Origin: Myxococcales bacterium | GTDB lineage: Bacteria; Myxococcota_A; Polyangia; Haliangiales; Haliangiaceae | Reading direction: 5' to 3' | DNA length: 49,069 nucleotides | Assembly (NCBI GenBank): GCA_016794545.1 | Contig: JAEUJX010000126.1 | Location: 1-49,069, forward strand | Shown here: positions 1 to 49,069 of the stretch, in pieces | How the letters are laid out: every line of letters starts with the position of its first letter | Position numbering within the stretch: position 1 is the first letter of the stretch | Notes under the pieces: model-generated | Seen by the model: the letters and a program-made list of their open reading frames with translations, nothing else | Told to the model about the DNA's origin: nothing | The model's database searches: none | Translations under genes and position numbers: made by a program

Positions 1-886
1 TGACGATCGGCCCGCCGAGCTCCGCGCCGAGGTCGTACCGGTAGTCGAGATCGGTCTTGCTGTCGATCGACCCGCCCTCGCGCTGGATCAGCTTGGCCTC
101 GGAGATCAGTGCGCCCGGCTGTACGTAGCCGAACACCGAGCCGTGAAACTCGTCGGAGCCCTGCTTGGTGACGACGTTGACGATGCCGCCGGTGGCGCGG
201 CCGAACTCGGCGTTGTAGCCGCCGGTGATCACCTCGGTCTCGGAGATGAACTCGTTCGGCAGGTTCGTCGCGAGGCCGCCGAAGCCCGTGTCGGTCGTGT
301 TGACGCCCTCGACGATGTACGTGTTCTCGAGGGAGGTCGCGCCGGCGAACGAGATGCCGTAGTTGTCGGTCTGCGCGCCCGCGGCCTGGCCCACGACGCC
401 GCCGAACGTGCGCGCGGTCGGCACGTTGCGCGTGAAGTCCTCGGTGATCGTCAGGCCGGTCTTCGTCGAGCCCTGATCGACGATCGGCGCGGTGCCGGTC
501 AGCACGATGACCTCGCCCTTCGGCGTGCCGCCGGAGGTCCGCGTGTCGACGGTGACGTTGACGACCGCCTCCTTGCCGACCTGGATCAGCACGTTGCCGC
601 GCGAGAACTCGGCATCGGCGTAGAACACGGTGAGCACGTAGAGGCCGGGGGGCAGCGAGGTGAGGAAGTACTGCCCGCCGTCCTCGGTGATCGTGATCTG
701 CTCGCCGATCAGCGACGGTGACGTCGCGACGATCGTCGCACCGACGGCGGGCTCGCCCGTCGCCTTGTCGCGGACCACGCCGCGCAGGGTCCCGACGGTC
801 GCGCTCGACTGCGCGTGGACGTCGGCGGGAAGCAGGAGCGCGCCCGCACCGGTAGCGAGCACGCACGACGCGATGATCCTCTTCAT
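1..886 (-). CDS. TonB-dependent outer-membrane receptor, N-terminal part (partial)
   Basis: The reading frame opens at an ATG at 886 and runs off the left edge, giving about 295 residues. It starts with a signal peptide (MKRIIASCVLATG..., cleavage likely after VHA near residue 25). A carboxypeptidase-regulatory-like beta domain follows (about 30-110; RGVVRDKATGEPAVGATI, then DGGQYFLTSLPPGLYVL). Next comes a TonB-dependent plug domain with the features VPTARTFGGVV, SLENTYIVEGVNTTDTGFGG, EVITGGYNAEFGRATGG and VNVVTKQGSDEFHG. This architecture is typical of large Oar/SusC-like receptors of Myxococcota, which import or present bulky ligands across the outer membrane with energy from TonB. The barrel is outside the window, so substrate and full length cannot be judged. 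It lies downstream of the Hsp70 gene on the same strand, separated by 128 bases that include a strong inverted repeat. Confidence 0.88.
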   Translation of the reverse strand, partial: MKRIIASCVLATGAGALLLPADVHAQSSATVGTLRGVVRDKATGEPAVGATIVATSPSLIGEQITITEDGGQYFLTSLPPGLYVLTVFYADAEFSRGNVLIQVGKEAVVNVTVDTRTSGGTPKGEVIVLTGTAPIVDQGSTKTGLTITEDFTRNVPTARTFGGVVGQAAGAQTDNYGISFAGATSLENTYIVEGVNTTDTGFGGLATNLPNEFISETEVITGGYNAEFGRATGGIVNVVTKQGSDEFHGSVFGYVQPGALISEAKLIQREGGSIDSKTDLDYRYDLGAELGGPIV

Positions 887-975
887 CGCGGATCATTCAA
901 CCGAAGTCGATCGTGCTCGTCATCGTGCGACGCCGGCGCGACGCGAGACGGGACTGCGCTTTGTCGCGCCTTGCG

Positions 976-1010
976 TGCGACAGACAGCGTGTCGCTGTCG
1001 CGCTGTCGCA
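976..1010. terminator. Nested inverted repeat after the Hsp70 gene
   Basis: Two dyads are nested. TGCGACAG at 976-983 pairs with CTGTCGCA at 1003-1010, and GACAGCG at 983-989 pairs with CGCTGTC at 993-999 around a three-base loop. The structure begins five bases after the Hsp70 stop codon (read on the minus strand), so it could end or attenuate transcription before the TonB receptor. There is no U-run after it, so an intrinsic terminator is not proven; an RNA-stabilising hairpin or a protein-binding site is equally possible. Confidence 0.4.
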
Positions 1011-1014
1011 GCGC

Positions 1015-3831
<2,817 letters not shown>

Positions 3832-3850
3832 GGAGGGCCCGTTCGTACCA

Positions 3851-5254
3851 TCAGCCGCGGTCGGGAGCGAACGTCCCGTGGAACGTGATCGGGACGTGGT
3901 GGTCGATCCAGACCTTGGCGACCGGACCGTCGGGGATCCTCGCGGCGTCGTACACGCCGACGTACGCGGCGTCGCGCGCGTGGGTGAGGGTCAGGAGATA
4001 CCCGTCGGCGAACAGCGGCTCGGTCGCGCGCTCACCCTCCGGCAGCGCGTGCTCGACGACGCGGCCGGCGCCGTCGATCGCGCCGATGCCGCCGAGGTCT
4101 CCGAACACCGCGTACGCGAGGCGATGCTCGCGACCCTCGTCGCCCGGTGCGACGGTCGGGAACTCGCAGGCGCGGTCCGACAGCTGCTCGCTCGTCAGCG
4201 TGCGGGCGGCGAGGTCGACCACCGCGCGGTGGTAGCGACCCTCCCCCAGCAGCTCGCGCCCACCGCCCGCGCCGATCTGTCCGATGCCGCGGAACGATCC
4301 GAAATCGGCGTACCGCACGTAGTCGATCACGAGCTCGTTCGCGCGCGTCCACGCGTTCGCGAAGTGCCACTGGTAGAACGCGTCGGTCGTGAACCGCAGC
4401 ACCTCGGCCGGGCGATCGATCGGAACGCACAGGACCTCGGTGCCGTGCTCGGGCTTCCACTGGAACAGCTGCTCGAACGTGCCGGTCGCGGTCATCATCC
4501 GCGGCACGTTCACGCGCGTCGGCGACACGAGGAACACGAGGTGCGTGTCGGTCGCGATGAAGTCGTGCAGCATCGGCGGGTAACCGAGATCGACGGTGCC
4601 GATCCGGCGCGCCGCGCCGACGTCGGGTAGCTCGTAGAGGTGCAGCTTCGTGTTCCGGCCGTACTCGAGGCCGAAGTTGTACAGCGCGTTGCGGGACGCG
4701 ACGCGGTGCGGGTGCGCGCTGAACATCTCGCCGACCACGCCGCCGAGGTCGGTCTCGCCGAGTGTCGAGAGATCCCGCGGATCGATCTCGGTCGGCCGGC
4801 CCGCCTCCATCAGCGCGAACACCCGGCCCTGCCAGACGATGATGTTGGTGTTCGCGGTGTTCTTGTTCCGCCCGCGCCACATGTTCGCGAGCCGCGTCGG
4901 CCACGGCGCCGACAGGCCGTACTTGATCTTCCCGGCGGCGCGCTCCTCGACGAGGCCAGCGGTCTGGTGGACGCGCGACGCCCCCGTCGCCGCGCCGTCG
5001 GCGATCCGGATCGCCTGGGCCGCGCCGTCGGCCTCGAACGGGTGCGAGTAGCGCCGGCCGAACTGGCCGAACTGACCCGGCCCGTTGCGGTACAGCGTGC
5101 CGCGGAGCTGCTTTGGCAGCGTGCCCTCGACACGCAGCGGCTCGAAGCCGTGCTCGCGGCCGAGGTCCTGGGTCCAGATCAGGGACTGCACCGGCGGCTC
5201 GCCGCCGGAAGCGGTCGGGTTCGGCGCGGGGGTGAGCGTGCTGGCTGCGACCAT
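3851..5254 (-). CDS. Carotenoid cleavage oxygenase (RPE65/CCD family)
   Basis: A 467-residue non-haem iron dioxygenase that would cleave a double bond in a carotenoid or apocarotenoid, or in a lignin-like stilbene. All four expected iron-binding His are present: H181 in FSAHPHRV, H230 in MLHDFIAT, H297 in YQWHFANAW and H459 in ITFHGTF. LRGTLYRNGPG (about 50-60) is the usual N-terminal family motif. I chose the ATG at 5254; a TTG 36 bases upstream would add residues with no family similarity and would run through the operator. There is no clear Shine-Dalgarno sequence, and the start codon lies inside an inverted repeat shared with the divergent TetR gene, so the mRNA may be leaderless or nearly so. 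It leads a probable operon with the Hsp70 gene. The substrate cannot be assigned from sequence. Confidence 0.9.
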   Translation of the reverse strand: MVAASTLTPAPNPTASGGEPPVQSLIWTQDLGREHGFEPLRVEGTLPKQLRGTLYRNGPGQFGQFGRRYSHPFEADGAAQAIRIADGAATGASRVHQTAGLVEERAAGKIKYGLSAPWPTRLANMWRGRNKNTANTNIIVWQGRVFALMEAGRPTEIDPRDLSTLGETDLGGVVGEMFSAHPHRVASRNALYNFGLEYGRNTKLHLYELPDVGAARRIGTVDLGYPPMLHDFIATDTHLVFLVSPTRVNVPRMMTATGTFEQLFQWKPEHGTEVLCVPIDRPAEVLRFTTDAFYQWHFANAWTRANELVIDYVRYADFGSFRGIGQIGAGGGRELLGEGRYHRAVVDLAARTLTSEQLSDRACEFPTVAPGDEGREHRLAYAVFGDLGGIGAIDGAGRVVEHALPEGERATEPLFADGYLLTLTHARDAAYVGVYDAARIPDGPVAKVWIDHHVPITFHGTFAPDRG

Positions 5255-5272
5255 GTGAACACTGTAAACATG
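5252..5272. promoter_or_regulatory. Candidate TetR operator 1, over the oxygenase start codon
   Basis: A 21-bp imperfect palindrome: left arm CATGTGAACA, central C, right arm TGTAAACATG. Eight of ten arm positions pair. It contains the start codon of the carotenoid oxygenase (5252-5254 read on minus). It matches operator 2 at 16 of 21 positions, and the two centres are 44 bp apart, about four helical turns, so both would sit on the same DNA face. Confidence 0.7.
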
Positions 5273-5295
5273 GGGAGGTTGACGGATCAAGCGAA

Positions 5296-5316
5296 AATGT
5301 GAACAATGATAACATT
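5296..5316. promoter_or_regulatory. Candidate TetR operator 2, over the regulator's own start codon
   Basis: A 21-bp imperfect palindrome: left arm AATGTGAACA, central A, right arm TGATAACATT. Eight of ten arm positions pair. The GTG start of the TetR gene (5299-5301) lies within it. It shares the ATGTGAACA half-site with operator 1. The AT-rich composition stands out from the surrounding GC-rich DNA. Autorepression plus repression of the oxygenase/Hsp70 operon is the natural inference. Confidence 0.7.
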
Positions 5317-5997
5317 CCTCGCAAGGCTGCGTATCACCACGGGAACCTGAGGGCGGCGCTGATCAAGGCGGCGCTCGTGGAGATCGCCGCCGAGGGGCCG
5401 GAGCAGTTCTCGCTGCGCGGCGTCGCGCGGCGCGCGGGGGTGTCGGCGCCGGCGGTGTACCGGCACTTCGCGAGCAAGGACGACCTCCTGGCGGCGGTCG
5501 CTGGTGAGTGCGCGGAGCGCATGGGCCACGCGATCGGCGACGCGATCGCGGCCGCGCCGCCCGACGATCCGCTCGAGCAGTTCCGTGCGACGGGAATCGC
5601 GATCGTGCAGTTCGCGGTCGCGCACCCCGCGCACTTCCGGGCGATGAACGTCCCCGGGATGTACGACCGCCTGCCGCCCGAGCAGCGCGCGGCCCAGGAC
5701 GAGTTCGTCCGGCAGCAGCAGGCCGCGCTCGCGAAGGCGCAGCACGACGGCTACGTCGCGAAGATCCCGCTGGACGAGGTGATGCTCGCCGCGAACTCGG
5801 CCGTGATGGGCCTCGCCCACGCGATCATCGAGGGGCGCCTCGGCCCCGTCGACGCGGCGCGCGCGACGAAGCTCGCGACCGACGTCACGCACGTGCTCGG
5901 CGTCGGTCTCGTGCCGCGCCCCGAGACGATCACCGACCCGCGCACGAAGGCGGTCACGCCGAAGGCGAAGAAGGGCCGCTACACGGCAGACCACTGA
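5299..5997 (+). CDS. TetR-family transcriptional regulator
   Basis: A 232-residue one-component regulator with an N-terminal helix-turn-helix. YHHGNLRAALIKAAL opens the domain and FSLRGVARRAGVSAPAVYRHF (about 38-58) is the recognition unit. The C-terminal all-helical part should bind a small ligand and release DNA; it resembles the subgroup of TetR proteins that begin YHHGNLR (possibly WHG-type C-terminal domain). Translation starts at GTG 5299, inside its own candidate operator; the ATG two bases earlier is followed at once by a stop. It is divergent from the carotenoid oxygenase and very likely controls it, so the effector may be an apocarotenoid or the oxygenase substrate. The C-terminus carries a short basic tail (KAKKGR). 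Confidence 0.92.
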   Translation: MNNDNIPRKAAYHHGNLRAALIKAALVEIAAEGPEQFSLRGVARRAGVSAPAVYRHFASKDDLLAAVAGECAERMGHAIGDAIAAAPPDDPLEQFRATGIAIVQFAVAHPAHFRAMNVPGMYDRLPPEQRAAQDEFVRQQQAALAKAQHDGYVAKIPLDEVMLAANSAVMGLAHAIIEGRLGPVDAARATKLATDVTHVLGVGLVPRPETITDPRTKAVTPKAKKGRYTADH

Positions 5998-6024
5998 CCT
6001 GCGAGGCCGGGCCGGGTCTCGCGA

Positions 6025-6708
6025 TCACATGCCGGGCATCGGCGGGGCGATGTAACGCCCGCTGCAGATCGCCGAGTTGACCTCGGGGAGGATCTCGAGG
6101 CGTGCCTTGATCACGTTGGCGTCGAGCTCGTTCTTGTAGAGGACGAGTCGCAGGAACGCGAGGCCGGTCAGGACGCCGATGATGATCGGGATGAACACGA
6201 GCGAGCCCCCGGAGAGGCCGATCGCCGCGCCGCCCACGGCTGCCATGAGGCCGAGCTTGGCCTTCGCCATGAGGCCGCCGAACTTCGCGCTCATGCCCTG
6301 CGCCATCGCATCGTACGTCGGCTGCGTGGAGCTCTGGACCGTCTTGACGTCCCGCGTGCCGCACATGCCGCCCGCCTTCAGCGCGCCCGCGAGCGGCTCG
6401 GCGAACGTGCCTTCCATGGACTTCATCATCATCTCGGCCTGGTTCGGATTCGTCCGGAGGAGATTGACCAGGTTCAGCTTGGCCTGCGCGTAGGACAGGC
6501 TCGACGAGAACGTCTTCAGCGCCGGGATGCCGACCATGCCGAGGCCGACGAGCGCGAGGCCGATCGAGCCGAGCGTCTTCAGCGTGCTCGGCCCCTCCTC
6601 CTTCTTCTCCGCCGGCGGTGCATCGGGGTCCGCCTCCTGCGCCTGGACATCCAGCGCGAGCATCATGGAGAACGCGAAGCAGATGGCGGCGAGAGTTGAG
6701 CGTTTCAC
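6025..6708 (-). CDS. Membrane protein with signal peptide, unknown function
   Basis: 227 residues. A signal peptide (MKRSTLAAICFAFSMMLAL..., cleavage after VQA) is followed by an acidic/Pro-rich linker and a hydrophobic segment at about 45-65 (GSIGLALVGLGMVGIPAL). Two closely spaced hydrophobic segments lie at about 155-190 (LGLMAAVGGAAIG, SLVFIPIIIGVLTGLAFL). The three-segment layout, with a soluble loop between the first and second, is loosely like MotA/TolQ/ExbB proton-channel proteins, but I see no diagnostic residue and do not assign it. Two Cys (CGTRD and ICSGRY) may form a periplasmic disulfide. Its ATG overlaps the stop of the PilZ gene (ATGA), so the two are translationally coupled. 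The 27 bases before the convergent TetR gene contain a weak hairpin (GCGAG 6001-6005 with CTCGC 6018-6022). Confidence 0.75.
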   Translation of the reverse strand: MKRSTLAAICFAFSMMLALDVQAQEADPDAPPAEKKEEGPSTLKTLGSIGLALVGLGMVGIPALKTFSSSLSYAQAKLNLVNLLRTNPNQAEMMMKSMEGTFAEPLAGALKAGGMCGTRDVKTVQSSTQPTYDAMAQGMSAKFGGLMAKAKLGLMAAVGGAAIGLSGGSLVFIPIIIGVLTGLAFLRLVLYKNELDANVIKARLEILPEVNSAICSGRYIAPPMPGM

Positions 6709-7388
6709 GGTGAGCTCGCGGCTGGGATGTCAGCGGTGATCGCGTCGAGGAGCGCCTCGAGACCCGAGTCCCGCTCCACGAACCGGTGTACCAGGTCGGA
6801 CGAGCCCCTGCCATGGCCGCGCACGATCCGTCGCGCGCGGGGCTGCAGGGTGCGCATGTCCTCCATGATCGGCGTGACCCGCGGGTCCTCGCCGTCGAGC
6901 TCCGCGATCACGGCGTCGAGGTCGACGTTCTCGATCGCCTCGGCGACGCTCGCGCCGTCGGTGGCGAACAGCACGTCCCAGCCGCTCGTCACGTAGAGCG
7001 CCATCGCGCCGCGCTGGCGGTGCTCGTCGCCGACGACCAGCACGCGGTACCGCTTGGTCGACGTCGGGAGCCCGGTCGTCGACTGCCGCGCCGCGGACGC
7101 GACGATCGCGCTCCACTCGGCCGGGGGCTCGACGAGGAGGATGCCGATCGACCAGGTCGGCGCCGCCGCCTCGCGCACGACGTCGCCGATCACCTCGAGC
7201 GCGGTGCCGCTCGATGGATCGACGAGCGAGATCGCGAGCCGCGTGCCGAGCGGGAACCAGGCGGCCGTGTCGAGCGACACCCCGACCTCCGACACGTCGC
7301 GCGTGCGGCACACCGCCAGCTCTCCCCCGAGGAGCACCTGAGCCGTGGCCGAGATCTCGATGCGATATCGAGGCGCCCTACGCGACAA
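6705..7388 (-). CDS. PilZ domain protein with a C-terminal degenerate receiver domain
   Basis: 227 residues if translation starts at TTG 7388, which gives MSRRAPRYRIEI, a typical PilZ opening. Further upstream in-frame codons run through the divergent promoter region and read as noise. The PilZ c-di-GMP signature is present: an Arg-rich RRAPRYR at 3-9 and RDVSEVGVSL (D/NxSxxG) at about 30-39. Residues about 112-190 look like a response-regulator receiver fold (YRVLVVGDE, then LDAVIAELDGED). The usual phospho-acceptor Asp position seems to be Glu (AVIAE) and no KP motif follows, so it may be a pseudo-receiver. The protein would read c-di-GMP and pass the signal to a partner. It is cotranscribed with the overlapping membrane protein gene downstream. 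Confidence 0.8.
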   Translation of the reverse strand: MSRRAPRYRIEISATAQVLLGGELAVCRTRDVSEVGVSLDTAAWFPLGTRLAISLVDPSSGTALEVIGDVVREAAAPTWSIGILLVEPPAEWSAIVASAARQSTTGLPTSTKRYRVLVVGDEHRQRGAMALYVTSGWDVLFATDGASVAEAIENVDLDAVIAELDGEDPRVTPIMEDMRTLQPRARRIVRGHGRGSSDLVHRFVERDSGLEALLDAITADIPAASSP

Positions 7389-7521
7389 TGGACCGATCTT
7401 GCCACAATTGCCGCCTCGCGAGCTTGGAGCAGGCCCTGCGCGGCGTGTGGGTCGCGGGATGACAGGGGCGTTCAGGCCCCTCCGTGTTGACGGCGTTTCC
7501 GCGCCGCGCCACGTTCCGGGC

Positions 7522-7989
7522 ATGGTTCTCTCGCGGCTCACTCCCCTGGCCTGCCTCGTCGCGCTCGCGGCGGCACGGGCGCCCGCGCACGCGGACAAGG
7601 ACATCGTCGTCGAGATCCCGGGCGAGCGCTCGAAGGAGAACAAGCTGCTGCTCGGGAGCCTCGCCGGTGGGGGGCTCCTCATCGGCTTGCTCGGCGCGTA
7701 CTGGCACCTCGATTCGCGGTCGGCGTCGGAGGACGTGTCCGCGGACAGCTACACCGGTCACGCGTGGACCACCGAGGATCGCGAGGCGTACGACCGCGCC
7801 GAGCGGTCGCGGGGCCGCGCGATCATCGCGTACAGCGCCGGCGGCCTGCTGCTGATCGGCGCCGCGGTCCTCTACATGGTGACCGAGCCGGAGAGCGAGC
7901 ACGCGGTGATCCGGCCGCACGGCCGCGGCAGCCCGACGGTCACGCCGACCGACGGCGGCGCGCTGCTCGGCGGGACGTGGAGCTTCTGA
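7522..7989 (+). CDS. Small membrane protein with signal peptide, unknown
   Basis: 155 residues from ATG 7522. There is a signal peptide (LTPLACLVALAAARAPAHA), an acidic stretch, then two hydrophobic segments (LLLGSLAGGGLLIGLLGAYW at about 45-64 and IIAYSAGGLLLIGAAVLYMV at about 97-116). A strongly charged region rich in Asp, Glu and Arg separates them. The C-terminus ends ALLGGTWSF, and the final aromatic residue is the sort of ending seen in outer-membrane proteins, though the rest does not look like a barrel. I do not recognise a family. It heads a collinear run of five genes, and its TGA shares one base with the ATG of the next gene. The 133 bases to the divergent PilZ gene should hold promoters for both. 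Confidence 0.7.
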   Translation: MVLSRLTPLACLVALAAARAPAHADKDIVVEIPGERSKENKLLLGSLAGGGLLIGLLGAYWHLDSRSASEDVSADSYTGHAWTTEDREAYDRAERSRGRAIIAYSAGGLLLIGAAVLYMVTEPESEHAVIRPHGRGSPTVTPTDGGALLGGTWSF

Positions 7990-8570
7990 TGCGCGCGCTC
8001 CTCGCCATCGCCCTGCTGTCCGCGTGCGCGCCCGAGATCGTGCAGGGCGCGTACCTGTGTGGACCGGAGCAGTCGTGCCCCGAGGGTCAGGCCTGCAATG
8101 GCGCCGACAACGTGTGCGTGCTGCCGGGCGGCGTGAAGCCGTTCGAGTGCGGCGACAAGATCACCGAGGTCGAGCCCAACAACGGCGCGAGCGCGGCCCA
8201 GACCATCGCGAACCTCGCGTGCGTGTCCCCGCTGATCCAGATCAAGGGCTGCACGCCGGCCACCGACGCGGAGGACTGGTACGCCTTCGACGTCCCGGTG
8301 GGGTGCGGCGCGACGGTCGCGACGGTCCGCATCGACTTCCCGCTCGCGTTCGAGCAGCTGTCGATCGAGCTCGCCGGCAAGACGGGCTCGCAAGCCGACT
8401 GCGGCGGCACGGCACCGCCCGACGACGGGTCCGACACGGTGTGCCTCTCGACTCCCGTGACGGCGGGTCAGCGCTACACCCTGCGCGTCGCGCGCTCGGG
8501 TGTCGGCGACTGCGACGGGGAGTGCGCCTTCAACCGCTACTCTCTCTCCCTCCAGCTCGGCACCCCGTAG
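7989..8570 (+). CDS. Lipoprotein with pre-peptidase C-terminal-like (PPC) domain
   Basis: 193 residues. The N-terminus MRALLAIALLSAC is a compact lipoprotein signal with Cys13 as the lipidated residue. Next is a Cys-rich segment (YLCGPEQSCPEGQACNGADNVC) of the kind found as a short spacer in myxobacterial surface proteins. The main domain begins TEVEPNNGASAAQTI and continues with DAEDWYAFDV and GQRYTLRVARS, the signature of PPC beta-sandwich domains, which usually accompany secreted peptidases. No peptidase domain is present. The many Cys suggest disulfides outside the cytoplasm. The role is probably binding at the cell surface; a specific function cannot be given. Confidence 0.75.
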   Translation: MRALLAIALLSACAPEIVQGAYLCGPEQSCPEGQACNGADNVCVLPGGVKPFECGDKITEVEPNNGASAAQTIANLACVSPLIQIKGCTPATDAEDWYAFDVPVGCGATVATVRIDFPLAFEQLSIELAGKTGSQADCGGTAPPDDGSDTVCLSTPVTAGQRYTLRVARSGVGDCDGECAFNRYSLSLQLGTP

Positions 8571-8585
8571 TAGCGTCATCCTCGG

Positions 8586-10661
8586 GTGTCCGAGCTGCGC
8601 TGGAACTGGTTGGCCGCGCCATACGTCGCGTGCGTGCTGACGCTCCTCGCGTGCGCGCTGGTGGCGGCGCTGGTGCGCGGCGATCGCGTGATGCGGCTCG
8701 GCGTGATCGGCGCGGCGCTCACGACGCTCCCGTGGGCGTTCTGCACGGCGCTCTCGATCTGCGCGCTCGACCGCGAGACCGCGCTGCGCCTCCTGCGGAT
8801 CGGCTCGGGTCCCGTCGCGCTGATCGGTCCGAATCTCCTGCTCGTCCTGCTCGGCGTCAGCGGTCAGCTCGAGCGGCACCGCTGGCTCGCGCGGATCGCC
8901 GGGCTGATCGGCGTCGCGGCGCTCGCGGTCTGCTGGGCCACCGACCTCGTCGTGCCCGACGTCCAGCTCCTCCGCGTCGGCATCTACTACACGACCGCCG
9001 GGCCGCTGACGGATCTGCACTGGAGCCAGCTCCTGATCTGGATGGGCGTGGGGATGTGGGTCATGCGCCGCACGCACACCAGCGGCGAGAGGCGCCGGAT
9101 CTCGCGCCTGCTCGTCGGCATGCTCGCGCTCGGCGCGGTCGGCTCGGTCGATACGCTGCTGATCCACGGCGTGTGGGACTTCTATCCGCTCGCGTGGCTC
9201 TCGGCGCTCGCCGGCTGCCTGATCGCGCTGTACCTCGTGCTCTACACGGATCTGCTCCGCCCGCAGGGCTTCGACCGCGACGTGCTGAAGGAGACCATCG
9301 CGTTCGTCACCGCCGGCGCGGTCGTCGGGGTGCTCGCGTGGGTTCTGCACGGTGCCGCGCCGCTCGCGATGGCGATCGCCGCCAGCACGGTGTGGGTGCT
9401 GGCGCTCGGCGGCGTCTGGGTGTTGTCCCAGCAGCCGCTCGTACGCGTCGCCGGCTCCCTCGCGCTCGAGAAGTTCGTGGCGGCGCTCGCCGATGTCGAC
9501 GACGAGCGCGTGATCGTCGACCGGCTCGCCGCCCTGTGGCAACCGAAGGGCATCGAGCTCCGAGCCGCGTGGCGCGTCGACGCCGGTGCGCTCGTCGATC
9601 TCGTCGCCGGCACGCGGTGGCCGCTCGACAAGCAGGTCGCCGCCTGGCTGGTCGAGCACGCCCAGGCGGTGTCGCCGTCCGATCTCGCGACGATGCGGCT
9701 CGGCGAGCTCCGGCCGCAGCTCGAGGCGCTGGCCGCCGCCCACGGCGCGACGCTGCTGGTCCCGCTGATCGATCGCGGCGAGCTGGTCGGCCTCGTCGAG
9801 GGTGACCACGGTGATGCACTGCGGGAGGACGAGCGCGCGCTCGTGGCCGAGTCGGCGCGTGCCGTCGCCCGCGCGCTCACGTACGCCGCGCTCGCGCGCA
9901 CCGCCGCGAAGGAGCGCGCGACCGCCCGCGAGGTCGAGGTCGCCGAGGCGATGCGGCTCCAGGCGGTCGCGAGCCGCGATGACGAGCTCGGCCGGTGGAC
10001 GGTCGCGGCGGAATACCGCTCCGCACCGAAGACCACGGGCGCCAGCTGGGCGGCGGCGCTGCTCGCCGATGGTCGGCTCGCGCTGATGGTGACCGAGACG
10101 AAGGCCGACGGTGTTCCAGCGGCGCTCGCGACCGCGGCGCTGACCGGTGCGTTTCACGCGGCGACCACCGGTGAGAGACCGATCGAGCTCGACGATCTGC
10201 TCTCCAGCCTCGAGGCGACCGACCAGGGCATCATGCGCGGCGGCGAGGCGATCCGCGCGTTCGTCGCGGTGCTCGACGCCGACGCGCAACGGCTCGCGTG
10301 GGCGTGCGCGGGCCACGCCGGCGCGTTCACCGTCGGCCCGGTGGCGGACCTCGCGATGTTCCCGATGGGGTCGATATCGGGGCCGCGCCCCAAGCCCGAG
10401 CAGCTCGGCAACTCGGCCCGCGGCGAGGCGCAGCTCCCGCACGACTACCTGCTCGTGGTCGCTTCGCGCGCGGTCCGCGGCGACGACGAGGAGAGCTGGC
10501 GCACCGCTCTCGTCGACCAGGCCACCGCGGGGCCGCGGCTCGCCCAGGTGCTCGTCGATCAGGCGCAGAAGCGCGGGGACCTGCACGAGGACTTCCTGGC
10601 CGTCGTCGTGCGGCTGCGTCCGGACCGCACGAGCAAGCCGGTGCTCTCGCCGATCAGGTAA
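8586..10661 (+). CDS. 7TM-GAF-SpoIIE-like membrane protein, probable pseudophosphatase
   Basis: 691 residues from GTG 8586. The first 295 residues contain about eight hydrophobic segments and look like a multi-helix sensory module. Residues about 300-440 form a GAF-like domain ([20 protein letters not shown]). A short helical linker rich in Ala, Arg and Glu follows. Residues about 468-690 follow the SpoIIE/RsbU PP2C layout ([49 protein letters not shown]). The acidic metal-binding motifs are missing. GGDxYD reads TTGASW, GDVxGHG reads TETKADG, and the LLxYTDG position reads LVVASRA. Active phosphatases need these Asp residues, so this protein probably binds a partner rather than hydrolysing phosphate. 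It lies 19 bases upstream of the SPFH pair on the same strand. Confidence 0.82.
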
Positions 10662-10680
10662 CCTCGGCGCGGGGGTGCGC

Positions 10681-11777
10681 ATGTCCGAGTCGTCGTCGCC
10701 ATTGAAGAAGGTATTCGGGTTCCTGAAAGGAACCGAAGGAGAGACCTCGCGATTGTGGATCGCGGCCGCGCTCATCGTGATCGTCATGGTGCTGTTCCGG
10801 TCGTTCACATCGCTCGAAGCCGGTCAGGTCGCGGTGCGGATCAACAACATCACCGGCTCGACCGAGGTGATCACCCAGCCCGGGGTGATCCTCAGGCTGC
10901 CGTTCGGCATCCACAACGTCTACCTGCTCGACGTCAGTCCGCAGACGTTCCACCTGCGCGGCCCGGAGAACAAGGGGCCGCTCGAGGGCACGGAGCTGAC
11001 GGTGCGCGCCGCCGACGGATCGAGCTTCGCGTTCAACGACACGACGCTGCTGTTCCGCGCGATCCCGAGCAAGGCCGACGACACGCTGCGCGACAGCGGG
11101 CTCGGTCACGCGTACTACGAGTGGATGCTGCCGTACGCGCGCTCGATCCTGCGCGACGAGTTCGGCCGCGAGTCGACGATCAGCGTGTCGAACCCGACGA
11201 GCTTCGCGGCCGCCGAGCAGCGCGCGAAGTCGCGGCTCAACAAGCTTCTCGGCGAATACGGTATCGAGGTCACGAGCATCGTGACGCCACGGCCCCGGTT
11301 CTCGCCGGAGTACGAGAACCTGATCGAGGCGCGCAACCAGACCGAGAACCAGCTCGCGGTGATCGACTCCGAGCTCGCGCGCGCGAAGACCGAGCGCGAC
11401 CGCAAGCTCGCCGAGGTCGAGCGCGATCAGAACAAGGTGATCCAGACCAAGCGCGCCGAGCACGAGGCGCAGCTCGCGACGGCGGTGACGCAGCAGGTGC
11501 AGACCCACCGAGAGGTCGACACCTACAAGATCGAGAAGACCGCGGCCGGTCAGGCGGCGCGCTCCGCGGCGAAGAGCAGCTCCGAGCAGCTGAAGGGCCA
11601 GCTCGAGGCCGAGTACCAGTCGCGCAAGGCCGAGATCGACGCATTCCGGAACCAGCCCGTCGAGCGCGTGATGGAACGCCTCGGCGAGCGGCTGAAGGGC
11701 GTGACGATCGACATCCAGCCGTACCGCAACGACGGCAACCCGCAGCGCGTGCAGCTCGAGAACGTGGGAGGTGCGCG

Positions 11778-11781
<4 letters not shown>
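10681..11781 (+). CDS. SPFH/band-7 membrane protein, HflK-like
   Basis: 366 residues from ATG 10681, preceded by a G-rich Shine-Dalgarno-like stretch. One transmembrane helix ([14 protein letters not shown] at about 26-39) is followed by an SPFH domain ([37 protein letters not shown]). A long Glu/Lys/Arg/Ala-rich coiled coil runs from about 220 to 330, and the tail ends [20 protein letters not shown]. Such proteins assemble into large membrane rings or cages; in enterobacteria the HflK/HflC pair surrounds the FtsH protease. The stop overlaps the next gene's start (ATGA), as expected for partners of one complex. No ftsH gene is in the window, and the upstream SpoIIE-like receptor is an unusual neighbour. 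Confidence 0.85.
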
Positions 11782-12975
<1,194 letters not shown>

Positions 12976-12992
<17 letters not shown>

Positions 12993-13548
12993 CGACCAGG
13001 CGCGCGAACACGGGCGCCACGCCGCCGCACAGCGCGGACACCATGCCGGCCTCGTGGCCCTGGTAGGTGCCGGGCCGGCGCAGCGCGAGCACGGCACGCG
13101 CGGGCGCCGCTCCGATCGGCACGACGAGCGCGTTGCCGATCACCGTGGTCTTGCCGCCGCCCGCGACGTCGGCGACGAGGTCGATCACCGCCGGGTTCTC
13201 GATCTCCCCGCCGGCGCTCCACGCGCGGCGGCGCGCCCAGTCGATCGCCACGCACATCGCCTCGGTCGAGCGGGTGAGACGCGCGGACTCGTGCTCGAGC
13301 CGGCGCGCCGCGTCGGCGAACGTGACCTCGGCTGCGACAGCGCGCGACACGTTCGAGAGCTCGTGCATCGAGGGCAGCGGCGGGAGCGGCGTGGCCATCA
13401 CACCGGCGCGCGCGCGCGGCAGGGGCGGCGGCAGGGGTCGAGGCGGCGGAGGCATCGCCCACACGAGCTCGACCGACGTCACGGCGGTCGGCCGCGATCG
13501 CTTGACGGGGCTGGGCGACGGCGCGCGCACGCGCCGAGGAGCTGCCAT
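12976..13548 (-). CDS. GAF-like sensory domain protein with Pro-rich N-terminus
   Basis: 190 residues from ATG 13548. The first 65 residues are basic and Pro-rich (AMPPPPRPLPPPLPRARAG) and probably disordered. The rest resembles a single GAF domain: EAMCVAIDWARRRAWS, VAGGGKTTVIGNALVVPIG, RAVLALRRPGTYQGHEAGMV. GGGKTT is not a proper Walker A (no GxxxxGK[ST] spacing), so I do not call an ATPase. No output domain is attached; it may bind a small ligand and act through a partner. Convergent with, and overlapping, the second SPFH gene by 17 bases. The start is supported by the change from compositionally random sequence to a patterned domain; other starts upstream would overlap the divergent promoter region. 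Confidence 0.65.
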
Positions 13549-13732
13549 CGCCGTGCCATCGCGGTTCGGCCCACGATCCCGGGTTTCGCGCGCGAGTCGT
13601 GCAACACGTTGCGCGCTCCGGCTCCGTAACTGCTCGACTCTGCTCCACCGCGTGGGCAGCGTCTCGGTCAAACAGGGGGTGTGAGCCCCATGCGGCTTGC
13701 GCCGCGGCCCCATCCCCGGAAAGCTGTGCCCG

Positions 13733-15235
13733 ATGTGGAAGTTGGTGATCGCCGTGCCCGTGCTCGTGCTCGGCGCCTGCGGCGACAACCTCGAGGGCAA
13801 CGACCCGCCCGACACGCCGATCCCCGCGGTGACTCCCGCGTGCGACGACCGTCCCGGCGACCTGCAAGCCTTCCTGGCGGCCGATGATTTCGGACCCGCC
13901 GTGGAGGGGACGCTCGCGGGCTGGGACCCGAGCGGCCGCTGGTTTCTGACGGGCACGCGCGTCGGCGGGGTGTCGAGCTACCACTTCGAGGTCCGCGGCG
14001 AGCAGCTGATCGTCGATCGCGACGAGGACAATCCCGGCACGGCGGACGAGACGGCGCTGTTCCAGCGCGGTGTGTACGCGACCTCGGAGGGCGAGCCGTT
14101 CGTGATCGCGAAGCGCGTCTCGAACCTGCGGGACGACGGGACCGCGCGCGCCGATCGCGCCGTGTGCAATGCCGAGGGCTGCACCGTCTGCCGGGCCGTG
14201 CTCGTGCGCGCCGAGCACAACGCGGGCGAGGGCGAAGGCGAGCGGCTGTCGCTCGCAGGCGAGCTGTTCGGCGCGGACTGGGACCGGCTCGCGTTCACCT
14301 TCAACGTGCGCGTCGCCGGCACGATCGCCTATCTGATCCGCCAGGACGGCCTGCACATCATCGAGACCGCCGACCCGGCGCGCCCGGTCGAGCTGAAGCA
14401 CTGGCGGCGCAACGGCCCGGGCTACTCGAACGACGTGAAGCTCGTGGAGGCCAACGGCAAGCGCTACGCGATCATCGCCGACATTCCGAGCGACGTCGTC
14501 GACGTCACCGTGCCCGCCGACGCGCACCTCGTCGCGCAGATCCCGGTCGAGGCTCACACGCTGTTCACCGAGACGCGCGGCGGTAAGCACTACGTCTACT
14601 TCGGCGCGTACGACGGCACCACGCCGGTGTTCGACGTGACGAATCCCGAGGCGCCGCAGCGCGTGGGCGCCTACGACGCACGCGCCTCGGTCGTCCACGA
14701 CCTGATGATCGACAACGGCATCGCGTACCTGAACGCGTGGGAGGAGGGCCTCCACGTCGTCGACTACACGAACCCGGCGCAGCCGGTGGTGATCGGCAAG
14801 TGGAAGCAGACCCCGACGAAGACCAGCCACTCGAGCTGGGCGATGCACCTCGGCGGCCGCACGATCGCGCTGCACGGCGAGGAGACCTACGGCGCACACC
14901 TCGACGTCGTCGACGTCGACCGGGCCTCGCCGACGTTCCTCACGTCGATCGGCAGCTTCAAGACACGCGACTGGGTGTCGATCCACAACGTGATGGCCTC
15001 GGGCACGCGCGCGTACATCGCGTACTACCAGGACGGCATCCGCGTGCTCGACATGGCCGACCCGGCGCAGCCGAAGCAGCTCGGCTACTTCAACACGTGG
15101 GACCCGCAGGGGCCGCTCACCTCGAGCCGGTTCTTCGAGGGTGCGGTGGGCATCGACGTCGACCCGGCGCGCAAGCTGGTGTTCGTCGCGGACTCGCCCC
15201 GCGGCCTCGTGATCCTGCGTGACGCGACGTTCTAA
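13733..15235 (+). CDS. LVIVD-repeat beta-propeller lipoprotein
   Basis: 500 residues from ATG 13733. The start MWKLVIAVPVLVLGACG is a lipoprotein signal with Cys15 as the lipid site. The body contains repeats of the LVIVD type: GTIAYLIRQDGLHIIETADPARPV, GIAYLNAWEEGLHVVDYTNPAQPV, GTRAYIAYYQDGIRVLDMADPAQP, with related units in HYVYFGAYDGTTPVFDVTNPEAP and KLVFVADSPRGLVIL (each is quoted here in parts of the unit only). The family folds as a surface beta-propeller and is common in large secreted proteins of Myxococcota and other phyla; its biochemical role is undefined. Two Cys near VCNAEGCTVC may form a disulfide. Its stop overlaps by three bases the convergent double-receiver gene. Confidence 0.85.
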   Translation: MWKLVIAVPVLVLGACGDNLEGNDPPDTPIPAVTPACDDRPGDLQAFLAADDFGPAVEGTLAGWDPSGRWFLTGTRVGGVSSYHFEVRGEQLIVDRDEDNPGTADETALFQRGVYATSEGEPFVIAKRVSNLRDDGTARADRAVCNAEGCTVCRAVLVRAEHNAGEGEGERLSLAGELFGADWDRLAFTFNVRVAGTIAYLIRQDGLHIIETADPARPVELKHWRRNGPGYSNDVKLVEANGKRYAIIADIPSDVVDVTVPADAHLVAQIPVEAHTLFTETRGGKHYVYFGAYDGTTPVFDVTNPEAPQRVGAYDARASVVHDLMIDNGIAYLNAWEEGLHVVDYTNPAQPVVIGKWKQTPTKTSHSSWAMHLGGRTIALHGEETYGAHLDVVDVDRASPTFLTSIGSFKTRDWVSIHNVMASGTRAYIAYYQDGIRVLDMADPAQPKQLGYFNTWDPQGPLTSSRFFEGAVGIDVDPARKLVFVADSPRGLVILRDATF

Positions 15236-16020
15236 GAGGGCTGCTTCTCGACGAAGCTGACCAAGTCGCTGTCCGCGGCGTCGATCAGCGTGTCGTCGGA
15301 GCCGGCACCCTCGCCCCGATCGCGCGCGAACACGAGGATCGGGATGCTGTCGAGCTCCTTCGCGGACCGCAGGTCGCGCACGACGTCGTTGACGCCATCG
15401 GAGCGGAGGTCGAGCAGGATCGCCCGCGGCCGCAGCGCGCGCGCGAGCCGCGAGATCTGGACGAGCGCGCGGGTCATCGAGACGACGGTGTAGCCGCGCT
15501 CGGACAGCAGCATGTCGAGCTGCTGGAGCCGGCTGCGATCGTGCTCCACGATCAACACCACGCCGCGCTCGGGCTCCTGTGCCGGCTGCTTCGGCACCGA
15601 GATCACCGGCAGCGGCTGCGTGCTCGACTTCTCGGACTCGCGCGCACGGTAGACCGCGAGCGCGACCTTGTTGAGCAGCTCGTCGACGTTGAACGGCTTC
15701 TCGACCACCTCGCTCGCGCCGACCGTCTGGAGGTTCACGTTGAGCCCGTGCACCGCGGTCATGATCAGCACCGGCACGTTCGAGTACATCGGGTTCTCGC
15801 GAAGTGCCGCGAGGAACTGCCGGCCGTTCATGCCCGGCATCATGAGATCGAGCAGGATCGCGTCGGGGCGCGCGGCGCGGACGCGGTCGAGCGCGGTCTC
15901 GCCATCGACCGCGAGATCGACGACGTACCCTTCGTCGGCGAGCACCTGTCCCAGGGTCTCCCGCACCATCGGCTCGTCGTCGACGACGAGCACCCGCCCC
16001 TCCTTCACTTGTGGAGACAT
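15232..16020 (-). CDS. Double receiver-domain response regulator
   Basis: 262 residues from ATG 16020 (MSPQVKEGRVLVVDDEP); upstream in-frame sequence is the divergent promoter region. Receiver 1 (about 9-125) has all active-site residues: the DD pair in VVDDEP, the phospho-acceptor Asp in ILLDLMMPGMNG, Thr in LIMTAV and Lys in VEKPFN. A Pro/Gln-rich linker joins it to receiver 2 (about 150-260), which is partly degenerate: VEHD in the acidic pocket and ILLDLRSDG keep the acceptor, but the Thr/Ser position reads VFARD and the KP motif reads EKQP. There is no DNA-binding or enzymatic output domain, so it would act by protein contact in a phosphorelay. No histidine kinase is adjacent. Divergent from the PP2C operon, 53 bases away. 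Confidence 0.88.
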   Translation of the reverse strand: MSPQVKEGRVLVVDDEPMVRETLGQVLADEGYVVDLAVDGETALDRVRAARPDAILLDLMMPGMNGRQFLAALRENPMYSNVPVLIMTAVHGLNVNLQTVGASEVVEKPFNVDELLNKVALAVYRARESEKSSTQPLPVISVPKQPAQEPERGVVLIVEHDRSRLQQLDMLLSERGYTVVSMTRALVQISRLARALRPRAILLDLRSDGVNDVVRDLRSAKELDSIPILVFARDRGEGAGSDDTLIDAADSDLVSFVEKQPS

Positions 16021-16073
16021 TCGGTTCGTGCCGAGCGTACCACCCGCGTGGAGCGGGGTGTACCATCGCAGCG

Positions 16074-16547
16074 ATGGCGTCGACGTCACCGCCGCTGGCC
16101 GCTGGCTACGAGGCGATACGTCCCAAGATCCTGCAACGGCTCCTCGAGCTGCGAGCCACGCTCGATCCGTCGCTGGGCCGGCTCGACGACGCCACCGCGC
16201 GCGCTCAGATCGGGGCGGTGCTCGACCACATCGGCAACTTCATCGCGACCGGCGACCTCGGTCTGCACCGCGCGTTCCTCCACACGTTCCTCGCGATGCG
16301 CGCCGCGGAGGCCCAGAGCCCGGCGTCGGTGCTCGGGATGCTCGTGGCGATCGGCGACACCGCCGCGCAGGTCGCGCAGGACGAGAGCGGCGGGACGCCC
16401 GTCGGCTCGGAGCTCACGCTGCTCCTCACGCGGGTGACCGCGAGCACCGCGCGCGCGGTCAACGATCTGATCGCCGACGAGCTCGCGCGCCGGATGGGCC
16501 AGTGGAACGAGCTCGCGAAGAAGGAGCGGGAGGGCAAGCGGCGGTGA
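16074..16547 (+). CDS. Small helical protein, first gene of the PP2C operon
   Basis: 157 residues, apparently all-helical with no signal peptide or membrane segment. The sequence opens PPLAAGYEAIRPKILQRLLELRATLDPSLG and continues with amphipathic helices (IGAVLDHIGNFIATGDL, LHRAFLHTFLAMRAAEA, LGMLVAIGDTAAQVAQDE, ARAVNDLIADELARRMG), each quoted separately. The size and layout recall the globin-like N-terminal domains of RsbR/RsbRD stressosome proteins, but I cannot confirm homology. It is translationally coupled to the phosphatase (GTGA overlap at 16544-16547), which makes a regulator or substrate role for it plausible. I do not recognise the family. Confidence 0.7.
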   Translation: MASTSPPLAAGYEAIRPKILQRLLELRATLDPSLGRLDDATARAQIGAVLDHIGNFIATGDLGLHRAFLHTFLAMRAAEAQSPASVLGMLVAIGDTAAQVAQDESGGTPVGSELTLLLTRVTASTARAVNDLIADELARRMGQWNELAKKEREGKRR

Positions 16548-18388
16548 AGACGCCCGTGCCCGCACCGCCGGTGAAGGTCGCCGGCGACACCAACGTCGGC
16601 AAGGTCCGCACGACGAACGAGGACTCGATGATCGTCGACGTCCAGCGCGGCCTGTTCGTCGTGCTCGACGGCATGGGCGGCGCGAACGCCGGCGACGTGG
16701 CCTCGCAGATGGCCCGCGACGTGATCGCCGAGTTCGTGATGCACCGCCGGTCGACGATGCCGCCCCGCGCGCTGCTCGACGGGGCGATCCAGGCGGCGAC
16801 GCAGGCCGTGTTCAACGCCGCCCAGGCGCAGCGCGAGCGCCACGGTATGGGCACCACGTGCGTCGCGTGCATGGTCCTCGATGCGACACACGTGCTGGTC
16901 GGTCATGTCGGCGACAGCCGCGCGTACTTGCTGCGCGGCGGCCGGCTCCAGACGCTGACGCGCGACCACACCATCGTCGAGGAGCTCGTCGATCGCGGCC
17001 TGCTCTCGCCCGACGAGGCCGACCGCCACCAGTACAAGAACGTGCTGTCGCGCAACATCGGCGCGCGGCCGGAGACGCGGGTCGACATGGTCGAGCTCGA
17101 GCTGAAGGCGGGCGATCGGCTGCTGCTGTGCTCCGACGGACTCTACGGCTACGCCTCGGCCGAGGCCATGCAGTACCTGCTCGGCTCCGGCGATGCCCCC
17201 GACCAGGTCGCGCGCGACCTGATCGAGCTCGCGCTGCGCGGCGGCGGCGGCGACAACGTCACGGCGATCGTGCTCGAGGCGTCGCAGCCCGCGCCGAGCG
17301 GCACCCAGCTCGTGCGCACCAACGGCGCCGTCGCGTGGTGGCAGCGCCGGCAGCGGTTCCTGCACGTCGCGAAGGAGCGCGGACTCCCGAAGAACGCGAT
17401 GGTGCGCGGCCTCGACGCGAACGAGGCCCTGGAGCTGGTCGCGCTGAACCTCTGCCAGGCGATCTTCCACGACCTCGAGAAGTCGACCGGCGTGAACGTG
17501 TGGACGTTCGCGCAGACGCTCGCGGGCGGCTGGTTCGAGCGCGGCGGCGACTGGTCCGCGCTGCGCGGGATGATGGACATCCTCGGCGAGGCGACGCGCG
17601 TCGTCGTCGACGAGATCCGCACGCTCGACGCGCAGCTCGGCTTCCTCCTCGATATCGCGGTCAGTCGCGCGCTGGTCGTGGCGGAGCTCGCCCTCGGTGG
17701 GCTGCTCGCCGAACGGCTGCGCCAGGTCGACACGGAGCTGATCCAGCTGCACACCGCCGCCCAGGAGACGATCGACGTGGAGTCGCTGGACGAGACCGGC
17801 GATCGGTTCATCGATCGCCCGACGATCCCGTTCTTGCGCGCGGAGCGCGTGATCACCGCCGTCGGCGTCCCCGACGAGGTCGCCGGCGCGATCGAGAAGA
17901 CGCTGACGATCGCGCGAGCCCGCACGTCGCCGCGCGCCGAGCTGGTCAAGCAGGTGCTGACGTCGCTCGAGGCGATCGCGACCGACGGCGGCAGCAACTT
18001 CGCGACCGCGGTGCTGGCCGCGCGCGACCTGTACGGCGTCCGCACCGTCGACGACGCCGGCATCATGCCGCTGTTCGACGCGCTCGATCAGGCGCGCATC
18101 CTCACGGCCGCGGCGGTGCACCAGATCCAGGTGCCGGAGCCCATCCGCGCGAAGGCCCTGCGCGCGATCAGCACCGCCCACCAGCGCCTCGTCGGCGCCG
18201 CGACCGGGCTCGTGCTCGAGGCCGCGGCGCCGTACACCGATCGGCTGCGCGAGGCGCAGCAGGTCACGAGCGACCTGCGCGACAGGGTCGCCGCGGCGGA
18301 GAAGCGGCGGGCCGAGCTCGAGCGCCGGTTCGCGACCAACGTGGACGTCAGCCAGCCGTGGGGATCCCGCGGCAACACGGAGTGGTGA
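16544..18388 (+). CDS. PP2C-type Ser/Thr phosphatase with long helical C-terminal domain
   Basis: 614 residues from GTG 16544. Residues about 8-250 form a complete PP2C domain: KVRTTNEDSM, VVLDGMGGANAGDVAS, GMGTTCVACMV, VGHVGDSRAYLLR, LTRDHTIVEELV, LLLCSDGLYGY and GGGDNVTAIVLE. All metal-binding Asp residues (NED, LDG, SDG, GDN) are intact, so it should dephosphorylate phospho-Ser/Thr proteins with Mn or Mg. Single-domain bacterial PP2Cs end near residue 250. The remaining 360 residues are predicted helical, with no recognisable domain, no membrane segment, and a charged coiled-coil-like end (LRDRVAAAEKRRAELERRF). That region probably holds a sensor or scaffold. It is flanked by two small helical proteins in the same operon; the next gene starts two bases after its stop. 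No Ser/Thr kinase is in the window. Confidence 0.9.
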   Translation: MKTPVPAPPVKVAGDTNVGKVRTTNEDSMIVDVQRGLFVVLDGMGGANAGDVASQMARDVIAEFVMHRRSTMPPRALLDGAIQAATQAVFNAAQAQRERHGMGTTCVACMVLDATHVLVGHVGDSRAYLLRGGRLQTLTRDHTIVEELVDRGLLSPDEADRHQYKNVLSRNIGARPETRVDMVELELKAGDRLLLCSDGLYGYASAEAMQYLLGSGDAPDQVARDLIELALRGGGGDNVTAIVLEASQPAPSGTQLVRTNGAVAWWQRRQRFLHVAKERGLPKNAMVRGLDANEALELVALNLCQAIFHDLEKSTGVNVWTFAQTLAGGWFERGGDWSALRGMMDILGEATRVVVDEIRTLDAQLGFLLDIAVSRALVVAELALGGLLAERLRQVDTELIQLHTAAQETIDVESLDETGDRFIDRPTIPFLRAERVITAVGVPDEVAGAIEKTLTIARARTSPRAELVKQVLTSLEAIATDGGSNFATAVLAARDLYGVRTVDDAGIMPLFDALDQARILTAAAVHQIQVPEPIRAKALRAISTAHQRLVGAATGLVLEAAAPYTDRLREAQQVTSDLRDRVAAAEKRRAELERRFATNVDVSQPWGSRGNTEW

Positions 18389-18389
18389 C

Positions 18390-18884
18390 ATGAGCGATCG
18401 CGACATGGCCGCCGCCGTCTCCGTCCTCCGCGACGAGGTGCTCGACACCGTCGAGCACGGCGACCGCGATCCGCCGGGCGCCGAGGTGTTCGACGCGCTC
18501 CTCCGCACGCTCTCGATCGGTGGCGAGTCGGTCCCCGGCCTCGATCTGACGCTGCACGACTCGGTCGCGCGCCGGCTCGCCTGGGGCGACAGCGAGGAGG
18601 CGGTGCTCCAGGACGCCGAGCTGGTGTTCGACCGCCTGCTCGTCGCGGTCGATCGCGCGTTCCGCGATCCCGCGGACCAGATGGTCGTGATCGAGGCGGC
18701 CACGCAGGTCGCCGTGACCGTCGCCCGCGTGGTCTCGCTCGCCGCGGTCTCGCGCGCCACGCGCGACCGGGCCGATCGGCTGCGCGAGGAGATGTCGCAG
18801 CGGCAGCTGAAGGAAGTGCTCGAGAAGCAGAAGGCGAACATCGCCCGCCTCGAGGACGACCTGCGCTCGGGCTTCCGCGACTAG
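18390..18884 (+). CDS. Small helical protein, third gene of the PP2C operon
   Basis: 164 residues, all-helical by composition, without signal peptide or membrane segment. The C-terminal 45 residues are a charged coiled coil (RADRLREEMSQRQLKEVLEK, then QKANIARLEDDLRSGF). The N-terminal two thirds contain amphipathic helices such as VFDALLRTLSIGG and VLQDAELVFDRLLVAVDRAF. The coiled-coil end resembles in style the end of the phosphatase upstream, so the two could form a mixed coil. It lies one base after the phosphatase stop and overlaps by four bases the convergent diguanylate cyclase gene. No family recognised. Confidence 0.7.
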   Translation: MSDRDMAAAVSVLRDEVLDTVEHGDRDPPGAEVFDALLRTLSIGGESVPGLDLTLHDSVARRLAWGDSEEAVLQDAELVFDRLLVAVDRAFRDPADQMVVIEAATQVAVTVARVVSLAAVSRATRDRADRLREEMSQRQLKEVLEKQKANIARLEDDLRSGFRD

Positions 18885-20278
18885 CGGCCGACCGTGCGAT
18901 CGCGGCCGAGGCGCTTGGCCTCGTAGAGGCGCACGTCCGCCCGCGCCAGGAGCTCGGTCGCGTCGGCGCCGTCCATCCCGAGCTCGGCGACGCCGACCGA
19001 GAACGTGTAGCGCGGCAGCTCCCCGTATTCGCGCGTGCGGAACCCGGTGCGGAGCTCCTCGAAGATCCGGAGCGCGGCGGCGGTGTTCGCGCCGCGCAGG
19101 ACGACGAGGAACTCCTCGCCGCCGTACCGGCCGACGTGGTCGCTCGCGCGGAACCGCGCCGACAGCTGCTGGCCGAAGTCGCGCAGCACCGCATCGCCGA
19201 CGAGGTGGCCGAGCTCGTCGTTGATCTTCTTGAAGTGGTCGAGGTCGACGAGGCCGACCGAGACCCGCTCGCCGACCACCAGCGCGCGCGCGATCGCGTC
19301 GTCGAGCAGCTCGAGCACGTGGCGCCGGTTGAACAGCCCCGTCAGCCCGTCGCGGATCGCGAGGTCGCGCATCTTCGCCTCGCTCGCGCGCAGCGCGGCC
19401 TCCGCGCGCCGCTGGGCGGTGATGTCGCGGAACGACCACACGCGTCCGACGACCTGCTTGCCCATCAGCTGCGGGCGACTCGACCGCTCGAACACGCGCC
19501 CGTCATCGAGCTCGAGGACGTCGATGGTCTCGCCGGCCTCGCCCGCGAACGCCTCGTTCGCCTGGCTGACCAGGCCCGACAGCGACGTCCGGGCCGCGAT
19601 GTAGCTGCGCACGCCCTCGAACGACCGCATCGACTTCGCGTCGAGCTTCCACATGTCGAGGAACCGCTGGTTGAACGCGAGCACGCGCGTATCGTCCGAC
19701 GCGAGGATCCCCTCCCCCGTCGACTCGAGCGTCGCCGCGAGCAGCGCCTCGCGCATCGCCCGGTTCTTGAGCTCGAGCGTCAGCGACGCGAGGCTCGCCA
19801 GGAACGCGGCGTCCTTGCGCTCGCCGAGGCCCCACACGCGCGGCCCACCGATGTGCTCGTGGCAGAGCACGCCCACCAGGCGCAAGCCCGTGCGGATCGG
19901 CGCGTCGAGCATCGAGCCGATGCCGAGCGGCGTCAGGTACGACGCGGAGAACTCGCTCGTGCGCGCGTCCGTGTGTGCGTCCTCCGCCGCGATCGTCTCC
20001 TCCTCGAGCATCGCCGCGAAGTACGCCGGAAAGTCGACCGCCTTCAGCACCACGCCCGACGAGTGCCGCTGCTCCCCCGCGTCGTACAGATCGACGCACG
20101 TCATCTCGCTCGCGTCCTCGGCGAGCAGCCACACGCTCGCCCGCGCGGTCTTCAGCGCCTTCGAGGCCGTCTCGGTGATCGCGCGGACCGCGCCCTCGGG
20201 ATCGCCCTCGTAGCGCTTCCAGATGCGCGCGAGCTCCGCGATCGCGTCGACGGACTGCATCTGCGTCGAGGCGGTCAT
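18881..20278 (-). CDS. GAF-PAS-GGDEF diguanylate cyclase
   Basis: 465 residues from ATG 20278. A GAF domain at about 25-175 (ARASVWLLAEDASEM, LVGVLCHEHIGGPRVW) is followed by a PAS domain at about 180-295 (LESTGEGILASDDTRVLAFN, FERSSRPQLMG, RVWSFRDITAQRRAE). A GGDEF domain at about 305-465 follows (RDGLTGLFNRRHVLELLDD, VGLVDLDHFKKINDELGH). The catalytic loop is GGEEF at 386-390, an active form. RASD at 377-380 is five residues upstream, the right spacing for the RxxD product-inhibition I-site. It should make c-di-GMP from two GTP under control of two cytoplasmic sensory domains. The start codon overlaps the stop of the OmpA/MotB-like gene upstream (ATGA at 20275-20278), implying translational coupling. 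The PilZ protein at 6705-7388 is a possible receptor for its product. Confidence 0.93.
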   Translation of the reverse strand: MTASTQMQSVDAIAELARIWKRYEGDPEGAVRAITETASKALKTARASVWLLAEDASEMTCVDLYDAGEQRHSSGVVLKAVDFPAYFAAMLEEETIAAEDAHTDARTSEFSASYLTPLGIGSMLDAPIRTGLRLVGVLCHEHIGGPRVWGLGERKDAAFLASLASLTLELKNRAMREALLAATLESTGEGILASDDTRVLAFNQRFLDMWKLDAKSMRSFEGVRSYIAARTSLSGLVSQANEAFAGEAGETIDVLELDDGRVFERSSRPQLMGKQVVGRVWSFRDITAQRRAEAALRASEAKMRDLAIRDGLTGLFNRRHVLELLDDAIARALVVGERVSVGLVDLDHFKKINDELGHLVGDAVLRDFGQQLSARFRASDHVGRYGGEEFLVVLRGANTAAALRIFEELRTGFRTREYGELPRYTFSVGVAELGMDGADATELLARADVRLYEAKRLGRDRTVGR

Positions 20279-21177
20279 CGCCGTTCGATCACGGCCTTGT
20301 GGGGATACAGCACGATCTCGATGCGGCGGTTCGCCGCCTTGTTCGAGCGCGAGACGGGGCGGTACTGGCCGAACGCGAGCGCGGCGAGGCGCGAGGGGTC
20401 GAGCTTCGCCGTGTCCTGCAGGTAGTGGACGACGGTGAGCGCGCGCGCGGCCGACAGCTCCCAGTTGGTCGCGAAGCGCGGCGGCGCGGGGGGCGGCGCG
20501 CCCTTGGGGAGCTTCTTCGGGGGAGGCGGGACGTAGATCGGCTGGTCGTCGGTGTGGCCCTGCACCCAGATCTGCTTGTCGGGCATGTCCTTCAGCGCGG
20601 CGGCCACCCGGGCGAGCACCGCCTTGCCGCGATCGGTGAGCTGGTCGTCGCCGATCTTGAACAGCACCTTGTCGACGAGCTGCAGCCGGATCTCGTCGCC
20701 GTCCTGCGAGACCTCGCCGGACGACTTGTCGATCGCGGCCTTGAGCTTGGCCTGGACGGCATCGGCGTCTTTCGCCTTCTTCTCGGCGTCCTTCGCCTTC
20801 CCCGCGAGCTCGGTCTGCGCCTTCGTCGCGGCCGCGAGCTTCTTCTCGAGGTCCTTCTGCACCGCGGCGGCCTTCGAGGCCTTCTGCTCGAGCTCGTCGG
20901 CGCGGGTCTCGAGCGCATCGGCCGCCGCTGCCGCCTCCGCTGCCCTGGTCTCGGCCGCCGCGACGCGCTTGTCGGGCGCGACCACGGGACGCAGGACGAA
21001 GCCGAGGGCGAGGCCGGCGACGGCGGCGACGGCGCCGACGATCGCGAGGGCACGCCGGGAGGCCGAGCGATTCCTCGGCCCGCGCGGCTCGCTGCGCGCG
21101 CGTTGCTCCGGGACGGGCAGCTTCGGGTACACGAGCACACCGCTCTCGGTGGGATCGTTCTTCGAGCCGCGGGGCAT
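20275..21177 (-). CDS. OmpA/MotB-domain protein with coiled-coil stalk
   Basis: 300 residues. A basic cytoplasmic N-terminus of about 42 residues leads into one transmembrane helix (ALAIVGAVAAVAGLALGFVL at about 43-62). An Ala/Lys/Glu/Asp-rich coiled coil at about 72-155 forms the stalk, and a C-terminal OmpA-like peptidoglycan-binding domain spans about 160-298 (EIRLQLVDKVLFKIGDDQLT, IWVQGHTDDQPI, NWELSAARALTVVHYL, AFGQYRPVSRSN, NRRIEIVLYP). A Pro-rich insert (VPPPPKKLPKG) lengthens one loop of the OmpA fold. The layout matches MotB-like or gliding/cell-envelope tethering proteins, but the transmembrane helix has no MotB proton-binding Asp, so a stator role is not supported. It is coupled to the diguanylate cyclase gene; an envelope sensor linked to c-di-GMP synthesis is a reasonable inference. 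Confidence 0.87.
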   Translation of the reverse strand: MPRGSKNDPTESGVLVYPKLPVPEQRARSEPRGPRNRSASRRALAIVGAVAAVAGLALGFVLRPVVAPDKRVAAAETRAAEAAAAADALETRADELEQKASKAAAVQKDLEKKLAAATKAQTELAGKAKDAEKKAKDADAVQAKLKAAIDKSSGEVSQDGDEIRLQLVDKVLFKIGDDQLTDRGKAVLARVAAALKDMPDKQIWVQGHTDDQPIYVPPPPKKLPKGAPPPAPPRFATNWELSAARALTVVHYLQDTAKLDPSRLAALAFGQYRPVSRSNKAANRRIEIVLYPHKAVIERR

Positions 21178-21196
21178 CGCGGATCATCCTAGCGCA

Positions 21197-22981
21197 TCAA
21201 TCGCCCATCGCGGCACCACCTCCGCGCGGGTCGGCGGCGCCTTCCCAGCCGGTGGGCGTGCGGACGATCGCGTTCGAGGCCCCGAACTGGCGCGGCGCGT
21301 TCGAGAAGTCGGTCGCGTACCCCATCGACCTCAGGGTGTCGTCCGCCGCCTTGGAGATCGAGTCCTCCTCGACGAACAGCTTGTCGGGCAGGTGCTGGTG
21401 GTGGACGCGCGGGAGTGCGACCGCGGCGTCGGCGTGCTTGCCGAAGTCGAGGACGTTCGACAGCGTCTGCCAGACCGCGGTGATGATGCGCGGCCCGCCC
21501 TGCGCGCCGACCACCATCACGAGCTCGCCCTGGTCGTCCTCCACGATGGTCGGCGACATCGACGAGAGCATGCGCTTCCCCGGCTCGATCTTGTTCGCGG
21601 TGCCCTGGACGAGCCCGAACACGTTCGGCGAGCCCGGCTTCGCCGTGAAGTCGTCCATCTCGTTGTTCATGAGGAAGCCGTGCACCGTGACGCCGCTGCC
21701 CCACGCGGTGTTGAGCGTGGTGGTCAGGGCGACGGCCATGCCCTGCCCGTCGACCGTGACGAGGTTCGTGGTGTGGTTGCCCTCGAGCAGCGCCGCGACG
21801 TCCTTGCTCGGGGTCGCGGTCGGGCCGATCGTGGCGGCGAGCTTGTCGAGGTACGCCTGGTCCATGAGGCGCTCCACGGGCATGTCCTTCACGAACGCCG
21901 GATCGCCGAGCAGCTCGTTGCGCGCGGCGAACGCGCGCCGCCAGACCTCCGCGAGGAGGTGCACGTGGTCCGCGCCGTGCCACTCGAGCCTGGACAGCTC
22001 CTTGCTCTTCAGCATACCCGCGGTCATCGCGAGCACGATGCCGCCCGACGACGGCGGCGGCATCGACGCGACCGCGCGGCCGCGATAGGTGAAGCGCAGC
22101 GGCTCGCGCCACACCGCCTCGTACTTCGCGAGGTCCTCCATCGTGATCAGGCCGCCGCCGGCCTTCATCTCGTCCGCGATCGCCTTCGCGGTCTCGCCCT
22201 TGTAGAAGCCGTCGGCGCCGCTGTCGCGGATCCGCTCGAGCGCGACCGCGAGCTGCGGAATGGCGACGGTCGAGCCGCTGGCCTTCGGCACGCGGCCCGG
22301 CGCCCAGATCTCGCCGGTCTTCGGGTGCTCGAGCAGGTCCTTCGCGCGCAGCACGATCGACTGGTGCGTGTGCTCGTCGATCACGAAGCCGTCGCGCGCG
22401 AGCTGGATCGCCGGCTCGACGAGCTCCTTCCACGGCTTCTTGCCGAGCTTCTGGTGCAGCCTCCACAGGCCCATCACCGAGCCGGGCACGCCCGAGGCCT
22501 TGTGGCCGCGCAGCGACTCCCGCGTCGGCTTGCCGTCCTTGCCGAGGAACATGTCCGCGGTCGCCGCGCCCGGCGCGACCTCGCGGAAGTCGAGCGCGAC
22601 GAACTTGCCGCTGGCGACTCGCACGACCGCGAAGCCGCCACCGCCGAGGTTCCCGGCGGTCGGGTGCACGACCGCGAGCGCGAACGCCGTCGCGATGGCG
22701 GCGTCGACCGCGTTGCCGCCGCCCGCGAGGATCTGCTTGCCGACCTTCGTCGCCTGCTCGGCCTCGGAGACCACCATGAACGTCTTGCCGGTGCCCGCGA
22801 CCGTGGCGTCGATGTGCTCGGTCGACTCCGGCGTGCGGTAGCTCGGCTGCATCGGCGCGTCGATCGGCGGCGCCGGTGGCATCCAGGCCGAGCCCTTGCC
22901 GTCGCCCTCCTTCGGCGGCGGAGGCGCGCTGCGCTGGCACGCGGTGACGAGCGCGAGAACGATGACGAGCGCGGTCCTCAT
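21197..22981 (-). CDS. ggt: Gamma-glutamyltransferase, lipoprotein form
   Basis: 594 residues from ATG 22981. The N-terminus MRTALVIVLALVTACQ is a lipoprotein signal (Cys15), so the enzyme is probably tethered outside the inner membrane. Family motifs follow in order: GGGNAVDAAIATAFALAVV (about 87-105), NLGGGGFAVV (111-120), ASGVPGSVMGLW, SMPPPSSGGI (306-315), the autocleavage site at Thr404 in GNHTTNLVTVDG, LMNNEMDDF, RMLSSMSPTI and AQGGPRIITAV. Self-cleavage before Thr404 would give the large and small subunits and the catalytic Thr. It transfers or hydrolyses the gamma-glutamyl group of glutathione or related peptides. Length is normal for the family (about 580). TTN replaces the more common TTH after the nucleophile. 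The start codon abuts a divergent gene, with a TATAC-rich promoter-like patch at 22993-22999. Confidence 0.95.
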   Translation of the reverse strand: MRTALVIVLALVTACQRSAPPPPKEGDGKGSAWMPPAPPIDAPMQPSYRTPESTEHIDATVAGTGKTFMVVSEAEQATKVGKQILAGGGNAVDAAIATAFALAVVHPTAGNLGGGGFAVVRVASGKFVALDFREVAPGAATADMFLGKDGKPTRESLRGHKASGVPGSVMGLWRLHQKLGKKPWKELVEPAIQLARDGFVIDEHTHQSIVLRAKDLLEHPKTGEIWAPGRVPKASGSTVAIPQLAVALERIRDSGADGFYKGETAKAIADEMKAGGGLITMEDLAKYEAVWREPLRFTYRGRAVASMPPPSSGGIVLAMTAGMLKSKELSRLEWHGADHVHLLAEVWRRAFAARNELLGDPAFVKDMPVERLMDQAYLDKLAATIGPTATPSKDVAALLEGNHTTNLVTVDGQGMAVALTTTLNTAWGSGVTVHGFLMNNEMDDFTAKPGSPNVFGLVQGTANKIEPGKRMLSSMSPTIVEDDQGELVMVVGAQGGPRIITAVWQTLSNVLDFGKHADAAVALPRVHHQHLPDKLFVEEDSISKAADDTLRSMGYATDFSNAPRQFGASNAIVRTPTGWEGAADPRGGGAAMGD

Positions 22982-22990
22982 GACCGTCTA

Positions 22991-23000
22991 CGTATACACT
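22991..23000. promoter_or_regulatory. AT-rich promoter-like patch between divergent genes
   Basis: The sequence CGTATACACT includes the palindrome GTATAC and is the only AT-rich spot between the ggt gene and the small lipoprotein gene. It can be read as a -10-like TATACA on the plus strand or TGTATAC on the minus strand. Either reading puts the transcription start very close to a start codon (GTG 23010 or ATG 22981), implying short or absent leaders. Confidence 0.3.
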
Positions 23001-23009
23001 CGCCGCGCG

Positions 23010-23306
23010 GTGACGCCCCACGCACTCCTGCTGATCGGCCTCGTCGCTCTCGGCGCCGCCGCGTGCCGCAAGCACACCACCGGCGTCGCCGCGTGCGACG
23101 ACCACCTCGCGGCGCGGCGCGCGTGCGCGGCGCAGCTCGGCGGCACCCTCGGCGAGGCCCAGCGCCGCGAGGCCGATCGGCTCGAGCGCCTGTGGCTCGA
23201 GGCCGGCGCGAGGAGCATCGTGGACTGGAAGACGACGTACGCACCGAAGTGGTGCCGGGCCGCGACCGAGGACGCCCGGACCGCGTTCCCGGAGTGCCGC
23301 TGGTAG
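23010..23306 (+). CDS. Small lipoprotein, unknown
   Basis: 98 residues if GTG 23010 is used, giving TPHALLLIGLVALGAAACRK with a clear lipobox (Cys18). An in-frame ATG at 22980 adds ten residues (including two Arg that would help a signal peptide), but it overlaps the divergent ggt start codon and leaves no leader, so the start is uncertain. The mature part is short, helical and charged, with three further Cys (VAACDD, RRACAAQ, KWCRA, PECRW; four in all counting the last), suggesting disulfides. It ends FPECRW. I recognise no family. The stop codon is the first part of a perfect 16-base palindrome. Confidence 0.6.
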   Translation: MTPHALLLIGLVALGAAACRKHTTGVAACDDHLAARRACAAQLGGTLGEAQRREADRLERLWLEAGARSIVDWKTTYAPKWCRAATEDARTAFPECRW

Positions 23307-23366
23307 GACATCGATGTCCTGCCTTCGGGGATCGCGGGGAAACCGGCGATCGCCGCGACGATCCCC
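23305..23366. repeat. Cluster of palindromes after the small lipoprotein gene
   Basis: Three dyads lie in 62 bases. AGGACATCGATGTCCT at 23305-23320 is a perfect 16-base palindrome. GGGGATCG at 23327-23334 pairs with CGATCCCC at 23359-23366. Inside that loop, CGGCGATCGCCG at 23344-23355 is a perfect 12-base palindrome. Together they could fold as a terminator for the upstream gene, but no U-run follows, and the perfect symmetry also suits a DNA-binding site for the VWA gene downstream. Confidence 0.5.
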
Positions 23367-23447
23367 CGTTCGGCGGCTAACTGTCCGCACCATCACGCGA
23401 ATCCGCCGATCGCCGCGCCTGGCACCGAAGCTGCTGAGAGGAGCTGC

Positions 23448-25103
23448 ATGCGCTCCTACCTCCTCCTCTTCCTCGTGACCGCAGCCTGCGCCGGCCAGGC
23501 CGACAGCGGCGGTGCTCCCGCCGGCGATGACGACGCCGGCGGCGGCAACGTCAGCTTCGGCGGCGCGCAGGACCTCGGCGCGTTCCGTGCCGCGCTCGAC
23601 CGCGGCGAGCTGCCGGCCGCGAACCTGCTCGACGCGAACGGCTTCTTCAACGAGCACTACAACGACACGCCTGCGCCGACCTGCGGTGGCACGCTGTGCC
23701 TGACGCCGGGCCTCTCGGTCGGCCGCGACTGGCTCACCGGCGCGCACCAGGCGACGCTCCAGATCGCGGTCTCGACCAACGTCGATCCGGCGAGCTACAC
23801 GCGGCTCCCGCTGAACCTGGTCGTCGTCGTCGATCACTCGGGCTCGATGTCGCAAGACAATCGCCTCGAGAAGGTCAAGGTCGGCCTCCACGCGCTGGTC
23901 GACAACCTGAAGCCCGAGGATCGGCTCGCGCTGATCTCGTTCGACGACGTCGTCACGACCGACGTGCCGTTCACCGCGGAGCTCGATCGCACGCGGCTCC
24001 ACAGCGCGATCAGCGCGCTCACGCCGCGCGGCGCCACGAACCTGTATTCGGGCCTCGAGACCGGCTTCAAGATGATCGGCGAGTACCCGAAGAACGAGAC
24101 GCAGAACCGCGTCATCTTCCTGTCCGACGGTCTCGCGACCGCCGGAAACACGTCGCGCCCCGCGATCATGGACATGGCGCGGGGCTGGATCACCCGCGGC
24201 ATCGGGCTCACCACGATCGGCGTCGGCGACAACTTCGACGTCGAGCTGATGCGCGGGCTCGCCGAGAACGGCGCCGGCAACTACTACTTCCTCGAGGACG
24301 GCAGCGCCGCGACCGAGGTGTTCACCGAGGAGCTCGACTTCTTCATGTCGCCGCTCGCGCTCGACATCAAGATCGAGGCGACGTCGGGCTCGGGCTGGAC
24401 GTTCTCCGAGGTCGTCGGGAGCCGGCTGTTCACGGCGTATGGCAACAAGGGCTCGATGTCGATCCCCGCGGTGTTCCTCGCGAGCCGCACCTCGCAGGAG
24501 CCGACCGGCGGCCGCCGCGGCGGTGGCTCGATGATCTTCATCCACCTCGAGCCGACGCACGACGCGACGAGCAAGGTCGCCGATCTGAAGATCAGCTATC
24601 GCCTGCCCGGGTCGACCGAGCGCATCACCGACACCGTCTCGCTCGACTACGCCGCCGATCCGGTCGAGACGCCCGCCGATCCGTACCTCTCGGGCACGGA
24701 GATGGCCGAGCGCTACGCGATGTACAACCTGTTCCTCGGCCTGCGCCAGGCGACGAAGAGCTACGACGTCAACTGCGCCGCGCAGGCGCTGCTCGCGACC
24801 CGCGCGAGCGCGGTCGCCTGGAACGAGCGCCACGCGGATCCCGACACCGCCGAGGACCTGAAGCTCGTCGACCAGTACCTCGCGAACCTCCGCACGCACG
24901 GTGCGACGGCCGAGACGCCTGCGACGCTCGCGCGCTGCCCGCAGGCCGAGGATCCGTACTATCCGGAGCCGGGCTACGGCTACGACTACGGCGACGACAC
25001 CGCGGAGCCGGTGATGATCTGCTCGAGCGGCGGCAAGGCCGGTGCGAGCTGGGTCGTCGTGCTCGGCGCGGCCGTGTTCGCGCTGCGCCGCCGCCGGCGC
25101 TGA
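23448..25103 (+). CDS. VWA-domain lipoprotein with MYXO-CTERM-like tail
   Basis: 551 residues from ATG 23448, with a good Shine-Dalgarno AGAGGAG at 23437-23443. The signal MRSYLLLFLVTAACAG carries a lipobox (Cys14). A von Willebrand factor A domain spans about 120-310, with the metal-ion-dependent adhesion site DHSGS at 129-133 and a further Thr/Asp pattern (RGATNLYSGLETG, VIFLSDGLAT). A beta region follows, then a helical region with ATKSYDVNCAAQALLATRAS. The last 27 residues are Cys-Ser-Ser-Gly-Gly, a hydrophobic stretch (SWVVVLGAAVFAL) and RRRRR, the MYXO-CTERM pattern recognised by a rhombosortase-like or myxosortase system. Having both an N-terminal lipid site and a C-terminal sorting tail is unusual. 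Function is probably surface adhesion or assembly. Confidence 0.88.
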   Translation: MRSYLLLFLVTAACAGQADSGGAPAGDDDAGGGNVSFGGAQDLGAFRAALDRGELPAANLLDANGFFNEHYNDTPAPTCGGTLCLTPGLSVGRDWLTGAHQATLQIAVSTNVDPASYTRLPLNLVVVVDHSGSMSQDNRLEKVKVGLHALVDNLKPEDRLALISFDDVVTTDVPFTAELDRTRLHSAISALTPRGATNLYSGLETGFKMIGEYPKNETQNRVIFLSDGLATAGNTSRPAIMDMARGWITRGIGLTTIGVGDNFDVELMRGLAENGAGNYYFLEDGSAATEVFTEELDFFMSPLALDIKIEATSGSGWTFSEVVGSRLFTAYGNKGSMSIPAVFLASRTSQEPTGGRRGGGSMIFIHLEPTHDATSKVADLKISYRLPGSTERITDTVSLDYAADPVETPADPYLSGTEMAERYAMYNLFLGLRQATKSYDVNCAAQALLATRASAVAWNERHADPDTAEDLKLVDQYLANLRTHGATAETPATLARCPQAEDPYYPEPGYGYDYGDDTAEPVMICSSGGKAGASWVVVLGAAVFALRRRRR

Positions 25104-25117
25104 GCTAAGGTCGCGGG

Positions 25118-26434
25118 ATGTTCGATCCCGCGGTCTTCGCCGCTCGTCGCGATGCGTACATGCAAGCGATCGGTCCGGCCGGCGTGGCGGTGGTGCGGTC
25201 GCTCCCCGAGCGCCTGCGAAACGGCGATGCGATGCACCCGTTCCGCCAGCACTCCGATGTCCTCTACCTCACGGGCTTCGTGGAGCCCGACACCACGCTG
25301 ATCCTCCGGCCCGGCGCCGAGACGGAGCGCGTGGTGATGTTCGTTCGCCCGCGCGATCCGGAGCTGGAGGTGTGGGACGGCAAGCGCGCCGGCCTCGAGG
25401 GCGCGAAGGAGCGCTACGGCGCCGACGCCGCGTATCCGGCGGTCGAGCTCGGCGGCAAGCTCGCCGAGCTGATCGCGAACACCGAGGAGCTGCACTACGC
25501 GGTCGGCCTCGACGACGCGATGGATGCGATGGTGATGCACGCGATCGCGCGGCTCCGGAAGCTCGAGAAGAAGGGCCGCCGCCCGCCGCGCGCGATCGTC
25601 GATCCCCGCGCGCACCTCCACGAGCTGCGCCTGAAGAAGCGGCCCGAGGAGCTCCACGCGCTGCGCAAGGCCGCCGCGATCACCGCCGAGGCCCACACCG
25701 CGGCGATGAGGCTCGGCAAGCCCGGCGCGTTCGAGCACGAGCTCGAGGCGGTGATCAACTACACGTTCCGCAAGGCCGGCGGCAGCGGGCCCGGTTACGC
25801 CACGATCGTCGGCGCCGGCGAGAACGCGACGATCCTGCACTACATCGAGAACCGCTGCGCGATCGCCGACGGCGACCTCGTCCTCGTCGACGCGGGCTGC
25901 GAGTACGATCACTACACGGCCGACATCACGCGCACGTGGCCGGCGAACGGGCGGTTCTCCGCGCCCCAGAAGAAGGTCTACGACCTCGTGCTCGCGACGC
26001 AGAAGTCGGCGGTCGCGCTGGCGAAGCCCGGCGCCACCATCGACGAGCTCCACCAGCACTGCGTGCGCGCGCTCACCGAGGGCATGCTCTCGCTCGGCCT
26101 GCTCACCGGATCGCTCGAGGACCGCATCACCGATCTCTCGTACAAGAAGTTCTTCATGCACGGCACCTCGCACTGGCTCGGCCTCGACGTGCACGACGTC
26201 GGCGCGTACACGGTGGGCGGCAAGGCGCGCCCGCTCGAGCCCGGCATGGTGCTCACGGTCGAGCCGGGCCTCTACATCGCCGCCGACGCGACGGACGTCC
26301 CGCCCGAGTACCGCGGGATCGGCGTGCGCATCGAGGACGACGTCGCGATCACCGCGGACGGCAACGAGGTGCTCACCGCGGCGTGCCCGAAGGAGCTCGA
26401 GGAGCTCGAGGCGATCTGTCGGGCGCAGGTCTGA
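25118..26434 (+). CDS. pepP: Xaa-Pro aminopeptidase (PepP/aminopeptidase P)
   Basis: 438 residues, the usual size for bacterial aminopeptidase P. An N-terminal creatinase-like domain (about 1-170; FRQHSDVLYLTGFVEPDTTL) precedes the pita-bread metallopeptidase domain. The five metal ligands are all found: D258 (VLVDAG), D269 (YTADITRTWP), H352 (MHGTSHWLGLDVHD), E382 (LTVEPGLY) and E406 (VRIEDDV). Supporting active-site His are H348 and H359. It removes the N-terminal residue from peptides with Pro in second position, in the cytoplasm. It starts 14 bases after the VWA gene, with GCTAAGGT upstream. A weak GC hairpin (CGGGG-N7-CCCCG around 26456-26472) follows its stop. Confidence 0.96.
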   Translation: MFDPAVFAARRDAYMQAIGPAGVAVVRSLPERLRNGDAMHPFRQHSDVLYLTGFVEPDTTLILRPGAETERVVMFVRPRDPELEVWDGKRAGLEGAKERYGADAAYPAVELGGKLAELIANTEELHYAVGLDDAMDAMVMHAIARLRKLEKKGRRPPRAIVDPRAHLHELRLKKRPEELHALRKAAAITAEAHTAAMRLGKPGAFEHELEAVINYTFRKAGGSGPGYATIVGAGENATILHYIENRCAIADGDLVLVDAGCEYDHYTADITRTWPANGRFSAPQKKVYDLVLATQKSAVALAKPGATIDELHQHCVRALTEGMLSLGLLTGSLEDRITDLSYKKFFMHGTSHWLGLDVHDVGAYTVGGKARPLEPGMVLTVEPGLYIAADATDVPPEYRGIGVRIEDDVAITADGNEVLTAACPKELEELEAICRAQV

Positions 26435-26487
26435 GGCGCGGCCCCTCTGGGAGTCGGGGCTCCGCTCCCCGTGATCCATCCCCATGG

Positions 26488-26519
26488 CGACTCGCCTAAC
26501 TCCGCGAATGCGCGAGTCG
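26488..26519. promoter_or_regulatory. Long dyad upstream of the metzincin-like gene
   Basis: CGACTCGC at 26488-26495 and GCGAGTCG at 26512-26519 are perfect 8-base inverted repeats, 16 bases apart. The 194-base gap 26435-26628 also holds CTAACT twice (26496-26501 and 26542-26547) and the palindrome AAGCGCTT (26524-26531). The 15-base string GCGCGAGTCGTGCAA (26510-26524) occurs again in another intergenic region at 13590-13604. A regulator-binding site is likely; the protein is unknown. Confidence 0.5.
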
Positions 26520-26628
26520 TGCAAAGCGCTTCCAGATCGAGCTAACTCGTGGATGTGACAGAGGAAACCGGGGATCTGGGGACATCCGACCCTAGCTGGC
26601 ACGTTCCGTGGATTTCCCGAGCCCCAAC

Positions 26629-27876
26629 ATGCGAAGCAGTCTCCTGGTGGGCGCACTCCTTCTCGTTCCGGCGATCGGCAGCGCGGAGTCCAACGCACTG
26701 CGTTCGCTCAAGGCTCCGGGCACCGCGTCGTACGGCGACGTCGTGGCCGGTCCCGCGACGGTCAACGACCTCCAGTTCGCGCGCCAGGTGCTCCCCGCCG
26801 TGGGGCCGACGGCGTCCGCGCTCGCGCAGAGCCGCGTGGTCTACCTCAACAAGAACGGCGTCACGCTCTCCCCGGGCAACAACGACGCGCGCACGAACCG
26901 CTCGACGCTCGCGCAGCAGACCACGACGATCGGCGCGTGGAACGTCAGCGCGACGACGTGGACGGCGACCGTCAACTGCATGAAGGAGCTGTTCGCGCCG
27001 TTCGACGTCACGATCACCGAGACCGACCCCGGCAACGTGCCGCACATGGAGGCGGTGTTCGGTGGCTCCCCCGGTCAGCTCGGCCTCCCGCAGGGCGTCG
27101 CCGGCGTCTCGCCGTTCACGACCGACTGCGCGGTGATCGAGAACTCGATCGTCTACACGTTCACCAACGTCATCCCCGCCGATGCTCGTCTCGCGTGCGA
27201 GATCATGGCGCAGGAGGTCGCGCACAGCTACGGCCTCGACCACGAGCTGCTCGCCTCGGATCCGATGACGTACCTCGACTACAACGGCAACCGGTCGTTC
27301 AAGAACCAGGTCGCCTCGTGCGGCGAGGACACGCAGCGCCCGTGCGGCATCAACGGCTCGGTGTGCCGCAATAACCAGAACTCGGTCGCGCTGCTCACCG
27401 AGCGCCTCGGCGCGAAGAACGGTGACACGACGCCGCCGACCGGCACGATCGCCTCGCCGTCCACCGGCGCGACCGTCCCACCGGGCTTCAACATCTACGT
27501 CAACGCCGCGGACAACACGATGGTCGCGAGCGCGAAGCTGTCGATCGACGGCACGCTGACCGAGACCAAGACCGGCGGCGGCCCGTTCACGTTCACCGCG
27601 CCGACCACGCTGTCGCAGACCACGCACCGCCTGAAGGTCGAGATCGCGGACACCGCCGGCAACGTCGTCCAGACGCAGGAGGTCACCGTCACGATCAAGG
27701 CCGGCGCCACGCCGCCGCCGCCGCCGCCGGGCATGGGCACCGACCCGACGAACCCGCAGAGCCCGGGCGGTGATGACTCCGCCGAGATCACGGGTGGCTG
27801 CGCGGCCGGCGGCTCGGGTGGCTCGCTCCTCCTCGGCCTCGCGCTGGTCGGCCTGGTGGTCCGCCGCCGCACGTAA
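26629..27876 (+). CDS. Metzincin-like secreted protein with Ig-like domain and MYXO-CTERM tail
   Basis: 415 residues from ATG 26629 (the GTG at 26608 would spoil the signal peptide MRSSLLVGALLLVPAIGSAES). A putative zinc site QEVAHSYGLDHE at 195-206 has the HExxHxxGxxH spacing of metzincin proteases, but the first His is Gln195. H199, H205 and the catalytic Glu196 remain. SDPMTYL at about 210-216 resembles the metzincin Met-turn. Several Cys pairs suggest extracellular folding. An Ig-like domain follows (about 270-365; DTTPPTGTIASPSTGATVPP, SAKLSIDGT), then a Pro-rich linker and the MYXO-CTERM tail (GGCAAGGSGGS, hydrophobic LLLGLALVGLVV, RRRT). It would be sorted to the outer surface. Whether it is an active protease depends on Gln195 acting as a ligand or not. 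Confidence 0.85.
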   Translation: MRSSLLVGALLLVPAIGSAESNALRSLKAPGTASYGDVVAGPATVNDLQFARQVLPAVGPTASALAQSRVVYLNKNGVTLSPGNNDARTNRSTLAQQTTTIGAWNVSATTWTATVNCMKELFAPFDVTITETDPGNVPHMEAVFGGSPGQLGLPQGVAGVSPFTTDCAVIENSIVYTFTNVIPADARLACEIMAQEVAHSYGLDHELLASDPMTYLDYNGNRSFKNQVASCGEDTQRPCGINGSVCRNNQNSVALLTERLGAKNGDTTPPTGTIASPSTGATVPPGFNIYVNAADNTMVASAKLSIDGTLTETKTGGGPFTFTAPTTLSQTTHRLKVEIADTAGNVVQTQEVTVTIKAGATPPPPPPGMGTDPTNPQSPGGDDSAEITGGCAAGGSGGSLLLGLALVGLVVRRRT

Positions 27877-27900
27877 GTCTTCCAGGGTCTCCTCCCCCCA

Positions 27901-27942
27901 GAACGCACGCAGCGAGTACCCCGCTGCGTGCGTTCGCCTTTT
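27901..27942 (+). terminator. Strong intrinsic terminator
   Basis: A perfect 14-base stem, GAACGCACGCAGCG at 27901-27914 with CGCTGCGTGCGTTC at 27922-27935, has a seven-base loop and is followed by GCC and TTTT (27939-27942). It lies 24 bases after the metzincin-like gene stop and is the clearest factor-independent terminator in the window. The T-run is short, as is common in GC-rich genomes. Confidence 0.85.
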
Positions 27943-27961
27943 CGGGTATAGAGCCCCCTTC

Positions 27962-28252
27962 GTGTTGACCGGAAAGCAGCGTCGTCATCTCCGCGGACTC
28001 GGCCACAAGCTCACCGTCGTGGTGCAGGTCGGCAAGGGCGGGCTCGACGAGGGCCTGATCGCCGCCGTGAACCAGGCGCTCGCCGATCACGAGCTGGTGA
28101 AGATCAAGGTCGGCGAGAACGCCGAGCTCGATCGTCACGACGCGGCCGAGCAGATCGCGAAGCAGACGAAGAGCCAGGTCGCGCAGGTGCTCGGCAACAC
28201 GGTGCTCCTGTACCGCGCGGATCCCGACGATCCGCAGATCCTGTTGCCGTAG
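27962..28252 (+). CDS. yhbY: YhbY/CRM-domain RNA-binding protein
   Basis: 96 residues from GTG 27962, giving the family start LTGKQRRHLRGLGHKL. The CRM (CRS1-YhbY) fold motifs are VVQVGKGGLDEGLIAAVNQAL and ALADHELVKIKV (quoted separately), followed by QTKSQVAQVLGNTVLLYR. YhbY-type proteins bind pre-50S ribosomal particles and assist assembly. The length is exactly that of the stand-alone bacterial form. A TATAGA hexamer at 27947-27952, just after the terminator, is a possible -10 element and would give a very short leader. A TTG three bases after the GTG is an alternative start. Confidence 0.92.
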   Translation: MLTGKQRRHLRGLGHKLTVVVQVGKGGLDEGLIAAVNQALADHELVKIKVGENAELDRHDAAEQIAKQTKSQVAQVLGNTVLLYRADPDDPQILLP

Positions 28253-28264
28253 TCTGACTGGCCC

Positions 28265-28290
28265 CCGCCGAGCCCGGCGGATCTCGCCGG
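28265..28290 (+). terminator. Two mutually exclusive GC hairpins after yhbY
   Basis: CCGCCG (28265-28270) can pair with CGGCGG (28275-28280). Alternatively CCGGCG (28274-28279) can pair with CGCCGG (28285-28290). The two stems share bases, so only one can form. They lie 12-38 bases after the yhbY stop and 24 bases before the Pho box. Termination without a U-run is the simplest reading; a switch is possible but has no other support. Confidence 0.35.
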
Positions 28291-28313
28291 TCGTTGCCGG
28301 GCCTCCTGCGAGA

Positions 28314-28334
28314 CGTCACACCCCCGTCACACAG
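28314..28334 (+). promoter_or_regulatory. Candidate Pho box before phoB
   Basis: Two direct copies of GTCACAC at 28315-28321 and 28326-28332 are exactly 11 bp apart, the geometry of the PhoB-binding Pho box (7-bp repeats with 4-bp spacers). A TAAGGC hexamer at 28342-28347 lies about 10 bp downstream, where a -10 element belongs when the Pho box replaces the -35. The transcription start would fall near the phoB ATG at 28355. Autoregulation of the Pho operon is implied. Confidence 0.75.
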
Positions 28335-28354
28335 GGCGTGCTAAGGCTTGGCTC

Positions 28355-29049
<695 letters not shown>

Positions 29050-29053
<4 letters not shown>

Positions 29054-30402
29054 TCCAGCGCGTCCGCTCCCGGCTGTACCTCCTCTCCCTCGCGCTCGCC
29101 GCTGTTGCCACGCTCACCGCGGCGGTGGTCTCGACGCACGGCCTCGACGTGGACTCGCTCTCCGGGTTCGCCTGGGTCGGCCTGCTCGTGCTCGCCGTCG
29201 CGCTGGTGAGCGGGCTCGTGACGCTCACTCTCGTGCGCCGGTCGATGCGCGAGGTCGCCGATCAGACGCGCAACGTCGTCCGCGACACGAGCCGGCGCGT
29301 CTCGCTCCTCGATGTCGAGGCCGGCGACGAGCTGCGGCAGCTCGCCGAGTGGGTGAACTTCCTCGCCGAGGACGCGGATCGCAGCCACACGGCGCTCGCG
29401 CGCGAGCGCGTCCTGCTGTCGTCGGTCGCCGAGGGCATCACGCAGGGCGTGATCGCGGTCGACGGCGAGCACCGGATCGAGCTGCTGAACGACGCCGCGC
29501 GGCGGATGCTCGGCGTCCAGAGCACGCCGGTCGGCGAGCTGCTGATCGAGTTCGTGCGTGTCCCGGCGGTGTTCGAGCTGATCGAGGGCAACGACGCCGC
29601 GACCGTCGAGATCCAGCTCCCGACCGGGCGGCGCGCGCTGCTGCGGGTCGCGAACCGCTGGGGCGGCCAGGGCCGCGTGCTCCTCCTCGAGGACGTCACG
29701 ACGGTGCGCAAGCTCGAGAACGTGCGCCGCGACTTCGTCGCGAACGTCTCGCACGAGCTGCGCACGCCCGTCGCCGTGATCCGCGCGAACGCCGAGACGC
29801 TGCTCGCGGGCGCCGCCGCGGATCCGGTCATGGGGCCGAAGCTGATCGACGGCCTGCACCGCAACGCCGAGCGCCTCGCGCGCATCATCGCCGACCTGCT
29901 CGACCTCTCGCGCCTGGACGCCGGTCAGTACCGGCTCGAGCTCGCGCGCGTGCCCGTGAAGGCGATCACCGAGCAGGCGCTCACCGGCGTCGAGCCACAG
30001 GCCACGGCGCGCGGCGTGACGATCGACGTCCAGGTCCCCGACGAGCTCGCGGTCATGGCGGATCCGAAGGCGCTCGATCAGATCCTCGTGAACCTGCTCG
30101 ACAACGCGGTGAAGTACACGAAGGCCACCGGCCACGTGTGGGTCGCCACGAAGGACGAGGGCTCGCACGTCCGGATCGAGGTCCGCGACGACGGGCCGGG
30201 GATCGCCGACAAGCACCGCGAGCGCGTGTTCGAGCGGTTCTATCGCGCGGACTCGAGCCGCTCGCGCGAGGCCGGCGGGACCGGTCTCGGGCTGTCGATC
30301 GTGAAGCACCTGACGGAGAGCATGGGCGGCTCCGTCGGAGTCGAGCCCGGATCGCCGAGCGGGACCACGTTCTGGCTGAAGCTACCGAGGAGTCACACAT
30401 GA
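29050..30402 (+). CDS. phoR: Phosphate regulon sensor histidine kinase PhoR
   Basis: 450 residues from TTG 29050, which overlaps the phoB stop. Two N-terminal transmembrane helices (about 9-29 and 38-62) are separated by only a short loop, so there is no large periplasmic sensor; this is typical of PhoR, which reads the Pst transporter through PhoU. A HAMP-like linker is followed by a PAS domain (about 118-215; AEGITQGVIAVDGEHRIELL) and the dimerisation/phospho-acceptor motif FVANVSHELRTPVAVIRAN with His235. The ATPase domain has the N box (NLLDNAVKY), G1 (VRDDGPGI), F box (ERFYRADSSRSRE) and G2 (GGTGLGLSIVKHL). It phosphorylates PhoB when phosphate is scarce. Confidence 0.95.
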
Positions 30403-31082
30403 CGTCGTTGACCAGCAAGGAGTTCGATCAGGAGCTGCGCACCCTGCGCGAGAAGCTCGCCACGATGGGATCGCGCGCCGAGGAGCAGATCGCGCTCGCG
30501 ATGCGCGCGCTCGGCGAACGCGACGACGAGCTCGCGCGCCACGTCATCAACGCCGACAAGGCGATCGACCGCGACGAGAACGACATCGACGAGCTCGCGC
30601 TCCAGATCCTGGCGACCCGCCAGCCGGTCGCGAGCGACCTCCGGTTCATCACGATGTCGCTCAAGTTCGTGGTCGACGTCGAGCGCATCGGCGACCTCGC
30701 CGCGGGCATCGCGAAGCGCGCGCTGGAGCTGAACCGGTTGCCTCCACTGGACAGCAAGGTCGACCTCAACCGGCTCGCCACGCTCGCTCAGAAGAACCTG
30801 CACGCCGCGCTGGACGCCTTCGTCAAGAAGGACGCGGATGCCGCGACGGGCGTGATCTCTGCAGACGTGGAGATCGATCGGCTCAACGCGAGCCTGTTCG
30901 CGGAGCTGATCGCCCATGTCGCGACCGACCCCGCCACCGTCACCCGCGTCCTGCCGCTCACCAGCGTCTGCAGGTACCTGGAACGTATCGGGGATCACGT
31001 CAAGAACCTGGCCGAAGAGGTGGTGTACATGGTGCGCGCGACCGACGTGCGCCACCGCCCACTTCCGAAGCCGCCGAACTAG
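30399..31082 (+). CDS. phoU: Phosphate signalling protein PhoU
   Basis: 227 residues from ATG 30399, overlapping the phoR stop by four bases and preceded by GAGGAG. It is a two-repeat three-helix-bundle protein: repeat 1 contains DENDIDELALQILATRQPVA and VVDVERIGDLAAGIAKRA, and repeat 2 contains DVEIDRLNASLFAELIAHV and CRYLERIGDHVKNLAEEVV. The E/DxxxD metal-binding motifs (ERIGD in both repeats) are intact. PhoU links the PstB ATPase to PhoR and keeps the kinase in its phosphatase state when phosphate is plentiful. In enterobacteria phoU ends the pst operon; here it lies between phoR and pstS, an order seen in several other phyla. Confidence 0.95.
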   Translation: MTSLTSKEFDQELRTLREKLATMGSRAEEQIALAMRALGERDDELARHVINADKAIDRDENDIDELALQILATRQPVASDLRFITMSLKFVVDVERIGDLAAGIAKRALELNRLPPLDSKVDLNRLATLAQKNLHAALDAFVKKDADAATGVISADVEIDRLNASLFAELIAHVATDPATVTRVLPLTSVCRYLERIGDHVKNLAEEVVYMVRATDVRHRPLPKPPN

Positions 31083-31101
31083 CCGATCTGTGCCCGGGTC
31101 G

Positions 31102-31140
31102 GTCACCGTCCCGTCACATTCGATACGCGGGTCCGTCACG
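31102..31140 (+). promoter_or_regulatory. Candidate Pho box array before pstS
   Basis: GTCAC occurs at 31102, 31113 and 31135, spacings of 11 and 22 bp; the fourth grid position (31124) is degenerate. A TATGGT hexamer at 31150-31155 stands 15 bp from the last GTCAC start, close to the 16 bp seen in front of phoB. This suggests an internal PhoB-activated promoter that boosts the transporter genes independently of phoB-phoR-phoU. Confidence 0.7.
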
Positions 31141-31161
31141 CAGGGTTCCTATGGTCCGGGC

Positions 31162-32244
31162 ATGACCAAGATGCTCGTGATCGGGGCGCTTTCGGCGCTC
31201 GGCCTCGTCGCCGGATGCGGCGGCAAGAAGGACCCGGATGGAGGCGGCGGAGGCGGCGCGAGCGGCGCCGGCGGCACCAGCGGAACGCCTGCGAGCGACA
31301 AGGCCACGCTCAACGCCAGCGGCGCGACGTTCCAGAAGCCGTACCAGGAGGTCGCGATCGAGGCGTTCACGAAGGCGAACCCCAAGATCACGATCAACTA
31401 CGGCGCGGGCGGCTCCGGCAAGGGCCGGCAGGACTTCGCCGACCAGGTCGCGGACTTCGCGTGCACCGACGCGCCGTACAAGGACGCCGACCTCGGCAAG
31501 GTCAAGGGCGGCGAGTTCTTCTACTTCCCGAACGTGCTCGGCGCGATCACGGTCAGCTTCAACGTCGCCGGCGTCGACAAGCTGAACCTCTCCGCGCCGA
31601 CGATCGCGAAGATCTTCCAGCGCGAGATCAAGAAGTGGAACGACGCGGCGATCGCCGCCGACAACCCCGGCGTGACGCTGCCCGACGCCGATATCGTCGT
31701 CGCGCACCGCAGCGACGGCTCGGGCACCACGGAGAACTTCACGAAGTACCTCGACAAGGCCTCGGGGGGCGCGTGGAAGCTCAAGTCGGGCTCCACGGTC
31801 GAGTGGCCCGCCGACACCCAGGCCGGCAACGGCAACAGCGGCGTCGCGCAGATCGTGAAGTCGACGAAGGGCGCGATCGGCTACGTCGACCTCTCCGACG
31901 CGAAGGCCTCGGGCCTCAAGTACGCCTCGATCAAGAACCAGGCGGGCAAGTTCGTCGATCCGACTCCCGAGGCGGTGTCCGCGTCCGGCGACGGCATCGA
32001 GGTCGACGCCAAGCTGCTGTTCAGCGCGCTCGATGCCAAGGGTGATGTCGCGTACCCGATCACCGCGCAGTCGTGGTGCATGCTGTACGCGAAGGCCAAG
32101 GACCCGTCGAAGGCCGCGGCGCTGAAGAGCTACTTCCGGTACATGCTCACCGACGGGCAGAAGCTGCTGCCCGAGATCGACTTCGCCCCGATTCCCAAGA
32201 GCCTCGCCGACAAGGCGCTGGCGCAGCTGGACAAGGTGCAGTGA
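31162..32244 (+). CDS. pstS: Phosphate-binding lipoprotein PstS
   Basis: 360 residues from ATG 31162. The lipoprotein signal MTKMLVIGALSALGLVAGCG has Cys19 in the lipobox, followed by a Gly/Ser linker. The periplasmic-binding fold carries the phosphate-contact motifs LNASGATFQKPYQEVAIEAF, INYGAGGSGKGRQDFADQ, FACTDAPYKDAD and HRSDGSGTTENFTKYL, plus WPADTQAGNGNSGVAQIV and GAIGYVDLSDA. It captures phosphate and delivers it to PstCA. Its TGA is immediately followed by the pstC start. The candidate Pho box array upstream implies strong induction at low phosphate. Confidence 0.96.
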   Translation: MTKMLVIGALSALGLVAGCGGKKDPDGGGGGGASGAGGTSGTPASDKATLNASGATFQKPYQEVAIEAFTKANPKITINYGAGGSGKGRQDFADQVADFACTDAPYKDADLGKVKGGEFFYFPNVLGAITVSFNVAGVDKLNLSAPTIAKIFQREIKKWNDAAIAADNPGVTLPDADIVVAHRSDGSGTTENFTKYLDKASGGAWKLKSGSTVEWPADTQAGNGNSGVAQIVKSTKGAIGYVDLSDAKASGLKYASIKNQAGKFVDPTPEAVSASGDGIEVDAKLLFSALDAKGDVAYPITAQSWCMLYAKAKDPSKAAALKSYFRYMLTDGQKLLPEIDFAPIPKSLADKALAQLDKVQ

Positions 32245-33120
32245 TTGCTGGACCTGCGCGGCAAGAGTGACACCGCTGACCGGGCGTTCCGCTGGATCGC
32301 CATCGGTGCGGCGGGGCTCGTGCTGCTGATCCTCGGGATGATCGCGCTGTCGATGGGCGACCGCGCGCGCCCGGTGATCGCCGAGATGGGGTTCGACTTC
32401 TTCTCGTCGACGCGCTGGTCTCCACCCGACACGCTGTACGGGGCGCTGCCGTTCATCTGGGGCACGCTGTACACCGCGCTGATCGCACTCGCGCTCGCGG
32501 TGCCGGTCAGCCTCGGCGTCGCGCTGTTCATCACGCAGGTCGCGCCGCGCTGGCTGAAGAAGCCGCTGATCTACATGATCGACCTCGTCGCGGTCGTGCC
32601 GAGCGTCGTGTTCGGCCTGTGGGGCGTGCTCGTGCTGTCGCAGCACTTCGGCCTCGGCCGCTCGTTCCTCACCGCCGGCATCATCCTGGCCGTGATGATC
32701 ACGCCGATCATCACGTCGCTCGCGCGCGAGGTCATCGAGACCACGCCGGTCGCCGAGAAGGAGGCCGCGCTCGCGCTCGGGGCCACGCGCTGGGAGATGA
32801 TCCGGGCCTCGGTATTGCCGCACAGCAAGGGCGGTCTGGTCGGCGCCGTGATGCTCGGCCTCGGGCGCGCGCTCGGCGAGACGATCGCGGCCGCGCTCGT
32901 CATCGGCTCCGCACTCGGCCAGATCACGCCGAACCCGTTCGCACCCGGAAACTCCATGCCCGCCGTGATCGCGAACGAGTGGGGCGAGGCCGACGACATG
33001 CACAAGTCCGCGCTGATCGCGCTCGCGGTGACGCTGTTCGTCATCACGATCGTCGTGAACCTGATCGCGACGGCGATCGTCCAGCGTTCGATGAGGAAGA
33101 GCCGGGGGAAGGCCACGTGA
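32245..33120 (+). CDS. pstC: Phosphate ABC transporter permease PstC
   Basis: 291 residues from TTG 32245, directly after the pstS stop; a downstream ATG would remove the first membrane helix. Six hydrophobic segments are visible, beginning WIAIGAAGLVLLILGMIALS. The permease EAA-type loop is ETTPVAEKEAALALGATRWEMI (quoted in part; the key EAALALGAT lies near residue 175) with LGRALGETIAAAL after it. The protein pairs with PstA to form the inner-membrane channel. Its TGA overlaps the GTG of pstA. Confidence 0.95.
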   Translation: MLDLRGKSDTADRAFRWIAIGAAGLVLLILGMIALSMGDRARPVIAEMGFDFFSSTRWSPPDTLYGALPFIWGTLYTALIALALAVPVSLGVALFITQVAPRWLKKPLIYMIDLVAVVPSVVFGLWGVLVLSQHFGLGRSFLTAGIILAVMITPIITSLAREVIETTPVAEKEAALALGATRWEMIRASVLPHSKGGLVGAVMLGLGRALGETIAAALVIGSALGQITPNPFAPGNSMPAVIANEWGEADDMHKSALIALAVTLFVITIVVNLIATAIVQRSMRKSRGKAT

Positions 33121-34004
33121 GCGAGCTCCGCCCCGCCCTCGACCTCCGGCGTAAGCGCACCTGGCGCTCGACCAAGAGCACCCTCATGACGGTGCTGATG
33201 GGCGCCGCCGTCGCGGTCGTGCTGATCCCGCTCGTCGCCGTGATGTGGTCCGTGATCTCGCGCGGCGCCGGCGTGATGCTCCAGAGCTTCCCGGACTTCT
33301 TCACGGCCGAGATCCCGCTGGTCTCCCGCCGTCCCGGCCCCGGCATGGGCCCGGCGATCGTCGGCACGCTGCTCGCGACCGGTGGGGCGACGCTGCTCGC
33401 GGTGCCGCTCGGCGTCCTCGGCGCGGTCTACCTCCACGAGTACGGCGCCGGCTCGAAGTTCGCCGGTGCCGTGCGGTTCATGACCACGGTGATGACCGGC
33501 GTCCCCTCCATCGTGATGGGCCTGTTCGTCTACCTGATGTGGACGATGCGCTTCGGCTACTCGGCGTTCGGCGGCGCGCTCGCCCTCGCCTGTCTGATGC
33601 TCCCGGTCGTGATCAGCTCGACCGAGCAGATGCTGAAGCTCGTGCCGAACAACCTGCGCGAGGCGTCGTACGCGCTCGGCACGACGAAGAGCCGCACCAT
33701 CCTGACCGTCGTGCTGCCGGCGGCGCTCCCCGGCATCGTCTCCGGCGCGCTGCTCGCGATCGCCCGCGCCGCCGGGGAGACCGCGCCGCTCCTGTTCGCG
33801 GTCGGGGCCGCGAGCACCTACAACCCGCACCTCTTCACCGAGGCGAACACGTCGCTGTCGCTGCAGATCTTCAGCAACGCGACGTCGTCGTTCGTCGCCG
33901 CGCAGGACCGCGCCTGGGGCGCGGCGCTGACGCTCGTGATGCTGACGTTCGCCCTCACGCTCACCGCCCGCATCTTCACCGCGAGGTTCGCGCTCAAGCG
34001 CTAG
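33117..34004 (+). CDS. pstA: Phosphate ABC transporter permease PstA
   Basis: 295 residues from GTG 33117 ([10 protein letters not shown]), overlapping the pstC stop by four bases. About six transmembrane segments are present, the first [19 protein letters not shown]. Family motifs include [61 protein letters not shown] (the EAA loop) and [13 protein letters not shown]. It is the second half of the phosphate channel. The gap to pstB is 22 bases and contains the pstB ribosome-binding site. Confidence 0.95.
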
Positions 34005-34026
34005 CTGTATGCCCGAGGAGGATCCC

Positions 34027-34911
34027 ATGGCCACCCCCGCCACCGTTCAGACCCACCGGGCCGCCGGCACGCCGCTCGACAGCCGCATCCACGTCGAGCG
34101 GCGCTCCGCGCCGTCGCTCGAGACCTCGGAGATCGTGTTCGACGTCGAGAACGCCGAGGTGTTCTACGGCGCGTTCCGGGCGGTCCGCGGCGTGTCGATG
34201 AAGATCGGCAAGCACCAGATCACCGCGTTCATCGGCCCGTCGGGCTGCGGCAAGACCACGATGCTGCGCGCGTTCAACCGCATGCACGACACCACGCCCG
34301 GCGCGCGCGTCGCCGGCAAGATCGCCTACCACGGCGTGGACCTCTACGGCCCGGAGGTCTCGGCGACCGAGGTCCGCCGCCGGATCGGCATGGTGTTCCA
34401 GAAGCCGAACCCGTTCCCGAAGAGCATCTACGACAACATCGCGTTCGGCCCGCGGGTCAACGGCGTGCGGTCGAAGGCCGAGCTCGACGCCATCGTCGAG
34501 AAGTCGCTGCGCGCCGCCGCGCTGTGGGACGAGGTCAAGGATCGCCTCCGCAACTCCGCGCTCGGCCTCTCCGGCGGCCAGCAGCAGCGCCTGTGCATCG
34601 CGCGGACGATCGCGGTCGAGCCCGACGTGGTGCTGATGGACGAGCCGTGCAGCGCCCTCGACCCGATCGCGACGGCGCGCATCGAGGAGCTCATGCGCGA
34701 GCTGAAGACGCGCTACACGATCGTCATCGTCACGCACAACATGCAGCAGGCCGCGCGCACGAGCGACCGCACCGCGTTCTTCACCGCCGAGCTCGACTCG
34801 ACCACCGACCAGCGCACCGGCGTGCTCGTCGAGTACGACTCGACGGCAAAGATGTTCTCGAACCCGAGCGACGAGCGGACCGAGAACTACATCACCGGCC
34901 GCTTCGGCTGA
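34027..34911 (+). CDS. pstB: Phosphate ABC transporter ATPase PstB
   Basis: 294 residues from ATG 34027, preceded by GAGGAGGA at 34015-34022; an ATG 18 bases upstream (34009) lies in front of this Shine-Dalgarno and is rejected. A 35-residue N-terminal extension precedes the ABC domain, longer than in enterobacterial PstB (about 257). Walker [10 protein letters not shown] is at 70-78, the Q-loop in [19 protein letters not shown], signature [16 protein letters not shown], Walker [14 protein letters not shown] and the H-loop His in [14 protein letters not shown]. It powers phosphate import and signals through PhoU. A bulged hairpin follows its stop and probably marks the end of the operon. Confidence 0.96.
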
Positions 34912-34930
34912 GAGCCCCCAACGCGCACCG

Positions 34931-34958
34931 GCCGTCCGGCTTACACCGTAAGGACGGC
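34931..34958 (+). terminator. Bulged hairpin after pstB
   Basis: GCCGTC (34931-34936) pairs with GACGGC (34953-34958), and inside it CTTAC (34940-34944) pairs with GTAAG (34948-34952) around the loop ACC. The left arm has a three-base CGG bulge. Eleven pairs form in total. It begins 20 bases after the pstB stop and 35 bases before the next gene, without a U-run, so it may terminate or attenuate rather than stop transcription fully. Confidence 0.5.
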
Positions 34959-34992
34959 GGCGCTCCGGCCGTTCCACGGGCGGAGGACCGAG

Positions 34993-36501
34993 ATGCGCCA
35001 CGTACGGATGCTCGCACTGTGCCTGTTGACCGCCTGCGGGATGGGAGGGAACAAGCGCGCCTACATCGCCGCCCCGCCGAACGCCGGCTACCCCGGGGGA
35101 GCCGCCATCGCGACCGATGGCACGAGCGGCGAGGACTACACCGACTACGGGAAGAACCCGTGGGTCGATGCGGCGAAGGACCACCTCTCGACGTTCGCCG
35201 CCGACGTGGACACCGCGTCGTACACGATCTCGCGCCGCAAGCTGAACGAGGGCACGCTGCCGCCCACCGCCGCGGTGCGCGTCGAGGAGTTCGTCAACTA
35301 CTTCAAGTACAGCTCGCCACCGCCGGCCGCGGGCTCGCCGTTCAGTGTCGTGATGGACGCCGCGCCCTCGCCGCTCGCTCCCGATCACCACGTGCTCCGG
35401 GTCAGCGTCGCGACGCGGGCGAAGTCGCAGGCGGAGCGCAAGCCGGCGAACCTCGTGTTCCTGGTCGACGTCTCCGGCTCGATGGGCTCGGCCGACAAGC
35501 TCGGCCTCGCGCAGCAGTCCCTGCGGATCCTGACGAGCAACCTCGGCCCGCGCGACTCGGTGTCGCTCGTGACCTACGCCGGCAACACGCGCGTCGTGCT
35601 GCCGCCGACCGGAATGGAGCACAGGGACCGGATCCTCGCGGCGATCGACGACCTGAGCTCTGGCGGCTCCACCGCGATGGGATCGGGCCTCGACCTCGCG
35701 TACGAGCAGGCGATGAAGGGCCTGTTGCCCGGCGCGATCTCTCGCGTGATCGTGCTGTCCGACGGCGACGCGAACGTCGGTGCGGTCGGCCACCACCAGC
35801 TGCTGTCGATCATCGAGAGCCGCGCGAAGGCCGGCGTGTTCCTGTCCACGGTCGGCTTCGGCCGGGGCAACTACAAGGACACCGCGATGGAGCAGCTCGC
35901 CGACAAGGGCAACGGCCAGGCGTTCTACATCGACTCGCCGTCGGCGGCGAAGCGCGTGTTCGCCGAGCAGCTCGGCTCGACGCTCGAGGTCGTCGCGAAG
36001 GACGTGAAGCTGCAGGTCGACTTCGACGCCTCGCTCGTCGCGAAGTACCGCCTCGTCGGCTACGAGAACCGCGACATCAAGGACGAGCAGTTCCGCGACG
36101 ACCAGGTCGACGCCGGCGAGATCGGTGCCGGCCACCAGGTCACCGCGCTCTACGAGCTCCAGCTGACGCCGTCGGGCAAGCTGTCGCCGGCACCGCTCGC
36201 GATGGTGCGCGTCCGCCACAAGGCTCCCGACGGCGACAAGGCGATCGAGTCGACGTACGCGATGACGAGCGCGCCCGCGGGCAGCTTCGACGCCGCGCCG
36301 GCGGACTTCCGGTTCGCGTTCGCGGTGTCGGCGTTCGCCGACGTGCTCCGCGGCGCCGACGAGGCGAAGGGCTGGTCGCTCGACCGGATCGCGGACGTCG
36401 CGCGCGACGCGGCGGGCAACGATCCCGATCGCGCCGAGCTGGTCACCCTCATCGGCAAGGCCCGCGCGCTGCGCGGCGAGCCGGCGAAGGTCGCCCGCTA
36501 G
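34993..36501 (+). CDS. YfbK-type VWA lipoprotein (paralogue 1)
   Basis: 502 residues from ATG 34993, with GGAGG eight bases upstream. Lipoprotein signal MRHVRMLALCLLTACG (Cys15). The YfbK-type N-terminal region holds YGKNPWVDAAKDHLSTF, DVDTASYTISRRKLNEG and VRVEEFVNYFKY (about 52-106). The VWA domain follows at about 150-330 with MIDAS DVSGS at 159-163 and GGSTAMGSGLDLAYEQAM. The C-terminal YfbK region has YRLVGYENRDI, DAGEIGAGHQVTALYE and RFAFAVSAFADVLRG. This is the three-part architecture of E. coli YfbK. It is a close paralogue of the minus-strand gene at 39475-41070. Function is unknown for the family; surface or periplasmic binding is assumed. It overlaps by four bases the convergent TonB-C gene. 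Confidence 0.9.
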   Translation: MRHVRMLALCLLTACGMGGNKRAYIAAPPNAGYPGGAAIATDGTSGEDYTDYGKNPWVDAAKDHLSTFAADVDTASYTISRRKLNEGTLPPTAAVRVEEFVNYFKYSSPPPAAGSPFSVVMDAAPSPLAPDHHVLRVSVATRAKSQAERKPANLVFLVDVSGSMGSADKLGLAQQSLRILTSNLGPRDSVSLVTYAGNTRVVLPPTGMEHRDRILAAIDDLSSGGSTAMGSGLDLAYEQAMKGLLPGAISRVIVLSDGDANVGAVGHHQLLSIIESRAKAGVFLSTVGFGRGNYKDTAMEQLADKGNGQAFYIDSPSAAKRVFAEQLGSTLEVVAKDVKLQVDFDASLVAKYRLVGYENRDIKDEQFRDDQVDAGEIGAGHQVTALYELQLTPSGKLSPAPLAMVRVRHKAPDGDKAIESTYAMTSAPAGSFDAAPADFRFAFAVSAFADVLRGADEAKGWSLDRIADVARDAAGNDPDRAELVTLIGKARALRGEPAKVAR

Positions 36502-37109
36502 CGTCGGGGCTCCGGCGCCGGCCGCTCGATCCACGGGGCGGTCTTGATCTGCGAGAGATCCGGCTTCGAGCAGTCCTTGTACGTGGGCCGGATCGACCCC
36601 ATCGCCCACGGCCCGGAGCCACGGCACGGCACGTAGTGGTCGCGGCGGCGCGGCGGAAACCCGACGACCGCGGGCATCTTCGAGCGCGTGCCCTCGAACG
36701 TGGAGAGCCAGTAGGCCGACGGCCACTCGATCTCCCACACGAGGGCCGAGCGCATCGGCTGCTTCGCGCCGTCGAGCGCCGGGGTGAACTTCAGCTTGAA
36801 CGCCTCGGCGATCGCGATCTGCTCGAGGTCGTACCCCGGCTTGTTGAGGAACTTGATCCGCGTGACCGCGCCGGTCTCGTCGAGCTCGAGGAGGAGCCAG
36901 GCCTTGGTCCACGCGTCCGACAGGATCGCGCGCTCGCTGTACGGCGGCGCCTTCGTCTTCACGAAGTTCGTCGGCTTCGGCGGTGTCGTCGACGGAGCGC
37001 GGCCCTCGATCTGGATCACCTCGCCGGGGACGTCGCGGATCGGCGGCGTGTCATCGGCGGACGCGACGGCTGACGCGGCGAACAGCGCCATCAGGGCGAG
37101 TCGGCTCAT
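36498..37109 (-). CDS. Secreted protein with TonB C-terminal-like domain
   Basis: 203 residues from ATG 37109; a GTG-type start 36 bases upstream would put 12 residues in front of the signal peptide. The signal MSRLALMALFAASAVASADD has an ASA cleavage site, so the protein is probably released into the periplasm. Residues about 60-145 resemble the TonB C-terminal fold (WLLLELDETGAVTRIKFL, IAEAFKLKFTPALDG, SALVWEIEW). Real TonB proteins keep an uncleaved N-terminal anchor and a Pro-rich spacer; here neither is evident. The C-terminal 55 residues contain two Cys (PCRGS, KDCSK) that may form a disulfide. It is the last gene of a probable minus-strand operon with the polysaccharide-lyase-like gene and VWA paralogue 2. 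Confidence 0.75.
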   Translation of the reverse strand: MSRLALMALFAASAVASADDTPPIRDVPGEVIQIEGRAPSTTPPKPTNFVKTKAPPYSERAILSDAWTKAWLLLELDETGAVTRIKFLNKPGYDLEQIAIAEAFKLKFTPALDGAKQPMRSALVWEIEWPSAYWLSTFEGTRSKMPAVVGFPPRRRDHYVPCRGSGPWAMGSIRPTYKDCSKPDLSQIKTAPWIERPAPEPRR

Positions 37110-37145
37110 GCACCACGATAGGCAGCGGAGCGCCGCCCGGGCCAC

Positions 37146-39452
37146 TCACACCCGCTCGCGGCGCCGCGACCGCCGCCACGCTCGGTGTCGCAGGAGCGCC
37201 AGCACCACGAGCGTCATCGCGATCGGCGAGCCGGGAGCGGCCTGCGCGCCGCAGCAGCCGGAGCGCGGGGAGCGCGTCTTCGCCGGCGGCGGAGCCGATT
37301 GGTGCGGGCCCGACGCCGCGACGGCTCCCTCGGCGTCGACGGTGACCGCGCACGACGCGTCGAGGCTCACCACGGCGGGACGCGCGTCGATCGAGCCGCC
37401 GCTCGCGACCTCGACGTCGCAGGCCTCGCCGGTCCGCTTCGCCGTGATGCCGGAGCTTGCCGGGGCATCGAGCACGACGTGCGTGCCGGGCTTTGCCTGG
37501 TAGCGAAAGGCCGCACCGAGCGCGAGGGGCCACACCACGGCGGCGTCGCGCACGCCGCCGATCTGCACGCCGGCCCAGCCGTCGCCGCCGATCGCCGTGG
37601 CGGTGGCCGAGTGGGCCGGATCGGTGACCGCGATCGCGTGCACCGCGCGCGGTTCGGGCCCGGGGATCTCGATGCGGAAGTCGGTCGCGTCGAACCGCGC
37701 GGCGTCGCAGCGCCCCTTCGCTCCCGTGTCCTTGAAGCAGTCCTTCAGGCCGGTGCGGCCGATCGCGGGACCACGGCCGCCGCTCTTCGCGACGGTCGCG
37801 ATCGCGAGCTTGGTCGAGCCGACCTGCTTCTCCGCGCGGCCGGCCTTCGGATCGATCGACAGGCCGCCGGCGACGCGGAACCGCAGGTTCATCGGCCGCG
37901 TGTCCGCGTCGGTCGAGGCGCGGTCGACGACGAGCAGCACGGCGTCGGTGCCGGGCGTCGAGGGGACCAGCACCAGATCGCGGATCGCATCGGGCACGTC
38001 GCTCCTGCGCTCCTGGAACTTGTACGCATCCGAGTAGTCGCAGCGCAGCGCGACGATGCCGGACCGCGTCTGCTGGGCCCAGTCCCATCCGACCTTCTCG
38101 CCCCACGCGCCCTGGCTCGGGATGTAGTCCTTCGGCAGGTGCGCCGACGCGACGGTCGGCGCGTTGCTCGTGAGCGTCGACACCGAGCCGTACGGCGACG
38201 GATCGACGATCGCGTCGTCCTTGCCGCGGGACAGCACGAAGTTGCCCGCCTTCGGCTGGCGATGATCGACGTCGAGCGCGTGGTTGCACTCGGCGACCAG
38301 CCACACCGCCCTGGCGTCCCACCGCGTGCGCGCGAACACCGTCTGCGTCGCCGGCGTCGCGTACCACGTCGGCCAGGTCTCGCGCGGCGGGATCGCCGGC
38401 TTGCCGGGCGCCGCCGCCGCGAGCGCGTCGTAGAGCAGGAAGTCCTTGTCGACGAGCCCGAGCCGGTTGAGCTCGCCCTTCGCCCACGCGCGGTCCTCGG
38501 GGCTCGCCTCGCCGAGCGCGACCGCGTCGAGCGTCAGCACGTGCGGCGCGAGGTTCGGCTGCTCGTCCTCGGTGTCCTGCGCGGCGTACACGCGATCGCC
38601 CGGGGACATGCCGTGCACGTGGCGGCGAAGCACCGCGCCGAGCCACGCGTCGATGCCCTTGACCTCGATGCCGGCGGACCTCGCGATCCGCGCCGCGAGT
38701 GCGTAGTGCGCGACCGCGAGGGGGCCGTACTGCCAGCCCTCGGGCCAGTCGCCGCCGTCGAGGATGCCGCCGGCGGCGAGCGCGGCGGCCATGTCCTTGC
38801 CCCACAGCTCGTCGGCGACGAACGCCCAGCGCTTCGGGCCGTTCTCCTCCGCGGCCTCGCCGCCCTGGGCGATCGCGATCAGCGTGGCCGCGGCGAGGAA
38901 GCCCGACTGGTAGTTCGAGCCCGGCACCCGCGCGCGATAGCCCTTCTCGGTGTACCAGTCGAGCCACGCGGCCCAGCGCTCGCGCGCCTTCAGCCGCTGC
39001 GTCGGCGTGAGCTTGTCGTGGAGCCAGTCGTACGCGAGCGCGGTGTACGGCCCGAGGTTCCGGATCGCGTAGCCCGAGTCGCGGATCGCCGCCTTGTCCC
39101 CGCCCTGCTTGTCGCCGATCTTGTCGAGGTCGTCGAGCAAGGCGTCGAAGAAGCGGATGGCCGTCTTCGCGTGCTCCGGCTTTTCGGTGGCGGCCCACGC
39201 GACGAGGCACGCCTGGAGCACCCGCGACCACGCCGAGCCCATGTACACGGCGTGGTCGTGCTCGTCGGTGGTGCGCGCCTCGTTGCACAGGTTCACGGCG
39301 CCGACGACGGGCCCCCGCTCGAGCTTCGCCATCGCCCGGAACGCCGCCTTCGTCGGCGCGTCGAGCAACATCCGCGGGTGCGGACCGGCCGGCTCGGGTG
39401 GAGCGGCGTGCGCGACGGCCGACGTCAACAGCAGGACCAGGGCAGCTCGCAC
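37146..39452 (-). CDS. Heparinase II/III-like secreted protein with MYXO-CTERM-like tail
   Basis: 768 residues from GTG 39452. A signal peptide (RAALVLLLTSAVAHA, cleavage after AHA) precedes HPRMLLDAPTKAAFRAMA, the usual opening of alginate-lyase/heparinase-type toroid domains. The helical part spans about 25-370 and includes ILDGGDWPEGWQYGPLAVAHYA, with the Trp-Pro-Glu-Gly and Tyr-Gly-Pro elements seen near the active site of this superfamily. A beta-sandwich region follows to about 700 (FARTRWDARAVWL, GNFVLSRGKDDAIVDPSPYG). The end shows GCCGAQAAPGSP, a hydrophobic stretch and RHRAWRRSRRRERV, a MYXO-CTERM-like sorting tail. It probably cleaves or binds an acidic polysaccharide at the cell surface; substrate unknown. 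It lies 22 bases after the VWA paralogue stop. Confidence 0.78.
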   Translation of the reverse strand: MRAALVLLLTSAVAHAAPPEPAGPHPRMLLDAPTKAAFRAMAKLERGPVVGAVNLCNEARTTDEHDHAVYMGSAWSRVLQACLVAWAATEKPEHAKTAIRFFDALLDDLDKIGDKQGGDKAAIRDSGYAIRNLGPYTALAYDWLHDKLTPTQRLKARERWAAWLDWYTEKGYRARVPGSNYQSGFLAAATLIAIAQGGEAAEENGPKRWAFVADELWGKDMAAALAAGGILDGGDWPEGWQYGPLAVAHYALAARIARSAGIEVKGIDAWLGAVLRRHVHGMSPGDRVYAAQDTEDEQPNLAPHVLTLDAVALGEASPEDRAWAKGELNRLGLVDKDFLLYDALAAAAPGKPAIPPRETWPTWYATPATQTVFARTRWDARAVWLVAECNHALDVDHRQPKAGNFVLSRGKDDAIVDPSPYGSVSTLTSNAPTVASAHLPKDYIPSQGAWGEKVGWDWAQQTRSGIVALRCDYSDAYKFQERRSDVPDAIRDLVLVPSTPGTDAVLLVVDRASTDADTRPMNLRFRVAGGLSIDPKAGRAEKQVGSTKLAIATVAKSGGRGPAIGRTGLKDCFKDTGAKGRCDAARFDATDFRIEIPGPEPRAVHAIAVTDPAHSATATAIGGDGWAGVQIGGVRDAAVVWPLALGAAFRYQAKPGTHVVLDAPASSGITAKRTGEACDVEVASGGSIDARPAVVSLDASCAVTVDAEGAVAASGPHQSAPPPAKTRSPRSGCCGAQAAPGSPIAMTLVVLALLRHRAWRRSRRRERV

Positions 39453-39474
39453 TGCCCAGACCTTAGCCCAAGAC

Positions 39475-41070
39475 TCAGCGAGACGCCTGACGCCCCTTGA
39501 GTGTCATCGCCTTCTCGATCAGTGAGACAAGCTCACGGCGCTCCTCGCTGTCGCCCGCCGCCGCCTTCGCCATGTCGCGGATGTCGGCCAGGTTCCAGTG
39601 CTCGGCGTCCTGACCGCCGCGCAGCACGTCGGCGAACGCCGCCGTCGCGAACGCGAACCGGAAGTCGCTCGACGAATTCGCGAACGACTCGGCGGGACCG
39701 CCGACCATCGGGAACGCGGCCTCGGTCGCCGTCTCGGCATTCGGCGCCTTGTGCCGGATTCGAACGCCGCCGAGCGGCGCCTTGCTCTGCTTGCCCTGCG
39801 GCGTCAGCTCGACCTCGTAGAGCGCGGTGACCTGATGGCCCGCGCCGATCTCGCCGGCGTCGACCTTGTCGTTGCGGAAGTCGTTGTCCGCGATGTCGCG
39901 GTTCTCGTAACCGACGAGGCGGTAGCGCGAGACCATCGCCGGATCGAAGTCGACCTGGAACTTCGCATCCTTCGCGACGACCTCGAGCGTCGCCGTCAGG
40001 TCGGTCTGGAAGACTTTGGTCGCCTCGTCGAGCGAGTCGATGTAGAAGCTGTTGCCGTTGCCCTTGTCCGCGAGCTGCTCCATCAGCGCGTCCTTGTAGT
40101 TGCCCTGACCGAAGCCGACGGTCGTCAGCGTCACGCCCTCCTTCGCACGGCCCGCGATGATCTTCAGGATCTCCTCGTGCGTGTGCGCGCCGACGTTGGC
40201 GTCGCCGTCCGACAGCACGATCACGCGGGAGATCGCGCCGGGCCGCAGGCCCTGCATCGCCTGCTTGTACGCGAGGTCGAGCCCCGAGCCCATCGCCGTC
40301 GATCCGCCGGCGCGCAGCTCGTCGAGCGCCTCGGTGATGCGCGACTTGTCGCTCGTCGGCTCGAGCACGACGCGCGTCGAGCCCGCGTACGTCACGAGCG
40401 ACACCGTGTCCTTGTCGGTGAGGTTCGCGACGAGCGTCTTCAGGGACTGCCGCAGCATGTCGAGCTTGTCGCCGGACGACATCGAGCCCGAGACGTCGAC
40501 GAGGAACACGAGGTTCGCCGGCTTGCGCTCCTGCGCCGTCTTCGCCTTCGTCGCGACGCCGACGCGCACGATGTGGCGGCCCGGAGCCAGCGGCGACGGG
40601 GCGGCGTCCATGATCACCGCGAACGGCGAGTCGTTGCCCGGCTGCGGGAAGCTGTAGCGGAAGTAGTTGACGAACTCCTCGACGCGCACGCCCGCCGGCA
40701 CCGGCAGGTTGCCCTCGGTGAGCTTGCGCCGCGCGAGCGAGTACGACGCGGTGTCGACGTCCGCGGCGAACGTCGACAGGCGGTCCTTCGCCGCCTCGAC
40801 CCACGGGTTCTTGCCGTGGTCGATGTAGCCCTCGCCGCCCAGCTGGTCGCCCCGGATCGCCTCCGTGGGCGCGGCCGATGCGTAGCCGCCCGGCGCTCCC
40901 GAGCCCGCGCCCATCGCAGCCGTGGCTCCACCCGTGTCCCTGGCGGCCTTGTCGGAGATGTAGGGCGCCGCGGTGTTCTCGTGGGCCGCGCCGCGATCCG
41001 CCTTCTTGCTACAGGCCGGCACGAGCAGGGAGCTACACAGCAGCAGGGACGACAGGGTCTTGCGCATCAT
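39475..41070 (-). CDS. YfbK-type VWA lipoprotein (paralogue 2)
   Basis: 531 residues from ATG 41070, preceded on the minus strand by AGGAGG eight bases away; a second ATG follows at once. Lipoprotein signal MMRKTLSSLLLCSSLLVPAC (Cys20), then a 55-residue low-complexity linker. The YfbK N-terminal region (YIDHGKNPWVEAAKDRLSTF, DVDTASYSLARRKLTEG), VWA domain with MIDAS DVSGS at 192-196, GGSTAMGSGLDLAYKQAM and VIVLSDGDANVGA, and the C-terminal YfbK region (YRLVGYENRDIADNDF, IGAGHQVTALYEVEL, RFAFATAAFADVLRGG) follow. More than half of the aligned residues match paralogue 1, which faces it on the other strand. It heads a minus-strand operon with the heparinase-like and TonB-C genes. Confidence 0.9.
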   Translation of the reverse strand: MMRKTLSSLLLCSSLLVPACSKKADRGAAHENTAAPYISDKAARDTGGATAAMGAGSGAPGGYASAAPTEAIRGDQLGGEGYIDHGKNPWVEAAKDRLSTFAADVDTASYSLARRKLTEGNLPVPAGVRVEEFVNYFRYSFPQPGNDSPFAVIMDAAPSPLAPGRHIVRVGVATKAKTAQERKPANLVFLVDVSGSMSSGDKLDMLRQSLKTLVANLTDKDTVSLVTYAGSTRVVLEPTSDKSRITEALDELRAGGSTAMGSGLDLAYKQAMQGLRPGAISRVIVLSDGDANVGAHTHEEILKIIAGRAKEGVTLTTVGFGQGNYKDALMEQLADKGNGNSFYIDSLDEATKVFQTDLTATLEVVAKDAKFQVDFDPAMVSRYRLVGYENRDIADNDFRNDKVDAGEIGAGHQVTALYEVELTPQGKQSKAPLGGVRIRHKAPNAETATEAAFPMVGGPAESFANSSSDFRFAFATAAFADVLRGGQDAEHWNLADIRDMAKAAAGDSEERRELVSLIEKAMTLKGRQASR

Positions 41071-41138
41071 CGAGAGTTCCTCCTGGGCCCTCTCCGACGC
41101 GCGGCCTCACGGCGAGGTCTGCAAAGCTTCGTGCTTCA

Positions 41139-41158
41139 TTGTCGTGGCCCGGCGACAA
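41139..41158. promoter_or_regulatory. Inverted repeat in a divergent promoter region
   Basis: TTGTCG at 41139-41144 pairs perfectly with CGACAA at 41153-41158, eight bases apart. It sits in the 149-base gap between the divergent starts of VWA paralogue 2 (41070) and the membrane-anchored gene at 41220. This placement suits a regulator-binding site; nothing else in the gap is distinctive. Confidence 0.4.
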
Positions 41159-41219
41159 CTCTCCACCCAAGGTTTCGCGGTCCTGGAACAACCGCGCCGG
41201 GTCGTGCGTTCAGCGCCTG

Positions 41220-41732
41220 GTGCCCCGGCTCGCCTCCACGCTCACGGCCCTGCCCCTCGTGGTCGTCGCGGCCGGGGTCGGGCTCGTCGCGGCACTCCGG
41301 CCGCCCGGTGCAGCGCACGAGCCGCCGCCGATCACCATCACCGTGACGACCGATCCGCCCCGCACCGTGACGATCGCCGAACCGCCGCCGCCCGTCGCGC
41401 TCGTGCCGCTCCGCGCGAGCACCGAGCGCGACGTCCCGGCGCCGGACCTCGACGGTGACGGCACACCGGAGCGCTTCGACGCGCAGCCCGACAGCTGCGG
41501 CACCGGCGGCTGCGTGTATGACGTCTACCTGTCGACGTCGCCGGCCCGGCGCGCGGGCGAGATCGCCGGCAAGTGGGGCTACTGGACGGTGAGCCCGCGC
41601 CGCGGCCGCCCCGCCGACCTCACGACGGCGTGGTTCCTCGGTTGCTGCACGATCGCCGACACGACCTATCGCTTCGCGCGCGGCGCGTATCGCGAGGTCT
41701 CGCACGAGACCTACGATCCGCGCACGCGCTGA
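41220..41732 (+). CDS. Membrane-anchored protein with Asp-rich calcium-type loop
   Basis: 170 residues from GTG 41220 (PRLASTLTALPLVVVAAGVG...). One N-terminal hydrophobic helix (about 8-28) acts as an anchor or signal. A Pro/Thr-rich spacer (ITITVTTDPPRTVTIAEPPP) follows. The folded part begins DVPAPDLDGDGTPERFDAQPD, where DLDGDGTPE has the EF-hand/FG-GAP type Asp spacing, and carries four Cys (DSCGTGGCVYD, LGCCTIAD). It ends ETYDPRTR. Short calcium-binding or FG-GAP-like repeats of this kind are common in exported Myxococcota proteins. No family is recognised. The start codon choice is moderate; longer in-frame readings lack a signal peptide. Confidence 0.65.
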   Translation: MPRLASTLTALPLVVVAAGVGLVAALRPPGAAHEPPPITITVTTDPPRTVTIAEPPPPVALVPLRASTERDVPAPDLDGDGTPERFDAQPDSCGTGGCVYDVYLSTSPARRAGEIAGKWGYWTVSPRRGRPADLTTAWFLGCCTIADTTYRFARGAYREVSHETYDPRTR

Positions 41733-41753
41733 CCTCTCGGCAGCACGACGATC

Positions 41754-41770
41754 AGGTCACCGAAGCGGTG
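41754..41770. terminator. Small hairpin between convergent genes
   Basis: CACCG (41758-41762) pairs with CGGTG (41766-41770) around AAG. A second, looser pair, TGACCT (41730-41735) with AGGTCA (41754-41759), overlaps the upstream stop codon. Between two convergent genes (stops at 41732 and 41776) this may end transcription from both sides. There is no U-run. Confidence 0.3.
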
Positions 41771-41775
41771 CGCTG

Positions 41776-42717
41776 TCACATCACGCGCACCGGAGCCGTG
41801 CGCGCGTTGATCAGCCACGGCTTGTCGGGCGCGCGCTTGCGGATCTTGCCGATCCGCACCCAGTAGGTCTGTCCGCGCTTCAGCACCCACCGCTCGTCGG
41901 GCTGGCGCATGTCGAGGCCGCCGTAGCTCGCGCGCTCGCCGGGCAGGTTGAGTAGCGCGACGGTGGGATTGCCGAGCTCGTCGGCCACCTGCCAGCCGTC
42001 GCCCTCGTTCGCGGGCGGCGGGCCCACGACCTGGAAGTAGACCGCGTCGCCGTCGCGCGCGAGGCTGATCGTGCGCGCGCCCGACGGAAGCTCGCCGCTG
42101 GCGATCGCGTGCGAGGGCACCGGGGCCGGTGGATCCTTGAGGTCGCTCGGCGACGGCGGTGGGATTGGCTGCACCGTGTCGGCCTTCCAGTACCACTTCT
42201 TCGCGTCGTCGAGCAGCCACGCACCGTCGAGCGCGAGGCGATCGCCCTCCTTGACGTCGGCCTTCTTCGCGTCGGGGATCTGGACGCGGATGCCGAGCGT
42301 GCCGTTGCCCTCCGTATCGTCGACCAGCCAGTGGTACGGCGATGCGACGAGCGGCGGCTTCACGCCCGCATCGGGAGCCGCGGCCATCGGGCCGGGCACC
42401 ATGATCACCGGGCCGAGCCGGCCGTACACCACGCCGCGCTCGCCGCGGCGACCGAGGTACCGCGCGCGATCGATCACCGCCTGCCACGCCGAGAACGCGC
42501 CGAGCTCCGCGATCACCTTGCCCGGATCCGGCGGCTCGACCTCGTCCGGCTTCTTCGGCGCGTCCTCGGGCGGCAGGATCATCGCGTCGGCGCGCGGCGC
42601 ATCGCCGGTGACCGCGGCCGTACCGCTGCCCTCGCCCGCCGGCGGTGGGTCCTCGCCGCGCTTGCCCTGGCACGCCGCGACGGCGAGCGCGAGGAGGACG
42701 AGCGTGCGGGTCATCAT
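41776..42717 (-). CDS. Lipoprotein of unknown function
   Basis: 313 residues from the first of two adjacent ATGs (42717). The signal MMTRTLVLLALAVAACQG has Cys16 in the lipobox. A Pro/Asp/Glu-rich linker extends to about residue 65. The rest alternates Gly-rich beta strands (VVYGRLGPVIMVPG, YHWLVDDTEGNGTLGIRVQI, GDRLALDGAWLLDD, GDAVYFQVVGPPP, WVLKRGQTYWVRIGKI), suggesting a beta-sandwich or SH3-like repeat. I do not recognise the family. The C-terminus ends ARTAPVRVM. It is followed, on the same strand, by no close gene; the next gene upstream starts 29 bases away, so it may be the last gene of a short operon. Confidence 0.72.
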   Translation of the reverse strand: MMTRTLVLLALAVAACQGKRGEDPPPAGEGSGTAAVTGDAPRADAMILPPEDAPKKPDEVEPPDPGKVIAELGAFSAWQAVIDRARYLGRRGERGVVYGRLGPVIMVPGPMAAAPDAGVKPPLVASPYHWLVDDTEGNGTLGIRVQIPDAKKADVKEGDRLALDGAWLLDDAKKWYWKADTVQPIPPPSPSDLKDPPAPVPSHAIASGELPSGARTISLARDGDAVYFQVVGPPPANEGDGWQVADELGNPTVALLNLPGERASYGGLDMRQPDERWVLKRGQTYWVRIGKIRKRAPDKPWLINARTAPVRVM

Positions 42718-42745
42718 GACAAAACGCCGCCGCGGCCGACCGTAT

Positions 42746-43405
42746 TCAGCCCGCGGCGAGCGCGCGTGCGGCGTTGAGCGCGCGCGGCAGACCGAACGGC
42801 GACGCGCGCAGCTGGAGGATCAGCAGGTCGCCCTCGGTGGAGAGGCCCGACACGTTCACGACCGGCGTCAGCGTGCCGAGGATGCCGCGGACGCGATCGT
42901 TCTCGGCGAACTTCGGGTTCTGCATGAGGTCGAGCACGATGATGTCGTCGTGCGCCTCGACGAGCACCGGCGGGCGCTTCGGCATGAACTTGGCGAGGTT
43001 GCCCGGCTTCGACAGGTCGAGCGCGCCGCTCTTGATCAGGCCCGCGACCGGCGTGAACGACTCGCCGAGCACCTTCATGGTGACGTCGCTGATCCGCAGC
43101 GTGACCTTGAACTGCGTGTCGCTGACCTCGATGCGCTCGACGCGGATCGACGCGCCCGCGCGCACGGTGGTGCCCATCAGATCCACGGTCGCGCCGACGC
43201 CGATCGCCGGCGGCCGCGGCGAGATGGTCACGTCCTGCGGCGCCTTCTTCGAGGGCGGCGTGTTCGCGATGAACCAGCGCAGCGCATCGAGAGGCACCGC
43301 GATCCGCATCCCCAGCGCATGGCGCGCCATGCTCAGCATGGTGGTGGGGTTCTTGACCATGAAGCGACCTGCGGAACGGAGCGCAGCGCGGAGCGGAAGT
43401 GCCAT
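42746..43405 (-). CDS. Conserved-looking protein of unknown function
   Basis: 219 residues from ATG 43405. There is no signal peptide. The N-terminal 45 residues are basic and amphipathic (LRAALRSAGRFMVKNP, MLSMARHALGMRIAVPLDAL). The rest has a regular beta pattern (GVGATVDLMGTTVRAGASI, VERIEVSDTQFKVTLRI, VLVEAHDDIIVLDLM) ending with helices rich in Ala and Arg. The alternating strands and basic helix could indicate a membrane-associated or lipid-binding protein, but that is inference only. Its stop is 29 bases from the lipoprotein gene downstream on the same strand. Confidence 0.7.
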   Translation of the reverse strand: MALPLRAALRSAGRFMVKNPTTMLSMARHALGMRIAVPLDALRWFIANTPPSKKAPQDVTISPRPPAIGVGATVDLMGTTVRAGASIRVERIEVSDTQFKVTLRISDVTMKVLGESFTPVAGLIKSGALDLSKPGNLAKFMPKRPPVLVEAHDDIIVLDLMQNPKFAENDRVRGILGTLTPVVNVSGLSTEGDLLILQLRASPFGLPRALNAARALAAG

Positions 43406-43453
43406 GTCACGATCGTATAGCAGTGGGCCTCACCGCCGTCGCGAGGATCGCTG

Positions 43454-45847
43454 TCAAAACAGCACGATCCGCAGCGGTGAAGCGAGGACAGCACCGGCGA
43501 CCGGCGTGCCGTCGACGATCGTCGCGAACACCACACCGCCCGGCGCGTCCTCGGGTAGCGCGACGCGTCGCAACGGATCACCGCTCCGCGGATCGAGCAC
43601 GAGCACCGAGAGCAGACCGCGGCCGTGGGCGACCACGAGCGGGCTGCCGGCCGGTCCGCGCGCGAGCGGCAGGATCGCCGGCCACTCGATCGCGTAGTCG
43701 TTGCGCGCGCGTAGCCCGCCGCCGAGCTCGTACACCGTCAGCTGCCAGCTGTACCCGAGCGGCGGCGGAGGCACGATGGGCACCGACATCGGCGGCGAGC
43801 CGGGCTCCTTCGGCGGCGGGCGGCCGTAGATCGGCGAGAGCACGCGCAGCGGCGGCTTCGCCGGGTCCGGCGGGAGCGGCGCCGGGATCGGGCCTCCCTT
43901 CACCGCGCCGGTGACGAGCTCGCCGGACGCGCGCCACGTGAGGCCGAGCCCGGGCAGCGCCGCCGCCTCGCCGGTGAGCGCCGCGATCCGCAGCGCGTCT
44001 CCATCCTCGAGCTCCACCAGCACGCCGTCCTGCGACGGCGAGATCGCCCGCACGACGCCGTCGATCGCGAGCGACCACAGCGGCAGCATGTCGAGGTCGA
44101 GCACGCGCGCGGTGAGCCGGCCGCGCTCCGCGGCGACGATCAGCGTGCGATCGCCGGCGACCACCGCGGTCGCGCGCACGATCGCACCGTCGTCGGACGC
44201 GAGCCAGGCGCGGACGCGGCCCGTCTTCGCGTCGAGCACGTACGCGCGATCGGCGGCGTGGACGATCACCGCATCGCCGCGGGCCTGCACGGCATCGAGG
44301 CTGTCGCCCTCCCACTCCCAGGCGGGCGTGCCGTCGCGGGAGGTCGCGCGCACCGTCGCCGTGCCCGGCCGGTTGCCGCGCGCTCCGCACACCACGACCT
44401 CGCGCGCGACCGCGATGGCGATCGGCTGCCCGGCTCCACATCCGTCGGTGCGCTGCCACTTCCACGCGCGGGTGCGCAGGTCGACCGCCGCGAGGCCGGC
44501 GCCCGACGTCTCGCTGGGCTGCTGCTCGAGCGGCACGGTGTAGAGCACCGCGGGCTCCACGGGATCGACGATGACCGCGCCGACGGTGTGCTTGCCGGTG
44601 TCGGGCAAGGCGATCGCCGCGCCGACGTCGAGCGGTTTCGGATCCGGCAGGTCGCGCAGCTCCGCCGGAACCGCGACGCCCGGCGTCCGGGCGGGCAGCC
44701 GCAAGACGCGCGTGTAGCGCGGCGGGAGACCGACGCGGCGCACCGTCTCGGCCGGCGAGCCGTTCCAGCGCGAGGCGATGATCGCCGTGTCGCCGAGCAC
44801 CGCGCCCTCGGACGCGAGCGGGAGGTACGCGCGCACGCCGGCGCGATCGAGCACCACCGCGGTCAGCGGCGTCGCGCGCACGAGCCGCGCATCGCCGCGC
44901 TTCGCGAGCAGCTCGCCGAGCGCGGGCAGCGCGATCGGCGACGGCGGGCCGACCAGCGAGCGCGGCCAGCTCGCCACCCCGGCGGCCGTCGAGACCTCGA
45001 GCCGATCCGGCGCACCGCGCGCCTCCCACCAGCCGCGCACGCCGTCGATCCGCCCGGTGACCTTGCCGGTCGCGCGCTCGAGCGCGAGGAGCGTGCCGCC
45101 GCTCTCGACGACGATCGCGTCTCCATCGCACGCCTCGATGGAACCGACGGACCCGATCGGCGTCGCCCACGCCGCCGCGACGCCCTTCGCTCCCTCGATC
45201 ACGCGCACGAGCCGGCCGTCGCCCCCGAACGAGAACAGCTCGCGCCCCGCGTCGCCGCAGCTCGCGATGATCGACTCGGGGGACATGCCGGCCGGCAGGT
45301 CGATCCGCGCGATCTCGTCGCCGGTGCCGGCATCGAGGATGATCGACACGCCCGCATCGGCGGTGACGACGCGGTCGTCGGTCAGCGCGATGTACGGCAG
45401 CTCGCTGCGCCACGCGACCTTGCCGTCGAGCGACACGCCGCGCGTGCCGGCCGCGGCCGCGCAGACGATCGCCTGCTCGGTGACGCCGACGATCGGCCCG
45501 TCGCACGCGGTCGGATCGCGCCACAGCACGCGGCCCGCGTCGATATCGACGAGCTCGACCGCGGGCCGCTCGCCGAGCGTGCCGTAGATCGCGGCGCGCG
45601 CGGGTCCCGGTCCAGGCACCGCCCACGGCGTCGGCAACCGGAGGGGGAACGTCACGTCGCCTGTCAGCCCCGCCGGCAGCGCGGGCTGTGGCGCCTGGCT
45701 GCGACCGATGTGCCCCATGACGTCGCCGAGCGGCCACGCCGGCGGAGGCGGTGGATACACCCACCGCGGGGGTGGCGCCTCCGGTGGGGGCGCAGGTGCC
45801 TCGCACGCGATCAGCGCGCAGAGCGCCAGCGGGACCGTGCGGTGCAC
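43454..45847 (-). CDS. PQQ-like beta-propeller lipoprotein
   Basis: 797 residues from GTG 45847. Lipoprotein signal [16 protein letters not shown] (Cys15), followed by a Pro-rich spacer ([20 protein letters not shown]). Most of the protein consists of PQQ/WD-type blades: [124 protein letters not shown], and [20 protein letters not shown], each a separate repeat. Up to about ten blades suggests two propellers or one large one. There is no PQQ-binding active site, so it is probably a scaffold or binding protein on the outer surface rather than a dehydrogenase. It lies 13 bases after the thiolase stop on the same strand. Confidence 0.82.
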
Positions 45848-45860
45848 GATCCCGTGAGTA

Positions 45861-47093
<1,233 letters not shown>

Positions 47094-47191
47094 GACCAGA
47101 ACCTCCGATTGTTCGCCGAGCTTGCGAGGCGAAATTGATGCGCGGAGGATGGCCGATCTTTCGCGCGCCGTCCACGGGCGCCATCCAGCTG

Positions 47192-48523
47192 TTACTCGAA
47201 GGGATCCAGCGTCGGCTTCAGGCTGGCGAGCTCCGCCTTCGTCGGGAAGTAGTCCCCGGTCGACCAGCGCGGTGGGCTCCGGCCGTCCGGGCGGAGCCGC
47301 GCGCCCAGCAGTTTCATGACTCTGTCCCACGGCACCATGCCGATCATGTTCGGCTTCAGGTCGGGCTCGGTGCCTTCGAGCTCGATGAAGCCGATGAAGT
47401 CGGCGTGCGGCATCAGGGTCGGCACCGTCTTGGTCCACGTCGCGTAGCTCGCGACCTGCGTCCCGTCCCGGGTCTGGACCACCGTGTAGCTCGCGACGAA
47501 CACGTCGTCGCCGAGCCGCTCCTGGAGCGGCTCCTTCTGCTCCGCGTAGAGCGACTGGCGGCCGGTCGTCGCCAGCGCGTGCATCCGCCGCTTCACCTCG
47601 GGCGTCGGCCCCGGCTCGCAGTCCTTCCAGGTCCGCGCCGTCAGGCAGAGCGGCACCGTGTGGATCGGGCGCGGCTCCTCGGACGCCTTGTCGGCGAGGT
47701 CGGCCATCGCGAGCAGCGCCTTCCCGTCGTCGGCGCTCGCCAGGTACAGCGTGTCGCGGTTCGGGATCACGGCGACGACGGTGCCTCTCAGCTTCAGCTT
47801 CGCGATCTCCTCGAACAGGAAGATGCGCGACGAGTCGTAGTTGTCGTGCGCGGGGCTCGTCCACAGCCCGGGCTGGACCTCGCGGAACGGGACGCCCTTC
47901 GCGGCGAGGTTCTTCGTCGCGATCTCCATCGCCTGCTCGAGCGTCACGCCCCAGGTCTCGAGCTGCTTCCGGGTCGCGATCATCATGGACGCCTCGCGGT
48001 CGACCGCGATCCCCGCGCCCGTGACCTCGCCGATCGGCACGAACACCGCCGAGTCCTTCGGCGGCTCGTCGGTCGCCTTCATCTGCAGCGCGTAGTCGAA
48101 GTACATGCCCGCGCGCACGGCGGGCAGCAGCTGGCCGCGCACGGTCTCGAGCTTGTCGGCGCTCTCGTCGTGCGAACCGGAGAACGAGGCGGCCACGCGC
48201 GCGATCGCCGTGGCGCGCTCGGCCGGCGGCGTCTTCAGGTACTCCGCGTACAGGTTCGTCGTCGAGATCTGCGCGTTCCCATCGGTGACCAGGGACTTCG
48301 CCGCGTCGAACGTGTACGGCGCGGCGCTGCCGCTGCCGCTGCCAGCCGCGATCGCCGGGTGCTTCTCGAGCTCGGCGATCAGGAGCTTCGCGTAGTCGGC
48401 CTCGCTGAGGTCCGCGGCCGGCGCCGCCGAGCCGGCGGTCTCGAGGCGCTCGGGCTTCTGATCGTTCTTGCCCTTGCACGCGACGACAGCCAGGACACCC
48501 ACCGCGAGGACGACCGTGCGCAT
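47192..48523 (-). CDS. Lipoprotein resembling the DUF1444/YtpQ family
   Basis: 443 residues from ATG 48523. Signal [18 protein letters not shown] gives a lipobox with Cys16, then a charged and Gly/Ser-rich linker to about residue 70. The body shows [75 protein letters not shown] and [10 protein letters not shown]. This order (helix, LPxVR, strand with Asp, TxxxLxxWGxxxxxxxxxAxxNL) resembles DUF1444 (YtpQ) proteins, normally cytoplasmic; a lipoprotein version would be unusual. The C-terminal 100 residues ([20 protein letters not shown]) look like another alpha/beta unit. The role is unknown. It lies 14 bases after the Cys-rich gene's stop on the same strand. Confidence 0.7.
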
Positions 48524-48536
48524 GCGCGCAGCGGTA

Positions 48537-49069
48537 TCACATGCAGCCGACCGCCGCGACCTGCGTCTGCAGCGCGGCCAGGGACTCGCCGCACGCGCGC
48601 CCCATCTTCGCGACCGCGTCGGGCGGCAGGCGGCTCGTGTTCAGCGACCAGAAGTCGATGGTCTCGCTGCCGAGGCCGTGGCGCTGCTCGAGCGAGAGGC
48701 CCTCGCACGACATCGCGCGCGACACCGCCGTGACGAAGCCGTCGCACTCGGCGATGCCGACCTTCACGTTCGCGAGCCGCGCGACCACGATCGCGAGCGC
48801 CGCGCGGTCGTGATCGACCCCGGCGATCCGCGCGAACAGCGCTTCGCGGGGCTTCGCGGCGACCAGGCCGGCGCACCTGCCGAGGTCGTCGGGGGTCATC
48901 GTCGCGAAGCAATCGATCGCGACGGTCGGCCACGCATCCTCGATGCACAGCGCGCGCATCGGGCCGAGGATCGACTCCTCCGGCGGGCGCACGCCGCGCG
49001 TCGCGCGCTCGAGCCCCGCCGCGGCCTCGCCGCAGCCGCGCGCCGTGTTCTCGATCGTGACCGGCACCG
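48537..49069 (-). CDS. Cys-rich helical protein, unknown (partial)
   Basis: At least 176 residues; the open frame reaches the right edge, so the true start is outside the window. It consists of helical units that each hold a pair of Cys (GCGEAAAGL, RALCIEDAWPTVAIDCF, LGRCAGLVAAK, IAECDGFVTAVSRAMSC, MGRACGESLAALQTQ, VAAVGCM), about eight Cys in the visible part. The spacing suggests a repeat of roughly 40 residues with disulfides between helices. The last residues are GCM. This suggests an exported protein, although the signal peptide cannot be seen. I recognise no family. Probably cotranscribed with the DUF1444-like lipoprotein downstream. Confidence 0.65.
   Translation of the reverse strand, partial: VPVTIENTARGCGEAAAGLERATRGVRPPEESILGPMRALCIEDAWPTVAIDCFATMTPDDLGRCAGLVAAKPREALFARIAGVDHDRAALAIVVARLANVKVGIAECDGFVTAVSRAMSCEGLSLEQRHGLGSETIDFWSLNTSRLPPDAVAKMGRACGESLAALQTQVAAVGCM

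Follow-up and report, generated by a model that had tools for sequence, protein, structure and literature searches.

Gene content of the locus

The window (the whole stretch of DNA analysed, 49,069 nucleotides) was one contig from the draft genome (8.5 Mb) of a soil-type myxobacterium, in a genus with Kofleriaceae-labelled members. An earlier note on this DNA had described four ORFs, all of which were found in the ORF list at the positions it gave: two facing genes for VWA lipoproteins and, between them, a lyase-like and a TonB-C-like gene (Table 1). The PstB protein matched TIGR00972 with 393.6 bits (cut-off 343.2), and the other pho and pst genes were named from translations and synteny, without a family scan. 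Scans of the region 34850-41900 gave no promoter-like sites and two terminator-like sites versus 1.9 expected, and both were uninformative. Among the matches listed, no treatment of this locus was found in the open-licence literature on VWA and pst, Kofleriaceae lyases, MYXO-CTERM and heparinase, or myxobacterial heparinase II.

Table 1. Genes and features of the locus (positions in the window)
Feature	Position	Strand	Description
phoB-phoR-phoU-pstS-pstC-pstA-pstB	28355..34911	+	Conserved left flank; same gene order in relatives
VWA_A	34993..36501	+	502 aa, YfbK-type VWA lipoprotein, 81 bp after pstB
TonB-C-like protein	36498..37145	-	215 aa; local neighbour outside any conserved set
Lyase-like gene	37146..39452	-	768 aa; heparinase II fold, signal-peptide-like start (by eye), MYXO-CTERM-type tail
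VWA_B	39475..41070	-	531 aa, YfbK-type VWA lipoprotein; 22 bp gap to the downstream lyase
Inverted block: lyase, VWA_B and ~100 bp upstream of VWA_B	37190..41172	-	By blastn against genome G004
Right-breakpoint ORF of low conservation	41175..41732	+	Start arbitrary; ATG frame open from 40878
Conserved right flank: g41776, g42746, g43454, acetyl-CoA acetyltransferase-like gene	41776..47130	-	By synteny; last name from translation

Orientation of the block

The block with VWA_B and the lyase matched the G004 genome in the opposite orientation (79% identity over 4022 columns), while the order of the flanks was unchanged. Its orientation was also opposite to that in other relatives, again with the flanks in order. 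Relatives with adjacent VWA genes carried them in tandem, the A copy followed by the B copy, and in G003 the complete order was pst, A, B and lyase, all in one direction. The G005 genome had a lone B-set VWA gene in the same flipped orientation as the window. In none of the seven fetched relatives that carried the two genes at most 5 kb apart was the lyase flipped relative to its own VWA gene. No breakpoint repeats of at least 12 bp were found on either strand between 36441-37300 and 41001-41850. Compared with relatives, the unit of VWA_B and lyase is turned round as a block, and the flip most likely took place in this lineage. The inverted order may also be an assembly error.

The VWA paralogues

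It had been noted that the two VWA lipoproteins, facing each other across about 3 kb, had over half of their residues in common. Accordingly, they were 66% identical over VWA_B residues 57-529 and 64% identical across all 498 aligned residues. Both contained the vWF_A (PF12450), VWA (PF00092) and YfbK_C (PF12034) regions in this order, far above the Pfam cut-off, and their lipoprotein signals were recognised by eye only. The MIDAS motif consists of DxSxS, T and D. The corresponding residues (D192, S194, S196, T258 and D288 in VWA_B numbering) were the same in all 11 aligned sequences, VWA_A among them, so that the three YfbK-type regions and the intact MIDAS sites described earlier were both confirmed. 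The structure model of VWA_B was only fair (pLDDT 69). Escherichia coli YfbK is built of these three regions in an identical order, but the genes studied here stood in tandem or faced each other, next to pst and a lyase gene. In the available part of PMC5845583, yfbK was a hit in a persister screen.

The alignment of VWA_A with the reverse complement of VWA_B, which the earlier note had proposed as a check, showed 78% nucleotide identity over 1236 columns, and the longest exact tract was 30 bp. Four-fold-degenerate sites were 69% identical versus 44% expected from composition. In the tree, VWA_A was a member of the A group (support 94/94). The A and B copies were separate in the tree and stood in tandem in G003, G008 and G014, and therefore there was no sign of recent homogenisation; VWA_A and VWA_B are old paralogues. 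The genome also had a third copy on another contig (C558), 63% identical to VWA_B, and two further copies with 44-46% identity.

Linkage of the VWA genes to the lyase and pst genes

Of 30 genomes from the window's family, 22 had a lyase match at E 1e-60. In 5 of the 22 lyase loci examined, VWA_B lay ahead of the lyase on the same strand within 100 bp; the distance was at most 85 bp in these 5 genomes, and the order was common to the window and four other genomes of its genus. The two minus-strand genes formed a tight pair, in support of this part of the earlier interpretation. A VWA gene was present within 5 kb of the lyase at 8 of the 22 loci, all in the window's genus, and was not found within this distance at the remaining 14, of which 8 ended at a contig edge within 5 kb on one side. 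Among the fetched loci, VWA genes without the lyase and lyases without a VWA gene both occurred.

At 7 of 24 fetched VWA loci, spread over four genera, and also in the window, a close-type VWA gene had pstB within 5 kb and in the same direction; at one locus, pstB was on the opposite strand. Of the other 16 loci, 8 ran into a contig end no more than 5 kb upstream, and in one of these a truncated pstB stood at the edge; the remaining 8 had no pstB within 5 kb despite more than 5 kb of upstream sequence. The VWA genes are near pst more widely than near the lyase, and VWA_A is most likely transcribed together with the pst genes.

It was possible, though we found it rather doubtful, that the VWA lipoproteins serve an envelope response to phosphate limitation and that the lyase is an unrelated gene brought near by rearrangement. 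The pstB linkage in four genera agreed with this explanation, and so did genus g5, where the lyase stood beside g41776 and away from the VWA genes at all 6 loci with both. However, the 8 loci without a nearby pstB spoke against it. Moreover, the short distance between VWA_B and the lyase in 5 genomes and the fact that both were turned round together suggested a working unit.

The lyase-like protein

The middle gene had earlier been called heparinase-like, and profile, Foldseek and VIA comparisons agreed on a heparinase II fold. Heparinase II (PL21, Pedobacter heparinus; PDB 2fuq, 3e7j) came first among the PDB matches, both by profile (E 4.6e-13) and by Foldseek (E 2.3e-24). In the VIA structure comparison, two heparinase II entries reached Z 32.5 and 31.4 over 624 residues with rmsd 4.5-4.6. 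The predicted structure (pLDDT 91) combined an alpha/alpha toroid with a beta-sandwich and matched heparinase II over the length of the chain. With another heparinase II entry, 2fut, Z was only 25.1, in the same range as with PL15, PL39, PL17 and human dermatan sulfate epimerase (Z 25-27), and because of this the choice of family among them was soft. The PL35 GAGases, PL15, PL17 and PL39 shared the two-domain fold and the presumed Asn-Tyr-His site type with the window lyase (Z 24-27), but scored below the best heparinase II entries. The window lyase itself had no Pfam or NCBIfam matches; the PL21/HepB family model NF045571 matched 12 of 22 homologues (best E 2.7e-6).

Residues N180, Y242 and H397 were invariant in 41 of 41 rows. 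H397 aligned with heparinase II His406 in the profile alignment, while N180 and Y242 were placed by motif and spacing only, since no alignment covered that stretch. When the toroid stretch alone was compared with PDB sequences in order to place His202 and Tyr257, only chance matches were obtained; a divergent Inquilinus copy had no PDB match, and a Nannocystis-type copy matched heparinase II outside the toroid stretch. The Tyr-His spacing of 155 was also that of GAGase II (PL35) and a PL17 lyase, and the Asn-Tyr spacing of 62 was longer than the 53-57 of PL35, PL12, PL17 and PL39, according to Table 4 in the accessible part of PMC12088678. The same table reported that heparinase II uses His202 and Glu205, where the window lyase had the conserved, motif-placed N180-Y181. 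Despite the similarity in whole-length fold, in the aligned histidine and in the presumed Tyr/His site, the window lyase was only 13% identical to heparinase II and differed from it in a putative surface-sorting tail and in Gln and Lys at metal-ligand positions.

The metal ligands of PL21 are His408, Asp425 and a third His. In the profile alignment, Gln399 of the window lyase occupied the His408 position, and by spacing the His403 and Asp405 positions of GAGase II corresponded to Gln399 and Lys401, so that the PL35 ligands were not kept. Position 399 was His in 26 of 41 rows, and Asp417 was kept in the window lyase; no counterpart of the third ligand was located. The H/D/D set at positions 399, 401 and 417 was intact in only 16 of 41 rows, and to judge from the residues the metal site looks degenerate. 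Since alanine at GAGase II His403 or Asp405 caused complete or substantial inactivation (PMC12088678, in the part available), the enzyme may be weak or inactive. The step further, that the protein is a catalytically dead, metal-free relative acting as a carbohydrate-binding surface protein, would explain Q399, K401 and the loss of H/D/D in most rows. However, the presumed acid/base and neutraliser residues were invariant throughout, and we regarded this as unlikely.

A C-terminal Cys motif, hydrophobic helix and Arg-rich end were recognised by eye in the window lyase and 28 other rows of 41. Among the 22 lyase homologues, 10 matched the MYXO-CTERM model TIGR03382 and 8 matched TIGR03901; the window lyase matched neither, and its tail was called from the homologues and by eye. 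Elsewhere, the genome had 8 TIGR03382 matches over the cut-off. It also encoded a myxosortase-family protease, one of 5 CPBP-type ORFs scanned from 7 places in the genome, with 106.2 bits to Mrt_core (cut-off 100); it did not reach the cut-offs set for the MrtX, MrtC and MrtP models. The signal-peptide-like start, Cys motif, helix, Arg-rich end and Mrt_core protease resembled the system in which MrtX sorts Myxococcus xanthus TraA, but the window lyase had GCC rather than the generic GCGC motif (sorting route and motif from the part of PMC11980579 available). MYXO-CTERM was absent from the heparinase and polysaccharide-lyase literature among the matches listed, and PL21, PL12, PL15 and heparin were absent from the excerpts of the Kofleriaceae polysaccharide-lyase literature.

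Proposed history and function

Taken together, we considered it fairly probable that the locus holds a two-gene unit, surface VWA_B followed by a surface-anchored polysaccharide lyase, which once lay downstream of pst and VWA_A and was turned as a block, and that it works as follows. The signal peptide would direct export of the lyase. After lipidation and cleavage by a myxosortase at the C-terminal Cys motif, type II secretion would carry the enzyme to the outer surface. There it would cleave a polysaccharide that contains uronic acid, in a beta-elimination reaction where Tyr242 and His397 would act as the acid/base pair and Asn180 would neutralise the carboxylate. VWA_B on the same surface may bind a partner or substrate via its MIDAS metal site and thereby keep the lyase near its target.

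These results indicated a myxobacterial group of heparinase II-fold lyases, probably surface-anchored, and linked the YfbK family, which is poorly understood, genomically to both pst and a lyase, so that its role becomes testable. A bolder proposal, which we regarded as improbable, was that the lyase founds a separate heparinase II-fold family with an Asn-Tyr-His site, an invariant Asn-Tyr replacing the His202 region and, in this clade, a lack of the classical metal site. Myxobacteria would display it on their surface by myxosortase, paired with a MIDAS-bearing VWA lipoprotein and with a link to phosphate supply. If this were true, a shortage of phosphate would induce the remodelling of an acidic polysaccharide on the cell surface or of prey.

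From the gene set, the earlier note had also suggested a surface complex that handles polysaccharide; as a complex of all four genes, it would have TonB-C as the energy source for uptake. The three minus-strand genes were contiguous and could share a transcript. However, the TonB-C orthologues were located on contigs other than those of the VWA and lyase genes in 10 of 10 genomes (fragmented drafts), and the 10 stretches around them (5.7-20 kb) contained no VWA or lyase match, and on these grounds TonB-C was rejected as a member of the set. Moreover, no TonB-dependent receptor was found among 20 window proteins scanned with Pfam, and the lyase and VWA genes each occurred without the other. The four-gene linkage was thus not conserved among relatives, and such a complex was very unlikely. 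The TonB-C ORF itself was present, but its domain label came from a single Pfam match below the cut-off (PF03544, E 0.0023, 18.8 bits versus 24.6). When ORFs of the stretch from G004 were compared with the other nine stretches, those other than TonB-C had only distant matches (26-32%): one ORF in L191, L193, L198 and L199, one in L195 and one in L194. These shared neighbours, at differing distances, were taken as common families. The TonB-C gene is a bystander.

Finally, an invertible switch, with two orientations of the lyase and TonB-C genes set by recombination between the facing VWA copies, was hardly credible: inverted copies lay 3 kb apart with 78% identity over 1.2 kb and the orientation varied between genomes, including the lone flipped gene of G005, but the longest identical tract was 30 bp, the copies were apart in the tree and tandem in three genomes, and no recombinase was found among 20 different window proteins scanned with Pfam (a subset of the window ORFs). 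The flipped segment was not bounded by the near-identical inverted repeats of such a switch. Because the block includes VWA_B and exact tracts were at most 30 bases, recombination between the VWA genes did not make the inversion; breakpoints, identity and tree ruled it out. A DNA switch was not indicated, and the locus looks like an ordinary rearranged one, so that a tempting story gives way to a simple, checkable history.

Among 28 other genomes, the ORF at the right breakpoint had its best match in G031 (41% over 99 of 185 aa, E 1.3e-11) and weak matches in G003, G010 and G012. A second ORF related to it was present in G000.

Organization of the VWA and lyase genes

The window was one contig (C269) of a draft genome of 8.49 Mb in 780 contigs. 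ORF calling confirmed the four ORFs of the earlier note, which had rightly observed that two VWA paralogues (VWA_A and VWA_B) faced each other around the lyase-like and TonB-C genes. The two proteins were 66% identical, and four-fold sites of their genes were 69% identical, where composition alone predicts 44%. Three further VWA copies in this genome were matched across most of their length, one of them (on contig C558) with 63% identity to VWA_B and the other two with 44-46%. Another VWA protein was encoded elsewhere in the window (23448-25103), and its relative in genome G008 (59%) adjoined a VWA_B-VWA_A tandem.

Coordinates and features of genes in the window
Feature	Position	Strand	Remarks
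RPE65-family protein	3851-5290	-	
GAF-GGDEF protein	18881-21187		
Gamma-glutamyltranspeptidase	21197-22981		
Another VWA protein	23448-25103	+	PF00092, E 3e-18; no YfbK N- or C-terminal Pfam regions
VWA_A	34993-36501	+	PF12450, VWA and PF12034 matches
TonB-C-like gene	36498-37145	-	
Lyase-like gene	37146-39452	-	768 aa
VWA_B	39475-41070	-	PF12450, VWA and PF12034 matches
Poorly conserved ORF	41175-41732	+	
g41776, g42746, g43454	41776-47130	-	Conserved block, function unknown, next to thiolase-like gene

In a tree of 31 VWA sequences, VWA_A fell into a group of nine with support (94/94) slightly below the program's own threshold, VWA_B paired with the copy from genome G004 (100/99), and the A and B groups together (18 sequences) formed one clade (100/100); the B sequences were not resolved as a single clade in this tree. 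All three genomes with adjacent A and B copies (G003, G008 and G014) carried them as a tandem on a single strand, with B following A. The fullest relative, G003, had the order phoB, phoR, phoU, pstS, pstC, pstA, pstB, VWA_A, VWA_B and lyase, followed on the opposite strand by g41776, g42746, g43454 and the thiolase-like gene. The tandem was not universal: the A copy of G012 was on another contig with no B in the 4.7 kb downstream, G006 had A and the lyase without B, and G004 had B and the lyase without A.

Probable inversion of the VWA_B-lyase block

The flanks in the window kept the order of G003, with VWA_B and the lyase reversed. A single blastn block (37190-41172) matched G004 in the opposite orientation with 79% identity. 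Since VWA_B and about 100 bp upstream of it lay within this block, the flip cannot be a product of recombination between VWA_A and VWA_B. The proposal that the two copies act as an inversion switch was not supported; their DNA identity was 78% (over 1236 columns), and their longest shared exact tract was 30 bp. No repeats of at least 12 bp linked the two breakpoint regions, and the block junctions were occupied by the TonB-C gene and the poorly conserved ORF.

The most parsimonious explanation was that the flip occurred in the lineage of the window. In its genus, the lyase and g41776 were convergent in seven of the eight other loci with both (the exception was G014), and they were convergent in G020 too. 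Some caution is due, as the window might instead retain an older arrangement: in another genus, g5, the two genes were on the same strand, like in the window, in 6/6 loci with both (L097, L099, L114, L116, L117 and L118). The window order might also stem from a misassembly. A further caution is G005, which lacked the lyase and whose lone B-set VWA gene was flipped; this may reflect another rearrangement event at this site. The region behind pst looks prone to rearrangement.

The flipped single gene of G005 (L089, 6210-7769) lay 14 bp after pstB, and a protein-kinase-like ORF (by eye) was present. In G014, the thiolase-to-g41776 block was reversed relative to the lyase (L085, 13029-19034). ArsR-, SRPBCC- and glyoxalase-like ORFs, named from their translations, separated the lyase from g41776 in G004 (L081, 14760-15968), and the content of this interval differed in other genomes.

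Gene linkage

The window and 21 fetched loci, 22 lyase loci in all, were examined at length; 13 of them belonged to the window's genus. A close-type VWA gene (at least 52% over 250 columns) was located within 5 kb of the lyase in eight loci and directly before it, on the same strand and within 100 bp, in five, all from the window's genus; 8 of the 14 loci without a nearby VWA gene ended at a contig edge within 5 kb on one side. Among 24 fetched close-type VWA loci, seven from four genera had pstB on the same strand at a distance of up to 5 kb, one had it on the opposite strand, eight had no pstB within 5 kb, and eight reached a contig end within 5 kb upstream (G028 had a truncated pstB at the edge). 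In the window, VWA_A started 81 bp downstream of pstB. The TonB-C orthologues of ten other genomes (E 1e-24 or better) were all on contigs other than those of the VWA and lyase genes, and the ten stretches of 5.7-20 kb surrounding them held no VWA or lyase match, which in such fragmented drafts shows the absence of close linkage only. Therefore, the four genes are not one unit; VWA_B and the lyase are a unit locally, and VWA-pst is the wider link. The suggested four-gene complex for handling surface polysaccharide could be retained for VWA_B and the lyase at most.

Fold and active site of the lyase

Lyase homologues were found at 41 loci, with record labels including Kofleriaceae, Myxococcales, Polyangiaceae, Deltaproteobacteria and a few others. 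The window lyase matched no Pfam or NCBIfam model. Of 22 homologues scanned, 12 matched NF045571 (heparin/heparan-sulfate lyase HepB; best E 2.7e-6) and three matched Pfam Hepar_II_III_C (best E 0.0059). The 41-row profile matched heparinase II in the PDB (E 4.6e-13). The AlphaFold2 model was good (pLDDT 91.1, pTM 0.88), and its best Foldseek match was heparinase II (E 2.3e-24). VIA-align likewise placed the heparinase II entries 3e7j (Z 32.5) and 2fuq (31.4) first, with an rmsd of 4.5-4.6 over 624 residues and 13-14% identity, followed by a PL15 lyase (26.8), PL39 (26.4), dermatan sulfate epimerase (26.3) and PL17 (25.5); another heparinase II entry, 2fut, reached only 25.1. The PL numbers were taken partly from the sections consulted of PMC12088678.

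N180, Y181, E238, Y242, H397 and R491 were invariant in 41/41 rows, and H397 aligned to heparinase II His406 (with the offset in numbering deduced from where the chain begins). By motif and spacing, N180 was assigned as the putative neutralizer and Y242 and H397 as the putative acid/base, a scheme that Table 4 of PMC12088678 gives for PL35, PL12, PL17 and PL39. By the same table, the Tyr-His spacing of 155 fits PL35 and PL17, and the Asn-Tyr spacing of 62 exceeds the 53-57 of all four families. At the metal site, the window lyase had Q399 and K401 (codons 38256-38258 and 38250-38252); its nearest relative, G004, likewise had Gln and Lys, while the presumed acid/base residues stayed invariant. 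His/Asp/Asp at positions 399/401/417 were retained in 16 of the 41 rows. According to the portion consulted of PMC12088678, alanine at such ligands caused complete or substantial inactivation of GAGase II; therefore, activity of the window lyase is not assured.

Predicted surface sorting and possible function

By eye, the lyase C-terminus had a Cys motif, then a hydrophobic stretch and finally an Arg-rich end, and the model had a helix at residues 743-767. This tail was visible by eye in 29/41 rows and absent from three rows labelled outside Myxococcota (two Inquilinus, one Mycobacterium) and the five most divergent ones; three rows were interrupted by contig ends, and L160 had no Arg end. TIGR03382 matched 10 and TIGR03901 eight of the 22 scanned homologues, and the window row matched neither. 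The window genome had eight other TIGR03382 matches over the cut-off. CPBP was found at seven places; of five ORFs scanned, one exceeded the Mrt_core cut-off and was under those of MrtX, MrtC and MrtP. By analogy with the model in the consulted part of PMC11980579, the lyase would be exported and lipid-anchored. Homologues L163, L164 and L165 (35-36%, no surface tail) came from Inquilinus limosus and from a record with the label Mycobacterium sp. KBS0706, which may be a mislabelled alphaproteobacterium.

The VWA_B model was only fair (pLDDT 69.4). Its Foldseek list began with ArnAB, followed by inter-alpha-inhibitor heavy chain 1, a Catenulispora VWA protein and pilus adhesins, matches that speak broadly for the binding of a protein or other ligand. 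In the part of the YfbK literature searched, we found no mechanism; a persister screen named yfbK as one of 37 mutants (PMC5845583, in the text consulted), and the portion consulted of another paper compared a fold with YfbK. On balance, we slightly favor a lyase at the cell surface that cleaves a uronic-acid polysaccharide by beta-elimination and has VWA_B as a surface partner. The components of the locus are of kinds already known, and the members are new. In the right flank, g42746 was 71-95% identical in fetched relatives, and g43454 had a PQQ_2 match.
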